Source of the DNA: a virus | Reading direction: 5' to 3' (one strand) | Length of the DNA stretch: 43,181 bases | IMG/VR virus record: IMGVR_UViG_3300025430_000045 | Coordinates: 1-43,181 of that record | Shown here: positions 1 through 43,181 of the stretch, one piece after another | Position numbering within the stretch: the stretch's first letter is position 1 | Layout: each line of letters begins with the position of its first letter | Position numbers and translations under genes: made by a program | The notes under the pieces: model-generated | Databases searched by the model: none | Seen by the model: only the letters and a program-made list of their open reading frames with translations | What the model was told of the DNA's origin: nothing

Positions 1-150
1 GAACAATGGACGGATGGGGATATCTTAGAAATGCTTTCAGAGAATCAATATGACTTACCTAAGACCCTTACCAGCATCTACATGAACATCACTGATACAT
101 CCTACAAACACCAACGGGAATACGATCCCGATAATTACAGAGGTATCTAG
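1..150 (+). CDS. Hypothetical protein, 5' end cut off by the window
   Basis: An open frame runs from base 1 to a TAG at 148-150 and gives 49 residues, starting EQWTDGDILEML and ending DNYRGI. The true start is outside the window. The composition is hydrophilic and acidic and no family is recognised. The last base of the stop codon is also the first base of the hammerhead ribozyme stem I, so self-cleavage would leave this gene on the upstream RNA fragment, with a structured 3' end directly after its stop. Coding status rests on the open frame, the absence of a competing frame and the tight fit to the ribozyme. Confidence 0.6.
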   Translation, partial: EQWTDGDILEMLSENQYDLPKTLTSIYMNITDTSYKHQREYDPDNYRGI

Positions 151-197
151 TCAAACTGATGAGCCTTCAATAGGCGAAACCCTTCGGGGTCTTTGAC
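150..197 (+). ncRNA. Type I hammerhead ribozyme (copy 1)
   Basis: All invariant parts are visible. Stem I pairs GTCAAA (150-155) with TTTGAC (192-197), 6 of 6. The core CTGATGA is at 156-162. Stem II is G163-C175, C164-G174, C165-G173 with a 7-nt loop. GAAA is at 176-179. Stem III is A179-T190, C180-G189, C181-G188, C182-G187, closed by a stable UUCG tetraloop (183-186). C191 is the C17 equivalent, so cleavage is predicted between 191 and 192. Stem I is the open helix, which makes it type I. The cut would leave a 26-nt leader before the ATG at 218. No obvious loop-loop tertiary contact was assigned, so the cleavage rate cannot be judged. Confidence 0.93.
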
Positions 198-200
198 AAC

Positions 201-211
201 ACTGCTAGGAG
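201..211 (+). promoter_or_regulatory. Recurring ACTGCTAGGAG ribosome-binding leader, copy 1
   Basis: ACTGCTAGGAG lies just 3' of the ribozyme and six bases before the ATG at 218. The AGGAG part is a Shine-Dalgarno sequence, but the ACTGCT extension goes beyond it and recurs before other genes (610-621, 2216-2226, minus 7100-7110, and related forms at 8456-8466 and minus 17302-17314). Confidence 0.7.
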
Positions 212-217
212 ATAACG

Positions 218-412
218 ATGCAACCATCACTACTCAAGAAGATAGCTAAGGGAGAGTTCTTTAAGCTAAAGGGCACTGAGACTTCCCCTGTTTGGGTCTG
301 CGACTACTACTGCCGTTCTTCCCGTCAATACTGGGTTCATAAGTTTGACGATATGAATCATGGGAAGTTCATCAGGGGTAATCGTGTTGTTTTTACTGGT
401 TTTACTTTCTAA
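218..412 (+). CDS. Small conserved phage protein, unknown function
   Basis: 64 residues, starting MQPSLLKKIAKGEFFKLK and ending RVVFTGFTF. The ATG follows AGGAG by six bases. The pattern KGEFFKLKGTE...VWV..YYCRSSRQY...KFDDMNHGKFI...VVFTGFTF resembles a family of short proteins common in phage early regions, known only as hypothetical. It is probably a small beta-rich domain. It is the first gene after ribozyme copy 1, so its mRNA would have a 5' hydroxyl end created by the ribozyme. The function is unknown and no catalytic motif is seen. Confidence 0.75.
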   Translation: MQPSLLKKIAKGEFFKLKGTETSPVWVCDYYCRSSRQYWVHKFDDMNHGKFIRGNRVVFTGFTF

Positions 413-423
413 GGAGATTGATT

Positions 424-555
424 ATGTTTGGAGTAATTGCCTGTAGTGATCCTAAGTTCCCATACGCTATTGAGGATGAGAATGGAGAGATCATGGCACT
501 GTTTGCGTATATGGACGAAGCCTTGAAGGTAGCTGAGTTCTTGAATCGGTCTTGA
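424..555 (+). CDS. Hypothetical 43-residue protein
   Basis: The frame runs from ATG at 424 to TGA at 553-555: MFGVIACSDPKFPYAIEDEN then GEIMALFAYMDEALKVAEFL then NRS. AAGGAG at 412-417 is well placed. A short strand-rich start followed by an amphipathic helix (DEALKVAEFLN) gives a coherent mini-domain of the kind seen in small phage early proteins. It starts 11 bases after the stop of the preceding gene, in the same direction, so the two are probably co-translated. No function is recognised. Confidence 0.7.
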   Translation: MFGVIACSDPKFPYAIEDENGEIMALFAYMDEALKVAEFLNRS

Positions 556-560
556 GTGCT

Positions 561-594
561 GTAATCCTGATGCCCTTCGGGGTATCGGGATTGC
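561..594 (+). ncRNA. Long UUCG-capped hairpin upstream of the gene at 629
   Basis: GTAATCCTGATGCCC (561-575) pairs with 580-594 over 15 base pairs, including three G-T wobbles, with TTCG (576-579) as the loop. The wobbles make it much better as RNA from the plus strand. No T-run follows, so it is not a standard terminator. A second, mutually exclusive hairpin pairs GATTGCC (589-595) with GGTAATC (600-606). It occupies the same place as the two ribozymes: after a stop codon and just before the ACTGCTAGGAG leader. It contains CTGATG but not a full hammerhead core. Confidence 0.6.
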
Positions 595-609
595 CATTCG
601 GTAATCATT

Positions 610-621
610 AACTGCTAGGAG
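610..621 (+). promoter_or_regulatory. Recurring AACTGCTAGGAG ribosome-binding leader, copy 2
   Basis: AACTGCTAGGAG, followed seven bases later by a TTG start at 629. It follows the UUCG hairpin just as copies 1 and 3 follow hammerhead ribozymes. Confidence 0.65.
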
Positions 622-628
622 AAATAAA

Positions 629-988
629 TTGGAAACACAAACCAACACAATCGATTTAACCCAGTTCTTTGGCACTACCCAGTATTGGAGGACTCAGCCT
701 ATGTTTGCACCGAAGCTGGTTCATACCGATGGGGTTCAATACTTTGCTGATACTGCTGGGGCTTACTGGTTCTTGGATATCGTGGCTACTGAGGGCTATG
801 AGCTCCATAAGAAGAATCCCTTTATGTCTATCAACATGGAAGTTGCTGATGGTAAAGCCGTTATTGCTTTTGATGATGGGGATTTGAATACTTTGAAGAT
901 TAAGAAGATCGCTATGACTGATTGCCCTTCGGGCATTTATACCTTCTTCTTGGCCGACAATGTCTTTATGTTGACTTCGGAGTATTGA
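629..988 (+). CDS. DUF6876-like small phage protein
   Basis: 119 residues, starting METQTNTIDLTQFFGTTQYW. The start codon is TTG at 629-631, chosen because AGGAGA sits seven bases upstream and no ATG is present before residue 25. The pattern LTQFFGT.QYWR...LVHTDGVQYFADTAGAYWFLDIVA matches my memory of the DUF6876 family, small phage and plasmid proteins with a conserved DGVQY...GAYWL.D core. The function is unknown. A TGCCC-TTC-GGGCA inverted repeat lies within the coding region near 925-937. It ends two bases before the next gene, so translational coupling is likely. The family assignment is from memory and unsearched. Confidence 0.75.
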   Translation: METQTNTIDLTQFFGTTQYWRTQPMFAPKLVHTDGVQYFADTAGAYWFLDIVATEGYELHKKNPFMSINMEVADGKAVIAFDDGDLNTLKIKKIAMTDCPSGIYTFFLADNVFMLTSEY

Positions 989-990
989 TC

Positions 991-1296
991 GTGGCAGAGC
1001 TCATTGATAGCATGACAGTGAGCTCTCCTCTGATGCTGGAGGGGAGCTGGGGGCAGAGAGATTTGGGGACTCATGAGTCTACCTTAGAGCTCTACTACCA
1101 CAAAGACTGCACTGGGTTCATTGAATGGGATATTCCTGAGCTGGACTTGTTTGAGCATATTGGTCTGTGGTTTTCCATTGATCGGGATGGCAAACGGAGT
1201 CTGGTCGAATATGATGGGGTCATGTCATTGAATGACCATGCGATTGCCCTACTTCGTAAGAATGGGGTTTATGTTAATTCTGAGGAGTTTGAATAA
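991..1296 (+). CDS. Hypothetical protein with GTG start
   Basis: 101 residues. The frame is open further upstream, but the upstream part overlaps the previous gene. The GTG at 991 has GGAG about eight bases before it and begins two bases after the previous stop, so the protein starts V(M)AELIDSMTVSSPLMLEG. It is acidic, with a mixed alpha/beta look (STLELYYHKDCTGFIEWDIPELD, then LWFSIDRDGKRSLVEYDGV). The sequence suggests a small phage early protein. No function is recognised. The stop overlaps the next ATG as TAATG. Confidence 0.7.
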   Translation: MAELIDSMTVSSPLMLEGSWGQRDLGTHESTLELYYHKDCTGFIEWDIPELDLFEHIGLWFSIDRDGKRSLVEYDGVMSLNDHAIALLRKNGVYVNSEEFE

Positions 1297-1433
1297 TGGA
1301 TACTTTGAAAGAGCTGTATCAGTTGATGACTGTTGTATGGTCTGAGCTGTTGTCCTTCGGACTGATATTGGCGGGCTTTTATGCCATATGGTTAGTAGTT
1401 TCTGCAATTCTCAAATGGGGGAGAGTCATATGA
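1296..1433 (+). CDS. Small single-span membrane protein
   Basis: 45 residues: MDTLKELYQLMTVVWSELLS then FGLILAGFYAIWLVVSAILK then WGRVI. Residues about 18-39 form one strong hydrophobic segment ending in Lys/Arg, consistent with a one-pass inner membrane protein. The start overlaps the preceding stop as TAATG and its stop overlaps the next start as ATGA, so it fits exactly into the coupled series. Position and size fit small membrane proteins of phage early regions. The actual role is unknown. Confidence 0.7.
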   Translation: MDTLKELYQLMTVVWSELLSFGLILAGFYAIWLVVSAILKWGRVI

Positions 1434-1597
1434 TCTGTGAACATAGTGGTGATAGCTGGTGGGAATACGATGCTCAAGGTATCCCGTTGGCAAGGGTCTG
1501 CGATAAATGCGTGGATGCAGTCTTGAGCAAATATCGGCCTGAGATTTTGTCGGGCTATTCACAATCTGATGTAGATGAATCAATCGAGGAGCAATAA
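1430..1597 (+). CDS. Small Cys-rich, probably zinc-binding protein
   Basis: 55 residues, starting MICEHSGDSWWEYDAQGIPL. The ATG at 1430 was chosen over an upstream in-frame start because GGGGGAG lies six bases before it and it couples to the previous gene by ATGA. C3 and H5, then C-D-K-C near residues 23-26, could bind one zinc ion. The WWEYDA.GIPL.RVCDKC...LSKYRPEIL pattern recurs in hypothetical proteins of many phages. Function unknown; the zinc site is an inference. Confidence 0.75.
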   Translation: MICEHSGDSWWEYDAQGIPLARVCDKCVDAVLSKYRPEILSGYSQSDVDESIEEQ

Positions 1598-1598
1598 C

Positions 1599-1808
1599 AT
1601 GGGAGTTGAATCAAACCTATATACGACTGTTCAAGAAATGTATTTTGATCTAATGGACTTAGGGAAAACCAATTATTTGAAAGGGATGCCAGTAGCTGGT
1701 TTTCAGGAGTTTGACAATATGCGTGATTTTATTGACGAACAGATAAGTAAATTACATTACCTTGAGAATCATATGAGAGCATTGTTTAACATTACTGAGG
1801 AGCAATAA
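1599..1808 (+). CDS. Hypothetical helical protein
   Basis: 69 residues, starting MGVESNLYTTVQEMYFDLMD. The ATG at 1599 follows GAGGAG by six bases. An in-frame start at 1575 is possible but lies inside the preceding gene. The predicted content is mainly helix (VQEMYFDLMDLGKTNYLKG, then MRDFIDEQISKLHYLENHMRALF), suggesting a small helical bundle. No family is recognised. The stop is followed one base later by the next ATG. Confidence 0.65.
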   Translation: MGVESNLYTTVQEMYFDLMDLGKTNYLKGMPVAGFQEFDNMRDFIDEQISKLHYLENHMRALFNITEEQ

Positions 1809-1809
1809 C

Positions 1810-2172
1810 ATGGGATGGACTGGAATGACTCCGCCTTATCATGGCGATAAAAAACGCTGGTTGGCAGACGAATTTAAACAAGTTGGTGAAATTGGCACTA
1901 ACCCGTCTTTTGAGTTGACTGATATCAGCATCAAGGGACGGGAAGCATACGGCATTCTGAATGTCGTTAAAGCCGATGGCACTAAGACTGGGTTTGGCAT
2001 GGTCATATTGCTTGAGTGTTCTGCAAAAGAATGGGTCATGAAAGAAATGACAGAAGATATGATGCCTTACTACTTCAACGCACCAAAGAAGCTGATACAT
2101 AAGCTGGATGAGCTTTACCCAGCATTGAATGACAATGCCCGTAAATGGCGTGAGAAGTGCCTATCAAACTGA
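1810..2172 (+). CDS. DUF6927-like phage protein
   Basis: 120 residues, starting MGWTGMTPPYHGDKKRWLAD. The opening MGWTG, a middle strand block ending in VILLECSAKEWVMKEMTEDMMPYYFNAP and a C-terminal ...L.ALN.NA.KWREKC segment match the pattern I associate with DUF6927, a phage family of unknown function. The start has GAGGAG at 1797-1802. The gene's final codons TCA AAC TGA TGA are also bases of hammerhead copy 2: the stop codon lies inside the invariant CTGATGA core. The ribozyme would therefore be occupied by terminating ribosomes, which may link translation and cleavage. Confidence 0.75.
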   Translation: MGWTGMTPPYHGDKKRWLADEFKQVGEIGTNPSFELTDISIKGREAYGILNVVKADGTKTGFGMVILLECSAKEWVMKEMTEDMMPYYFNAPKKLIHKLDELYPALNDNARKWREKCLSN

Positions 2173-2213
2173 TGAGTCTGTAAGGACGAAACTGGAGTGA
2201 TCCAGTCTTTGAT
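2163..2213 (+). ncRNA. Type I hammerhead ribozyme (copy 2)
   Basis: Stem I pairs ATCAAA (2163-2168) with TTTGAT (2208-2213). The core CTGATGA is at 2169-2175. Stem II is G2176-C2187, T2177-A2186, C2178-G2185 and a T2179-G2184 wobble, capped by the GNRA loop GTAA (2180-2183). GAAA is at 2188-2191. Stem III is six pairs, A2191-T2206 to A2196-T2201, capped by the GNRA loop GTGA (2197-2200). C2207 is the C17 equivalent, so cleavage is predicted between 2207 and 2208. The product starts 25 nt before the ATG at 2233. Stems II and III differ in sequence from copy 1 while the core is identical, which supports selection on structure. Confidence 0.93.
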
Positions 2214-2215
2214 TA

Positions 2216-2226
2216 ACTGCTAGGAG
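2216..2226 (+). promoter_or_regulatory. Recurring ACTGCTAGGAG ribosome-binding leader, copy 3
   Basis: ACTGCTAGGAG directly 3' of ribozyme copy 2 and six bases before the ATG at 2233. The spacing is nearly the same as in copy 1. Confidence 0.7.
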
Positions 2227-2232
2227 ATTGAA

Positions 2233-2412
2233 ATGATGTTCAAACTGGAAATACGCACTGATAACGCAGTGTATGAAGAATCACTGTATGACGAATTGGT
2301 TGCCAATTTAGAGCTGGTCTCAAATATGATTGATTCTCAGCAAAAATCGGGGACTATCAGGGATACCAATGGTAATCGTGTTGGGCAGTTTTACATGACT
2401 GAGGAGGAGTGA
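2233..2412 (+). CDS. Hypothetical acidic protein
   Basis: 59 residues, starting MMFKLEIRTDNAVYEESLYD and ending GQFYMTEEE. Two adjacent ATG codons are possible (2233 or 2236); the AGGAG leader suits both. The N-terminal strand FKLEIRT, a helical middle (YDELVANLELVSNMIDSQQ) and a C-terminal strand resemble a family of short phage proteins beginning MFKL.I.T.N.AF, known only as hypothetical. It is the first gene downstream of ribozyme copy 2. Confidence 0.7.
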   Translation: MMFKLEIRTDNAVYEESLYDELVANLELVSNMIDSQQKSGTIRDTNGNRVGQFYMTEEE

Positions 2413-2414
2413 TC

Positions 2415-2855
2415 ATGGGTTTAGATATGTATTTGACCGCAAAGCAATATTTGTGGAATCACAAAGAAGAAGAGCAACATTTACGCAAGGATGTGGCGAA
2501 GGTGTTGGGGGTTACGGCCTACGATGCCAAGTCGGTATCCTTTGATGTGATGTATTGGAGAAAGTGCAACGCTATCCATAATTGGTTTGTCGATAATGTT
2601 CAGGAGGGACTTGATGACTGCGGGGAATACTGGGTCGATTCTGCCCAGTTGGACGAGCTGGTTGCACTATGCAACGAAGCATTGGTAAATCGTGATGAAG
2701 ATATTCTTAAGCCAGTATCGGGATTTTTTTTCGGCAGCACTGAAAAGGATGAATACTACTGGCAGAGCATTACTGAGACTAGGGACAGATTGTCGGAGAT
2801 TTTGACAAACCCGTCTGCCGTTAACTGGGACTTTTACTACCAGTCAAGCTGGTAA
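2415..2855 (+). CDS. Conserved phage protein, MGLDMYL family, unknown function
   Basis: 146 residues, starting MGLDMYLTAKQYLWNHKEEE. The ATG at 2415 follows GGAGGAG. The opening MGLDMYL, YWRKCNAIHNWFVDNVQ and D-C-GEYWVD...LDELVALCNEAL form a signature seen in many phage and bacterial hypothetical proteins. The conserved H, C and W residues could be catalytic or structural, but I know of no assigned activity. An FFFGSTEKDEYYW segment follows at about residues 100-115. It lies in the plus-strand early block. Confidence 0.8.
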   Translation: MGLDMYLTAKQYLWNHKEEEQHLRKDVAKVLGVTAYDAKSVSFDVMYWRKCNAIHNWFVDNVQEGLDDCGEYWVDSAQLDELVALCNEALVNRDEDILKPVSGFFFGSTEKDEYYWQSITETRDRLSEILTNPSAVNWDFYYQSSW

Positions 2856-2865
2856 GGATTTGACA

Positions 2866-3060
2866 ATGAAAACAATATATATCGTGAAATCGTATGGTGC
2901 ATATAACGGCTATACAAACCTTATAGCATTTGATTCTGAATCAAAAGCAGAAGCATATGCAAAAAAGATAGAGAGCCATATATCGAAAGATATTTTGGAC
3001 AGTGGTGATGAGTTTGTTGAAGTTGAGCCACTTACATTGGAGGAGTTTAGTCATGCCTAA
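2866..3060 (+). CDS. Hypothetical protein
   Basis: 64 residues, starting MKTIYIVKSYGAYNGYTNLI. The ATG at 2866 follows AAGGA by seven bases. The short alpha/beta pattern (strand TIYIVKSY, strand NLIAFDS, helix ESKAEAYAKKIESHI, strand EFVEVEPL) is typical of small phage early proteins with a YIV.S...Y...AF.S...A..... core. The function is unknown. The end overlaps the next gene by eight bases. Confidence 0.7.
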   Translation: MKTIYIVKSYGAYNGYTNLIAFDSESKAEAYAKKIESHISKDILDSGDEFVEVEPLTLEEFSHA

Positions 3061-3238
3061 ATGGATTATCAGGGCAAAGACCAATGTGATGTATGAGAAG
3101 GTGATAGAAGCCGACAGTGAAGCCGATGCTTGGGAAAAGGGTAAAGCCATACCTGAGTGCGACTTTCACTGTGTCGGTGAATATGACCATGTTGTTTACG
3201 ATGTTGAACAAACTGATGACGATGAGGAAATCGAATGA
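3053..3238 (+). CDS. Hypothetical acidic protein
   Basis: 61 residues, starting MPKWIIRAKTNVMYEKVIEA. The ATG at 3053 has GGAG eight bases upstream and overlaps the preceding gene. The strand-helix-strand fold (WIIRAKTNVMYEKVIEADSEADAWEKG) resembles short phage proteins. The tail is strongly acidic (QTDDDEEIE). A CTGATGA string at 3213-3219 encodes part of this tail and is not a ribozyme. The stop overlaps the next start as ATGA. Confidence 0.7.
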   Translation: MPKWIIRAKTNVMYEKVIEADSEADAWEKGKAIPECDFHCVGEYDHVVYDVEQTDDDEEIE

Positions 3239-3408
3239 ATATTGCAAGAGTAGAAAAATTGCTTGTAGACACTTACAAGTTTTTAAATGATGAGATGCAA
3301 GACGAATATCCACTGGTTGATTTGGATGAAGCTATCGGCAATATTGCAGAAGCATTGGCAATAGTGCAAGGGGATCATGGGGCTTTTGACAATCAGGAGA
3401 TAGATTGA
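3235..3408 (+). CDS. Hypothetical helical protein
   Basis: 57 residues: MNIARVEKLLVDTYKFLNDE then MQDEYPLVDLDEAIGNIAEA then LAIVQGDHGAFDNQEID. Mostly amphipathic helix and acidic. It is coupled to the preceding gene by ATGA and to the next by TGATG, which is the main support for it being real. No family is recognised. Confidence 0.65.
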   Translation: MNIARVEKLLVDTYKFLNDEMQDEYPLVDLDEAIGNIAEALAIVQGDHGAFDNQEID

Positions 3409-3632
3409 TGTTTGAAGTTCAACATTACACGCTATGCGATGGATGGATAAATTGCTGGAGTGAAGAGAATGAGGACGGGGTAATGATCCCGTCCATTTAT
3501 AGAACATACAAAGAAGCCTTAGATGCCCTCAATGAATTTCTTGAGGATGAGCTCATGGAATACAACGCTGGCAATATTGATTCTTTGTATGAATTGGATG
3601 AATTTAGAATAATGGAGTTAGATCATGCCTAA
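3408..3632 (+). CDS. Hypothetical protein
   Basis: 74 residues, starting MFEVQHYTLCDGWINCWSEE. The ATG overlaps the previous stop as TGATG, with AGGAGA upstream. The composition resembles small phage proteins with the pattern YTLCDGWINCW...(D/G)....P..Y.T..EA..AL.EFL.D, which recur in phage early regions as hypotheticals. An acidic helix (YKEALDALNEFLEDELMEYN) is followed by a short C-terminal strand. Function unknown. Confidence 0.7.
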   Translation: MFEVQHYTLCDGWINCWSEENEDGVMIPSIYRTYKEALDALNEFLEDELMEYNAGNIDSLYELDEFRIMELDHA

Positions 3633-3852
3633 AAATTTAGTATTGTTTGGTGATATCGAGTTTGGGGACTTTTGCAAAGGAAGAGATACATTCCCCTGTG
3701 CAGTCATCCACGAAATTAAATGCCAGTTGCTGATGGACGAAACAGATGCCGATGATTTCATGGTCAAACATGGATATAGCGGTTACTTGATCCCAGCAGA
3801 ATTTAAAGGTGAAATTTATTTTTCTGAAGGATGGTCAAAATGGTTAGAGTAA
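3625..3852 (+). CDS. Hypothetical protein
   Basis: 75 residues, starting MPKNLVLFGDIEFGDFCKGR. GGAG lies upstream and the start overlaps the previous gene by eight bases. It is mainly beta with a short helix (METDADDFMVKHGY-like region). No known domain is seen. It ends TAATG into the next gene. Confidence 0.65.
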   Translation: MPKNLVLFGDIEFGDFCKGRDTFPCAVIHEIKCQLLMDETDADDFMVKHGYSGYLIPAEFKGEIYFSEGWSKWLE

Positions 3853-4001
3853 TGGACGATGACAACGAATATGTTCTTTGCGGGGATTCTTTAATGGTAA
3901 TTGATATCGAGAATCCAAAAGATTATTGCCAAGTTGATCAGAAAGAATTTTCTGAGTTTGAAGCATCTGTTCATAAATTTTTGATGGAGGTATCAACATG
4001 A
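3852..4001 (+). CDS. Hypothetical acidic micro-protein
   Basis: 49 residues: MDDDNEYVLCGDSLMVIDIE then NPKDYCQVDQKEFSEFEASV then HKFLMEVST. Support comes from exact coupling on both sides (TAATG in, ATGA out) and a coherent alpha/beta composition. An internal in-frame ATG at 3894 is an alternative start. No function is recognised. Confidence 0.6.
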   Translation: MDDDNEYVLCGDSLMVIDIENPKDYCQVDQKEFSEFEASVHKFLMEVST

Positions 4002-4159
4002 ATTGGAGACCAGTAGAATTGCAAGAAAATTATTGGATTATTCAGGATAAAAATAATTATGATGAATATGTAGATCATGTTGGCGATAACTTGGTTTTTG
4101 TAACAAAGAAAGAAGCATTGGAAAAAATAAAGGAGATTAACAATGAATCAAGCCGATAA
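3998..4159 (+). CDS. Hypothetical micro-protein
   Basis: 53 residues: MNWRPVELQENYWIIQDKNN then YDEYVDHVGDNLVFVTKKEA then LEKIKEINNESSR. ATGA-coupled to the preceding gene, with GGAGG before the start. It reads as two strands and a C-terminal helix. Its last 17 bases overlap the next gene. Unknown function. Confidence 0.6.
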   Translation: MNWRPVELQENYWIIQDKNNYDEYVDHVGDNLVFVTKKEALEKIKEINNESSR

Positions 4160-4310
4160 AGATGCCCAGCAATGGATGGAAGCCAATTCTAAATGGCAAC
4201 AGAAAAGATTGATTAGTGCCAAAGAATCAGGCCAGCAATACTACATTGATGAAACAGGCTATGTCATCATTGAGAAAGGACAGGATGAACCTAAGCAAGT
4301 GCAAGGGTAA
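4143..4310 (+). CDS. Hypothetical Gln-rich micro-protein
   Basis: 55 residues: MNQADKDAQQWMEANSKWQQ then KRLISAKESGQQYYIDETGY then VIIEKGQDEPKQVQG. AGGAG lies seven bases before the ATG at 4143. A charged N-terminal helix is followed by a short beta hairpin. Unknown function. It overlaps the start of the next gene by 26 bases. Confidence 0.65.
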   Translation: MNQADKDAQQWMEANSKWQQKRLISAKESGQQYYIDETGYVIIEKGQDEPKQVQG

Positions 4311-4566
4311 AGTGCCAGTGTTTGTAGGGGGCGATGCCCCTTACAAGCTGGTGGACTTTCCCAGTCGTGAGAAGTTTGACATACTCTTTAAATCCAATAA
4401 TAAAACCCTACGGGAAAAATACTGGAATATCCTGAAGATGAGGGCAGAAGGTCATACGCTACAATCAGTGGGTAATACTTTTGTTCTTAATCGTGAAAGG
4501 ATCAGGCAGATTGAAGCTAGGTTTATAAGGAAAGTAGCAACCTCTTTAAATCCTGAGAAGCCTTGA
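4285..4566 (+). CDS. Sigma-70 region 4-like DNA-binding protein
   Basis: 93 residues from the ATG at 4285; the frame is open to 4216, but that part lies inside the preceding gene. Residues 58-84 (HTLQSVGNTFVLNRERIRQIEARFIRK) closely match the sigma-70 region 4 helix-turn-helix, which contacts the -35 element, including the signature RERIRQIE followed by R.L/V. The rest of a sigma factor (regions 2 and 3) is missing, so it is more likely a transcription regulator or co-factor than a full sigma. It is the last gene of the plus-strand early block and converges on the primase gene with 44 bases of tail overlap. Confidence 0.85.
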   Translation: MNLSKCKGKVPVFVGGDAPYKLVDFPSREKFDILFKSNNKTLREKYWNILKMRAEGHTLQSVGNTFVLNRERIRQIEARFIRKVATSLNPEKP

Positions 4567-5341
4567 AATTGCCGACTCTCATATGGTAGTCATTAAAATC
4601 CTCCCCAGTTGCTGGGGAGATCCAATACGGCTTTTGTGTCTTTTTGGCCACCATCTCTCCAACACCACTGCTATCGTTATCAGCGATAATCAGCCCCTTC
4701 CCGATGTTCCTTGCTATGAGCTCCATGTTGTTTGCGGAGAAGCAGATGTGGATCGTATAAGGGAGATTCATTTTGGTCATGATATCCCTGACACTGAGGC
4801 CAGTGGCATACCCTTCGCAGAATATTGCAGTGCCTCGTGTCCCAATCGTAAAAGTTGCCCCCTTGCTCGTCTGACCATGCAAGAACTTTTTGTTCCCCTC
4901 GTGGTCGATGAGCTGGCATCCCACCACAGAGCCCTGTATCCGCATGGGAATAACTAACAGTTTGTCGAGCCCTTTGACGAAGACATTTCCCTGTTCGTTT
5001 TTAAATCCCTTGCGTTCAAGGTATGGATGCGATTCCAAACTGCATTGAGACAAAATCCACTGTGCTTTTTCTGCTGCAGCCTGTGCCTCTTTTTTCCTTG
5101 AATCGTTTGACGAAGACATTTGTTTTTTGATTTCGGTCTTGCTGACACCTTCAGCAAACCAGGTGGCGGGTTTATCCATTGTTGCCCAGTTGATAGCCCA
5201 GCCGACATTGCCTAAGAATTTATATCTACCGTTTGTGGATCTTGGATGATCTTCTGTTGGGGTGGCTACCCATCTGTCCATGACAAGATTGTTATTCATA
5301 ATCAAGCCATGTTCTCTTGCGAAATTAACGAACTCCTGCAT
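4523..5341 (-). CDS. DNA primase, Toprim-type
   Basis: 272 residues. The Toprim hallmarks are present: the catalytic glutamate in FCEGYATGLSV (E176) and the D-x-D motif in LIIADNDSSGVGEM (D221, D223), followed by GEDFNDYH. The N-terminal half carries the hydrophobic core common in phage and plasmid primases of the DUF7146/Toprim_3 kind (YLERKGF...LLVIPMRI.G.VVGCQLID..G.K.FL.G). There is no zinc-binding domain of the DnaG type, so template recognition may be altered or supplied by a partner. The start overlaps the end of the helicase gene by 17 bases, implying a primase-helicase pair for phage replication. Confidence 0.85.
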   Translation of the reverse strand: MQEFVNFAREHGLIMNNNLVMDRWVATPTEDHPRSTNGRYKFLGNVGWAINWATMDKPATWFAEGVSKTEIKKQMSSSNDSRKKEAQAAAEKAQWILSQCSLESHPYLERKGFKNEQGNVFVKGLDKLLVIPMRIQGSVVGCQLIDHEGNKKFLHGQTSKGATFTIGTRGTAIFCEGYATGLSVRDIMTKMNLPYTIHICFSANNMELIARNIGKGLIIADNDSSGVGEMVAKKTQKPYWISPATGEDFNDYHMRVGNFKASQDLKRLLLSL

Positions 5342-6824
5342 TGTTTACCTTCATTTTCTTTAAGCGTTTACTAAAAGCGATGGTTCTGTGTTTGACATAC
5401 TTCTGTGTTTCTAAGCTGGCTATGCGGGGATACTCTTGTAAACCACGAGGCCAGACTCCGAATTTCTGTTTATAGATATGCGATGCCCAGTTAATGTTGT
5501 AATTCTTTTCATTGGCGATGTATATCAGCTCTGAATAGAACTTTTGTTTATCGTCTTTCTTGGCATTTTTGTCAAAGCCAAGCTCGACTAATTCACCTGA
5601 CACGGTCTCAATCTGCTTTTTCGGTCTAACATAGCCACACGAAGCACATGACGAAGACGATCTAGGCCAGAGTGCCGAACACGCTGGGCATTTCTGTTCT
5701 TTCTTTTCCTTTTCTGTTGGTTCTCTTTTGGTCTTCTCGCCAGTGTCATCCAAATTCTTGACACCTTCAGAATAAATTCTTTCCCAGTCATCTCTAAAAC
5801 GAATGTAATTTCCTGAATGGTCTAACCACAAACCAAACTGTTTAGTAGGGTGAGATCGCATAACCCGACCCATCTGCTGAACATGGGAGCTAAGTGATTT
5901 ACTAAAAGGACGAGCTGATATACCAATACATACATCAGGAACATCGAAGCCACGAGTAAGAATATCAGTAGCAATAAGCCCATGAATGTTTGTATCGAGT
6001 CTAGCGAAGTCATCAATTACCTCCTGTTTGTATTCACCACTATCCTTGTAGGATATGCTGACAAAGTTAAAACCCTTGCGGGCAAATTGTTCTACTAAAT
6101 CTTCTCCATGCTTTACACCAGCACAAAATACAATAGTCTTCATGGGTTTGCCAAAGACTTCATAAGTCTTCTTTGCCCATTCAGCCACAATATCACCAGT
6201 GATCTGCATCCCCCGTTCAGTGACTTGATCAGGACTCCATTCACCAGCAATCTTTTTGACCCCAGCCATGTCAATCTCTTTGGAGATGTAGACTTTGAGA
6301 GGACATAGCCATTCACCATCGACTAAAGATTCAGTTGTCGAAGCACAGACCACATTGGAATAGATAGAACCTAGCCCTTTAGTAAACGGGGTGGCGGTCA
6401 AGCCAATGACTTTAATCTTGTCATTGTTCTTGATGATCTTGGTAATTTCTGACCGAGTGATATGGCATTCGTCTACGATCAATAGATCAATATCGGGGAA
6501 GTTATTTCTTCTCTCGATAGTTTGTGACGAACATATTTGAATGCGCCTGGTCTTATCTTGGCGTTTATGTTGAGCCTGTAATACGCCATGAGCAATCGAG
6601 TATTTATCTAAGCGTTTAGAGGTCTGATCAATCAATACAATACGATCAAGAATCATCGCTGCTTTATGATAATTATCAGCCGTAGCCTTCATTAAATAGA
6701 TTGCTACTTCTGTTTTGCCAAAGCCAGTGGGTGCATACAAAAGCTGGCAACGATGGCCTTCTCGAAACCCTTGACGAAGTTTCTCCACAACACCTTCTTG
6801 GTGTTCCCGTAATAAGAGCTCCAT
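5325..6824 (-). CDS. Superfamily 2 DEAD/DEAH-type helicase
   Basis: 499 residues. Walker A APTGFGKT (31-38), Walker B DECH (118-121), motif III GLTATPF (141-147) and motif VI QQMGRVMRSHP (about 315-324) are in the expected order, as in UvsW/RecG-like and type III restriction-like helicases. After the helicase core lies a four-cysteine zinc ribbon (CPAC...CASCGY, about 378-398). The C-terminal 100 residues (YSELIYIANEKNYNINWASHIYKQKFGVWP) match a segment seen in phage helicases of this type. It probably unwinds or remodels branched DNA with the Toprim primase encoded just downstream. Start at ATG 6824, coupled to the coiled-coil gene upstream. Confidence 0.9.
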   Translation of the reverse strand: MELLLREHQEGVVEKLRQGFREGHRCQLLYAPTGFGKTEVAIYLMKATADNYHKAAMILDRIVLIDQTSKRLDKYSIAHGVLQAQHKRQDKTRRIQICSSQTIERRNNFPDIDLLIVDECHITRSEITKIIKNNDKIKVIGLTATPFTKGLGSIYSNVVCASTTESLVDGEWLCPLKVYISKEIDMAGVKKIAGEWSPDQVTERGMQITGDIVAEWAKKTYEVFGKPMKTIVFCAGVKHGEDLVEQFARKGFNFVSISYKDSGEYKQEVIDDFARLDTNIHGLIATDILTRGFDVPDVCIGISARPFSKSLSSHVQQMGRVMRSHPTKQFGLWLDHSGNYIRFRDDWERIYSEGVKNLDDTGEKTKREPTEKEKKEQKCPACSALWPRSSSSCASCGYVRPKKQIETVSGELVELGFDKNAKKDDKQKFYSELIYIANEKNYNINWASHIYKQKFGVWPRGLQEYPRIASLETQKYVKHRTIAFSKRLKKMKVNNAGVR

Positions 6825-7093
6825 TATTTTTTCTTGAGCGCTTTTACTTGACGGATTAGTTCTGCGTTTCTTTCTTGAAACATATTGCGGGAATCTTTGA
6901 GAGCTTCAATTTCAATTTCTTGAATCCTAACTTGTTCCCGAAGCTCGGTGACAAGGTCATGAATCCAATCTACTTCAATCTCGGTAGCATCCCATCTATG
7001 GGCTGCGATGATGTCTTTTGCTAATGTTAATTCTTGGTCTAAGGATACTACAGTGTCAGTGAGTTCTACGATCTGTTCGTTGTAAAAGTCCAT
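6824..7093 (-). CDS. Coiled-coil protein
   Basis: 89 residues, starting MDFYNEQIVELTDTVVSLDQ. Nearly the whole length is heptad-like helix rich in Glu, Gln, Leu and Lys. The start has the leader AACTGCTAGGAG six bases upstream on the minus strand, and the last base is shared with the helicase ATG. It could be an adaptor of the helicase-primase pair, but this is only an inference from position. No enzymatic motif. Confidence 0.75.
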   Translation of the reverse strand: MDFYNEQIVELTDTVVSLDQELTLAKDIIAAHRWDATEIEVDWIHDLVTELREQVRIQEIEIEALKDSRNMFQERNAELIRQVKALKKK

Positions 7094-7099
7094 CTAAAT

Positions 7100-7110
7100 C
7101 TCCTAGCAGT
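7100..7110 (-). promoter_or_regulatory. Recurring ACTGCTAGGAG ribosome-binding leader, minus-strand copy
   Basis: The minus strand reads ACTGCTAGGAG here, then GATTTAG and the ATG at 7093. It is the same leader as in the plus-strand early block, here without a ribozyme in front. Confidence 0.65.
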
Positions 7111-7120
7111 TGGAGCTATT

Positions 7121-7149
7121 ATTTTATCAAAAAGAGATTAAGACTTCAA
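7121..7149 (-). promoter_or_regulatory. Candidate sigma-70 promoter for the coiled-coil/helicase/primase genes
   Basis: On the minus strand TTGAAG (7149-7144) and TAAAAT (7126-7121) are separated by exactly 17 bases, close to the bacterial -35/-10 consensus. The -35 lies in the last codons of the gene at 7138-7566. Transcription would start near 7114, just before the ACTGCTAGGAG leader. Sequence match only. Confidence 0.45.
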
Positions 7150-7566
7150 GTGGATTACGCTGAACATTTCTTTTGGCACATCGTAAAAATACTCACCATC
7201 TGTTAATCGTTTATTGGCAATTTCTCTAAGCGGTTGTTCTAAGATCTTGTTTGTATTGATGTAGTATGCCATCGTCAGTGGGCGGTTCACTACGAAGTAG
7301 ACAGTAGGCATATCGTTATCAAATAACTTTTTCTTACGCTGTGGAATATGAATAGTCGGATACGGGCACGACTCCCAGTTGCGCAGCTCCAACTCAGCAT
7401 AACCAATTGATTTACCTGATTGATTTTTAATTAAGAGATCTACCTTGTATTTCTCATAATCTTCTGCTAGTAGATTCCATTCATCTTTAACATACTTAAT
7501 GATTGCTTCTCTCGCTGGAGGATCACAGAGATCATGTATTTCTTGTATAAATTTGGCTGTCTTCAT
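7138..7566 (-). CDS. Putative PD-(D/E)XK-like nuclease or hypothetical phage protein
   Basis: 142 residues, starting MKTAKFIQEIHDLCDPPARE. The block VDLLIKNQSGKSIGYAELELRNW (D43, E58, E60) followed by PYPTIHIPQRKKKLF recalls restriction-like folds in which an acidic pair and an E-x-E/K motif bind metal; the last position is E rather than the usual K, so activity is uncertain. No strong Shine-Dalgarno is seen. It is preceded by an inverted repeat (7596-7623) and followed by the candidate promoter. It could equally be a non-catalytic member of this fold. Confidence 0.6.
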   Translation of the reverse strand: MKTAKFIQEIHDLCDPPAREAIIKYVKDEWNLLAEDYEKYKVDLLIKNQSGKSIGYAELELRNWESCPYPTIHIPQRKKKLFDNDMPTVYFVVNRPLTMAYYINTNKILEQPLREIANKRLTDGEYFYDVPKEMFSVIHLKS

Positions 7567-7595
7567 ATTCGTTCAGGATTGCTAGATTCAGGATA

Positions 7596-7623
7596 CACCT
7601 ATCCCTACTATGAGGAATAGGTG
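7596..7623 (-). promoter_or_regulatory. Inverted repeat upstream of the gene at 7566, possible operator or 5' UTR hairpin
   Basis: CACCTAT (7596-7602) pairs with ATAGGTG (7617-7623). After one mismatch, two more pairs extend the stem. A direct repeat TTCAGGAT lies between this element and the start codon. The perfect outer arms would suit a dimeric repressor site or a UTR hairpin. Function not shown. Confidence 0.35.
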
Positions 7624-7747
7624 CTTTCAGTCTTGCTGAGTTCTTTCTTACATAATTGCTTCGATGTCTTTGTCGTGCCTAGGTCTGTCATTATCACTCA
7701 TCGGTCTATCCATATACAGGACGGTTCCCATATCTTACCAAGCAATC

Positions 7748-7899
7748 ACGGTAAGCTGGGGGCATTTTGCCATAGTTTCTTCTAGGGGTATTTACAGCCT
7801 TTACCGTAGCAACACCAATGAGTACGGGCTAGGCAAAGATATAAAGAGGCAGACAGACGAATTTAATCGTTTGTCCCCGTCTTATATCCTAGCCCTTTT
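7748..7899 (+). ncRNA. Candidate structured noncoding RNA, two-domain fold
   Basis: Domain 1: ACGGTAA (7748-7754) pairs with TTACCGT (7801-7807), continued by GCTG/CAGC (7755-7758 with 7795-7798) and an inner GGCA-TTT-TGCC hairpin (7761-7771). Domain 2: GGGCTAG (7826-7832) pairs with CTAGCCC (7889-7895), then GATATAA/TTATATC (7838-7844 with 7882-7888), then GACAGACG/CGTTTGTC (7852-7859 with 7868-7875) with one G-T wobble that favours the plus strand. TTTT follows at 7896-7899, as in a terminator. It is within the 7567-8092 gap, which holds no convincing gene. It matches no RNA family that I recognise. Confidence 0.5.
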
Positions 7900-7938
7900 A
7901 GTATAGCGTAAAAAATATTTTCTGCAAGTACAAAAGGA

Positions 7939-7972
7939 AGAGCCCTTAGATCAGGGGAAATCTAAGGGCTCT
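7939..7972 (-). terminator. Perfect 13-bp hairpin, probable terminator of the HNH gene transcript
   Basis: AGAGCCCTTAGAT (7939-7951) is perfectly complementary to 7960-7972, with an 8-nt loop. Read on the minus strand it is followed by TCCTTTTG, a weak U-tract, so it would end leftward transcription from the HNH gene. On the plus strand it is followed by purines, so it is less likely to work there. The rest of the 7567-8092 gap holds the structured region described separately, a GTCTAC-AGG-GTAGAC hairpin at about 8045-8059, and nothing else I recognise. Confidence 0.55.
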
Positions 7973-8092
7973 AAGGGGATCGTGGATCCGCTGGGGCTTG
8001 CGTTGCACAAGTATCATTCTGCTAGGATATGAGTGACGGGTGCGGTCTACAGGGTAGACAATACTAAATATAGCACATATATGGAAAATGTG

Positions 8093-8383
8093 TCAACTGC
8101 TAGTATTTATGTGGCCATTTTCCCACAGCCATGCTTGGGTCTTGAGATAGGCTTCTATCCACATTTCTTCCCGCTGTATCTTGGATAGGTTCTTGCCTTG
8201 ATCCAGCTCTGTGTGACAGCGAAAGCATAGGGCAGCTGTGTAAAAGTCGGGACATTTAATTCCTTTTCCTTTTCCAAGTCTGAGCAAGTTGGCGTGGGCA
8301 GCCACGACTGTGCCGTCAGAGCTACCACAGTGTTGGCATGGGGATTTTCGTAAGACATCTAAAAGCTTCCTGTTTCTATACAT
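8093..8383 (-). CDS. YbcO-like (DUF1364) HNH/zinc nuclease
   Basis: 96 residues, starting MYRNRKLLDVLRKSPCQHCG. C16-x2-C19 and C53-x2-C56-H57 form a zinc site; H30 in TVVAAHANLL is the likely nuclease histidine. The phrase GKGKGIKCPDFYTAALCFRCHTELDQG matches the YbcO/DUF1364 family of lambdoid phage recombination-region nucleases. Length is typical. The start lacks a clear Shine-Dalgarno but no better start is seen. It is divergent from the phosphoesterase gene at 8470, so 8384-8469 must hold promoters for both. The family match is from memory. Confidence 0.8.
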   Translation of the reverse strand: MYRNRKLLDVLRKSPCQHCGSSDGTVVAAHANLLRLGKGKGIKCPDFYTAALCFRCHTELDQGKNLSKIQREEMWIEAYLKTQAWLWENGHINTSS

Positions 8384-8455
8384 AATCTGTTATTATTCAT
8401 GGGTTTAACAAAAGTGAAATACTACTAACCTACTATTGCCGTACCCATCAACATC

Positions 8456-8466
8456 TTGCTAGGGAG
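8456..8466 (+). promoter_or_regulatory. Variant TTGCTAGGGAG ribosome-binding leader
   Basis: TTGCTAGGGAG just before the ATG at 8470 is a variant of the ACTGCTAGGAG leader found before genes at 218, 629, 2233 and minus 7093. Confidence 0.5.
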
Positions 8467-8469
8467 CAT

Positions 8470-9438
8470 ATGAAGATAATAACAGAGTCGGATAAAGAGT
8501 TTATCAAGGTCTGGAAAGAATTGGGAAGCCCCACATTAGTAGGTAAAAAACTAGGTATAAACCCTAGAAGCACTTTAGCTAGGCGAAGAAACTTAGAAAT
8601 ACGCTATGGAATTGAGCTTCCTACCCATAATTCCCAGCGGGATCAAAAGAAGCCCACCAAAGTTGAATTGGCTGCCCATAATGTTAGACGGGGCATAGAA
8701 ATTGACAAATGCAAACGGGTAATTGTCTTTTCTGATGCCCATTTCACAGATGAAACCACCACCGCCTTCAAAGCCCTAATCAAATTTATCAAACATTTTA
8801 AGCCCCAAGTCATCGTTTGTAACGGTGATGCGTTTGACGGACAAGTTCTCTCTCGCTTTCCTTCCATCAATTACGATGCCAAACCCACAGTTTTAGAAGA
8901 ATTAGAAGCCTGTCGTTGGCATTTAAACGAAATTGAAAAGGTCAGGCCAGCTGGTTGCCGACTCATATGGACACTGGGTAACCACGATATGCGGTATGAA
9001 TCTTGGCTGGTCAACAAAGTTCCTGAATATAGCGGTGTTGACGGGTTCAGCCTGAAATACCATTTCCCGAATTGGGAGACTTGTTGGAGCTTTTGGGTGG
9101 GCGAGGATACCGTTATCAAGCATCGCCTCAAAGGAGGCCGTACAGCGGGCTATGGCAACGTCCAGGCGGCTTTTTGTAACATCGTCACAGGACACACCCA
9201 TGTGCTCTGTGCAAGCCCTATAAACGGCTATCAACAGAATACCTTTTGGGGCGTTCAAACGGGCTGTTTAGCCGATCCTATGAGCCCTACCTTTGAATAC
9301 TGTGAAGATGGCCCCAAAGACTGGCGGTCTGGGTTTGTCATGCTATCCTTTGATGAAGGCCGAATGCTACAACCCGAGCTAATTATGGTCTGTGGCGAAG
9401 ATAAAGTAGAGTTTCGTGGGGAGATTTTAGAAATATGA
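8470..9438 (+). CDS. Calcineurin-like metallophosphoesterase with N-terminal helix-turn-helix-like part
   Basis: 322 residues. The metal-binding motifs are complete: D-x-H in VIVFSDAHFTD (D89, H91), GD in VCNGDAFDG (D120), GNHD (170-173) and GHTH (241-244). This is the two-metal phosphoesterase fold of Mre11/CpdA-like enzymes. The first 60 residues (GSPTLVGKKLGINPRSTLARRRNLE) look like a small helix-turn-helix, which may bring the enzyme to DNA. Known phage members are annotated only as phosphoesterase; the substrate could be DNA, cyclic nucleotides or phosphorylated signals. It starts a three-gene plus-strand set and overlaps the next gene by four bases. Confidence 0.9.
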   Translation: MKIITESDKEFIKVWKELGSPTLVGKKLGINPRSTLARRRNLEIRYGIELPTHNSQRDQKKPTKVELAAHNVRRGIEIDKCKRVIVFSDAHFTDETTTAFKALIKFIKHFKPQVIVCNGDAFDGQVLSRFPSINYDAKPTVLEELEACRWHLNEIEKVRPAGCRLIWTLGNHDMRYESWLVNKVPEYSGVDGFSLKYHFPNWETCWSFWVGEDTVIKHRLKGGRTAGYGNVQAAFCNIVTGHTHVLCASPINGYQQNTFWGVQTGCLADPMSPTFEYCEDGPKDWRSGFVMLSFDEGRMLQPELIMVCGEDKVEFRGEILEI

Positions 9439-9905
9439 CAACCATTATCGGTGATGCTAAACGCAAGATCCTTGTCTCAGATAGCCAGACTTCGGATGAT
9501 GATTCCGATACCAAAGCCTTTAACCTGCCTAAGGTATTTAAAGTTCCTCAGGGCTGGCTGGCAGGAGCTGGTGATCTCATGAGTGTTCAGAAGGTCGTAG
9601 AGTGGTTTAGAGACGGCAAAAAGGGTAAACCACCCGTCATTAAGATTGAAAACGATGCCGACTTTATGCTGTTATCCAACGATGGGCTGTTTGTGGCTGG
9701 AAAAGACCTAGAGTTTTGGGAGCATACGGATGTCGATGCTATCGGCAGTGGCACGGCAGCAGCCCTAGCAGTCATGGCATTAGGTCATAAAGCAGAAGAA
9801 GCTTGCTGGGCAGCGTGTCAAAGCGATCTGTATTCAGGAGAGCCCGTTAAGGTTTATACGGCAGGATCAGATCAACCCATCATTTGGAAAAAGCCTGTTG
9901 TATAA
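9435..9905 (+). CDS. Ntn-hydrolase / proteasome-like phage protein
   Basis: 156 residues, starting MTTIIGDAKRKILVSDSQTS. Thr2 after the initiator Met, the early VSDS strand pair, K.FKVPQGWLAGAGD at about 35-47 and ALAVMALGHKAEEA...GEPVKVY fit the proteasome beta/HslV-type N-terminal nucleophile fold, as seen in a group of short phage proteins. If the fold holds, Thr2 would be the nucleophile after Met removal. It is much smaller than HslV partners need and there is no ATPase gene nearby, so it may act alone. Coupled by ATGA to the phosphoesterase gene. Confidence 0.65.
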   Translation: MTTIIGDAKRKILVSDSQTSDDDSDTKAFNLPKVFKVPQGWLAGAGDLMSVQKVVEWFRDGKKGKPPVIKIENDADFMLLSNDGLFVAGKDLEFWEHTDVDAIGSGTAAALAVMALGHKAEEACWAACQSDLYSGEPVKVYTAGSDQPIIWKKPVV

Positions 9906-10503
9906 ACCCGTTCATCCCAACTGGTTCTACAGCTACGTTGATATTCCTAATTTAGAAGTGATTAGGCAAGAGCTGATTGATTTGGTTAATGCTGGCGAAT
10001 CAGGAGTCAGGACAAATCCTACGGCCTATAACATTTCAAAAGAAGATGTCATAGAAAACTGCCAAGAAGTTGTGAAATATCTCAAAAAAATGCAGTTATT
10101 AGACAAGTTCGATAGATTGTTAATAACCAAGAAAACTACGGCAGAAGCTGATGGCATGGTTCATGTTGATACTTATGATCCTAAATACCTAACCCAGTCC
10201 TTGAATATTGGCCTGATTGATTATGAGGGTTCTTACACTTCATGGCATAGCACCGATATCAAAGTGTTACATGACACAGCCCAGTTCGGGATGGTTCCAG
10301 ACCGCAACTTTGCTTTTATTGAAGTAGAAAAGACAAAAGAAATATGCCGTCTTTATTACGATAAACGGGCTGCGCTGGTCAATACCACCATCTTGCACAA
10401 GGGCAACGCCCAACAGCCAAATAGAATCATCTGTGGATTTAGATTTGTCCCCGATCTATCTGACGAAGACATAAAAAGAATGGGGATAGTAAAGCTAGTA
10501 TGA
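9898..10503 (+). CDS. Putative 2-oxoglutarate/Fe(II)-dependent oxygenase-like protein
   Basis: 201 residues. The start is TTG at 9898, overlapping the previous gene by eight bases; no ATG is available before residue 65, so the start is uncertain. The core has H89-V-D91 (MVHVDTYDP), then H167 in NTTILHKGNA and R176 in NRIICGFRF. This H-x-D...H...R order is the iron and 2-oxoglutarate site of the double-stranded beta-helix oxygenases found in many phages. Possible substrates include nucleotides, proteins or lipopolysaccharide sugars. It converges on the sulfotransferase gene with a nine-base overlap. Confidence 0.6.
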   Translation: MYKPVHPNWFYSYVDIPNLEVIRQELIDLVNAGESGVRTNPTAYNISKEDVIENCQEVVKYLKKMQLLDKFDRLLITKKTTAEADGMVHVDTYDPKYLTQSLNIGLIDYEGSYTSWHSTDIKVLHDTAQFGMVPDRNFAFIEVEKTKEICRLYYDKRAALVNTTILHKGNAQQPNRIICGFRFVPDLSDEDIKRMGIVKLV

Positions 10504-11082
10504 GTATTTAAAGAAGTCTAGGTCATGCTCAAAGACCTTAGATATCTTTTTTATCTCTTTATCGGTGTAGTAGTCCTGGTAACGCCCTTGATCAATATGG
10601 TTTTCTTTACCCAAAGGCGTATAAATTCCTAATAAATCTTGAATAATCTTGAAATCTTCGTCTAAGGTTTCTAACCGAAGCAGAAAATTAACCCCGTTGG
10701 CTATCCATTCATATTGATTTGTGGCCGAGTCAAACCAGTGCATAGTCTTATAAGTCTCAAGCCGATCTACAAAAGTAGCAAAGTCAGGAAAGTCTTTATC
10801 TAGCCCATTCTTAGCCCGATAGTGCTTGCACCAGTCTGATTGCCCATCTCTGGCATATAAGTAGCCACTAACAACTCTGGCATACGGATTTCTAACTATG
10901 GCAAAGGTTAGCATAATAGGAAGATAACAGGCCATCTGGGTCAAGCTTTGGTGGTATTCCAAAAACATAACTTGCCCTAAATGATCCCGATGATTATGAA
11001 ACCACTTTAATACAGAATTGCCTGCATTTTTAGGGATATGGACGAAGGTCAGCCCATGAGCTGGTAAGTGAACGGCAGTCAT
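10495..11082 (-). CDS. Sulfotransferase family protein
   Basis: 195 residues. The PAPS-binding signatures are visible: 5'-phosphosulfate loop FVHIPKNAGNS (13-23) and 3'-phosphate motif FAIVRNPYARVVSGY (60-74, with R64 and S72). These match the carbohydrate sulfotransferase (Sulfotransfer_2) family, which moves sulfate from PAPS to a sugar or other acceptor. No signal peptide is seen, so it would act in the cytoplasm. In a phage it might modify host surface sugars or a virion component. Its start overlaps the stop of a small membrane protein gene by ATGA, so the two may act together. Confidence 0.85.
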   Translation of the reverse strand: MTAVHLPAHGLTFVHIPKNAGNSVLKWFHNHRDHLGQVMFLEYHQSLTQMACYLPIMLTFAIVRNPYARVVSGYLYARDGQSDWCKHYRAKNGLDKDFPDFATFVDRLETYKTMHWFDSATNQYEWIANGVNFLLRLETLDEDFKIIQDLLGIYTPLGKENHIDQGRYQDYYTDKEIKKISKVFEHDLDFFKYSY

Positions 11083-11222
11083 TTGGCCATTAAGTAAAGA
11101 CCTACGTTAGCAGCAGCATAACTAACATAAGTAATACACAAAGCAATATTGCCTTTAAACCCTTGTTCACAGCCAATATAAAGATAAATAAGACCTGTAA
11201 CGATAATTAGCCAAGAGCTCAT
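11079..11222 (-). CDS. Small two-span membrane protein
   Basis: 47 residues: MSSWLIIVTGLIYLYIGCEQ then GFKGNIALCITYVSYAAANV then GLYLMAK. Two hydrophobic segments (about 3-18 and 24-44) are joined by a short polar loop. The gene is fixed by ATGA overlaps on both sides, with the 105-residue protein upstream and the sulfotransferase downstream. Similar small membrane proteins occur in many phages without a known role. A link to surface modification is speculative. Confidence 0.7.
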   Translation of the reverse strand: MSSWLIIVTGLIYLYIGCEQGFKGNIALCITYVSYAAANVGLYLMAK

Positions 11223-11258
11223 TTCTCTTGTGCCTTTCTTAGTATTGCTCTAGCAAAA
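11219..11258 (-). repeat. 40-bp direct repeat, copy A
   Basis: A perfect 40-base match to 11745-11784. It encodes the C-terminal FARAILRKAQEK-stop segment in both genes. Two further shared blocks lie at 11513-11536/11946-11969 (encoding MNNEPVAW) and near 11385-11412/11842-11869 (encoding HPAKTLTD). Confidence 0.9.
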
Positions 11259-11536
11259 TCTATTTGGTAGTGATGCCAATTCTTGTAGTCTTTAAACACT
11301 TCATCTGCTACCTTCCGTATTTCCTCATCTGTTAGTGTCAGTTCAGACTTTTCTTGCCATACAGGTTTGAAATTAACCAATGGGTCATCTGTTAGTGTCT
11401 TTGCTGGATGGGATTCCAAAGCAATAATCCTAGATTCTAATACGCTTAAATATTGCTCTAGCTTTTTTGGGTAAATACCACCAATCATGGTGATATTGCT
11501 TTCTTTATCCATCCACGCTACTGGTTCATTGTTCAT
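11219..11536 (-). CDS. Hypothetical protein, partial paralogue of the protein at 11745
   Basis: 105 residues, starting MNNEPVAWMDKESNITMIGG and ending FARAILRKAQEK. Its N-terminus (MNNEPVAW), middle (SHPAKTLTD) and C-terminus (DEEIR...F...FARAILRKAQEK) recur in the second half of the protein at 11745-12233, so the two genes share a duplicated module. The C-terminal half is a charged helix. The N-terminal EPVAW phrase is common in small phage proteins of unknown function. ATGA-coupled on both sides. Confidence 0.75.
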   Translation of the reverse strand: MNNEPVAWMDKESNITMIGGIYPKKLEQYLSVLESRIIALESHPAKTLTDDPLVNFKPVWQEKSELTLTDEEIRKVADEVFKDYKNWHHYQIDFARAILRKAQEK

Positions 11537-11748
11537 CTCTCTTGTGCCTTTCCATCAATCCATTTCCAACCAAGCAATTCTTCTGTGTTTTTAATATGCG
11601 TTGGATTTAGTGGCGCATACACAGCAAACCTTGTAGACCAACCACCTTTTACCTCAGGTGTAATCTGCCAATATCCAATCGGTTCAGGAGATGCCAAAAT
11701 TGTGTATTGGCTCATATCTCGGTTGATTGTTAAATCGTTACCATTCAT
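11533..11748 (-). CDS. Hypothetical protein
   Basis: 71 residues, starting MNGNDLTINRDMSQYTILAS. The core SPEPIGYWQITPEVKGGWSTRFAVYAPLNP looks like one small beta domain, similar in style to the EPVAW domain of its neighbours. It sits between the two paralogous genes and is ATGA-coupled to both. Ribosome-binding sequence is weak (AAGAG). No function is recognised. Confidence 0.65.
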   Translation of the reverse strand: MNGNDLTINRDMSQYTILASPEPIGYWQITPEVKGGWSTRFAVYAPLNPTHIKNTEELLGWKWIDGKAQER

Positions 11749-11784
11749 TTCTCTTGTGCCTTTCTTAGTATTGCTCTAGCAAAA
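11745..11784 (-). repeat. 40-bp direct repeat, copy B
   Basis: Perfect match to 11219-11258, at the 3' end of the 162-residue gene. It marks the duplication of the EPVAW...FARAILRKAQEK module. Confidence 0.9.
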
Positions 11785-12233
11785 ATAATGTTTTGTTCGC
11801 CTGTGTCAGTTTCCATGCCACTCCAAATTTCAATTATTTCCTCATCTGTTAGTGTCTTTGCTGGATGGGTGTAGAGTGGAATAGCATTAGGGCTGTCTTG
11901 GTCAGCCTGATACCAAACTGACTTCATATCAGGGTCTTGCTCAAACCACGCTACTGGTTCATTGTTCATATTTAGTTTGCCGTCATAGGTTCGTAAGTCA
12001 CGATTAGTTAAAGTGGTATGTAATTGCAGTTTCAACGCCTCTATTTCAGCTTGTTGCTGTTTATGTTGCATTTCTAGTATTGCAATTCTGTCACGCTGTG
12101 CAACATGGCGCAGTTCGTACTTGGTCAGCTTTTCTTGTTGCTGGCGTACAAAGTCTGCAGCTTTCTTTTTGTTGTAATTGATGTCATTGAATCTACTGTT
12201 TTCCATGTCATCAGCTAGTTCATTTGCGTTCAT
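11745..12233 (-). CDS. Two-part hypothetical protein: coiled coil plus EPVAW module
   Basis: 162 residues from the ATG at 12233, chosen because GGAG is six bases upstream and it couples as TAATG to the previous gene; the frame is open to 12245. Residues about 25-75 form a coiled coil (QQQEKLTKYELRHVAQRDRIAILEMQHKQQQ), followed by a module starting MNNEPVAW near residue 90 that repeats the whole protein encoded at 11219-11536. It therefore looks like a fusion of a coiled coil with the short paralogue, or the paralogue is a copy of its C-terminal half. Confidence 0.75.
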   Translation of the reverse strand: MNANELADDMENSRFNDINYNKKKAADFVRQQQEKLTKYELRHVAQRDRIAILEMQHKQQQAEIEALKLQLHTTLTNRDLRTYDGKLNMNNEPVAWFEQDPDMKSVWYQADQDSPNAIPLYTHPAKTLTDEEIIEIWSGMETDTGEQNIIFARAILRKAQEK

Positions 12234-12412
12234 TAGAAGCTCCAAGTCTTATTAACTGTGACTGTGGCCTCTCCTGGTTCAACATCGACAGTAATGCTTA
12301 AATTACTATCTTTTTCTTTGTCTTTGTTAAATATCTCATCCCATTTAGCATCAAACTCTTCCATAGGAATGCCTAATGGGCGTTGTGCATCACCTTTTCC
12401 ACCATCTCTCAT
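12233..12412 (-). CDS. Hypothetical acidic protein
   Basis: 59 residues from the ATG at 12412, starting MRDGGKGDAQRPLGIPMEEF. GGGAG is in place and the start overlaps the upstream stop as TGATG. The N-terminus RDGGKGDAQRPLG...EEFDAKWDEIF is a phrase often seen in short phage hypothetical proteins. The C-terminal part is a predicted strand (SNLSITVDVEPGEATVTVNKTW). Unknown function. Confidence 0.7.
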   Translation of the reverse strand: MRDGGKGDAQRPLGIPMEEFDAKWDEIFNKDKEKDSNLSITVDVEPGEATVTVNKTWSF

Positions 12413-12636
12413 CAACATCTCCCATCAATATCTAATTCTTTCTTCTTCTTTTTAGGCCGTCCAGTAATAACTGGCGTATTTTCATCGGGTCTAGTGGCAT
12501 ATCGACCAACTGCTTCGGTAAGCATAGCGACAAGTCCCCATTGAACGAGGACTTCAAGTCCTTCTTTATCGAAACTAACTTTAGCATCAGCCGAGCCATC
12601 TTTATTTTCCTTTTCGATTTTTACTTTGATGTCCAT
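12412..12636 (-). CDS. Hypothetical protein with lysine-rich tail
   Basis: 74 residues, starting MDIKVKIEKENKDGSADAKV. AGGGA precedes the start. An N-terminal beta segment is followed by a hydrophobic helix (LEVLVQWGLVAMLTEAVGRY) and a basic tail (GRPKKKKKELD). The basic patch could bind nucleic acid. No family is recognised. Confidence 0.7.
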   Translation of the reverse strand: MDIKVKIEKENKDGSADAKVSFDKEGLEVLVQWGLVAMLTEAVGRYATRPDENTPVITGRPKKKKKELDIDGRC

Positions 12637-12851
12637 GTCTTTTCCCTAAAGAATAAAACAGGCTTTTCTAATGCTTCTAAAGCCCATTCTAAATATTGTT
12701 TAATGTCTTGCTTGTTCTCACCGCCAAATGTGGCAGTGGTATGACCCATCGGCTTGCCCATAGTGTCATAAAACACTTCCCTAATTTCTACATAATTCTG
12801 ATCTGGGTATTCGGGATCTTTCATGTCTACAAGCCGTAGGTTCCAAGTCAT
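12621..12851 (-). CDS. Conserved small phage protein
   Basis: 76 residues, starting MTWNLRLVDMKDPEYPDQNY. The pattern MTWN.RLV......(D/N)YV.I.EV.YD..G.P.GH..A...GE....I..YL.WAL.AL..PVL is one I associate with short phage and prophage hypothetical proteins. The overall fold is probably two strands and a helix. ATGA overlap with the gene upstream. Confidence 0.75.
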   Translation of the reverse strand: MTWNLRLVDMKDPEYPDQNYVEIREVFYDTMGKPMGHTTATFGGENKQDIKQYLEWALEALEKPVLFFREKTWTSK

Positions 12852-13000
12852 TTTTTCTGCCTCTCCATGTCTTTAGCCCAAGAATTTAATGCTTTATCAA
12901 ATAAATCCTTGAGATTGTTGTAATCTTCTTGGAGCTTATCATATTCTTGTTTCCAGTCCTTTTCAGCTTCTAATCGGTCTTCAGTAGTAAAAGTAGTCAT
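12848..13000 (-). CDS. Small coiled-coil protein
   Basis: 50 residues: MTTFTTEDRLEAEKDWKQEY then DKLQEDYNNLKDLFDKALNS then WAKDMERQKK. It is helical with heptad-like spacing and highly charged. The gene is fixed by ATGA overlaps with both neighbours. Function unknown. Confidence 0.65.
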   Translation of the reverse strand: MTTFTTEDRLEAEKDWKQEYDKLQEDYNNLKDLFDKALNSWAKDMERQKK

Positions 13001-13152
13001 TTTGTGCCTTTCCCTTGAAATTTACGTTCACTAATTTTTTTTAAACAACCACCACATTTAAAGCGTTTTAATTTTTTGTTTGCAGTTTGAACTATTTTTC
13101 CACTTTGTTCTGGCTGAAACAACATACAAGATGAACAATACTTAAGCTTCAC
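12997..13152 (-). CDS. Small four-cysteine zinc-ribbon protein
   Basis: 51 residues from a GTG at 13152. The frame is open to an ATG at 13197, but the GTG is preferred because GGAGAAG lies just upstream and the longer form overlaps the preceding gene by 56 bases. Two C-x2-C pairs (YCSSCMLFQP... and FKCGGCLKKI) are separated by about 22 residues with a basic stretch between them, consistent with a zinc ribbon that binds nucleic acid. Similar tiny phage proteins are known only as hypothetical. Confidence 0.65.
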   Translation of the reverse strand: MKLKYCSSCMLFQPEQSGKIVQTANKKLKRFKCGGCLKKISERKFQGKGTK

Positions 13153-13327
13153 TCTTTCTTCTCCGTTTGATGGGGGGCAACCCAGCAGGCTTAACATCTC
13201 TAGATTCCACCATAGAATCTGCTAAATACCAAACATTGGCAGGATCTATTTCTTCAGAGGGCAGGCGGGACAGCAGGCCATTTAATATAAACATGGCAAA
13301 ACAGTCCCTGAGATCTTGTTCATTCAT
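13142..13327 (-). CDS. Hypothetical small phage protein
   Basis: 61 residues, starting MNEQDLRDCFAMFILNGLLS. The pattern DCFAMFILNGLLSR......WYLADSMVESR followed by a basic tail (PPIKRRRKSEA) is typical of a short helical family found in many phages near recombination genes, always of unknown function. Overlaps its neighbours by a base or a few bases. Confidence 0.75.
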   Translation of the reverse strand: MNEQDLRDCFAMFILNGLLSRLPSEEIDPANVWYLADSMVESRDVKPAGLPPIKRRRKSEA

Positions 13328-13557
13328 TAGTGTACCTGCTTCATAACGTGTTTTAAACGGCTCTTAGCGTTTCTATATGACCTTGTAAACGCATAAACAG
13401 CCTTCTCTTCCTCTAAGCCTGTCTCTACCGCTATGGTAGAGAGCACCATTGAAACCGCAGCCATGATGACTTTGACATCGGTATCTGCTTTAGGCGCCAG
13501 CAATTGAAAGATTTCTAATGCAATCAATCTTGATGGGTCTTGTTCTTTAGTATCCAT
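13327..13557 (-). CDS. Hypothetical helical protein
   Basis: 76 residues, starting MDTKEQDPSRLIALEIFQLL. Several amphipathic helices, with the middle (VIMAAVSMVLSTIAVETGL) fairly hydrophobic, followed by a basic C-terminus (RNAKSRLKHVMKQVH). AGGAAAC precedes the start. No family is recognised. It may form a small helical bundle. Confidence 0.65.
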   Translation of the reverse strand: MDTKEQDPSRLIALEIFQLLAPKADTDVKVIMAAVSMVLSTIAVETGLEEEKAVYAFTRSYRNAKSRLKHVMKQVH

Positions 13558-13924
13558 TTGGGTTTCCTGGTCTTATTGTGTAATCTTGTACGCCAAAAGT
13601 TCTGCGTTGTGCGTTCTCACGGGCTTCTTCGTCTGGGTAGTTGTAATCCACCTCTAAAGTTTTGGCAAAAGCTCTAAAAGAATGGACATCTTTATATTTA
13701 TCCATAAATGTTTTCCGCTGCCCGTGCTCATAACTAAGGGCTGGGAATGAATGCAAAATAATATCCTGATCCCAATGTTTATAGCGTTTACGCAAGTAAT
13801 CCATTGTCAATTTAACATCCTCTACCTTTGCCATTGTTGGATCTAAAGTCAGCGTCAAGAATAGCAAACGCAAAATAATCCAATCCTGCTTCTTAATCTT
13901 GTGCACTCCCCCAGTTTCAATCAT
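13547..13924 (-). CDS. Hypothetical protein
   Basis: 125 residues, starting MIETGGVHKIKKQDWIILRL. A GTG at codon 7 with GGGGG before it is another possible start. The sequence is mixed, with an aromatic-rich middle (YRKRYKHWDQDIILHSFPALSYEHGQ). No catalytic motif stands out. ATGA-coupled to the upstream RHH protein gene. Confidence 0.65.
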   Translation of the reverse strand: MIETGGVHKIKKQDWIILRLLFLTLTLDPTMAKVEDVKLTMDYLRKRYKHWDQDIILHSFPALSYEHGQRKTFMDKYKDVHSFRAFAKTLEVDYNYPDEEARENAQRRTFGVQDYTIRPGNPNGY

Positions 13925-14205
13925 TTGGTAATCTCCAAATTGGTTATTTTGTCGGACAGCACTGCTCCCAAATCACGGCCTTTGACGGCAATCATCTGGG
14001 CTTCTTCGCAGTCATAAATAACTTTTGCAGCCGCTTTGATTCCAGCATTAAATCCTGAAGTGTAGACATCGGTTCCATCTACCAGCATACCAATGGCGTT
14101 GCGTATCAACTCAGAAGCTTTGCGATCTTTAGCAAAATCCTTGAGTTTGAGATGATGCTCCTCAGGAAGATAGACAGAATACGGTATTAGTTTTTTTGAA
14201 TCCAT
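13921..14205 (-). CDS. Ribbon-helix-helix DNA-binding protein
   Basis: 94 residues. The N-terminal 50 residues (PYSVYLPEEHHLKLKDFAKD then RKASELIRNAIGMLVDG) show the strand-helix-turn-helix pattern of Arc/MetJ/CopG repressors: a short strand with alternating polar residues, then two helices with a polar turn. The C-terminal part (FNAGIKAAAKVIYDCEEAQMIAVKGRDLG) may be the oligomerisation domain. It probably autoregulates this minus-strand gene set. Operator not identified. Confidence 0.75.
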   Translation of the reverse strand: MDSKKLIPYSVYLPEEHHLKLKDFAKDRKASELIRNAIGMLVDGTDVYTSGFNAGIKAAAKVIYDCEEAQMIAVKGRDLGAVLSDKITNLEITK

Positions 14206-14606
14206 GATGTGTATTCTTTATGTAGTTTATCCAATAGTATCTGAGCCTTTTGATTGGTCTTTAAATCCGATCTAGATGGGATATCAAGATAGCTTCTCAG
14301 CCATTCTGTAGCCTCTTCCATGTCTTCGTCAAAGATCCTGTCATCAGAGTGCAGAAACTTCCAAAATTTAGGATCACGGCACAGTAGGCCAGCAATACGA
14401 ATAGCCCTATCGCCTGCATACTGTGATTGATCCGTAGGTTGCTCGTTCTCTCCAATCCTGACCATGACAACCTGATATCTAGCCCCTACAAACGCCCTGA
14501 GTAAGTCCTCAGGGGCATCGTCTGGGTGAATAGACAGGGTTAGTACATAGCCAGTCTTGTCTTGTTTAAGAGCGACCTTAACGCCTTCAAACTGCAAGGT
14601 CTTCAA
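14187..14606 (-). CDS. Conserved phage protein of unknown function
   Basis: 139 residues if started at the TTG at 14606. The frame is open to another TTG at 14648, but that form would overlap the preceding gene by 62 bases. The core FEGVKVALKQDKTGYVLTLSIHPDDAPEDLLRAFVGARYQVVMVRIGENEQP, then AGLLCRDPKFWKFL and a C-terminal WLRSYLDIPSRSDLKTN helix, is a signature I have seen in many phage proteins near annealing-protein genes, without a known function. The start needs proteomics or a family alignment. Confidence 0.7.
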   Translation of the reverse strand: MKTLQFEGVKVALKQDKTGYVLTLSIHPDDAPEDLLRAFVGARYQVVMVRIGENEQPTDQSQYAGDRAIRIAGLLCRDPKFWKFLHSDDRIFDEDMEEATEWLRSYLDIPSRSDLKTNQKAQILLDKLHKEYTSWIQKN

Positions 14607-14919
14607 TCCGCTTCTCCAAATATTTGATGACAAACTTCCAACGCTCAATTTCTTCGTAACGATTCATACAGATACGGGCTAATTCATCGTTTTCCATGCG
14701 TAATACACCGAGCTCAACTTCTTGCTTTTGAGCCACTTCTTCCCAGTGAACAGTAGCTCTTTCAGCAATCAATCGTTGAATATTGGCCTCGTGAGCCTCT
14801 TTCTTTTCTAGTTCGCTGATAGCTTCTTCTTTGGCTCGATCCATGACATTCTGAGCTGCTTGTTGCATCAGTTCAGGGCTAAACTTTTTACTAGGTCTGC
14901 CACGCTTTAATAGTTTCAT
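14587..14919 (-). CDS. Coiled-coil protein with AT-hook-like start
   Basis: 110 residues from the ATG at 14919, with GGGAG upstream, starting MKLLKRGRPSKKFSPELMQQ. RGRPSKK resembles an AT-hook, a DNA minor-groove binding motif. The rest is a long charged coiled coil (MDRAKEEAISELEKKEAHEANIQRL and onwards). It may bind DNA and join other recombination proteins. The AT-hook assignment is only a short motif match. Confidence 0.65.
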   Translation of the reverse strand: MKLLKRGRPSKKFSPELMQQAAQNVMDRAKEEAISELEKKEAHEANIQRLIAERATVHWEEVAQKQEVELGVLRMENDELARICMNRYEEIERWKFVIKYLEKRIEDLAV

Positions 14920-14921
14920 GA

Positions 14922-15179
14922 TTACTCCCAAGGATTGCCAGTAGTGGCTGGTGCTTCGTATGGCTCAGATGCTTTGAGTGATAGATAATTCATGCCATTC
15001 TTGGAAGTATTCTCCCAGCCAGCAATAGAAATCTTAACCAATGCTCCTTTGGATTTATCCATCTGGTCAATTAAGAAAGTCTTGTCTAAGAATAAATCTC
15101 CCCGTTTATCAGGGTGATTTTCTGACTTCTTTTGGTTTGGGAATAGCGCCCCAGTATTGGGCTTTTGTTCGTAGCTCAT
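14922..15179 (-). CDS. Conserved small phage protein near annealing protein
   Basis: 85 residues, starting MSYEQKPNTGALFPNQKKSE. The pattern NTGALF.N.KK....PD.RG, then L..MDKSKGALVKISIAGWENTSKNGMNYLSLKA is well conserved in phage proteins that lie beside recombination genes. The beta-rich middle could be an OB-like or single-stranded DNA-binding unit, but I cannot establish this. AAGGAAG precedes the start; it overlaps the annealing protein gene by four bases. Confidence 0.75.
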   Translation of the reverse strand: MSYEQKPNTGALFPNQKKSENHPDKRGDLFLDKTFLIDQMDKSKGALVKISIAGWENTSKNGMNYLSLKASEPYEAPATTGNPWE

Positions 15180-15853
15180 TTTTCTTCCTTAGTAAATTTA
15201 GCTTTGGTTTCAGTAAATTTGATCATCATTTCCTTAAAGAAAAGAGGATCAGCTGCTTTGACAGTATCAAATAGAACCTTGTTCTTCTTAAATATTGTCA
15301 TAACATCGGCATCACTAGCACATAGGTCTAGCAACATATGGGATGATTCTTTGACCAGTTTTAGCCAGTTTGTATTGTCTCCAGCTGGTAGAGGGTCAAT
15401 GACGATCTGAAACTCGCCACGATGACCAGCAATCTTCTCAGCTGGCTTAGCGACTGGCTTTGGGGATGGAGTGGCCTTTACAGGCTCTTCGTCCTCTTGG
15501 GGCAAATCTTCACCAGCATACAAATACAATGCAATCCCGAAGCAGGCAATACACTTTGTTAAGCAGCGCATCTGAGCATCTGAAATCCTACGGGCATCTG
15601 GATTCTTAATGGCGTTGTTACGGTTATCCATAACAGGCAATTGCATCTCCATAGTCTTGCCAAAGGCGGTGACTTTACAGCAGACCATTACGGTGTCTGC
15701 ATAACCCATCGGAGTTCCAAATATCCAGGTTGCTGTTGGGTCATTCTCCAATAGCTTGTCAACAGCCCAAGCCCACGATAAATAGGTAAGGTTACCTTTC
15801 TTTTCTGTATGTTCATTGACATTGATCTTTCTTAATTCTGCATACGTTTTCAT
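15176..15853 (-). CDS. Single-strand annealing protein, Sak3/DUF1071 type
   Basis: 225 residues from the ATG at 15853, starting MKTYAELRKINVNEHTEKKG. The diagnostic block NLTYLSWAWAVDKLLENDPTATW (about 21-43), then DTVMVCCKVTAFGKTMEMQLPVMD and RRISDAQMRCLTKCIACFGIALYLYAGEDLP, is the DUF1071/Sak3 core. These are Rad52-like annealing proteins that pair complementary single strands during phage recombination. The Pro-rich linker (TPSPKPVAKPAEK) separates it from a helical C-terminal domain that may bind SSB. The neighbouring exonuclease gene would provide the single strands, as in the lambda Red pair. Confidence 0.85.
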   Translation of the reverse strand: MKTYAELRKINVNEHTEKKGNLTYLSWAWAVDKLLENDPTATWIFGTPMGYADTVMVCCKVTAFGKTMEMQLPVMDNRNNAIKNPDARRISDAQMRCLTKCIACFGIALYLYAGEDLPQEDEEPVKATPSPKPVAKPAEKIAGHRGEFQIVIDPLPAGDNTNWLKLVKESSHMLLDLCASDADVMTIFKKNKVLFDTVKAADPLFFKEMMIKFTETKAKFTKEEK

Positions 15854-16062
15854 GCTGTTTCTTTCTTCCAATTAAGTTCTTTCCATAAAGAATCATTCTT
15901 CTGGCGTAAATCAGCAATCTCTGCTTCCAGCTTAGAAATAGTAATTGTGAAGTTGTATTGTGCTACCAATAAACCCTCAATTTGGTCTTCCTGAACTTTT
16001 AATGCTTGAGTTGCTGGTGCTACTATGCGCTCTAATTCTCTTGCGATTTCTGATGCGATCAT
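15850..16062 (-). CDS. Small coiled-coil protein
   Basis: 70 residues, starting MIASEIARELERIVAPATQA. Helical throughout, with heptad-like leucine and isoleucine spacing (QALKVQEDQIEGLLVAQYNF, ISKLEAEIADLRQKNDSLWK). AAGGAG precedes the start; ATGA overlaps on both sides lock it between the exonuclease and annealing genes. It could connect the two, as inferred from position alone. Confidence 0.7.
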   Translation of the reverse strand: MIASEIARELERIVAPATQALKVQEDQIEGLLVAQYNFTITISKLEAEIADLRQKNDSLWKELNWKKETA

Positions 16063-16940
16063 TGCTGCTCCTTATAGTCTTGATACTGTTTACACCACTT
16101 ATTAACGAGACAGTAACTCTCACAACGAGTACGTTCTCCCTTACGCTCCTCAATGTCATAGTTTTCCCCTAGATCAGCCAATGCTGATAAGGCCTTCTCA
16201 GGGGTGTCATATAACGAGTGAGCTCTCTTACCGCCAACCTTCTTAATGGCCCAAACAGCAGGCTTTTCCCACATTTCCTCTGGAGTACAATTGGGTAGGG
16301 ATCCAGCAGTTTCCAAGGCGAAGTCACATTCAGAATGTGCTGAGATGCGGGCTTTTATGAAATCCTCTCTCTCTTGTATCGACCATAAAGTGATGGGTAA
16401 CTCTACGATTGGAGCCTGTGGGTAACCCTCTTTCTCAGACTCCTTCTCTGACCAATTGCGTAGAAATGCAACAATACCTAAATCAGTTACGGGAACCTTT
16501 TTGACGTGCTCGACCAGCCATGCGTAAATATTTAACTGGTATTCCCAATCAATCTTCTCATTCATGACAGACCAGACACTGGTTACTTTGTAGTCTTTGA
16601 TTGTCATGCCGTTTGGATTGGGGATTTGTAAGTCAATAGCCCCACTAATGTTCCAGCCATCGAGCTCAGCGTGTAAGCGTTCTTCAACAATGTCGTGCTC
16701 TCCTTTGCCATGCTCGACTACATTGTGCATAGCAGAACCAAACAAAGCCCAGATCATTGAAGAAGCATCTTGCTCAATCTCTTCATCGTATTTCTTGGTC
16801 AAGCTAACGATCTTTGGGCTATTGATCAGCTGGGTAACTGACAGATGAGCCTTGCCCTTGTTGTAATGAGGGCGCTCCAAGACATTAATGATTGTCTGAG
16901 GAATATTAAACTTGTTGGTTAATTTCACGTTCTTTAGCAT
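16059..16940 (-). CDS. PD-(D/E)XK exonuclease, RecB/Cas4-like
   Basis: 293 residues. The motif GAIDLQIP (D103), then DYK (D116, K118), and YQLNIYAWL (Q135, Y139) form the RecB-type nuclease core. The C-terminus has C273, C277 and C283 (RCESYCLVNKWC), resembling the iron-sulfur cluster of Cas4/AddB-like nucleases; a fourth ligand is not obvious. It probably degrades one strand from double-strand ends to feed the Sak3 annealing protein. The ATG at 16940 lacks a clear Shine-Dalgarno; the GTG a few codons on is an alternative. Confidence 0.8.
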   Translation of the reverse strand: MLKNVKLTNKFNIPQTIINVLERPHYNKGKAHLSVTQLINSPKIVSLTKKYDEEIEQDASSMIWALFGSAMHNVVEHGKGEHDIVEERLHAELDGWNISGAIDLQIPNPNGMTIKDYKVTSVWSVMNEKIDWEYQLNIYAWLVEHVKKVPVTDLGIVAFLRNWSEKESEKEGYPQAPIVELPITLWSIQEREDFIKARISAHSECDFALETAGSLPNCTPEEMWEKPAVWAIKKVGGKRAHSLYDTPEKALSALADLGENYDIEERKGERTRCESYCLVNKWCKQYQDYKEQQ

Positions 16941-17067
16941 CCAGTTTGATGTTGAAGGCTTTGAGCTGTTCTTCAGTCAAAGGACGGATGCCAAGTTCTT
17001 GATCCATAGACCGAAACACAGCCCTTAGAATCTCGTTTTGGATTGGTGTAAATACATCGTCTTCCAT
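16906..17067 (-). CDS. Hypothetical small protein
   Basis: 53 residues: MEDDVFTPIQNEILRAVFRS then MDQELGIRPLTEEQLKAFNI then KLDAKEREINQQV. GGGGGA lies before the ATG at 17067. It is helical and charged and overlaps the start of the exonuclease gene by 35 bases in another frame, which suggests translational coupling. No family is recognised. Confidence 0.65.
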   Translation of the reverse strand: MEDDVFTPIQNEILRAVFRSMDQELGIRPLTEEQLKAFNIKLDAKEREINQQV

Positions 17068-17075
17068 AAATCCCC

Positions 17076-17297
17076 CTATCGGAATAATAAAAAATAAAAG
17101 GCTACAAATATGCCTGTAGCCATGCTTACTACAATACTTCTATCGTACATCTTCTTGCTACGAATGTAGTCTGGTGTGGCCAGTAAAGCCTCTTGAATCA
17201 ATAACATATCGGGGTCTGTGATTGGGGATGTGATACCATTCTCCTGGTAACGAGAACCAATCTTCAAACCCGAAATGGTTGTATAAGGTATGTGCAT
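17076..17297 (-). CDS. Single-span membrane protein with C-terminal anchor
   Basis: 73 residues, starting MHIPYTTISGLKIGSRYQEN. Residues about 54-72 (SIVVSMATGIFVAFYFLLF) form one membrane span at the extreme C-terminus, so it is likely tail-anchored with a cytoplasmic domain. The start follows a variant of the recurring leader (ACTGCTAGGAAAAC, 17302-17314). It is the first gene of the minus-strand recombination block, next to the divergent RusA gene. Function unknown. Confidence 0.7.
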   Translation of the reverse strand: MHIPYTTISGLKIGSRYQENGITSPITDPDMLLIQEALLATPDYIRSKKMYDRSIVVSMATGIFVAFYFLLFR

Positions 17298-17301
17298 TTT
17301 G

Positions 17302-17314
17302 TTTTCCTAGCAGT
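17302..17314 (-). promoter_or_regulatory. Variant ACTGCTAGGAAAA ribosome-binding leader
   Basis: The minus strand reads ACTGCTAGGAAAAC before the ATG at 17297, a degenerate member of the ACTGCTAGGAG leader set. Confidence 0.45.
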
Positions 17315-17384
17315 AAATCAGACTGTAGTTTGGCTGATATACTAACCCATGTCAATAGGTTGTACCCATATTAATTCATCTACT

Positions 17385-17735
17385 ATGAAAACTGTTGTTT
17401 TTCCTTGGCCACCCAAAGAACTCTCCCCCAATGCCGCTATTCACTGGGCTAAGAAGGCTAAATACAAAAAGATGTATCGGCAGGCTTGCTGGGCGTTGGC
17501 ATTAGAAGCCAAGCTAGGATGTGAGAAATTAGGGAAAATCCCTATGAAAATTACTTTTTACCCGCCAGATAGACGGCACAGGGATGCCGACAACATGGTT
17601 GCCTCAATTAAATCAGGGTTAGATGGGCTGGCAGATGCCCTGAAAGTCAATGACAAACAGTTTCTACCCACTTTCGTCTTCTCAGAAGAAGTAATGGGGA
17701 TGGTTAGAGTCCAGCTTTTAGACGGAACTGAATAG
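17385..17735 (+). CDS. rusA: RusA-like Holliday junction resolvase
   Basis: 116 residues from the ATG at 17385, which gives the usual family start (MKTVVFPWPPKELSPNAAIH). An in-frame ATG at 17349 would add 12 residues with no ribosome site, and a TATACT box lies at about 17336-17341, so it might be leaderless. RRHRDADNMVASIKSGLDGL (D67, D69, N70, K76) and D90 in LKVND match the RusA catalytic acidic residues. RusA dimers cut four-way junctions formed in recombination. The gene is alone on the plus strand and its end overlaps the giant gene by 32 bases. Confidence 0.88.
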   Translation: MKTVVFPWPPKELSPNAAIHWAKKAKYKKMYRQACWALALEAKLGCEKLGKIPMKITFYPPDRRHRDADNMVASIKSGLDGLADALKVNDKQFLPTFVFSEEVMGMVRVQLLDGTE

Positions 17736-20700
17736 TTTGCTCTAGGATGTTTTCTTTAATCCGCTTGTATTCGTCAATCTTTTGACGTTTTAACTCTGGG
17801 GTCATCTTAGAGGCTGGCAAGTCTTCGATTCTACGGATCTCGGCATTGACGTTGACCAGGCTCTGGTTAGCCGACTCAGTAAATCCATAGGCTGTAATCT
17901 CGCCTTTATGGTCATTAAACCATTCCTTGCCTTCTTCTTTATGGCCATGCTGCATCAGGTTCTTATAAGTCCCCATAGCCACGTCAGCACGTTGTTTAAG
18001 GTCATAGAATAGGTCTTCCCTACCTCTGCCCACCTCAGGGGCTACAAACGAGCCATAGAGGATATTATCCCTTTCCTGAGGGCTTGCCTTGTTACCATTA
18101 AATAGGTTAGATCCCCACATTGCAATAGCAGCCACAGAGCCACCCAGACCACGCATAATATGGTCAGCTTCCATAGGGTTCAAAAGACGGTGATCTGTTC
18201 CTAGACCGCTTACTGCACTCATCCACTTACCGAGCTCTGAAGTGCTGCCACGGAACTGTTTAAAGGCAGCCAGATTCTTCATACCTTCTGGGGTTACTGT
18301 GCCGCCTGTATAGAAGTCATGGTTAATTGCTATCTCAAGGAAAGGTTTGATACCCGTTGGGACTGGGGCAGACCCCAATGGGCCAAGTAACGCATCCACT
18401 GCACCTTCTTTGAGTACTTTCCGTAACCTTGCATTATCGATGGCATCTTTTGTCCCCTCCTTAGTGATCTTGTTATAAAGCAATTCAGGAATCGTTTTAA
18501 AGAAATAACTAGCCGATGTATGCATAGGAATTAACAATGAATGTTCATATCCAATAGTTTGCATCAATGACTTAGGAATGACGAAGTTGCGCATCTTGGT
18601 CTGGTCATCCATCTTCTTGTATTCATCATCGTCCCCTACCGCCATAGAGTAAAGCAGGCAAGTAGAGGCTAAGAGGCCAGCTGAAACAGCTAAACGGGTC
18701 ATGGCTTGTTGACGGTCAATACCACGAAGACCACCGCTAACGCTAGTTACTTTAGCGCCTGTTAGGGCTTCAATACCGCCAGCCACTGGTTCGGCCAAAG
18801 CTTGTGCTAAGACATCAATCTGCTGGGCATAGGCATTCATGAAGGCAATAGTACGATTAAGGAACTGGGCTGTTCTAGCATGACCCCGTTTATCAAAGTC
18901 AATAATGTTGGTTGCAGCCAAAATTGCTTTACGCTGATCCCCGCCAGTTTCTTTCATGACTTGAATATAGACTGCTCTACGCTGAGCAATATCAGAGGCA
19001 TCAGAGATCTTATCGAGGATGTTGGCTATCTTTGCCATCTTAGACTGGTTAATCAAACCAATCTCTTGTTTGTATTGGTGTTCAGCTGTTCTAGCGGCTG
19101 AGTGATATCCACCGATACCATGAGCCTTGAGCAACTCTACAATGTCATCATTTTGAGTTAAGCCTGCAGCAAACGAAGTAAACACACGGCCAAACAAGGC
19201 AGCTGGGTTCTTCACGCCAGATACCAGCGCAGCTGTAGGAGCATCCATAAATAGCTGTTTGATTTGGAATACGCCAGAGAAGGTAATCGATCTACGCAAG
19301 CCATTGGCAAAGAAAGCCAAGACTTCATTCATTGGAATCTGAATGTTCTCAATACCAATAACAGAACGAGCAACTAATGGGTCAGCAATCTGAATATGGA
19401 TTTTTCTGCCGTTGACCAGGATGCGGACAATCCCTTTAGAGAAGTCTTCCTTAGGAAATACTTTGAGCTTGCCCTTCTCATTACGGGTTCCATACTCTTG
19501 AGCAATACGGTTGGCTGCGTAGTTCTTAATTGAATTACGGGTAGTAACCATGACGTTATGCAACATATTGTCTACGATGTCATCAATATCAGCCGTTACC
19601 TTTCCTTCTTTGAAACGATGCTCTCTGGCTACGTTTCTAACACCTTTAGAGCCATAGATCGGTGCATGGGGATCAGTCTGCTCATCTTGAATACGCTGCC
19701 AAGGAACATAATCCTTGATAGCCCGAAGGGTATCAGCCCGCTTCTTGCTGATGATTCTAGAGTGCTCCATCATGTCAATCATGTTCTTATTGACAGCAGA
19801 CCAGTTTTTCATCATCTCTTTGAGCTCTGGATACTCTTTATCTAAATTAATAAAGTCTTCAATAGCCTCATCAGTCATGTTAACTTTTTGCAGAGCAATA
19901 GAGATATTCTTAAAGTCCTGCTGGGCTTCTTCAATTTCTGCCAATAGATTGAGCTGGCGATCAGGAGGAGTGCTTGGATCCAACTGCTCGGCTTTGAGGT
20001 TCTCCAGTTCTGCTTCACGGTCTAAGTATTCTTGGACGATGCTCTTAGAACGCTTAGCTTCAAAGTAAGCCTGAATGACATTCGCAGCCCGTTGCACACC
20101 AATCTGTTTTTCTAATTGATGTTTGATAGTCAGGATGTTGGCCATCGAGAACTTATCTTTGACGGCACGATACATCTGCAGATTAGGATCAAAATACAGT
20201 TTACCCAGCATAATGACTTGCGTACCAATACGGGCAGCCTTCAGAGCCTGGTTCATCGCTACAGAGGCAATAGCACGGCCTTCGCCATCTTCTAGCATAC
20301 GACCATAGCGATCTGCATCAGCTGCAGTCAAGCCAGCTGTAAAGTCAGTCATATTGACACGGGTAGTCAGCAGAGCACGGTCTACGTTACCAACCATGTT
20401 ATTGACAGCCATGCGGGGTGACTCCTTCATCTTGGCTACGGTATTCTTAGCATCCTGATATCCACCCAGCAATCGATCTACTACGGTGTTAGAAAGGTGG
20501 ATAGGGGCATCATTACGCTCATGTTTCGCCAATAGCTCATCGGTCTTTTCAACGCTAAACAAGAACTCTGTTTTATATTTACCAGAGCCGATGAAGTCAA
20601 CCAGCATCTTCTTATGGTCTCTTGGTGTTTCACCTTTGATTAAATCATTAAAGGTCTTGTAAATGGTATAAGTATTATCAAAGCCAAAGAGCTTTTTCAA

Positions 20701-23700
20701 AGCTTCCATGACTTGTTTGATAGCCATAGTAAAGCGATGCCAAGGAGTTCCTAGCTTAGCAGCCATCAGCTTCTCAGCATTGACCGCCCAGAACTCAGAA
20801 GGATTAATGTATTGATACATATCCTGAGAAGGCAGGATTCTCATAGCATGAGCAAAGTTCTCCTCTGAAGGCCTATCAACATAGTCAAGGATAGCCTTGA
20901 AATAATCTTGCGATTTGGTATCGGTGTTCTTCTTAATAGCCTTTTCTAAACTAGCTCTCCATGCTTCAATGAGATTTTGCTGGGTCTGCGGATCCATCAT
21001 CTGCTCTAATGTGTGCATGAGCTCATGGCGAATAGTGCCAGCATTGACAGCACCTGTCGTTTTATACAGGGTAATTAATCTATCGGCAGCATCAAACAGA
21101 CCAGCTGCAGTAAATCCTTGCTTATCTTTAAAGGATTTGACAGACATTTTCAAACCGCTAAGCAGGGCAGGCGTATTGTTATAAATGTATTTAATGACAT
21201 CTAGGACATCTTTACTGATGTTACCTTTATCATATTCATCTAAAGCCTTAGCCATGAAACGCTCTGGAGAATCTTTACGCTCTGCAGTTAACTTCTTATC
21301 TTCAGATAGCTCTTTGGCCAGTTGCTCAAGTTCAGTCAATCTCCGCTGAACATCAATACCAATTTCGCCTTTAATAATTTTGCGTTTTTCAGCAGTGATT
21401 CCACGTCTAGCTTCTGCGTGTTCTTTTACTTTATTCTCATGAATCCGAGCAATACGCTCCTTCATTTCCTTAGGAATAATAACGCTTGGAGTAACCGTTG
21501 CTTTTGGTGGAGCAAACATCTCTCTAGCTTTGTCTTTAGGGCTAGAGGCAATCAGGGTATCTCCACGGTCATTGAGGATGTAATCGATGGCTGCTTTAGC
21601 CTTGGACTCATCGTAGACTCGTGTGTACATGGTATTGCCAGACTTGTAGAAGTCACCAGTAAACTTTAATAGTCCAGGATCTAAGAAGAATGTGCCACCC
21701 TCTTTTTTGGAGCTGGGGACATTAAACTGATACTGGTTGCCATGCTTAGATATGCGTAATACATTGTCACCAGAAGTCACTACGCCATTGACTTCATTCA
21801 TAAACCGCATAGCATTATCAGCATTGGTAATACGAATAGGGGCTTCTCTTTGAGCTTTCTCAAAGTCATAGGTGCGTGGCATGAGAATACCTTGACCAGT
21901 CGTGCCATCAGATTTGGTGTAGGACATAATCTGTCCTTGATTCTTAACCGCATCAGAAGCAAAACCAGCCAAAATGTTACCTGTCACCATCCAGCGTTTC
22001 TCACGTCTGACATTAGATCCTTTATCAAATAGATCTATGAGACGGATCATCTCTGCTTTTTGAGTTTCTGGGTTATACCAGTTGATATAGTCTTCTTTAT
22101 TTAACTGGTATGTGCTACCAATCTGGGAGAAGTTAATCGTAATAGCTTTAGCATCACCGTTAGCCAAAGCAATATGCATCTTCCAGTCAGAGCCCGCAAC
22201 AGGATTGGCTGTCTTCTTTTTATTCTCTAAATCGGTTACAACACCATAGACAAATATGCCCTGATTGTTCTTAATAGAGATTGGTGTACCAATTGGATAG
22301 TTTCCTAAAATAGACTTAATATGCTGATACTGAAGGTTTAATTGACCTTTATAAGTATCAATCTTGACTTGGTCTGCACCCTTTTCTTGCAAAGCTGCCA
22401 GTTGAGCTTGCCCGTATTCAGCTGCTCGTTCTTTAACACCATTCAGTAATTCATTGGTGATTCTATAACGGTCTTCTGACATATTGCTGCCAACACGCTC
22501 AGCAATCTTTTCATTTACCTCTTGGGAAGAATAAGGTTTAACTGTCCGCTTGACATCGACCTTTTCCATATAAGCTGGCTGGGCAAACAAAGATTGCTCA
22601 CCTTTGTCTTCAGTAATCGGCTGGGAAGACAAAGTCTCAGCATCTAGGTCAGCAGCTTTAGCTTCAAGCTTGTTAGTTCCCATGCTATTTTCACGATCTA
22701 CTAAATCGTTATAGCGATCAATCAAGTCTTTGTAGATCTCTTCTTGTTCTTTAATTGGCAACATAGGAATGTAGCCAGTCAGTCTACGAATATCATCTTC
22801 TTTGGCATCGGTTGGATCTTCAATCAGATCAACTACCCGTTTACCACCAAGGGCTTCATGAACCTCAGGGTTATCCCGTAGATACTCTTGAGCAATCTGG
22901 CCACCGTAGTCATTCATAAAGTCTACGGCTCCTTCGGCTGTCACAGCAGACTTACGAGAAGCTGTTGTATTCGCATTTAAAGATGCCATCTTTTTGAGCA
23001 AGACCGCAGCTGGGCGCATCTCAGCTGGAATATCAGCCATCATCTGAGAGTAAGCTGGGGCTACCACTTGACCTGTTCTATGAACACGGCCTAGCATTTG
23101 CATATGGGTATCAATGTTCTTTTCTGGTTGAACAATGATCATATGGCGTTTGCGTTGATCTTTGAATTTGCTAGAGGCGTGTAAGGACAAGCCAGTAGAT
23201 CCAGCTTGGTTCAAAATAATGACATCGGCTTTTCCAGTATTAAATGCATCAACTGCATTAACCCGCTGCTTGATATTGGCAGAACGAGATGTCAGGATTG
23301 GAATGCCGCTTTCATAGTTCAAAGTTGAAGTACGACCAGTGATCTCTTCTGTCTTGTATCCAGCTTTACGCAGCTCATTGTGCATATAGTCGATTGGGGA
23401 TATTGGAGCAGAACCGAAGCCAGCATTCTCAATAAACTCTTGAATCTTTTTATATTGAGCTACCATGACTGGGCCCAGGTCTTCATCAGTCAGACGATAC
23501 TGTTGTTTGCCCTGTGGAGTCTTGATGGTAAGCATCCGCTGTTTTTCAAGATACTTTAGGTATAAGTCTTTGAACGACAGATTTACTGGATCTCCAACAT
23601 TGATTCCCATCTCATCGGCATAACTTTGCAAGAATGAGCCCATCGTATTGGAAACAGTCAATACAACCTTCTCGCCATTTTTAAGGCTTTCTATGGCGTG

Positions 23701-26700
23701 TTTGACAGAATCTTGGGCTTTCAAAGACAACAACATTTGGTCAATCAAGTTGTGCATGACTGAACCAAAGTTAGCCTGTTGAACCTGGGTCTTCTCGCCT
23801 TCCATGCTGGCTCTACCACCAGTCTGATCTAATGACTTTTGTAGATCTTTAACAGCCCCTTCTTTAGCACGGGAGAAAGCCAGAATGTCCCGCATAGAGG
23901 TAGCCATGTTTTCAGCCGTCTGCTTATCTACTTTAGTCTCTTGTGTCTGATAAGTAACACCAGCAAAAGTTCTTTCTCTGCGAATATATTGACCCACCTT
24001 AGTCAACATATTGGCAACGATCTGTTGCATTGGAATGCCACCTAGCTTAATTGCATCAGCCAGTTCATTGATGTTATTGACTGCTAACTTCATGTCTGTG
24101 CTGGAATATAAATCCATCACATCTGGGCGTTTAGCATAAGTAGCAGAAGAGAAGAATGTGCCGTAAGCGTTATCAACCAAGTCACGAACAAAAGCAGCAC
24201 GGCCAGTAGCCAAGCTCTTGCCTTCAGATTCGTTAGCCCGCTGTTCTTTGCTACGGGCTTGAGTTTCACCAGCACCGCCAGCATTATGACTTTCGTCAAA
24301 GATCATGTAATTGCCAAGGCCAAACTCTTTGATAAAGCGTTGACGTTCTGTTTCTTTACCCTTAACACTTTGCAGCTGGCTATAAGTTGTAAAGATTACC
24401 TTGTAATCGCCAAGGCTTTCTTTTTCTCGCATAGCCTTTAATATGTCATCTAAAGCTTTGCCAGACTTTGGAGCTCTTAACGTAAGATGATTTTCTGTTA
24501 CCTCATTACCAACTTTGCGGTATAAGGTATAAGGAATAGCTTCACTAGAGTTGGTAATTAAAATTCTTGGCTTGGCAGTGTCTAATCCAAGTTCTTTGGT
24601 CATGCCGATATCATCCATATCACGGATCATATCGGAGTAAAGGTTTGGCTTTTCAGTAACAAAGATAGGCACTTTGTCGTTTTCGATAGCATACTTAATC
24701 ATCGCAGCCACAACACGACCTTTACCAATACCTGTTTGGTCACCAATAATAAATCCTTTACCAGCCTCGGCATTACGAATGGCTAATGTTAAAGCATCAA
24801 CTTGCTCAGCTGAAAACTTCTCTTTAAGGGTCTCAGGATCCATGTGCAAGGCTTCTGCCACATATTCATCAACATTACCTACTTCGTCCTCTACCTTAGA
24901 GATTGATTCATCAATTGATTGAGCCATCGCTTTAGGAACTAATGTTCCAACAGAAGCTGCTTGTGAATGTGGCTCGTATCCTACTTGATGTCCTGTTTCA
25001 GTCTCTTGGCCTCTGCGGTCTGCTAATCCAGACTCGACTCGTGTACCTGAGACAACGCTAGGGCCACCCACTGGGCTAGGCTCGTTTCTTGCAGCGCCTT
25101 CTCTGCCACTGGGTCGCTTTTCTCCACCTTCGCTGGGAACGGGTCCTCGATTGCTGCCACGTTCAGGTTCGTTAGCAAATCCAGGTTGTCCTGCACTAAC
25201 GCCTGCCCCAGTTGGTTCGGGTGCTCCACGTTTGCTAGGCTCATTCTCAGACACGCCTCGTCTGCCGCCTTCTGCGGGTTTTGCTCCTTGAACACTAGGC
25301 TCACCACTCGGTCTGCCAGTGCGTTCACCCACTGCTTCTGGTTTAGGTTCCCCTGTGGGACGTTCACCGATGTCAGCTCTGGTGGGCACGACATTTTCTC
25401 TGGATACCACGCTAGGTTCATTTAACTTCTCCTTGAGTTCTTCGTATGTAGTAATTTGCTGTGGGAGTTCCGCAGCTGGTAAGGCTCTTTGTGACTGACC
25501 TTTTCCATCAATAACAATGACATCTACAGGGTAAGAAGCTCCCTGTTTACTGTACATATCCCCAGCTACGGAGAAATGGTCAACTACGTTGTAATCTTTG
25601 TAGAGGTTGTAATAAAACTCTCGTTTTGCTTTTTGACGATATCCTTCACGCCTTGCATCTTCGCCTTCAGCACGAACACCGCCTAAGATCAATACGGCTC
25701 TGCCATTAGCTGGCATATCATTTAAAGCTTTGTATGAAATAGCATGATCTATTTCTCTAGTGGTTTTTCCGTAAACATGAAATTCTTCGCCAATAGAACC
25801 AAAAGGAGGGTTGGCAATGACTACATCGACAGGATTTATGGATTTAAGAACTGCATTTTCATTAGATACTTTTGCACCTGGAAGCACCTTTTTGAGCATT
25901 TCATAGCGTGTGCTGTTTAATTCATTGGCAATTACATTTTTAGGATTGGCTGCCAGCAACAACATACCGTTACCAGCTGTTGGTTCGTACACGGTTGTCT
26001 TATCAGTAATGCCAGCTAGTTGTGATGCAATGTAAGCCAATGGAGCTGGGGTAGAGTAAGCCTGCTCACGAACACTGGTCGAAGACCGAACAGCCAGATT
26101 GGGTTGCTGATTGTATAAATTAACCAACCCTTGATAGATTTCTGCTGGCTTGCGATCTTTATGGGCAATCTTCTGTGCAGCAAGAACTACACCTACCTCT
26201 ACCGCTTCATCAGCCTGTTTAGCAGCCTGTGTACCAGCTTCAATCTTCTGGCCAGTCATATCAGAAATAAACTTACGGGCTTCTACGATAGTCCCAAAGC
26301 TGTTGCCATATAGAAAATGCTGGGAAATAGCTTCTGCAATCTTGAACTTGCCATCTGGTGTAGCTAAGTCAACCTTAACTTCAGCTTTAGGAGCTTCTTC
26401 TTCTAGCTCTTCTAATTTCTGAACACCAGCTACTTCAGCAATTGGGGTCGCTTGATCTGGATAGTTACCAGACATTCCAATATAAGCACCCTGTAAGTGA
26501 TTAAGGTTAATCTTGTCTGCTGCTTCTTTACCAAACTTCTCACGGATTGTGTCCCTGACAAACTTGGCTGCCGCCTTGAACTTGTGATAGCCCAGACGGA
26601 AAGCAGCATCCATTAAACGGGTAAGGATAGGCAGAAGACGTTGTTCGTCCTCTGGCATCATATTCATACGAGTATCTTTACTTGCCAACCATGCGAGGTC

Positions 26701-28968
26701 TGCTAATGCATCTTCTAAGTCCTGTTTGGCTTTTGCTTCTGCAGAAAGCTCAACCTTTTCTTTGGGACGTAAGTAATTAACTAATTCTTGATAGGTAGAT
26801 TCGCTATTTAATCCAGCTTCGTCTGCACCTTTGCCACGATAGAAAGATTTTCTTTTACCAGTTTTAAGTTGAATCAGTCCCATTTCTTCCAGCTTTTTAA
26901 GTTCTGGAAGGGCTTCTGGATTCATTTCAACATCTTTTCCAGCAGACTTTAATGCTGAAAATGCAAGGCGTGGATCGATGTCATCAGCGTATTTTGCTTT
27001 AGCTTCTTCGTAACCCTCTTGCCGTTTAATCATGGCATCTGGATCTTCAGGAGCCTTTAGCTGTGCTTCTGCTTTTTGTTTCTCTTGGCGCTCTTGGTTT
27101 ATTTGAGCTTGTGTCTTTTCTTCAGCTGGTTCAGGGGCTTGTTCAGATACTTCTTCAGGCGCAGCTTCCGCAGCTTTTTCTTCGGCTTTAGGTACTGGTG
27201 CTTCTTCCTGTGCTTTATTTTTTTCTTCTAACTTCTTTTCTAAAGCCTGCTCGCTTAAACGATTTAATTCATTTAAATAAATATTAGCAGCATCTTCGCC
27301 TATATTTCTACGAATAGATTCTGCTGTTTGTTCATTGTTTGTAGTAACTACGCCCTTGAAATCCTGTTGTGCCTTTTGTACTAATTCTTGAGGATCATAT
27401 GGAGCAACCTCTTCTTCCACGGGTCTTGGATTTAACTTTTCAAAGATTGCCATTGTTGTTTCTTGCACATCTTTGCTTGGTTTAATATCCAAATCACGAG
27501 CTAATTTATTTAACTCTTTAACATTAATATTTCCTGTTTGATCAGCTTGATTTACAAGATCTTCAAGCTTCATTGAAGCACGAGCATGAAGTTCTGGCTC
27601 AATTTCCTGTGGTGTTGCCTCTGGAGCAACAGATGGAGCTTTGGGAGCAACAGGCTCTTCTAAATCTTCTGGAGACACTAAACCCTTTTGTACTGCCTCT
27701 GGAACTACAGGGGCTGTTGAGGCTACTGGTGCAGCAGCTTGTGGCGCATTTGGAGCTTGCGGAGCTTGTGGGGCTTGTGGAGCAACAATAGGTTCTGCTT
27801 TGGCTCTAGCACCAGAGAATGCACCGCCAGGAGCGCCACCTAATGCACCATAAACAAAGTTAGCAAACGCATCTGTACCGATTTCTTTACGAACTGTCTT
27901 GTCAATACCTAAGTCACTGGCAATGCCATCGGCTACTTCATTTAAACCTTGTTCTGTGGATTCGGCTAAAACACCTTTGCCCATCTGAGAAATGATTCTG
28001 GCAGCACGATTCTTAGCAGAGGACAGCAAGGCTTTATCAAAACGGCCTGCTAATAAGTTACCTGTAAATGCACCACCCAGAGTATCAGTTATGCCTTCAA
28101 ATGTTCCAGCAAGGTCAACCGCCTTCTCTTTAGTCATCGCCCTAGCCAACTTAGGTTCGTAGCCACGGGCTAATAAGTCTTTAAAGTATGGACTGTTTTC
28201 TGCCAGCTTTTGGTCATTCATGCCATCGATATACTGTATGGCGTTACCTGTGGCTTCACTAGCACCCTGACCAAAGCCCATCGATGTCATGTAAATTGGA
28301 TTCTTTGTAGCTACCGTAGCTACCATCGCAGGGAAAGAAGATCCAAACACTTGGGCAAACTGACCAGCTACTCCTAAGGCGGTAGGGTTTTTACCAAAAC
28401 TGATACCAGATAAATCGCCTTTGGCAACCTTAGCCAAATCTAAAGTGGGTTGAAAGTCTTCTAAAGCCTTTTGCATTTCTCCAGATTCAGTGCTGCGAAT
28501 CTGAGAAGCTTTTTTAATACCAGCTTCAGTAAGCTCACGCAAAGTCTTTGACTTACCTCTAGCAATGACTTCATCTAATGCAAGTTCGGCTGGCTTAGTT
28601 GGAATTAATTCAGTCTTAGCTTCTTTACCAGCAAAGATTGGAGGCAAACCTAAGCTAGTAGGAATGGCATTGATTAGTTTTTCTGGATTAGCAATAACAT
28701 TTAAAGCTTCTGTTGGAAGGTTAAATGTGCTTCTTTGGGATTGCATGAGGCCAGTTTGAAGAGCCTCAGGAGTTCCGTAAATACCTGGGAGAGCACCAGC
28801 AGCGGCTTCTTTACCTACATCCTTTAAGGCTGTAACTGGGGTATAAGGAACTACTGTGCCACCAAATTGCTCAACTAATTTTGATAGGTCTTCTGTTTTC
28901 TCTGCAGGAGCTTGTTCTGGAACCACGGTTCCACCGTACTGCGATGCCAGTTTTTGCAGATCATCCAT
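17704..28968 (-). CDS. Giant polyvalent protein: N6-adenine methylase, SNF2/strawberry-notch-type helicase, zincin
   Basis: 3,754 residues from the ATG at 28968. Order: two LxxLxxQ(Y/F)GGTVVP repeats (1-40), hydrophobic Gly-rich segments (about 192-250 and 375-393), Pro/Gln-Ala repeats (394-420), N6-adenine methylase with EPTAGNG (995-1001) and NPPF (1053-1056), a low-complexity linker (about 1180-1317), a DExH helicase with Walker A GDQTGIGKGR (K1416), DESH (1558-1561) and QMLGRVHRTGQ (about 1960), a zinc protease-like HELMH (2648-2652) and a hydrophobic C-terminal region near 3420. This matches the polyvalent protein class (P1 DarB-like) injected with the DNA to oppose restriction. It occupies 26% of the window and has no frameshift. 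Confidence 0.9.
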   Translation of the reverse strand: MDDLQKLASQYGGTVVPEQAPAEKTEDLSKLVEQFGGTVVPYTPVTALKDVGKEAAAGALPGIYGTPEALQTGLMQSQRSTFNLPTEALNVIANPEKLINAIPTSLGLPPIFAGKEAKTELIPTKPAELALDEVIARGKSKTLRELTEAGIKKASQIRSTESGEMQKALEDFQPTLDLAKVAKGDLSGISFGKNPTALGVAGQFAQVFGSSFPAMVATVATKNPIYMTSMGFGQGASEATGNAIQYIDGMNDQKLAENSPYFKDLLARGYEPKLARAMTKEKAVDLAGTFEGITDTLGGAFTGNLLAGRFDKALLSSAKNRAARIISQMGKGVLAESTEQGLNEVADGIASDLGIDKTVRKEIGTDAFANFVYGALGGAPGGAFSGARAKAEPIVAPQAPQAPQAPNAPQAAAPVASTAPVVPEAVQKGLVSPEDLEEPVAPKAPSVAPEATPQEIEPELHARASMKLEDLVNQADQTGNINVKELNKLARDLDIKPSKDVQETTMAIFEKLNPRPVEEEVAPYDPQELVQKAQQDFKGVVTTNNEQTAESIRRNIGEDAANIYLNELNRLSEQALEKKLEEKNKAQEEAPVPKAEEKAAEAAPEEVSEQAPEPAEEKTQAQINQERQEKQKAEAQLKAPEDPDAMIKRQEGYEEAKAKYADDIDPRLAFSALKSAGKDVEMNPEALPELKKLEEMGLIQLKTGKRKSFYRGKGADEAGLNSESTYQELVNYLRPKEKVELSAEAKAKQDLEDALADLAWLASKDTRMNMMPEDEQRLLPILTRLMDAAFRLGYHKFKAAAKFVRDTIREKFGKEAADKINLNHLQGAYIGMSGNYPDQATPIAEVAGVQKLEELEEEAPKAEVKVDLATPDGKFKIAEAISQHFLYGNSFGTIVEARKFISDMTGQKIEAGTQAAKQADEAVEVGVVLAAQKIAHKDRKPAEIYQGLVNLYNQQPNLAVRSSTSVREQAYSTPAPLAYIASQLAGITDKTTVYEPTAGNGMLLLAANPKNVIANELNSTRYEMLKKVLPGAKVSNENAVLKSINPVDVVIANPPFGSIGEEFHVYGKTTREIDHAISYKALNDMPANGRAVLILGGVRAEGEDARREGYRQKAKREFYYNLYKDYNVVDHFSVAGDMYSKQGASYPVDVIVIDGKGQSQRALPAAELPQQITTYEELKEKLNEPSVVSRENVVPTRADIGERPTGEPKPEAVGERTGRPSGEPSVQGAKPAEGGRRGVSENEPSKRGAPEPTGAGVSAGQPGFANEPERGSNRGPVPSEGGEKRPSGREGAARNEPSPVGGPSVVSGTRVESGLADRRGQETETGHQVGYEPHSQAASVGTLVPKAMAQSIDESISKVEDEVGNVDEYVAEALHMDPETLKEKFSAEQVDALTLAIRNAEAGKGFIIGDQTGIGKGRVVAAMIKYAIENDKVPIFVTEKPNLYSDMIRDMDDIGMTKELGLDTAKPRILITNSSEAIPYTLYRKVGNEVTENHLTLRAPKSGKALDDILKAMREKESLGDYKVIFTTYSQLQSVKGKETERQRFIKEFGLGNYMIFDESHNAGGAGETQARSKEQRANESEGKSLATGRAAFVRDLVDNAYGTFFSSATYAKRPDVMDLYSSTDMKLAVNNINELADAIKLGGIPMQQIVANMLTKVGQYIRRERTFAGVTYQTQETKVDKQTAENMATSMRDILAFSRAKEGAVKDLQKSLDQTGGRASMEGEKTQVQQANFGSVMHNLIDQMLLSLKAQDSVKHAIESLKNGEKVVLTVSNTMGSFLQSYADEMGINVGDPVNLSFKDLYLKYLEKQRMLTIKTPQGKQQYRLTDEDLGPVMVAQYKKIQEFIENAGFGSAPISPIDYMHNELRKAGYKTEEITGRTSTLNYESGIPILTSRSANIKQRVNAVDAFNTGKADVIILNQAGSTGLSLHASSKFKDQRKRHMIIVQPEKNIDTHMQMLGRVHRTGQVVAPAYSQMMADIPAEMRPAAVLLKKMASLNANTTASRKSAVTAEGAVDFMNDYGGQIAQEYLRDNPEVHEALGGKRVVDLIEDPTDAKEDDIRRLTGYIPMLPIKEQEEIYKDLIDRYNDLVDRENSMGTNKLEAKAADLDAETLSSQPITEDKGEQSLFAQPAYMEKVDVKRTVKPYSSQEVNEKIAERVGSNMSEDRYRITNELLNGVKERAAEYGQAQLAALQEKGADQVKIDTYKGQLNLQYQHIKSILGNYPIGTPISIKNNQGIFVYGVVTDLENKKKTANPVAGSDWKMHIALANGDAKAITINFSQIGSTYQLNKEDYINWYNPETQKAEMIRLIDLFDKGSNVRREKRWMVTGNILAGFASDAVKNQGQIMSYTKSDGTTGQGILMPRTYDFEKAQREAPIRITNADNAMRFMNEVNGVVTSGDNVLRISKHGNQYQFNVPSSKKEGGTFFLDPGLLKFTGDFYKSGNTMYTRVYDESKAKAAIDYILNDRGDTLIASSPKDKAREMFAPPKATVTPSVIIPKEMKERIARIHENKVKEHAEARRGITAEKRKIIKGEIGIDVQRRLTELEQLAKELSEDKKLTAERKDSPERFMAKALDEYDKGNISKDVLDVIKYIYNNTPALLSGLKMSVKSFKDKQGFTAAGLFDAADRLITLYKTTGAVNAGTIRHELMHTLEQMMDPQTQQNLIEAWRASLEKAIKKNTDTKSQDYFKAILDYVDRPSEENFAHAMRILPSQDMYQYINPSEFWAVNAEKLMAAKLGTPWHRFTMAIKQVMEALKKLFGFDNTYTIYKTFNDLIKGETPRDHKKMLVDFIGSGKYKTEFLFSVEKTDELLAKHERNDAPIHLSNTVVDRLLGGYQDAKNTVAKMKESPRMAVNNMVGNVDRALLTTRVNMTDFTAGLTAADADRYGRMLEDGEGRAIASVAMNQALKAARIGTQVIMLGKLYFDPNLQMYRAVKDKFSMANILTIKHQLEKQIGVQRAANVIQAYFEAKRSKSIVQEYLDREAELENLKAEQLDPSTPPDRQLNLLAEIEEAQQDFKNISIALQKVNMTDEAIEDFINLDKEYPELKEMMKNWSAVNKNMIDMMEHSRIISKKRADTLRAIKDYVPWQRIQDEQTDPHAPIYGSKGVRNVAREHRFKEGKVTADIDDIVDNMLHNVMVTTRNSIKNYAANRIAQEYGTRNEKGKLKVFPKEDFSKGIVRILVNGRKIHIQIADPLVARSVIGIENIQIPMNEVLAFFANGLRRSITFSGVFQIKQLFMDAPTAALVSGVKNPAALFGRVFTSFAAGLTQNDDIVELLKAHGIGGYHSAARTAEHQYKQEIGLINQSKMAKIANILDKISDASDIAQRRAVYIQVMKETGGDQRKAILAATNIIDFDKRGHARTAQFLNRTIAFMNAYAQQIDVLAQALAEPVAGGIEALTGAKVTSVSGGLRGIDRQQAMTRLAVSAGLLASTCLLYSMAVGDDDEYKKMDDQTKMRNFVIPKSLMQTIGYEHSLLIPMHTSASYFFKTIPELLYNKITKEGTKDAIDNARLRKVLKEGAVDALLGPLGSAPVPTGIKPFLEIAINHDFYTGGTVTPEGMKNLAAFKQFRGSTSELGKWMSAVSGLGTDHRLLNPMEADHIMRGLGGSVAAIAMWGSNLFNGNKASPQERDNILYGSFVAPEVGRGREDLFYDLKQRADVAMGTYKNLMQHGHKEEGKEWFNDHKGEITAYGFTESANQSLVNVNAEIRRIEDLPASKMTPELKRQKIDEYKRIKENILEQTIQFRLKAGL

Positions 28969-28998
28969 CAAATTTTATCCTTGAGTACTGCTATTTTA

Positions 28999-31269
28999 CT
29001 ACGGTGTTATAGGTGCTGCCTGCCCTGCTAATGCTTTATATTGTGGTGAAGCTATGAATGCGTTTGCTTGTGCTTGTGTTGGGAAAGAAATAGTCTTACC
29101 CGCTACAGTCACATTTACAGGGGCTGATGCAGCAGCTGGGGCAGCAGATCCTGCGGGTGCTGGAACAACTGGAGCAGCTTGGACATCTGGTTTAGCTAAA
29201 CCAACCAATGTTCTTTCATCTGGAGCCATATTGTTCCATGCTTCCAATCTGGCCTGATTCCAAACATCTGGAGAATTAGCATCAAAGTTAAAGGTATTCT
29301 TATTGTTTTGGACAATGGCTCTATAAGCATCCCCAACCGTCTTAGAATACTTCTCACGGGCAGCAGCAGACAGAGCAGCCATCTTGGCATCAATACCAGC
29401 TTGGCGGGTAGCAGCAGCTTGAGCAAGGCCAATTTTCTTAGCTTCTTGTGTGCCATATACTTGTGCCATAGTTTGTGTAAGAGCATCTCTGCGGGCTTGG
29501 TCTGCTTTAGCGGCTTCCAATCCAGACTGTCCAGTAGCTTTTTGTAAGGCAGAAATATCGCCCATTCTTTGAGCAGATTTATTTAATGCGTTCTCAGCAG
29601 AAGAGCCCAATGCAGTAGCAAACTGGTTAAATCCACTTCCTGGTTGACCTGGTTTAGCCTGCGCCATACCTACGCCTAAATGGGTCAAAAACTCAGGAAT
29701 TAACAATGATCTTTGTTGTGCTAATGCTGATTTTTGCTCTTCCATGTAAGGCTTAATGGCCTCAGATACAGTGCCTTTACCAGACTTTTTTTCTGATAAA
29801 CGATCAGCCAAAATAGAAGCTAAATCTAACTCACCTTTTTTACCACGGGGAATTTCGTTACTTTTGACTTCGTCACCTTCGGCAAAAGCAATAATTCCAC
29901 CACCAGCCATCTGGGTCATATTAGGAGGAGTAGCAATAGCTCCTACACCATTACGATCCATTGGAGCCTGAGCCGTTTGTTGTGGCAAAGGCTGTGATAA
30001 CATAGCACCCGCTTGTGGATTATTCTTGATGTAACCATGCATCTGCTCTAGTCCTTGAGCATTAATCTTTGCCATTGGACTAGATGCTGGGTTTTGTTGA
30101 ACTTGGTTTAATTGTTGGTCGCTCATCATATTCATAGGCACGGCTGAACCGCCCATAGCCATAGCTTTTACTTTACCGCCTTTGGCTACTTTTGTAGCAG
30201 CGTTATACATACCTGCTGCGCCCAGACCCGCAATTCCTAAACCAGCTGCTTGCGTAGCCGCATTTGGAGCCGCTTGGTACATAGATGTTGAGGACTGTTG
30301 CATTGGTAAACCACGGAGCATCGCATTGAGCTGACCCAATTGCATATAGGGATACTGCTGTGCTGTAGCGTAGTTTTGAACAGCTTGATTAATAATTTGT
30401 TGTTGCTGACCCTGTTGCTGTGCACCATATTGGTTTTGCATATTAGCAATACCTTGCTGTGCAGCTAACTGTTGACCACCGATACCCGCCAATTGATTAG
30501 CACCACCCATTTGAGAAGCAAGAGCCCCTGCTTGAGCTTGCTGACCTTGTAACCCTAGGTTAGCCCCAAACTGTTGGGCTTGTTGTGCATTACCAAATGC
30601 AGTGTTATAGCCTTGTGCAATAGCTTGTTGAGCAGCCAGTTGGCCGTTTTGTTGTGCTAAAGAGTTAGCTAAAGCTTCACGAGATCCACCAAAAGCACCT
30701 CTAGAAGTTGCAGCCGCTTGTTCAGCAGCACTTTGAATGCCAGTCTGTTGTCCTAGCAACTGGAGCTGTGGAGCTAAAGATTGTTGAATATAAGGGTTCA
30801 TATACGCACCAATAGAACCATTAGTTGCTGCTTGGTTATATTGATTGCCCGCTTGACCCATCTGTCTGCCTAAACGTCCAAACTGATTAATGTCTTGCAT
30901 TGTTTGATTAGAGGCAGCACCATACTGACCTGGAACTTGCATATTAGCTGCAGTAGATTGGGCTTGTTGTTGCAGTGGACTAAAGCCAGCTACATAGTCA
31001 GAAGGATTTTGGCTATAAGGAACATAAGCATTAAACCCAGTCATTGATGGGTTATAAATTTGAGCCTGTGCAGCATTGAGCATATTCGTAACATATGGCT
31101 GTGCATAGTCAGGAATATTGGTATTTGTTACTGTTGTATTAGTGGGTCCTGATGGGGCTGGAGCAGATCCACCGCCACCATAAATCATTCCACCGCCAGC
31201 TTTACGCTGAGTAACAGATTCCCCTAGGGGTTCACCTAAAGCATATAGTTGGCGTTTTGAATAATACAT
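28999..31269 (-). CDS. Presumed DNA ejection / internal virion protein, Gln/Ala-rich
   Basis: 756 residues, starting MYYSKRQLYALGEPLGESVT. AGGAT precedes the ATG. The middle is a Gln/Ala/Gly-rich helix (NQYGAQQQGQQQQIINQAVQ and then YPYMQLGQLNAMLRGLPMQQ), a pattern I associate with internal virion or DNA-transfer proteins of podoviruses. It holds AKGGKVKAMAMGG and MAGGGIIAFAEGDEV, which also appear in variant form in the 674-residue protein. The C-terminal half is helical with an Ala/Pro-rich tail. The role in ejection through the cell envelope is inferred from composition and neighbours. Confidence 0.7.
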   Translation of the reverse strand: MYYSKRQLYALGEPLGESVTQRKAGGGMIYGGGGSAPAPSGPTNTTVTNTNIPDYAQPYVTNMLNAAQAQIYNPSMTGFNAYVPYSQNPSDYVAGFSPLQQQAQSTAANMQVPGQYGAASNQTMQDINQFGRLGRQMGQAGNQYNQAATNGSIGAYMNPYIQQSLAPQLQLLGQQTGIQSAAEQAAATSRGAFGGSREALANSLAQQNGQLAAQQAIAQGYNTAFGNAQQAQQFGANLGLQGQQAQAGALASQMGGANQLAGIGGQQLAAQQGIANMQNQYGAQQQGQQQQIINQAVQNYATAQQYPYMQLGQLNAMLRGLPMQQSSTSMYQAAPNAATQAAGLGIAGLGAAGMYNAATKVAKGGKVKAMAMGGSAVPMNMMSDQQLNQVQQNPASSPMAKINAQGLEQMHGYIKNNPQAGAMLSQPLPQQTAQAPMDRNGVGAIATPPNMTQMAGGGIIAFAEGDEVKSNEIPRGKKGELDLASILADRLSEKKSGKGTVSEAIKPYMEEQKSALAQQRSLLIPEFLTHLGVGMAQAKPGQPGSGFNQFATALGSSAENALNKSAQRMGDISALQKATGQSGLEAAKADQARRDALTQTMAQVYGTQEAKKIGLAQAAATRQAGIDAKMAALSAAAREKYSKTVGDAYRAIVQNNKNTFNFDANSPDVWNQARLEAWNNMAPDERTLVGLAKPDVQAAPVVPAPAGSAAPAAASAPVNVTVAGKTISFPTQAQANAFIASPQYKALAGQAAPITP

Positions 31270-31271
31270 AT

Positions 31272-31721
31272 TTATCCTAATATCTTTGAAAATACTTTGT
31301 CCGTCTGTTTATATCCTAAATACTCAAATAACTTGGTATTGTCTAAATGCACTTTAGTGTGCATCACAATCCGTTGTACTCCTCTATCTTTCAATACCTT
31401 TTCAGCATATTGAAATAATTTAATTCCTACCCTACCTTTGCGAAATTCTTTTTTCACAAAATATAAATCTTCTGTTGCCGTAATACATGACTTGTAATGT
31501 AAGTGTGGACTTACAAAAAATATAATGTAGCCAATTAGCTCTGCATCATTCCTACAAGTAATACAACGCAACATTCCAGCTGCTGCACATCTTTTATAAG
31601 CCTCATAATCTGGCTCATATGGAAATTCTTTTGTTACACATAACTCTTCATAATGCTCTGGGAAGAGTCTTTCAAACTCATCAACAAACTTAAATCCATC
31701 AACATCTTCGTAGATAATCAT
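31272..31721 (-). CDS. GNAT-family N-acetyltransferase
   Basis: 149 residues. RKGRVGIKLFQYAEKVL (94-110) is the acetyl-CoA-binding motif A, and DLYFVKKEFR, GYIIFFV and the C-terminal NTKLFEYLGYKQTDKVFSK strand-helix are the other GNAT features. It lies between two presumed ejection protein genes and is ATGA-coupled to the upstream one. Similar acetyltransferase genes occur at this place in other podovirus virion modules. The substrate may be a virion protein or a host target. Confidence 0.85.
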   Translation of the reverse strand: MIIYEDVDGFKFVDEFERLFPEHYEELCVTKEFPYEPDYEAYKRCAAAGMLRCITCRNDAELIGYIIFFVSPHLHYKSCITATEDLYFVKKEFRKGRVGIKLFQYAEKVLKDRGVQRIVMHTKVHLDNTKLFEYLGYKQTDKVFSKILG

Positions 31722-33742
31722 GCTGGTAGGTACTTATAAGCCTTTGTATCTTTTGCAATGTCTTTAGTTTTAACTCTTGCTGCTTTAATTCTATCCATCA
31801 TGGCATATAGTCTTTTTGCGCCTGCATCTGTGGATCCGTTACCCAGTTCAGATACTATTCTTGCTGGGATGACAAACTCACCATCAGCTAACCTTGCTGG
31901 TTGTTTGCCACCAATCGTAGCTGGAATGCCATCGCTTACTCCATCACCAGGACCTTTAAGTAAACGTCCACCATCAGAATAAGAACCTAAATGACCATCT
32001 TTTATACCGCCATCAGCTACACCGCCAGAAGCCATTCCAAAAGAAGGTAAGGCAGCTTGTGCTATTTGATCCAATAGTGCTTGTTGAGCTTGTTGTGCGT
32101 TGTAAGCTGGAGATCCTTGCATTTGCAATGGATCGATAGCATATCCAGCCGTTTGTGTACTAGCAGGACCAGTCCCAGTATATGAGCCTGCACTTTGACC
32201 AATTGGTTGGCCTTGACTAATGGTAGATAAACCACCTCCAGCAGTAGGAATGTGAGAGTTATATTGAGCCATAGCTGCCTGCAACTGTGATGGGCTCATG
32301 GCAGTTGCTTGGTATGGATTCTGACGATAATCTTGGTATTGTGGGTGATATATGGGTGAACCACCATCAGCCATAGCCATTAAACCACCTTCTTTAGCGG
32401 AAGTCTTTTTTGAATTGTCTGCAATATCTTGCTGTGCTGCAGCCTCTGCCGCCTGTTGTGCAGCGGTGGTTGTTTCAAAATCACCAAGTTGACCAATAGG
32501 CTGCAGACCTTTTGCTACGGCAATCTTATGAGCTTTCATCAATGCGGTTGGGGACATTTTGGCATATTCAGTATCACTCAATTGATACACACCATTTTTA
32601 GAACTGTCTTGACCAGCAGCAATTTGTTGAAGCTGGGATTCAGAAAGTTGTGTAGGCATTGTGGCAGAAGCAATTCCTTGCTGTAATTCATTTGCACCAG
32701 TAACCATACTTCCGTAATCTGCTCCAGAATATTTAGGAATATCCATTAGACCACCACCAGCAGCATAAATAGTTGCTCCTGGAGACTGTACGGCTGGTGT
32801 GCCAGTCATTGGGTTATATGGAACTTGTGTGTAATTTGGAAACGAAGCTTGGTAATGTGGGTTTGGTACGGTTGGATTAGATGCAGCAAAGTTAGGGGTG
32901 CCATCAGGATTTCTTGGAATAGTTCTTAATCCCATAGGATTAGCATTATCTGTAGCCGTAGATGAAGCTGATGGGACCGCTGTCCTTTGTTTATTCAACA
33001 TACCAGTTAAAAGCGGAGCAGCAACTGCTGCAGTAGCCCCAGGATTTGCTGAGATTACAGATCCTATGCTACTTAAACCTGATCCCATATTAGATAAATT
33101 TTGGGCAAATGTTGGATTAACTACATTGCTTGCTAGTGAAGCGTTGGCTTGTCCTGCCGCATTAACTATGCTTGATGGGTTTGCAGCATTTAATACTGAG
33201 CCTTGCATTTGACTTAATTGATCTGGAGATAAATTAGGGAAATTACTTGGCGTAAGAGCTTGTTGGGCAGCAACTTGATTTACACTTTCTGTAGTTGCGG
33301 TTGGGAATTGACTTGCAATTTCAGATTGTGAAGCATTAAAGGCAGCATTTCCTACATCACCACCCGCTTGTGTTAATGATTGAGTGCCAGCGGCCTCAAG
33401 ACCACCAGCCAAATTACCACCTCCCCAAGCACCTAAACCAGCCATTAAACCTTGGGTGAGACTGCCTGTTAAGGCATAATCGGCAATACCTACTCCACCT
33501 GCTACAAGTGGCAATAATTCAGGCGCAAATGCAGCTGTAGCCGCACCAATAGCCATAGGCAAAATAGAACTTAAAAATCCTGCTTCGGGTAAACCCGTAG
33601 ATGGGTTAATGGTTAATGAGCCACCCTTACTTTTAGCCAGATTTTGCATGGCATTTAGCTCACCAGTGGTCATATGGACTAAATGAGTGTCATCACCACG
33701 ACCATGTGATTCTAAATGTTTAGCTATTAGGGGTAGACTCAT
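31718..33742 (-). CDS. Presumed ejection / internal virion protein with membrane-like segment
   Basis: 674 residues, starting MSLPLIAKHLESHGRGDDTH. Residues about 55-120 are glycine/alanine-rich and hydrophobic (SSILPMAIGAATAAFAPELL and GLMAGLGAWGGGNLAGGLEA), suited to membrane insertion. AMADGG-like motifs follow in the middle. The C-terminal segment (GGRLLKGPGDGVSDGIPATI then GGKQPARLADGEFVIPARIV) is a domain I recognise from ejection proteins of several phages. Together with the 756-residue protein it probably builds a DNA channel through the envelope. Confidence 0.75.
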   Translation of the reverse strand: MSLPLIAKHLESHGRGDDTHLVHMTTGELNAMQNLAKSKGGSLTINPSTGLPEAGFLSSILPMAIGAATAAFAPELLPLVAGGVGIADYALTGSLTQGLMAGLGAWGGGNLAGGLEAAGTQSLTQAGGDVGNAAFNASQSEIASQFPTATTESVNQVAAQQALTPSNFPNLSPDQLSQMQGSVLNAANPSSIVNAAGQANASLASNVVNPTFAQNLSNMGSGLSSIGSVISANPGATAAVAAPLLTGMLNKQRTAVPSASSTATDNANPMGLRTIPRNPDGTPNFAASNPTVPNPHYQASFPNYTQVPYNPMTGTPAVQSPGATIYAAGGGLMDIPKYSGADYGSMVTGANELQQGIASATMPTQLSESQLQQIAAGQDSSKNGVYQLSDTEYAKMSPTALMKAHKIAVAKGLQPIGQLGDFETTTAAQQAAEAAAQQDIADNSKKTSAKEGGLMAMADGGSPIYHPQYQDYRQNPYQATAMSPSQLQAAMAQYNSHIPTAGGGLSTISQGQPIGQSAGSYTGTGPASTQTAGYAIDPLQMQGSPAYNAQQAQQALLDQIAQAALPSFGMASGGVADGGIKDGHLGSYSDGGRLLKGPGDGVSDGIPATIGGKQPARLADGEFVIPARIVSELGNGSTDAGAKRLYAMMDRIKAARVKTKDIAKDTKAYKYLPA

Positions 33743-33780
33743 ATCTGTCCTACGAGGTTATTTGGAGATAATTTTACCAT

Positions 33781-34083
33781 TTAAACTGCAGTTCCACTAG
33801 CATTTACCCATTTGGAACCGTTATACCAAATAGGATAACCTAAGGTGGTATCAAAGTAAAACTGACCAGTCTGCAAACCCTGAGTAGGCCTGTTTACTTT
33901 TGTGCCGTAATTTGGTGTAGAAATAGCTTGGGAGAAGTTATTAAGTTGATTAAAGTAAAGACGCAGGACGTTTAAAAATTGACTCTCTATTTGCTGGCTA
34001 TATTCCGCTGGTGCATTTGGTAGATTTGGAGGAGAGGGGACTAAAGCTGACCCGTTATAGTTTAAATAAATAGGGTTAGCCAT
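33781..34083 (-). CDS. Small tail-associated protein
   Basis: 100 residues, starting MANPIYLNYNGSALVPSPPN. The C-terminal RPTQGLQTGQFYFDTTLGYPIWYNGSKWVNASGTAV is a phrase found in phage tail proteins (FFDTTLG.PIWY.G..W..A.G). Its ATG overlaps the stop of the gp10-like gene as TAATG, so it is translated with that gene. Likely a minor tail or adaptor part; no enzymatic motif. Confidence 0.7.
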   Translation of the reverse strand: MANPIYLNYNGSALVPSPPNLPNAPAEYSQQIESQFLNVLRLYFNQLNNFSQAISTPNYGTKVNRPTQGLQTGQFYFDTTLGYPIWYNGSKWVNASGTAV

Positions 34084-36899
34084 TATCTACGTCCATCTGG
34101 TCTGATATCAAAACGTGGGGTTCCAAGCTGCCAAGCAACTCCCAATTGGTTTGAACTAATGGTAAACGCCATTTGACGGCCTCGTAAACGGGTATAGACT
34201 TGACCAGTAAACTCTTGGACTACATATTCAGATGGGCTTGGTGTTCCATAAGCCTGTGAACTAAGTACATTAGGGGCATCAGCAGATGTATAAGGGGATC
34301 CTGAGTTTTGGCGAGGTAACAGCTTAATCGTAACTTGTGGATTAGATTGAGTGTTATAGGTGTTTGATCCTGTAAAGTTTACGTCAGGCAACATTCTCCA
34401 AACAAAACCAAAATGTTGTCCTGCATCTTCTGGACTGATTTCTATATCAGAAGAAGTGATATAGGAGTTTATTGGCAAAGCATAATTGGTGGAAAGATCA
34501 TCTGTTCCAAATTCATGATTTAAAAGAACACCATTACCATTTGTAGTAGACATAGATTGGGACGAGATCATATTACTATTGCTAATAGTATAAGTTCCAA
34601 CTCCACCAGTACCTGTTCCTAAAGCCGTAATAGTAGTATTTGGCACAATTCCTGGAGCTAAAAGTATTTGCCCAACTGCTAAAGACCCTGTATTCATTGA
34701 GCTCACTGTTAATGTATTGCCAGTAATTGACCCAGTAAATAAGGCATTAGTGTAATAAGTTGATGCAATTGGGTATTGCTGAACGCCTGTTTGGTACCAA
34801 GCATTTCTAGACATTGAGCCATAATACCAAATATTTTCTAAATAATTGTAAACAACATATCTGTCTACAATATTAGTCGTGCTTTCATTGCTAACGTAGA
34901 ACCACCAGATTTCATTAAACCCTTCATTAGCCCCAGCAAAAATTTGGTAATTTTGTGACTGGTTAATGTCATCATAAATGTATTGTTTTAATGCACATGG
35001 TAATGTTTTTACTGTGCCGTCATACAAGTAGAATCGGTCTCTACCCATCCAGTAAGTTACATTGTTGACTGTAATCATACAGTTTGGAGACATAATAGAA
35101 ATATTGTCCATTAGTAATTGGAATCCCCAAACATATGGAGCACCAATATACTGCATAGAATAGATGGCAGAATCAGTCCAAACTAATATTTCCTGACGGG
35201 TAGCACGAGCACCCATGATAAATGAACCATTAGTAAGAGTATATTCACCAGCTTGATTGGTTTGTTCTGGAACCCACTGATAAGCGTTTCCTTGGTCTGA
35301 CCAGCGAACCAATAAAGGATTAAAAGTACTTATACCTGTTCCAGAAGCATAATTAGGAACATAGGGGTTTGACCCAAATGTTAAAACAAATTGCTGCACT
35401 TCAGACGATATCACTTGATAAGTCTGTGATGGCACAAACGCACCAGAATAAGAATAACTATATGTTCCTGTACTTGCTGCAGTAGTAGACTGGCTAATAG
35501 TTGCAACGCCAGTGACGTTATTAATAGTTACGATATAAGTATTAGCTGGTATGCCTGTACCAGTTATGTATGAAAATGGATAGATATATGGAGCATTAGC
35601 AGAACTTACTGTTATCGAGGTAGATCCAGAACTAAAACTAGTGGTATCACCGCTTATTAAAGTGGTGTTATTAGCTAATGTTGATAAATATTGTGCACGA
35701 GTACTAACAGTATTTTGATCTTGCCAATAAAAAATTGAACCACCACGGGGTGCTAATAATAGATCAGCACCATAGTTATCATTAGACCATAAACGTAATT
35801 GAACCGCTACCCCAGAAGAGTAAGGTGTTCCCCAAGGACGGTTTGTTGTTAAAGAAGCTTGGCCTGTTCCAGATCCAACACCAGTAGCAGTAAAAGTGAC
35901 CCCTATAGTATTTGATGATGCGCCAATTAAAGTAAAGTCAGTTGTTCCAACATATTCAATAATATATTGTTTTCCAACAACAAATGAACCCGCAGAAACA
36001 GGCAATGGGCTTTGTTCAGTGACCTTCACATTACCTCCACCACCAGTAGTTGTTGATGTGGCTGTCAAACCACTTGGTAATGTAATGTTATAGGTATTAG
36101 TTGTAACGCCTGAAATTTGATAAGTAGAATTTAAAACAGTAGCATTAATGTTCCCAACACTAGAGGAACCAGAAAATGCCACATAAGTTCCATTTGGCAT
36201 ACCATGAGCAGCTTGTGTAACGGTTACTGTGCTGCTGCTAGAAGTAATAGCAAATGGATTAATATTTAAAGAATAAGTAATTGGAGTTAATGGACCACCC
36301 CAAGGGCCAGCGCCCCACCCAAGACCGCTTGAATAAGAATTACCACCAGTTGGATATTCATAAGATGCCGTTACTGTACCACCGCCAGTTCCAGTAGATC
36401 CTGCTGCGGTGTTTGCTGTAATTGTATAAGTTGTTGGGCCAGAAATTGAAGCAATAACATATTCGCCAGAAATGGTTAAACCACCAACAGTTGTTGTGCT
36501 AGTAAAAATAACATAGTCACCAACATTTGGTGCATATGTGGCATCAGTTACTGTAATAGTTTTAGAACCTGATGTTGCCGAAAAAGGATTAGTTAATGAA
36601 CTAGTTTGCGAAATTGGAGTAATGTCATTGTATGTGCCGCCATTGTAAATATAATATTTTGAACTGGTTCCAAGTCCAACATACAGATTACCCACACCAG
36701 AATCACCATCAAGCCAAACCCATAATGAACGGCAAGTTCCAATATATTGATTTGGTGAAAACTGTCCCCAACCACCAATTTTTTCTGGCAAACCAGAACG
36801 AAAGCGCACTTTATCACCATCAAACCAGGTGCCAGAAGTACTGTAAGAAGTACCTTCACGGTTTATTCCTGGTTTAAGTGATAATTTTTTCAATGTCAT
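34083..36899 (-). CDS. P22 gp10-like tail hub / DNA stabilisation protein with inserted modules
   Basis: 938 residues. The N-terminal block MTLKKLSLKPGINREGTSYS, DGDKVRFRSGLPEKIGGWGQF and LYVGLGT..KYYIYNGG is typical of podovirus tail proteins related to P22 gp10, which plug the portal. The Ser/Thr/Gly-rich inserts at about 103-185, 214-300, 300-355 and 410-485 look like independent beta domains. The insert at about 722-785 (LGTGTGGVGTYTISNSN) has a match in the fibre gene at 40427. The rest returns to the tail core (NAWYQTGV.QYPI; GAPYVWGFQLLMDN). It is much longer than P22 gp10 because of these inserts. Confidence 0.75.
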   Translation of the reverse strand: MTLKKLSLKPGINREGTSYSTSGTWFDGDKVRFRSGLPEKIGGWGQFSPNQYIGTCRSLWVWLDGDSGVGNLYVGLGTSSKYYIYNGGTYNDITPISQTSSLTNPFSATSGSKTITVTDATYAPNVGDYVIFTSTTTVGGLTISGEYVIASISGPTTYTITANTAAGSTGTGGGTVTASYEYPTGGNSYSSGLGWGAGPWGGPLTPITYSLNINPFAITSSSSTVTVTQAAHGMPNGTYVAFSGSSSVGNINATVLNSTYQISGVTTNTYNITLPSGLTATSTTTGGGGNVKVTEQSPLPVSAGSFVVGKQYIIEYVGTTDFTLIGASSNTIGVTFTATGVGSGTGQASLTTNRPWGTPYSSGVAVQLRLWSNDNYGADLLLAPRGGSIFYWQDQNTVSTRAQYLSTLANNTTLISGDTTSFSSGSTSITVSSANAPYIYPFSYITGTGIPANTYIVTINNVTGVATISQSTTAASTGTYSYSYSGAFVPSQTYQVISSEVQQFVLTFGSNPYVPNYASGTGISTFNPLLVRWSDQGNAYQWVPEQTNQAGEYTLTNGSFIMGARATRQEILVWTDSAIYSMQYIGAPYVWGFQLLMDNISIMSPNCMITVNNVTYWMGRDRFYLYDGTVKTLPCALKQYIYDDINQSQNYQIFAGANEGFNEIWWFYVSNESTTNIVDRYVVYNYLENIWYYGSMSRNAWYQTGVQQYPIASTYYTNALFTGSITGNTLTVSSMNTGSLAVGQILLAPGIVPNTTITALGTGTGGVGTYTISNSNMISSQSMSTTNGNGVLLNHEFGTDDLSTNYALPINSYITSSDIEISPEDAGQHFGFVWRMLPDVNFTGSNTYNTQSNPQVTIKLLPRQNSGSPYTSADAPNVLSSQAYGTPSPSEYVVQEFTGQVYTRLRGRQMAFTISSNQLGVAWQLGTPRFDIRPDGRR

Positions 36900-37486
36900 G
36901 ATAAAACTTCTTGTGCTTTAGATATCTTTAATTTTCTATCTTCTAATCCAAGTAATCCACCATTAATTCTTTCTGTCATGGTTTTGTAATCTTGTTTATC
37001 TGCTAAGTCATTCAAACCTTTTTTATTCCAAAACCAACCAGCACTTAAAGCTGCATAGCGAGGATCAACAAGGCAGTCTGGGTTGCCAGTAAGGTCAATA
37101 CCAACAGCAGATCCAAAATTGACATAGTTTTCTTTACCCGTTAATTGAATTACACCACGCCCATGATATTTCCAGCCGTCTCCAGATTCTTCTGTGCCAT
37201 TTCCCATACGTCCTGCGTATACTTTGTTAGCGATTTTTTCTGGATTTTCTGCATATTGTTCAGCCACATCTCGACTAGGAAATCTTGAGGGCCATGTACG
37301 CATAAGTCCATCGGCAGAGTAATGAAGGTTCTCTTCCAAAGTTCTGAAATTGTTTGACTCATGTTGGCACTGTCCTATAACTTGGCGTTGAACGGTATTA
37401 ATGTTGTAGCGAGCAAACATATCTATTAATGGCGTATACCATTTGGCCGCATCAATACCAAGCTGTGTTAATTGTTCTGGTTTCAT
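36896..37486 (-). CDS. Endolysin, glycoside hydrolase family 19 (chitinase-like lysozyme)
   Basis: 196 residues. QCQHESNNFRTLEENLHYSA (E43 and E52 the likely catalytic acids), WKYHGRGVIQLTGKENY (107-121) and the C-terminal ALSAGWFWNKKGLNDLAD match family 19 enzymes used by Gram-negative phages to cut peptidoglycan. No signal peptide is seen, so export would depend on the holin. It is ATGA-coupled to the small membrane protein gene upstream and to the gp10-like gene downstream. Confidence 0.92.
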   Translation of the reverse strand: MKPEQLTQLGIDAAKWYTPLIDMFARYNINTVQRQVIGQCQHESNNFRTLEENLHYSADGLMRTWPSRFPSRDVAEQYAENPEKIANKVYAGRMGNGTEESGDGWKYHGRGVIQLTGKENYVNFGSAVGIDLTGNPDCLVDPRYAALSAGWFWNKKGLNDLADKQDYKTMTERINGGLLGLEDRKLKISKAQEVLS

Positions 37487-37698
37487 TCGTCTGAACCTAT
37501 TTTAATACCTGTAATTAATCCAATAAAGCCACCTACAATAGTTTGAAAAGCTGGTCCGACTATTTCAAATAACTTATTGTTATCTACTTGAGGGTCAAAA
37601 AAACCCATCATAAACACGCTTACCATAGCTACTACCGTTACACATAAAGTAAAAGTAGCAATCAAAGTAACCCAAGCGGCTAATTGCTCTTTTCTCAT
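37483..37698 (-). CDS. Holin-like small membrane protein
   Basis: 71 residues, starting MRKEQLAAWVTLIATFTLCV. Two hydrophobic segments (about 7-33 and 46-66) with a polar linker and a charged tail (KIGSDE). Position between spanin and endolysin genes, with ATGA overlaps on both sides, points to a holin or lysis regulator. The protein at 38099 is a second candidate; they may be a holin/antiholin pair. Confidence 0.7.
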   Translation of the reverse strand: MRKEQLAAWVTLIATFTLCVTVVAMVSVFMMGFFDPQVDNNKLFEIVGPAFQTIVGGFIGLITGIKIGSDE

Positions 37699-38102
37699 TT
37701 AATACCTAATTGTTCGTTAACCCATTGCTGGAGCGTAACTACTTGGAGGGTTGTGGCTGCGCAATCTGAAGCAAGTTGATTGTAGGCGGTGATTGCATCA
37801 GAGAGCTTGGAGGTTGAGGAAATGCTGGACACTGGACTGGAACCATTGTTGTTCCGCACCCCGTTAGCATAATACTGGCGCAAAAGACTAAGTTTCGCAT
37901 CATATTCATCTTGTATTCCTTTGGTAACTAATGCTTGTTGTTTCTGGATTGATTCGTTTTCCGCTTGTTGTTTTTCGGATGCAATGCGAACTTGATCTTT
38001 GTAAATAGTAAAATCACGATCCCTAGTATGCCAGCCAGCGAAAAACACACCGCATACAAGACCAATAAGTAATAGAATTTTGATGTAATTTCCATAAATC
38101 AT
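37695..38102 (-). CDS. Rz-like inner-membrane spanin
   Basis: 135 residues. One N-terminal membrane span (about 7-24, IKILLLIGLVCGVFFAGW) is followed by a periplasmic coiled coil rich in Gln/Glu/Lys (YKDQVRIASEKQQAENESIQ and onwards), and a C-terminal CAATTLQVVTLQQWVNE part, as in phage i-spanins. The region also encodes an Rz1 lipoprotein in another frame (37739-37909). Together they would join the inner and outer membranes and disrupt the outer one at lysis. ATGA overlaps on both sides. Confidence 0.85.
   Translation of the reverse strand: MIYGNYIKILLLIGLVCGVFFAGWHTRDRDFTIYKDQVRIASEKQQAENESIQKQQALVTKGIQDEYDAKLSLLRQYYANGVRNNNGSSPVSSISSTSKLSDAITAYNQLASDCAATTLQVVTLQQWVNEQLGIK
37739..37909 (-). 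CDS. Rz1-like outer-membrane lipoprotein (o-spanin), embedded in the Rz gene
   Basis: 56 residues in a different frame inside Rz: MNMMRNLVFCASIMLTGCGT then TMVPVQCPAFPQPPSSLMQS then PPTINLLQIAQPQPSK. The signal sequence ends with the lipobox LTGC, so C18 would be lipidated, and the mature part is proline-rich, both hallmarks of Rz1. AAAGGA lies about ten bases before the ATG at 37909. Full nesting in Rz is as in lambda. It is easily missed because it is short and overlapped. Confidence 0.88.
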   Translation of the reverse strand: MNMMRNLVFCASIMLTGCGTTMVPVQCPAFPQPPSSLMQSPPTINLLQIAQPQPSK

Positions 38103-38335
38103 TTTGAATCCGATGCATCAGGTTCTGAGTTTTGCTTCATCATTACCGATGCTCCATGTGCTCCAGAAATGATTCCTATTGCTTGTGCAAATTGCATTAA
38201 ATCCATAACACCACCATGAACAGCATTCCAGGCAGCACCTATGATTGTGGCAATAGTAGTAGTAACCCAAGACCAACGAGCAATATCGTGGGTCTTATTA
38301 TCTTTTCCTGTTACTAACTGTTTTAGCCATTCCAT
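38099..38335 (-). CDS. Holin-like membrane protein
   Basis: 78 residues, starting MEWLKQLVTGKDNKTHDIAR. Two hydrophobic stretches (about 22-39 TTTIATIIGAAWNAVHGG and 46-62 MQFAQAIGIISGAHGASV) and a charged C-terminus (QNSEPDASDSK). It is directly upstream of Rz with an ATGA overlap. It may be the main holin, but similar proteins in phage lysis modules are annotated only by position. Confidence 0.7.
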   Translation of the reverse strand: MEWLKQLVTGKDNKTHDIARWSWVTTTIATIIGAAWNAVHGGVMDLMQFAQAIGIISGAHGASVMMKQNSEPDASDSK

Positions 38336-38336
38336 A

Positions 38337-38516
38337 TTACACTTTTTTGGCTTTGCGGGTAGTAGCTTTTTGTACGGTTGGTTTCTTTTTTACCTGTTTT
38401 TTAATAGTTTCTTTTTCCACAGGAAAAGACCAAGGCTCAACCACTTTACCAATTTCCATATCAATCTTAGGCATATAGCCTAATTTGTCCATAATCCAAG
38501 TAAATGTAAAGTTCAT
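38337..38516 (-). CDS. Small lysine-rich protein of the lysis region
   Basis: 59 residues: MNFTFTWIMDKLGYMPKIDM then EIGKVVEPWSFPVEKETIKK then QVKKKPTVQKATTRKAKKV. The first part (FTFTWIMDKLGYMPK) is typical of short phage proteins beginning MKF...IM.KLGY......, and the tail is strongly basic. One base separates it from the holin-like gene. Function unknown. Confidence 0.75.
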   Translation of the reverse strand: MNFTFTWIMDKLGYMPKIDMEIGKVVEPWSFPVEKETIKKQVKKKPTVQKATTRKAKKV

Positions 38517-38518
38517 AG

Positions 38519-38767
38519 TTATCCTAAAAGTGCAGTTACTTCAGCTTGTGTTAGTCCTAATGCTGTTAGTTTAGCTAGTGCAGAAGCCTTTGCGTCTTTA
38601 GCAGCTTGTTCAGCTTTTGCTTCGGCAGCTTGTAGTTCTACCAATTTAGCTTGTGCAGCAGCTAGGTCGTATTGAACTACTTGTTCGTTTTTGTCGTATG
38701 CGACATTACCACGCACAGTAACAATAGTTGAATTTAAAGCAAAAATTGCGTCAATAATTGTTGCCAT
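38519..38767 (-). CDS. Small Ala-rich protein
   Basis: 82 residues from the ATG at 38767, starting MATIIDAIFALNSTIVTVRG, with AGGAAG before it. Seven further residues are possible upstream, but those overlap the end of the previous gene. An N-terminal beta part (IVTVRGN.AYD) is followed by a long alanine-rich helix (AAAQAKLVELQAAEAKAEQA) ending LTALGLTQAEVTALLG, a common C-terminus among phage structural or chaperone-like proteins. Possibly a tail-fibre accessory; function not shown. Confidence 0.7.
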   Translation of the reverse strand: MATIIDAIFALNSTIVTVRGNVAYDKNEQVVQYDLAAAQAKLVELQAAEAKAEQAAKDAKASALAKLTALGLTQAEVTALLG

Positions 38768-38768
38768 A

Positions 38769-39200
38769 TTAGCTTCCTGAAATTTCAATTAATATAATAG
38801 AACCTACGCATGGGTCAATATTCCATGTTGCAGTACCGCCTCCAGTTTTTGCATAAATAGTATATGTAGTTGAAGAAGTTGTTGAAGGAGAATCAACAAT
38901 TCCCATATTTGCTGGAGCTTGCAAAGTTCCGCTTACATAGTATTCAACTAAACCTCTTGTGGAATCTCCAAGATTTGTAGAGCCTCTATAAATTGTTCCT
39001 GTCATGGTTTGACCAGATGCAGTTGATACCATGCCACCTGTAACTAAAACTAAAATTTTGCTTGTGGTGGATTGAGGGGTAATAGATGCAGAATATCCTG
39101 TTGAAACAAAAGATGTGCTACTTGTTCCAAAAGAAGATGTATAAGTAGACGAAACTACCTGCAATACTGTCTGACCACTACCATATAAAGATACTGACAT
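38769..39200 (-). CDS. Putative tail fibre / receptor-binding small protein
   Basis: 143 residues, starting MSVSLYGSGQTVLQVVSSTY. Ser/Thr-rich and beta-rich, with a repeated S-T-T pattern and a strand-rich C-terminus (GSIILIEISGS). The start SLYGSGQTVLQVVS resembles small phage fibre proteins. It is in a run of fibre-like genes, so it probably forms an exposed part of the tail. No catalytic motif. Confidence 0.65.
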   Translation of the reverse strand: MSVSLYGSGQTVLQVVSSTYTSSFGTSSTSFVSTGYSASITPQSTTSKILVLVTGGMVSTASGQTMTGTIYRGSTNLGDSTRGLVEYYVSGTLQAPANMGIVDSPSTTSSTTYTIYAKTGGGTATWNIDPCVGSIILIEISGS

Positions 39201-39209
39201 AATTATTCC

Positions 39210-39614
39210 TTAAACAGGATTAGCGATTGCAACGAGTTGTGCAGTCGTTGTAGCAGATGCAATGCTTGCCCGACCAGCCGTTAGTTCCGCAGTAAAGTCA
39301 GCATCAGATACAGCATTAGCAATACCAGCTAATGTATTTAATTGACGCTTTTGGGCTACTTGAACCGCAGCAGCATTGAATTGGGCTAGTTTAATAGCTT
39401 GTGCTTTAGTAAAGTTTACTGTTACTGTTGAGCCTGATAATTCCCAAGCATCAAAGAATTGAGCATCTGAGCCAGTAGGCAATACAGAATCATCAACAAT
39501 AATTGCACCAGCAGGGCAATCTTTTGTTAATACTTCACCAATAGGCAATTCACCTGTTGGTGTTGTTACAGAAACATTGCCATTATCATTTTTAAAAATT
39601 ATTACTTGGGTCAT
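39210..39614 (-). CDS. Tail fibre assembly-like protein
   Basis: 134 residues, starting MTQVIIFKNDNGNVSVTTPT. The N-terminal half (VLTKDCPAGAIIVDDSVLPTGSD.QFFDAWELSGSTVTV) and the helical C-terminal half (KAQAIKLAQFNAAAVQVAQK then RQLNTLAGIANAVSDADFTA) resemble fibre assembly or fibre-associated proteins in other phages. AAGGA precedes the ATG. May act as a chaperone for the adjacent fibres, by analogy. Confidence 0.65.
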   Translation of the reverse strand: MTQVIIFKNDNGNVSVTTPTGELPIGEVLTKDCPAGAIIVDDSVLPTGSDAQFFDAWELSGSTVTVNFTKAQAIKLAQFNAAAVQVAQKRQLNTLAGIANAVSDADFTAELTAGRASIASATTTAQLVAIANPV

Positions 39615-39627
39615 TTTTTTTCCTTTT

Positions 39628-40017
39628 TTATCTGAATACTGCTACACAAGCGGGTTGAACATCGTTTCCAGGATTGCTACCATAACCTTGAATCATTCTT
39701 AATGCTGATGCTGTTTTTTGAAAAGGAGAACCGTTTGAACCACAAATCATTAATTCTCTATTAATATCGCTTGGGTTATAAGAAGTAGCACAAGCTGTAA
39801 CACAATAATTGGCATCAGCTAAAGCATTAGTAAAATTAATTGTAAAATTTCCTGTGCTGTTATAGGTAACTGAACCTACATTATAAGATGCCAATATAGT
39901 TTGAGTTGTTAAACTATATGTAACCCAAGCCTTTGCACTACCATAAATGGCATTATCCATTGCTGTGCTATTACCAGCACCATCTTGAATTGTATCTGCG
40001 ACTATTGTTCCTGCCAT
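39628..40017 (-). CDS. Tail fibre-like protein, tandem paralogue 1
   Basis: 129 residues, starting MAGTIVADTIQDGAGNSTAM. It matches the neighbouring protein at 40028-40417 in start (MAGT.VA.TI), middle (KAWV.Y......T....NV.SVTY.STG.FT..F..A...ANY) and end (VAVF), so the pair arose by tandem duplication. Beta-rich, no enzyme motif; probably a receptor-facing or decoration domain. AAGGATAA lies before the start. Confidence 0.65.
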   Translation of the reverse strand: MAGTIVADTIQDGAGNSTAMDNAIYGSAKAWVTYSLTTQTILASYNVGSVTYNSTGNFTINFTNALADANYCVTACATSYNPSDINRELMICGSNGSPFQKTASALRMIQGYGSNPGNDVQPACVAVFR

Positions 40018-40027
40018 GATTTATCCT

Positions 40028-40417
40028 TTATGAACTGAATACTGCAACAGAAGCATATTTCGGGTTATCTAAACTTTGACCTTGATTCAAATAACTAATA
40101 TTAAATGATGTTGTTGAAGGGGCGTTATACCCATTTCCAAATAGCCAACTATAAATAACAGAATTTGATGCTGAATTAATTGATGCTGTTGCAATTGGGG
40201 CGTAATTTGCATTAGGCATGGCTGTGGCAAATGTAACTGTAAAAACTCCAGTAGATACATAAGTAACTGAACTTACATTAAAAGATTGAGTAATTGTGGG
40301 TGTTGTACCACTTACCCCATACATTACCCATGCTTTAGCAATACCAGCATAAGCATTATTGGTGCTAAATAGACCTGTATCGGTGTTAATTGTGTTTGCG
40401 ACTAGTGTGCCTGCCAT
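40028..40417 (-). CDS. Tail fibre-like protein, tandem paralogue 2
   Basis: 129 residues, starting MAGTLVANTINTDTGLFSTN. Same length and scaffold as the neighbour at 39628, with changes concentrated in the second half (GYNAPSTTSFNISYLNQGQS versus QKTASALRMIQGYGSNPGND), which is what recent duplication and receptor adaptation would give. AAGGA precedes the start. Confidence 0.65.
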   Translation of the reverse strand: MAGTLVANTINTDTGLFSTNNAYAGIAKAWVMYGVSGTTPTITQSFNVSSVTYVSTGVFTVTFATAMPNANYAPIATASINSASNSVIYSWLFGNGYNAPSTTSFNISYLNQGQSLDNPKYASVAVFSS

Positions 40418-40426
40418 AATTTTTCC

Positions 40427-41758
40427 TTAAACGATTACCCAACGTGAGCCAGTTGGTATAGTAACTGTGATACCTGTTGCTACCGTAATTGGTCCAGCAG
40501 ATTCACCATTATTTCCAGATGTCATTGTATAGTTAGAAGTAATGGTCTGTCCATTTTCGTAGACAACGCCTTGAGCCTGTGCCCCGCCACCTACTTGACC
40601 CCAATATCCAGTTGTATAGCTACCTACTGGAGATGCATTTGCCCCTGGGTTTGAAGCCATTGTGTAAGTAAATGTTGTAGTTCCTGTAACTGTAATACTA
40701 AATGTACCGTTATAAGCGGCTGGGGATGCCCCCGAAATAGTAACTACAGCACCCGTAGATAGTCCATGACTTGTGGATGTAGTTAAAGTAGCCGTTGTGG
40801 TAACAAAAGTAATGCTGGAAATAGCAGAACCAGCTTGAGCGTTATATCCTTCAAACTGATTGGTTGTTGTGTTATATCGGAACATACCATAATTAGGTAA
40901 TACAGATCTCTGGGCAGAAGTTCCTGAAGGAAGTGCAATTTCACCAGTACCAGTAAACAAAGCATCACTAGCAACAGTTAATACACCACCAATTTTAGCT
41001 GCTCCATATACACTTAAGTTGTTTGAAACATATGGATTTATTAGTGAAGAACCAGCATATCCATTGATGGCTTGTCCTGAAGAAATGGTTTGAGAAACAC
41101 TGATATTATATGTTCCAGCCTGTCCAGTTCCAGTACCCAAAGAAGTAATATAGGTTCCTGATGTAATGCCTGTTCCATACAATATTTGGCCTACAAAATA
41201 AGTTCCAGTTACCGTTCCACCAATTGTCAATACAGTTCCAGATATAGTAGATGAAGTGCTAGTTGCTACTGGATATGTATAAATTGCGTTAGAAAGAGAA
41301 GAATTACCTTGAACGGTTAAATTGCCGCCTACAATAAAGTTTCCAGTAGATCCAGACAAAGCAGAATAAAAGTTTGTCCCATCACAATAAACTAATGTTG
41401 TAGTACCATTTGGAATAGTAACTGTCGATCCCGTAGCGCCTCCAATGGTAATAGCATATCCTCCTGTAGTTTGATTAGATACAATGTAAGTCTTTGAAAC
41501 TAATGGAGTTATTACTTGATAAACTGCGGAATTTGTTCCAGTTACTATTAAAACTGCACTTCTGCCATCTGGAGACTGAGAAACGCCATTTAGGGTCTGT
41601 AATGTAAAGTTAGCATTGGACATCGTAATAGATGCCACTCCAGCTACGGCTTGTTCTATTAACGTCCAGTTTGTATTTGTGGTTGATCCCCAGGTGCCAG
41701 ACTGTTCACCATTACCAATTTCTTGTATTTTTAAGCTGGTTGTATATTGTGATGCCAT
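40427..41758 (-). CDS. Tail fibre protein, modular
   Basis: 443 residues, starting MASQYTTSLKIQEIGNGEQS. The N-terminal segment (SLKIQEIGNGEQSGTWGSTTNTNWTLIEQAVAGV) is typical of phage fibre attachment domains. A module at about 168-233 (GTGITSGTYITSLGTGTGQAGTYNISVSQ) matches part of the gp10-like tail protein, and another follows at about 313-378. The C-terminus (SAGPITVATGITVTIPTGSRWVIV) is shared with the fibre fragment at 42667. Likely part of the host-recognition apparatus. Confidence 0.8.
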   Translation of the reverse strand: MASQYTTSLKIQEIGNGEQSGTWGSTTNTNWTLIEQAVAGVASITMSNANFTLQTLNGVSQSPDGRSAVLIVTGTNSAVYQVITPLVSKTYIVSNQTTGGYAITIGGATGSTVTIPNGTTTLVYCDGTNFYSALSGSTGNFIVGGNLTVQGNSSLSNAIYTYPVATSTSSTISGTVLTIGGTVTGTYFVGQILYGTGITSGTYITSLGTGTGQAGTYNISVSQTISSGQAINGYAGSSLINPYVSNNLSVYGAAKIGGVLTVASDALFTGTGEIALPSGTSAQRSVLPNYGMFRYNTTTNQFEGYNAQAGSAISSITFVTTTATLTTSTSHGLSTGAVVTISGASPAAYNGTFSITVTGTTTFTYTMASNPGANASPVGSYTTGYWGQVGGGAQAQGVVYENGQTITSNYTMTSGNNGESAGPITVATGITVTIPTGSRWVIV

Positions 41759-41761
41759 AAA

Positions 41762-42667
41762 CTACCCTTGAGAATTGTTAATAGGGGTCCATACAGGGGT
41801 TTGAGTGTCATTAATTATAGTCCAATTAACGCTTCCTGTATTGTTAATATTGTTCCATGTAGACAATCCGTTGTCATTAATTTTTACCCAACCACGAGTG
41901 ACTAATGCATCTAAAAGGTAAGAATTTTCAAGAATTGACTCTAAAAACGCTGATTGCTGTGAACTAGAATCTAAAAGACTAAAGGTTTCTGTAATAGCTA
42001 ATGCAAAATGATTTATAGCTATAGCAGAGTCTGCGGGTTTAGAATCTTCTACAATACTTAAATAGAAAACACTAAAAATAGCTGCTATATCGGCCACCGT
42101 GCTATTTTCGGTAATAGCGGACTTAAATTGAGCAGCAATTGAATCTATTTCGGCTGCCACAAAATTTTCGGTAATAGCGGAATTAAATTGAGCAGCAATT
42201 GAAACCGTATCTGCAGGTATAAAATTTTCAGTTTTGGTTTGTAAAAATGCTGACTGTTGGGTATTTGAATCCCCTAAATTAACATTTTCTGTGTCAGTCT
42301 GCTTGGCTGCAAAGTATTGAACGCTAGAATCTCCAGCCCCTATGTTTTCGGTATCATTGACGGAAAACTGTGCTGCAATAGTAGGAGTATCTGCTGGATT
42401 TAAGTTTTCAGTAAGGGTTTGTAAAAAAGCACTTAGCTGAGTACTAGAATCATTTGAAGTTAGGGTTTCTACTATGCTTTCAAAAAATAATCCAGCTTCA
42501 GAATTAACATCGCCAGCAGTAAACGGTTCGGTTAAAGATTGTAAAAACGACCAGGTTTGTGTATTGCTATCTGCTGCTCCAAAATTTTCTGTAATTGAAA
42601 AAACAAATTGATTTCCGCCACCTAATGCAGCAAAAGGCGTTTGAGCAAAGGTAGATAAACCAAACAT
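41762..42667 (-). CDS. Tail fibre protein with twelve 20-residue repeats and four W-repeats
   Basis: 301 residues from the ATG at 42667, coupled as TAATG. Residues 26-265 are exactly twelve 20-residue units with consensus T-E-N-(F)-x-x-A-D-S-x(7)-F-x(4); no unit has an insertion. Residues about 259-301 carry an 11-residue W-x-x-I-N repeat (four times). The N-terminal 25 residues (MFGLSTFAQTPFAALGGGNQ) are non-repetitive. The regular repeat would give a rod or solenoid, as in a fibre shaft, and the W-repeats may be its tip. Units 7 and 8 are nearly identical in DNA. Confidence 0.85.
   Translation of the reverse strand: MFGLSTFAQTPFAALGGGNQFVFSITENFGAADSNTQTWSFLQSLTEPFTAGDVNSEAGLFFESIVETLTSNDSSTQLSAFLQTLTENLNPADTPTIAAQFSVNDTENIGAGDSSVQYFAAKQTDTENVNLGDSNTQQSAFLQTKTENFIPADTVSIAAQFNSAITENFVAAEIDSIAAQFKSAITENSTVADIAAIFSVFYLSIVEDSKPADSAIAINHFALAITETFSLLDSSSQQSAFLESILENSYLLDALVTRGWVKINDNGLSTWNNINNTGSVNWTIINDTQTPVWTPINNSQG
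42105..42203 (-). repeat. 60-bp tandem duplication within the 20-residue repeat array
   Basis: The segments starting at 42105 and 42165 match almost completely over about 39 bases at a 60-base spacing, and encode repeat units 7 and 8. It indicates recent expansion of the array by one unit. Confidence 0.8.
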
Positions 42668-43181
42668 TACACAACCACCCAACGAGAACCAGTAGCTATA
42701 GTAATAGTTGTACTTGTAGCTACAGTAAATGGCCCAGCACTTACCATATTGGACCCAGCAGCAAGAGAATAAGATGCTGTATTGGTATTAGCATTAACAA
42801 AAAATCCTTGGCTTGCTCTTTGAACAGGAGCTGCTTGGGTTGTCCCATCAAAAGTAAACGTAGAAAGCGACTGGAAAGCACTTGTACCATTACCATAAGG
42901 AATATAGTTGGCTGTTAAAGATGCCAATCCTGTACCGCCAGAGCCAACTGCAAGTGCTGTTCCCAAAGAAACAACACCAGCAGAACTAATAGTCATGGCA
43001 TCAGTAGCGCCATTATTTACAATAAAATGGATACCATTAGCGCTGTAAGTTCCAAGTGCTAAATCACCGCCATTTGTATAAATATAACCAGCATTTGCAA
43101 GGCTAAAGTTGCCTGTTCCTGTAAATGCGCTTGAATTAATACCAATATCAATATATTTGCCTAAGGAAGCAGTATCGTTAT
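42667..43181 (-). CDS. Tail fibre protein, 5' part outside the window
   Basis: The frame continues without a stop from the TAA at 42667-42669 to the window edge and reads NDTASLGKYIDIGINSSAFT near the edge, then GNFSLANAGYIYTNGGDLAL, before the internal Met at 42996. A start there would therefore be an artefact; the gene is longer. DTASLGKYIDIGINSS is a common phage fibre phrase. The C-terminus (SAGPFTVATSTTITIATGSR then WVVV) matches the one in the 443-residue fibre. Confidence 0.85.
   Translation of the reverse strand, partial: NDTASLGKYIDIGINSSAFTGTGNFSLANAGYIYTNGGDLALGTYSANGIHFIVNNGATDAMTISSAGVVSLGTALAVGSGGTGLASLTANYIPYGNGTSAFQSLSTFTFDGTTQAAPVQRASQGFFVNANTNTASYSLAAGSNMVSAGPFTVATSTTITIATGSRWVVV

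Follow-up and report, generated by a model that had tools for sequence, protein, structure and literature searches.

Type I hammerhead motifs at a nearly constant distance ahead of start codons and the probable processing of multi-gene tailed-phage transcripts

Active hammerhead ribozymes of bacteria have been found clustered around prophage genes, and a role in transcript processing has been proposed for them (PMC3088659). The set includes elements from the A. tumefaciens ardA region, C. scindens, A. caulinodans, PaP3, Bcep176, and HF1/HF2, with HHphage placed 13 nt ahead of the start of a helicase gene (Perreault et al. 2011; PMC3088659). Like the hammerheads described here, those elements are intergenic within phage or prophage gene arrays, often in several copies; however, the parts of that paper covered here describe neither a core stop codon nor a leader of fixed length, nor a family of this kind (PMC3088659). 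Two Rfam entries invite comparison. Hammerhead_1 (RF00163) shares its topology, core, and cleavage triplet with the element at the centre of this study (copy 2, below), but that element has a stem I of only 6 bp with an open end, finds its tertiary partner in the first base 3' of stem I, and is placed between a stop and a start codon. The RAGATH-1 hammerhead (RF03152) likewise combines a hammerhead core with a stem III hairpin, but its weak matches to our two copies (22.9 and 17.9 bits) fall far below its gathering score of 56.3. A search of the open-access literature found no report of the family, of the core stop codon, or of the fixed leader geometry. Set against that literature, multiple hammerheads per phage, lying between genes and with processing as their proposed function, are known; the large family, the fixed leader geometry, and the core stop are apparently new.

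The window analysed was a whole stretch of viral DNA of 43,181 nt (IMG/VR record IMGVR_UViG_3300025430_000045). Its minus strand carries a 3755-codon open reading frame (17704-28971), whose protein is very large for a phage record of 43 kb, and a gene (10495-11082) whose protein matches Pfam Sulfotransfer_2 at 40.4 bits against a cut-off of 22.

A first-pass annotation, made from the sequence alone, had called a type I hammerhead at 2163-2213 on the plus strand (copy 2). Every consensus position is present there, and the reading of the sequence, the RF00163 match, and a covariance model confirm a complete type I hammerhead by structural definition, with a consensus core and three stems. Stem I (6 bp) pairs ATCAAA (2163-2168) with TTTGAT (2208-2213) and is the open stem that makes the element type I; stem-loop II (GTCTGTAAGGAC, 2176-2187; 4 bp) and stem-loop III (ACTGGAGTGATCCAGT, 2191-2206; 6 bp) are both closed by loops. 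The core consists of CTGATGA (2169-2175) and GAA (2188-2190). C17 is position 2207, the last base of a GUC cleavage site; the predicted cut falls between C2207 and U2208. The stop codon of the upstream gene (TGA, 2170-2172) is, as the annotation had observed, the first TGA of C-TGA-TGA. Copy 1 (150-197, plus strand), recognized from sequence, fold, structural scan, and covariance model, follows the same design; its predicted cleavage site, 191/192, lies 26 nt ahead of the start of the gene at 218-412, and the last base of an upstream stop (TAG, 148-150) is also the first of its stem I. Both copies are complete for the CUGANGA ... GAA core, the A15.1-U16.1 pair, and H at position 17. The compensated stem I pairs that the annotation had pointed out between them (GTCAAA/TTTGAC versus ATCAAA/TTTGAT) are real on direct reading.

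In a structural scan, hammerheads of this quality occurred exactly twice in the window and not once in 10.4 Mb of sequence simulated under a Markov-1 model with the dinucleotide composition of the window; a chance origin of the complete consensus core is excluded. Minimum free energy folds of the flanked sequences include all three hammerhead stems of both copies. Folding energies were unremarkable relative to shuffled sequences (z of about -1 for the bare elements and about 0 with flanks), so the evidence for hammerheads is the motif together with covariation. In a search of 101 bases, RF00163 aligned its whole model to exactly 2163-2213 (28.1 bits, E 1.6e-5), below its gathering score of 34, and copy 2 is not claimed as a listed Rfam member. 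When the whole window was scanned with Rfam, only copy 1 surfaced, as a weak HH9 match; with scores under the cut-off, such elements would stay unannotated. Our own covariance model scored copy 2 at 72.3 bits, the exact sequence of copy 2 having been in its training set. Against known phages, blastn with window positions 1-5000 gave no match, and 2150-2250 gave a few weak matches covering <30% of the query.

The structural scan and the covariance model together recovered more than 100 distinct relatives in viral contigs, at one to four per contig. Our initial viral-contig pattern had returned mostly chance matches and was discarded. A pattern of core, GAAA, and the following Shine-Dalgarno context CTGCTAGGAG matched 71 stretches of viral contigs, CTGCTAGGAG thus being itself a selection criterion in that set; without the Shine-Dalgarno part, 85 matches were obtained. 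The core is invariant across the family except at position 7 (T, C, or A), which is unconstrained in active hammerheads, and at H17 (C or A). Many relatives without a Shine-Dalgarno sequence carry an A-rich leader; such leaders fit Bacteroidota hosts, which we infer for all but the elemo phages. One family member occurs in the cultured Flavobacterium phage elemoE, and 68 elemo records match the region. Pattern matches in bacterial genome contigs numbered 27, none of which folds as a hammerhead, and thus yielded no host or prophage link.

Several members have features of their own. In elemoE (MT497072), the hammerhead region lies on the minus strand at 16281-16432 and is overlapped on the opposite strand by an annotated plus-strand CDS, phanotate41 (16289-16396), which is probably spurious; a 5'-OH end is predicted at position 16309, 28 nt ahead of the annotated start at 16281, and the same record holds an unannotated 21-codon open reading frame with its TAG at -8 of the ribozyme core. 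A core variant, CTGATGAT, has one extra U before stem II and was observed in 14 of 68 distinct elements (L137, L141, L147, L150, L155, L157, L163, L176, and other contigs). Some hammerheads, orthologs of copy 2 among them, have a long stem III (L096:2365-2460, L166:3501-3598, L267:7032-7132, and, on the minus strand, L320 near 6331 and L389 near 9291) interrupted by a symmetric internal loop of two identical GAGWCCGCAAA strands, while the helices around it differ. Such a loop could bind a ligand or a protein, which would make these natural regulated hammerheads. The bare double GAGNCCGCAAA pattern occurs in viral contigs at near the chance rate by our own estimate, and the hammerhead-embedded cases alone were retained. 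Just past the equivalent of copy 1, contigs L133 and L228 carry a partial tandem duplication of leader and gene start in which CTGCTAGGAG marks the junction.

Selection on structure, which the annotation had drawn from the two copies of the window, is borne out by an alignment of 116 distinct relatives. In this alignment, which was fitted by the model and so leans towards structure, 99.6% of pairs are standard and 13 of 13 varying pairs are compensated, on both sides; the covariation score was 0.695, as compared to 0.147 for shuffled alignments and at most 0.110 with the structure slid. In an independent scan requiring only four stem I pairs, none of the 68 distinct elements lacked any of the six. 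Beyond the stems, the last base of loop II covaries with the base directly 3' of stem I (mutual information 0.675 against a shuffle maximum of 0.16, the shuffles taking no account of relatedness among sequences); the next two positions 3' of stem I do not covary with loop II. The predicted tertiary pair is A2183-U2214 in copy 2. Among 99 elements with loops of 4-5 nt, the pair, written with the base 3' of stem I first, is A-U in 72, U-A in 16, C-G in 2, and U-G in 2; window copy 1 carries the A-U version and copy 2 the U-A version. Where an independent flank has a base other than A directly 3' of stem I, the pair is made by all elements whose loop II is 4-5 nt long, and with several different stem I sequences; a group with 9-nt loops is an exception. 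As a possible partner, the base 5' of stem I was considered and rejected, given a mutual information of 0.50 versus 0.675 for the 3' base and mixed cases that follow the 3' base. Fast hammerheads need a contact between stem I and loop II, and the pair between loop II and the flank of stem I looks like that contact.

The gene downstream of copy 2 (P0002; 2233-2412, plus strand) encodes 59 aa of unassigned function. Cleavage would leave its mRNA a leader of 25 nt (2208-2232, predicted from sequence and family geometry), within which a Shine-Dalgarno sequence, AGGAG, lies at 2222-2226. Over independent flanks, the distance from predicted cleavage site to downstream start has a median of 26 nt (IQR 25-27). 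In the 40 clusters outside the pattern that contains the Shine-Dalgarno sequence, the median is 25 (IQR 22-27), with AGGAG in 14 of the 40 only. The downstream genes change and the distance stays, which indicates that the ribozyme is anchored to the downstream start and not to the upstream stop. The CTGCTAGGAG context was examined as a possible part of the ribozyme fold; it sits at a variable distance from stem I and also occurs without ribozymes, and was therefore taken as a ribosome-binding context. In these phages it also follows promoter-like sequences or leaders, so promoter and ribozyme may be alternative routes by which a gene obtains a short leader. Sigma-70-like sites in window positions 1-4600 numbered 2, as compared to 12.2 expected.

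The reading we favour, at a probability of about three in four, is that a self-cleaving hammerhead processes a multi-gene tailed-phage transcript, giving the downstream gene a short leader and leaving the upstream gene its stop codon. As the multi-gene transcript emerges, the hammerhead would fold into its three stems with the tertiary pair between loop II and the flank of stem I, and copy 2 would cut after C2207. The upstream gene would lie complete, stop codon included, on the 5' product, which would end in a 2',3'-cyclic phosphate; the 3' product would begin with a 5'-OH on UUUGAUUAACUGCUAGGAG and provide an unstructured leader of about 25 nt for the downstream gene. Such ends are standard for hammerheads. 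Between the upstream stop and the predicted new 3' end, 35 nt away, are the stem II and stem III hairpins, and because the 5' product would retain the stop, no non-stop message would be made. Given minimal space between genes and a core that itself supplies TGATGA, the upstream gene would run up to the ribozyme or, as here, into it. The sequences show the anatomy, the covariation, the conserved geometry, and the stop position; cleavage in vivo, the chemistry of the ends, and an effect on expression are inferred.

A second structured RNA occupies the same kind of position. Element 2 (553-622, plus strand), recognized from its fold, covariation, and relatives, is a two-hairpin RNA unrelated to the hammerhead and sits between a stop codon (TGA, 553-555) and the Shine-Dalgarno sequence of the gene at 629-988. 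Its long hairpin is AGUG-CUGUAAUCC...GGGAUUGC...CAUU; an alternative hairpin, GAUUGCC-AUUC-GGUAAUC, is followed by AUUAACUGCUAGGAG. Two helices that exclude each other are possible, so the element may switch. We counted 26 distinct versions ahead of the CTGCTAGGAG Shine-Dalgarno context, and the consensus folds of the two subtypes have 22 and 19 pairs, of which 8 and 2 are compensated. Element 2 has no Rfam match. It was considered as a decayed hammerhead and rejected, having neither core nor GAAA and possessing covarying helices of its own. Besides the window, it was located in L224 (2900-3000 and 5030-5130), L244, L188, L185, L148, and L242. At two orthologous gene starts (the families of window genes 2415-2855 and 629-988), a hammerhead in some phages corresponds to element 2 in others. 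A broader reading is that exchangeable RNA devices, hammerhead or element 2, set mRNA 5' ends at a fixed distance ahead of gene starts, element 2 then representing an undescribed self-cleaving or nuclease-processed class, and that cleavage at cores containing a stop is also tuned by terminating ribosomes. We regard this fuller scheme as possible but rather improbable.

The position of the upstream stop bears on the suggestion, made with the annotation, that the ribozyme is gated by translation: stem I and the core would be masked by any ribosome that terminates at the core TGA, and this would make cleavage dependent on translation of the upstream gene. The upstream gene (P0001; 1810-2172, plus strand; open reading frame with homologs) encodes 120 aa of unassigned function. 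Most homologs have 176-192 aa, such that about 60 C-terminal residues are missing from P0001; the loss is common to the window lineage and a 79%-identical relative. Wherever homologs of the protein are followed by a hammerhead, they all end TCA-AAC-TGA at the core TGA, in six lineages, that of the window and five more with 37-45% protein identity, which are unlike in their downstream gene and in stems II and III. Retention of the core stop in all hammerhead-bearing homologs implies, at the level of sequence comparison, that this gene family has long had the overlap. Both the hammerhead and the core stop are absent from the 79%-identical relative (L224/L233), which ends in TAA and carries another RNA element, and relatives at 58-61% have no element at the boundary and a longer C-terminus. 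A relative retaining the stop but not the core pairing, which the annotation held would speak against its claim, was not seen; the 79% relative lost both.

Gating would couple the upstream and downstream genes, is compatible with transcript processing, and draws on the core stop of the six lineages as well as on the frame of the shortened window protein, which still enters the core TGA. In the whole ribozyme family, the upstream stop falls within -26 to +1 in 69 of 79 independent flanks, mostly just upstream of the core, where the footprint of a terminating ribosome, given its size, would extend to stem I or the core. However, the stop position varies. It is inside the core in only 18 of the 79 flanks, about the expectation for a free reading frame: one frame of the core is TGATGA, a gene that enters in that frame is bound to stop, no special selection is needed, and as many as a third of genes that extend into the core would end there without it. 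Stops past the core are rare (6/79), and at least the one in L145 looks misassigned, with a TAG at -8. The constrained distance is the downstream one, and minimal gene spacing explains the closeness of the stops. The core stop thus holds as a trait of the upstream gene's own family but is not supported as a general principle, and gating we consider unlikely.

Less likely by far is a structured spacer that does not cleave and merely keeps the Shine-Dalgarno sequence free or protects RNA ends. Element 2, which is not known to cleave, does occupy the equivalent place in relatives, but a spacer has no need for an invariant catalytic core, A15.1-U16.1, C or A at position 17, or the pair between stem I and loop II. 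Excision of the RNA between paired hammerheads, with circularization by ligation or an RNA product to follow, is scarcely credible: two same-strand copies would release a 2.0-kb RNA with ligatable ends and several contigs carry 2-4 copies, but copy number varies from 1 to 4, ordinary genes lie between copies, each copy is positioned relative to the next start, and spliced or circular products of tandem bacterial hammerheads were sought in the earlier study and none detected (PMC3088659).

The exchange of hammerhead and element 2 suggests that the hammerhead's role is shared by a second class of RNA. For the favoured reading, processing of phage mRNA by the hammerhead, the constant geometry, with a cut about 25 nt before the start and the stop codon retained, turns the idea of ribozyme-processed phage mRNA into a precise prediction, one that can be addressed in a cultured phage-host pair, elemoE and Flavobacterium sp. 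BAL314.
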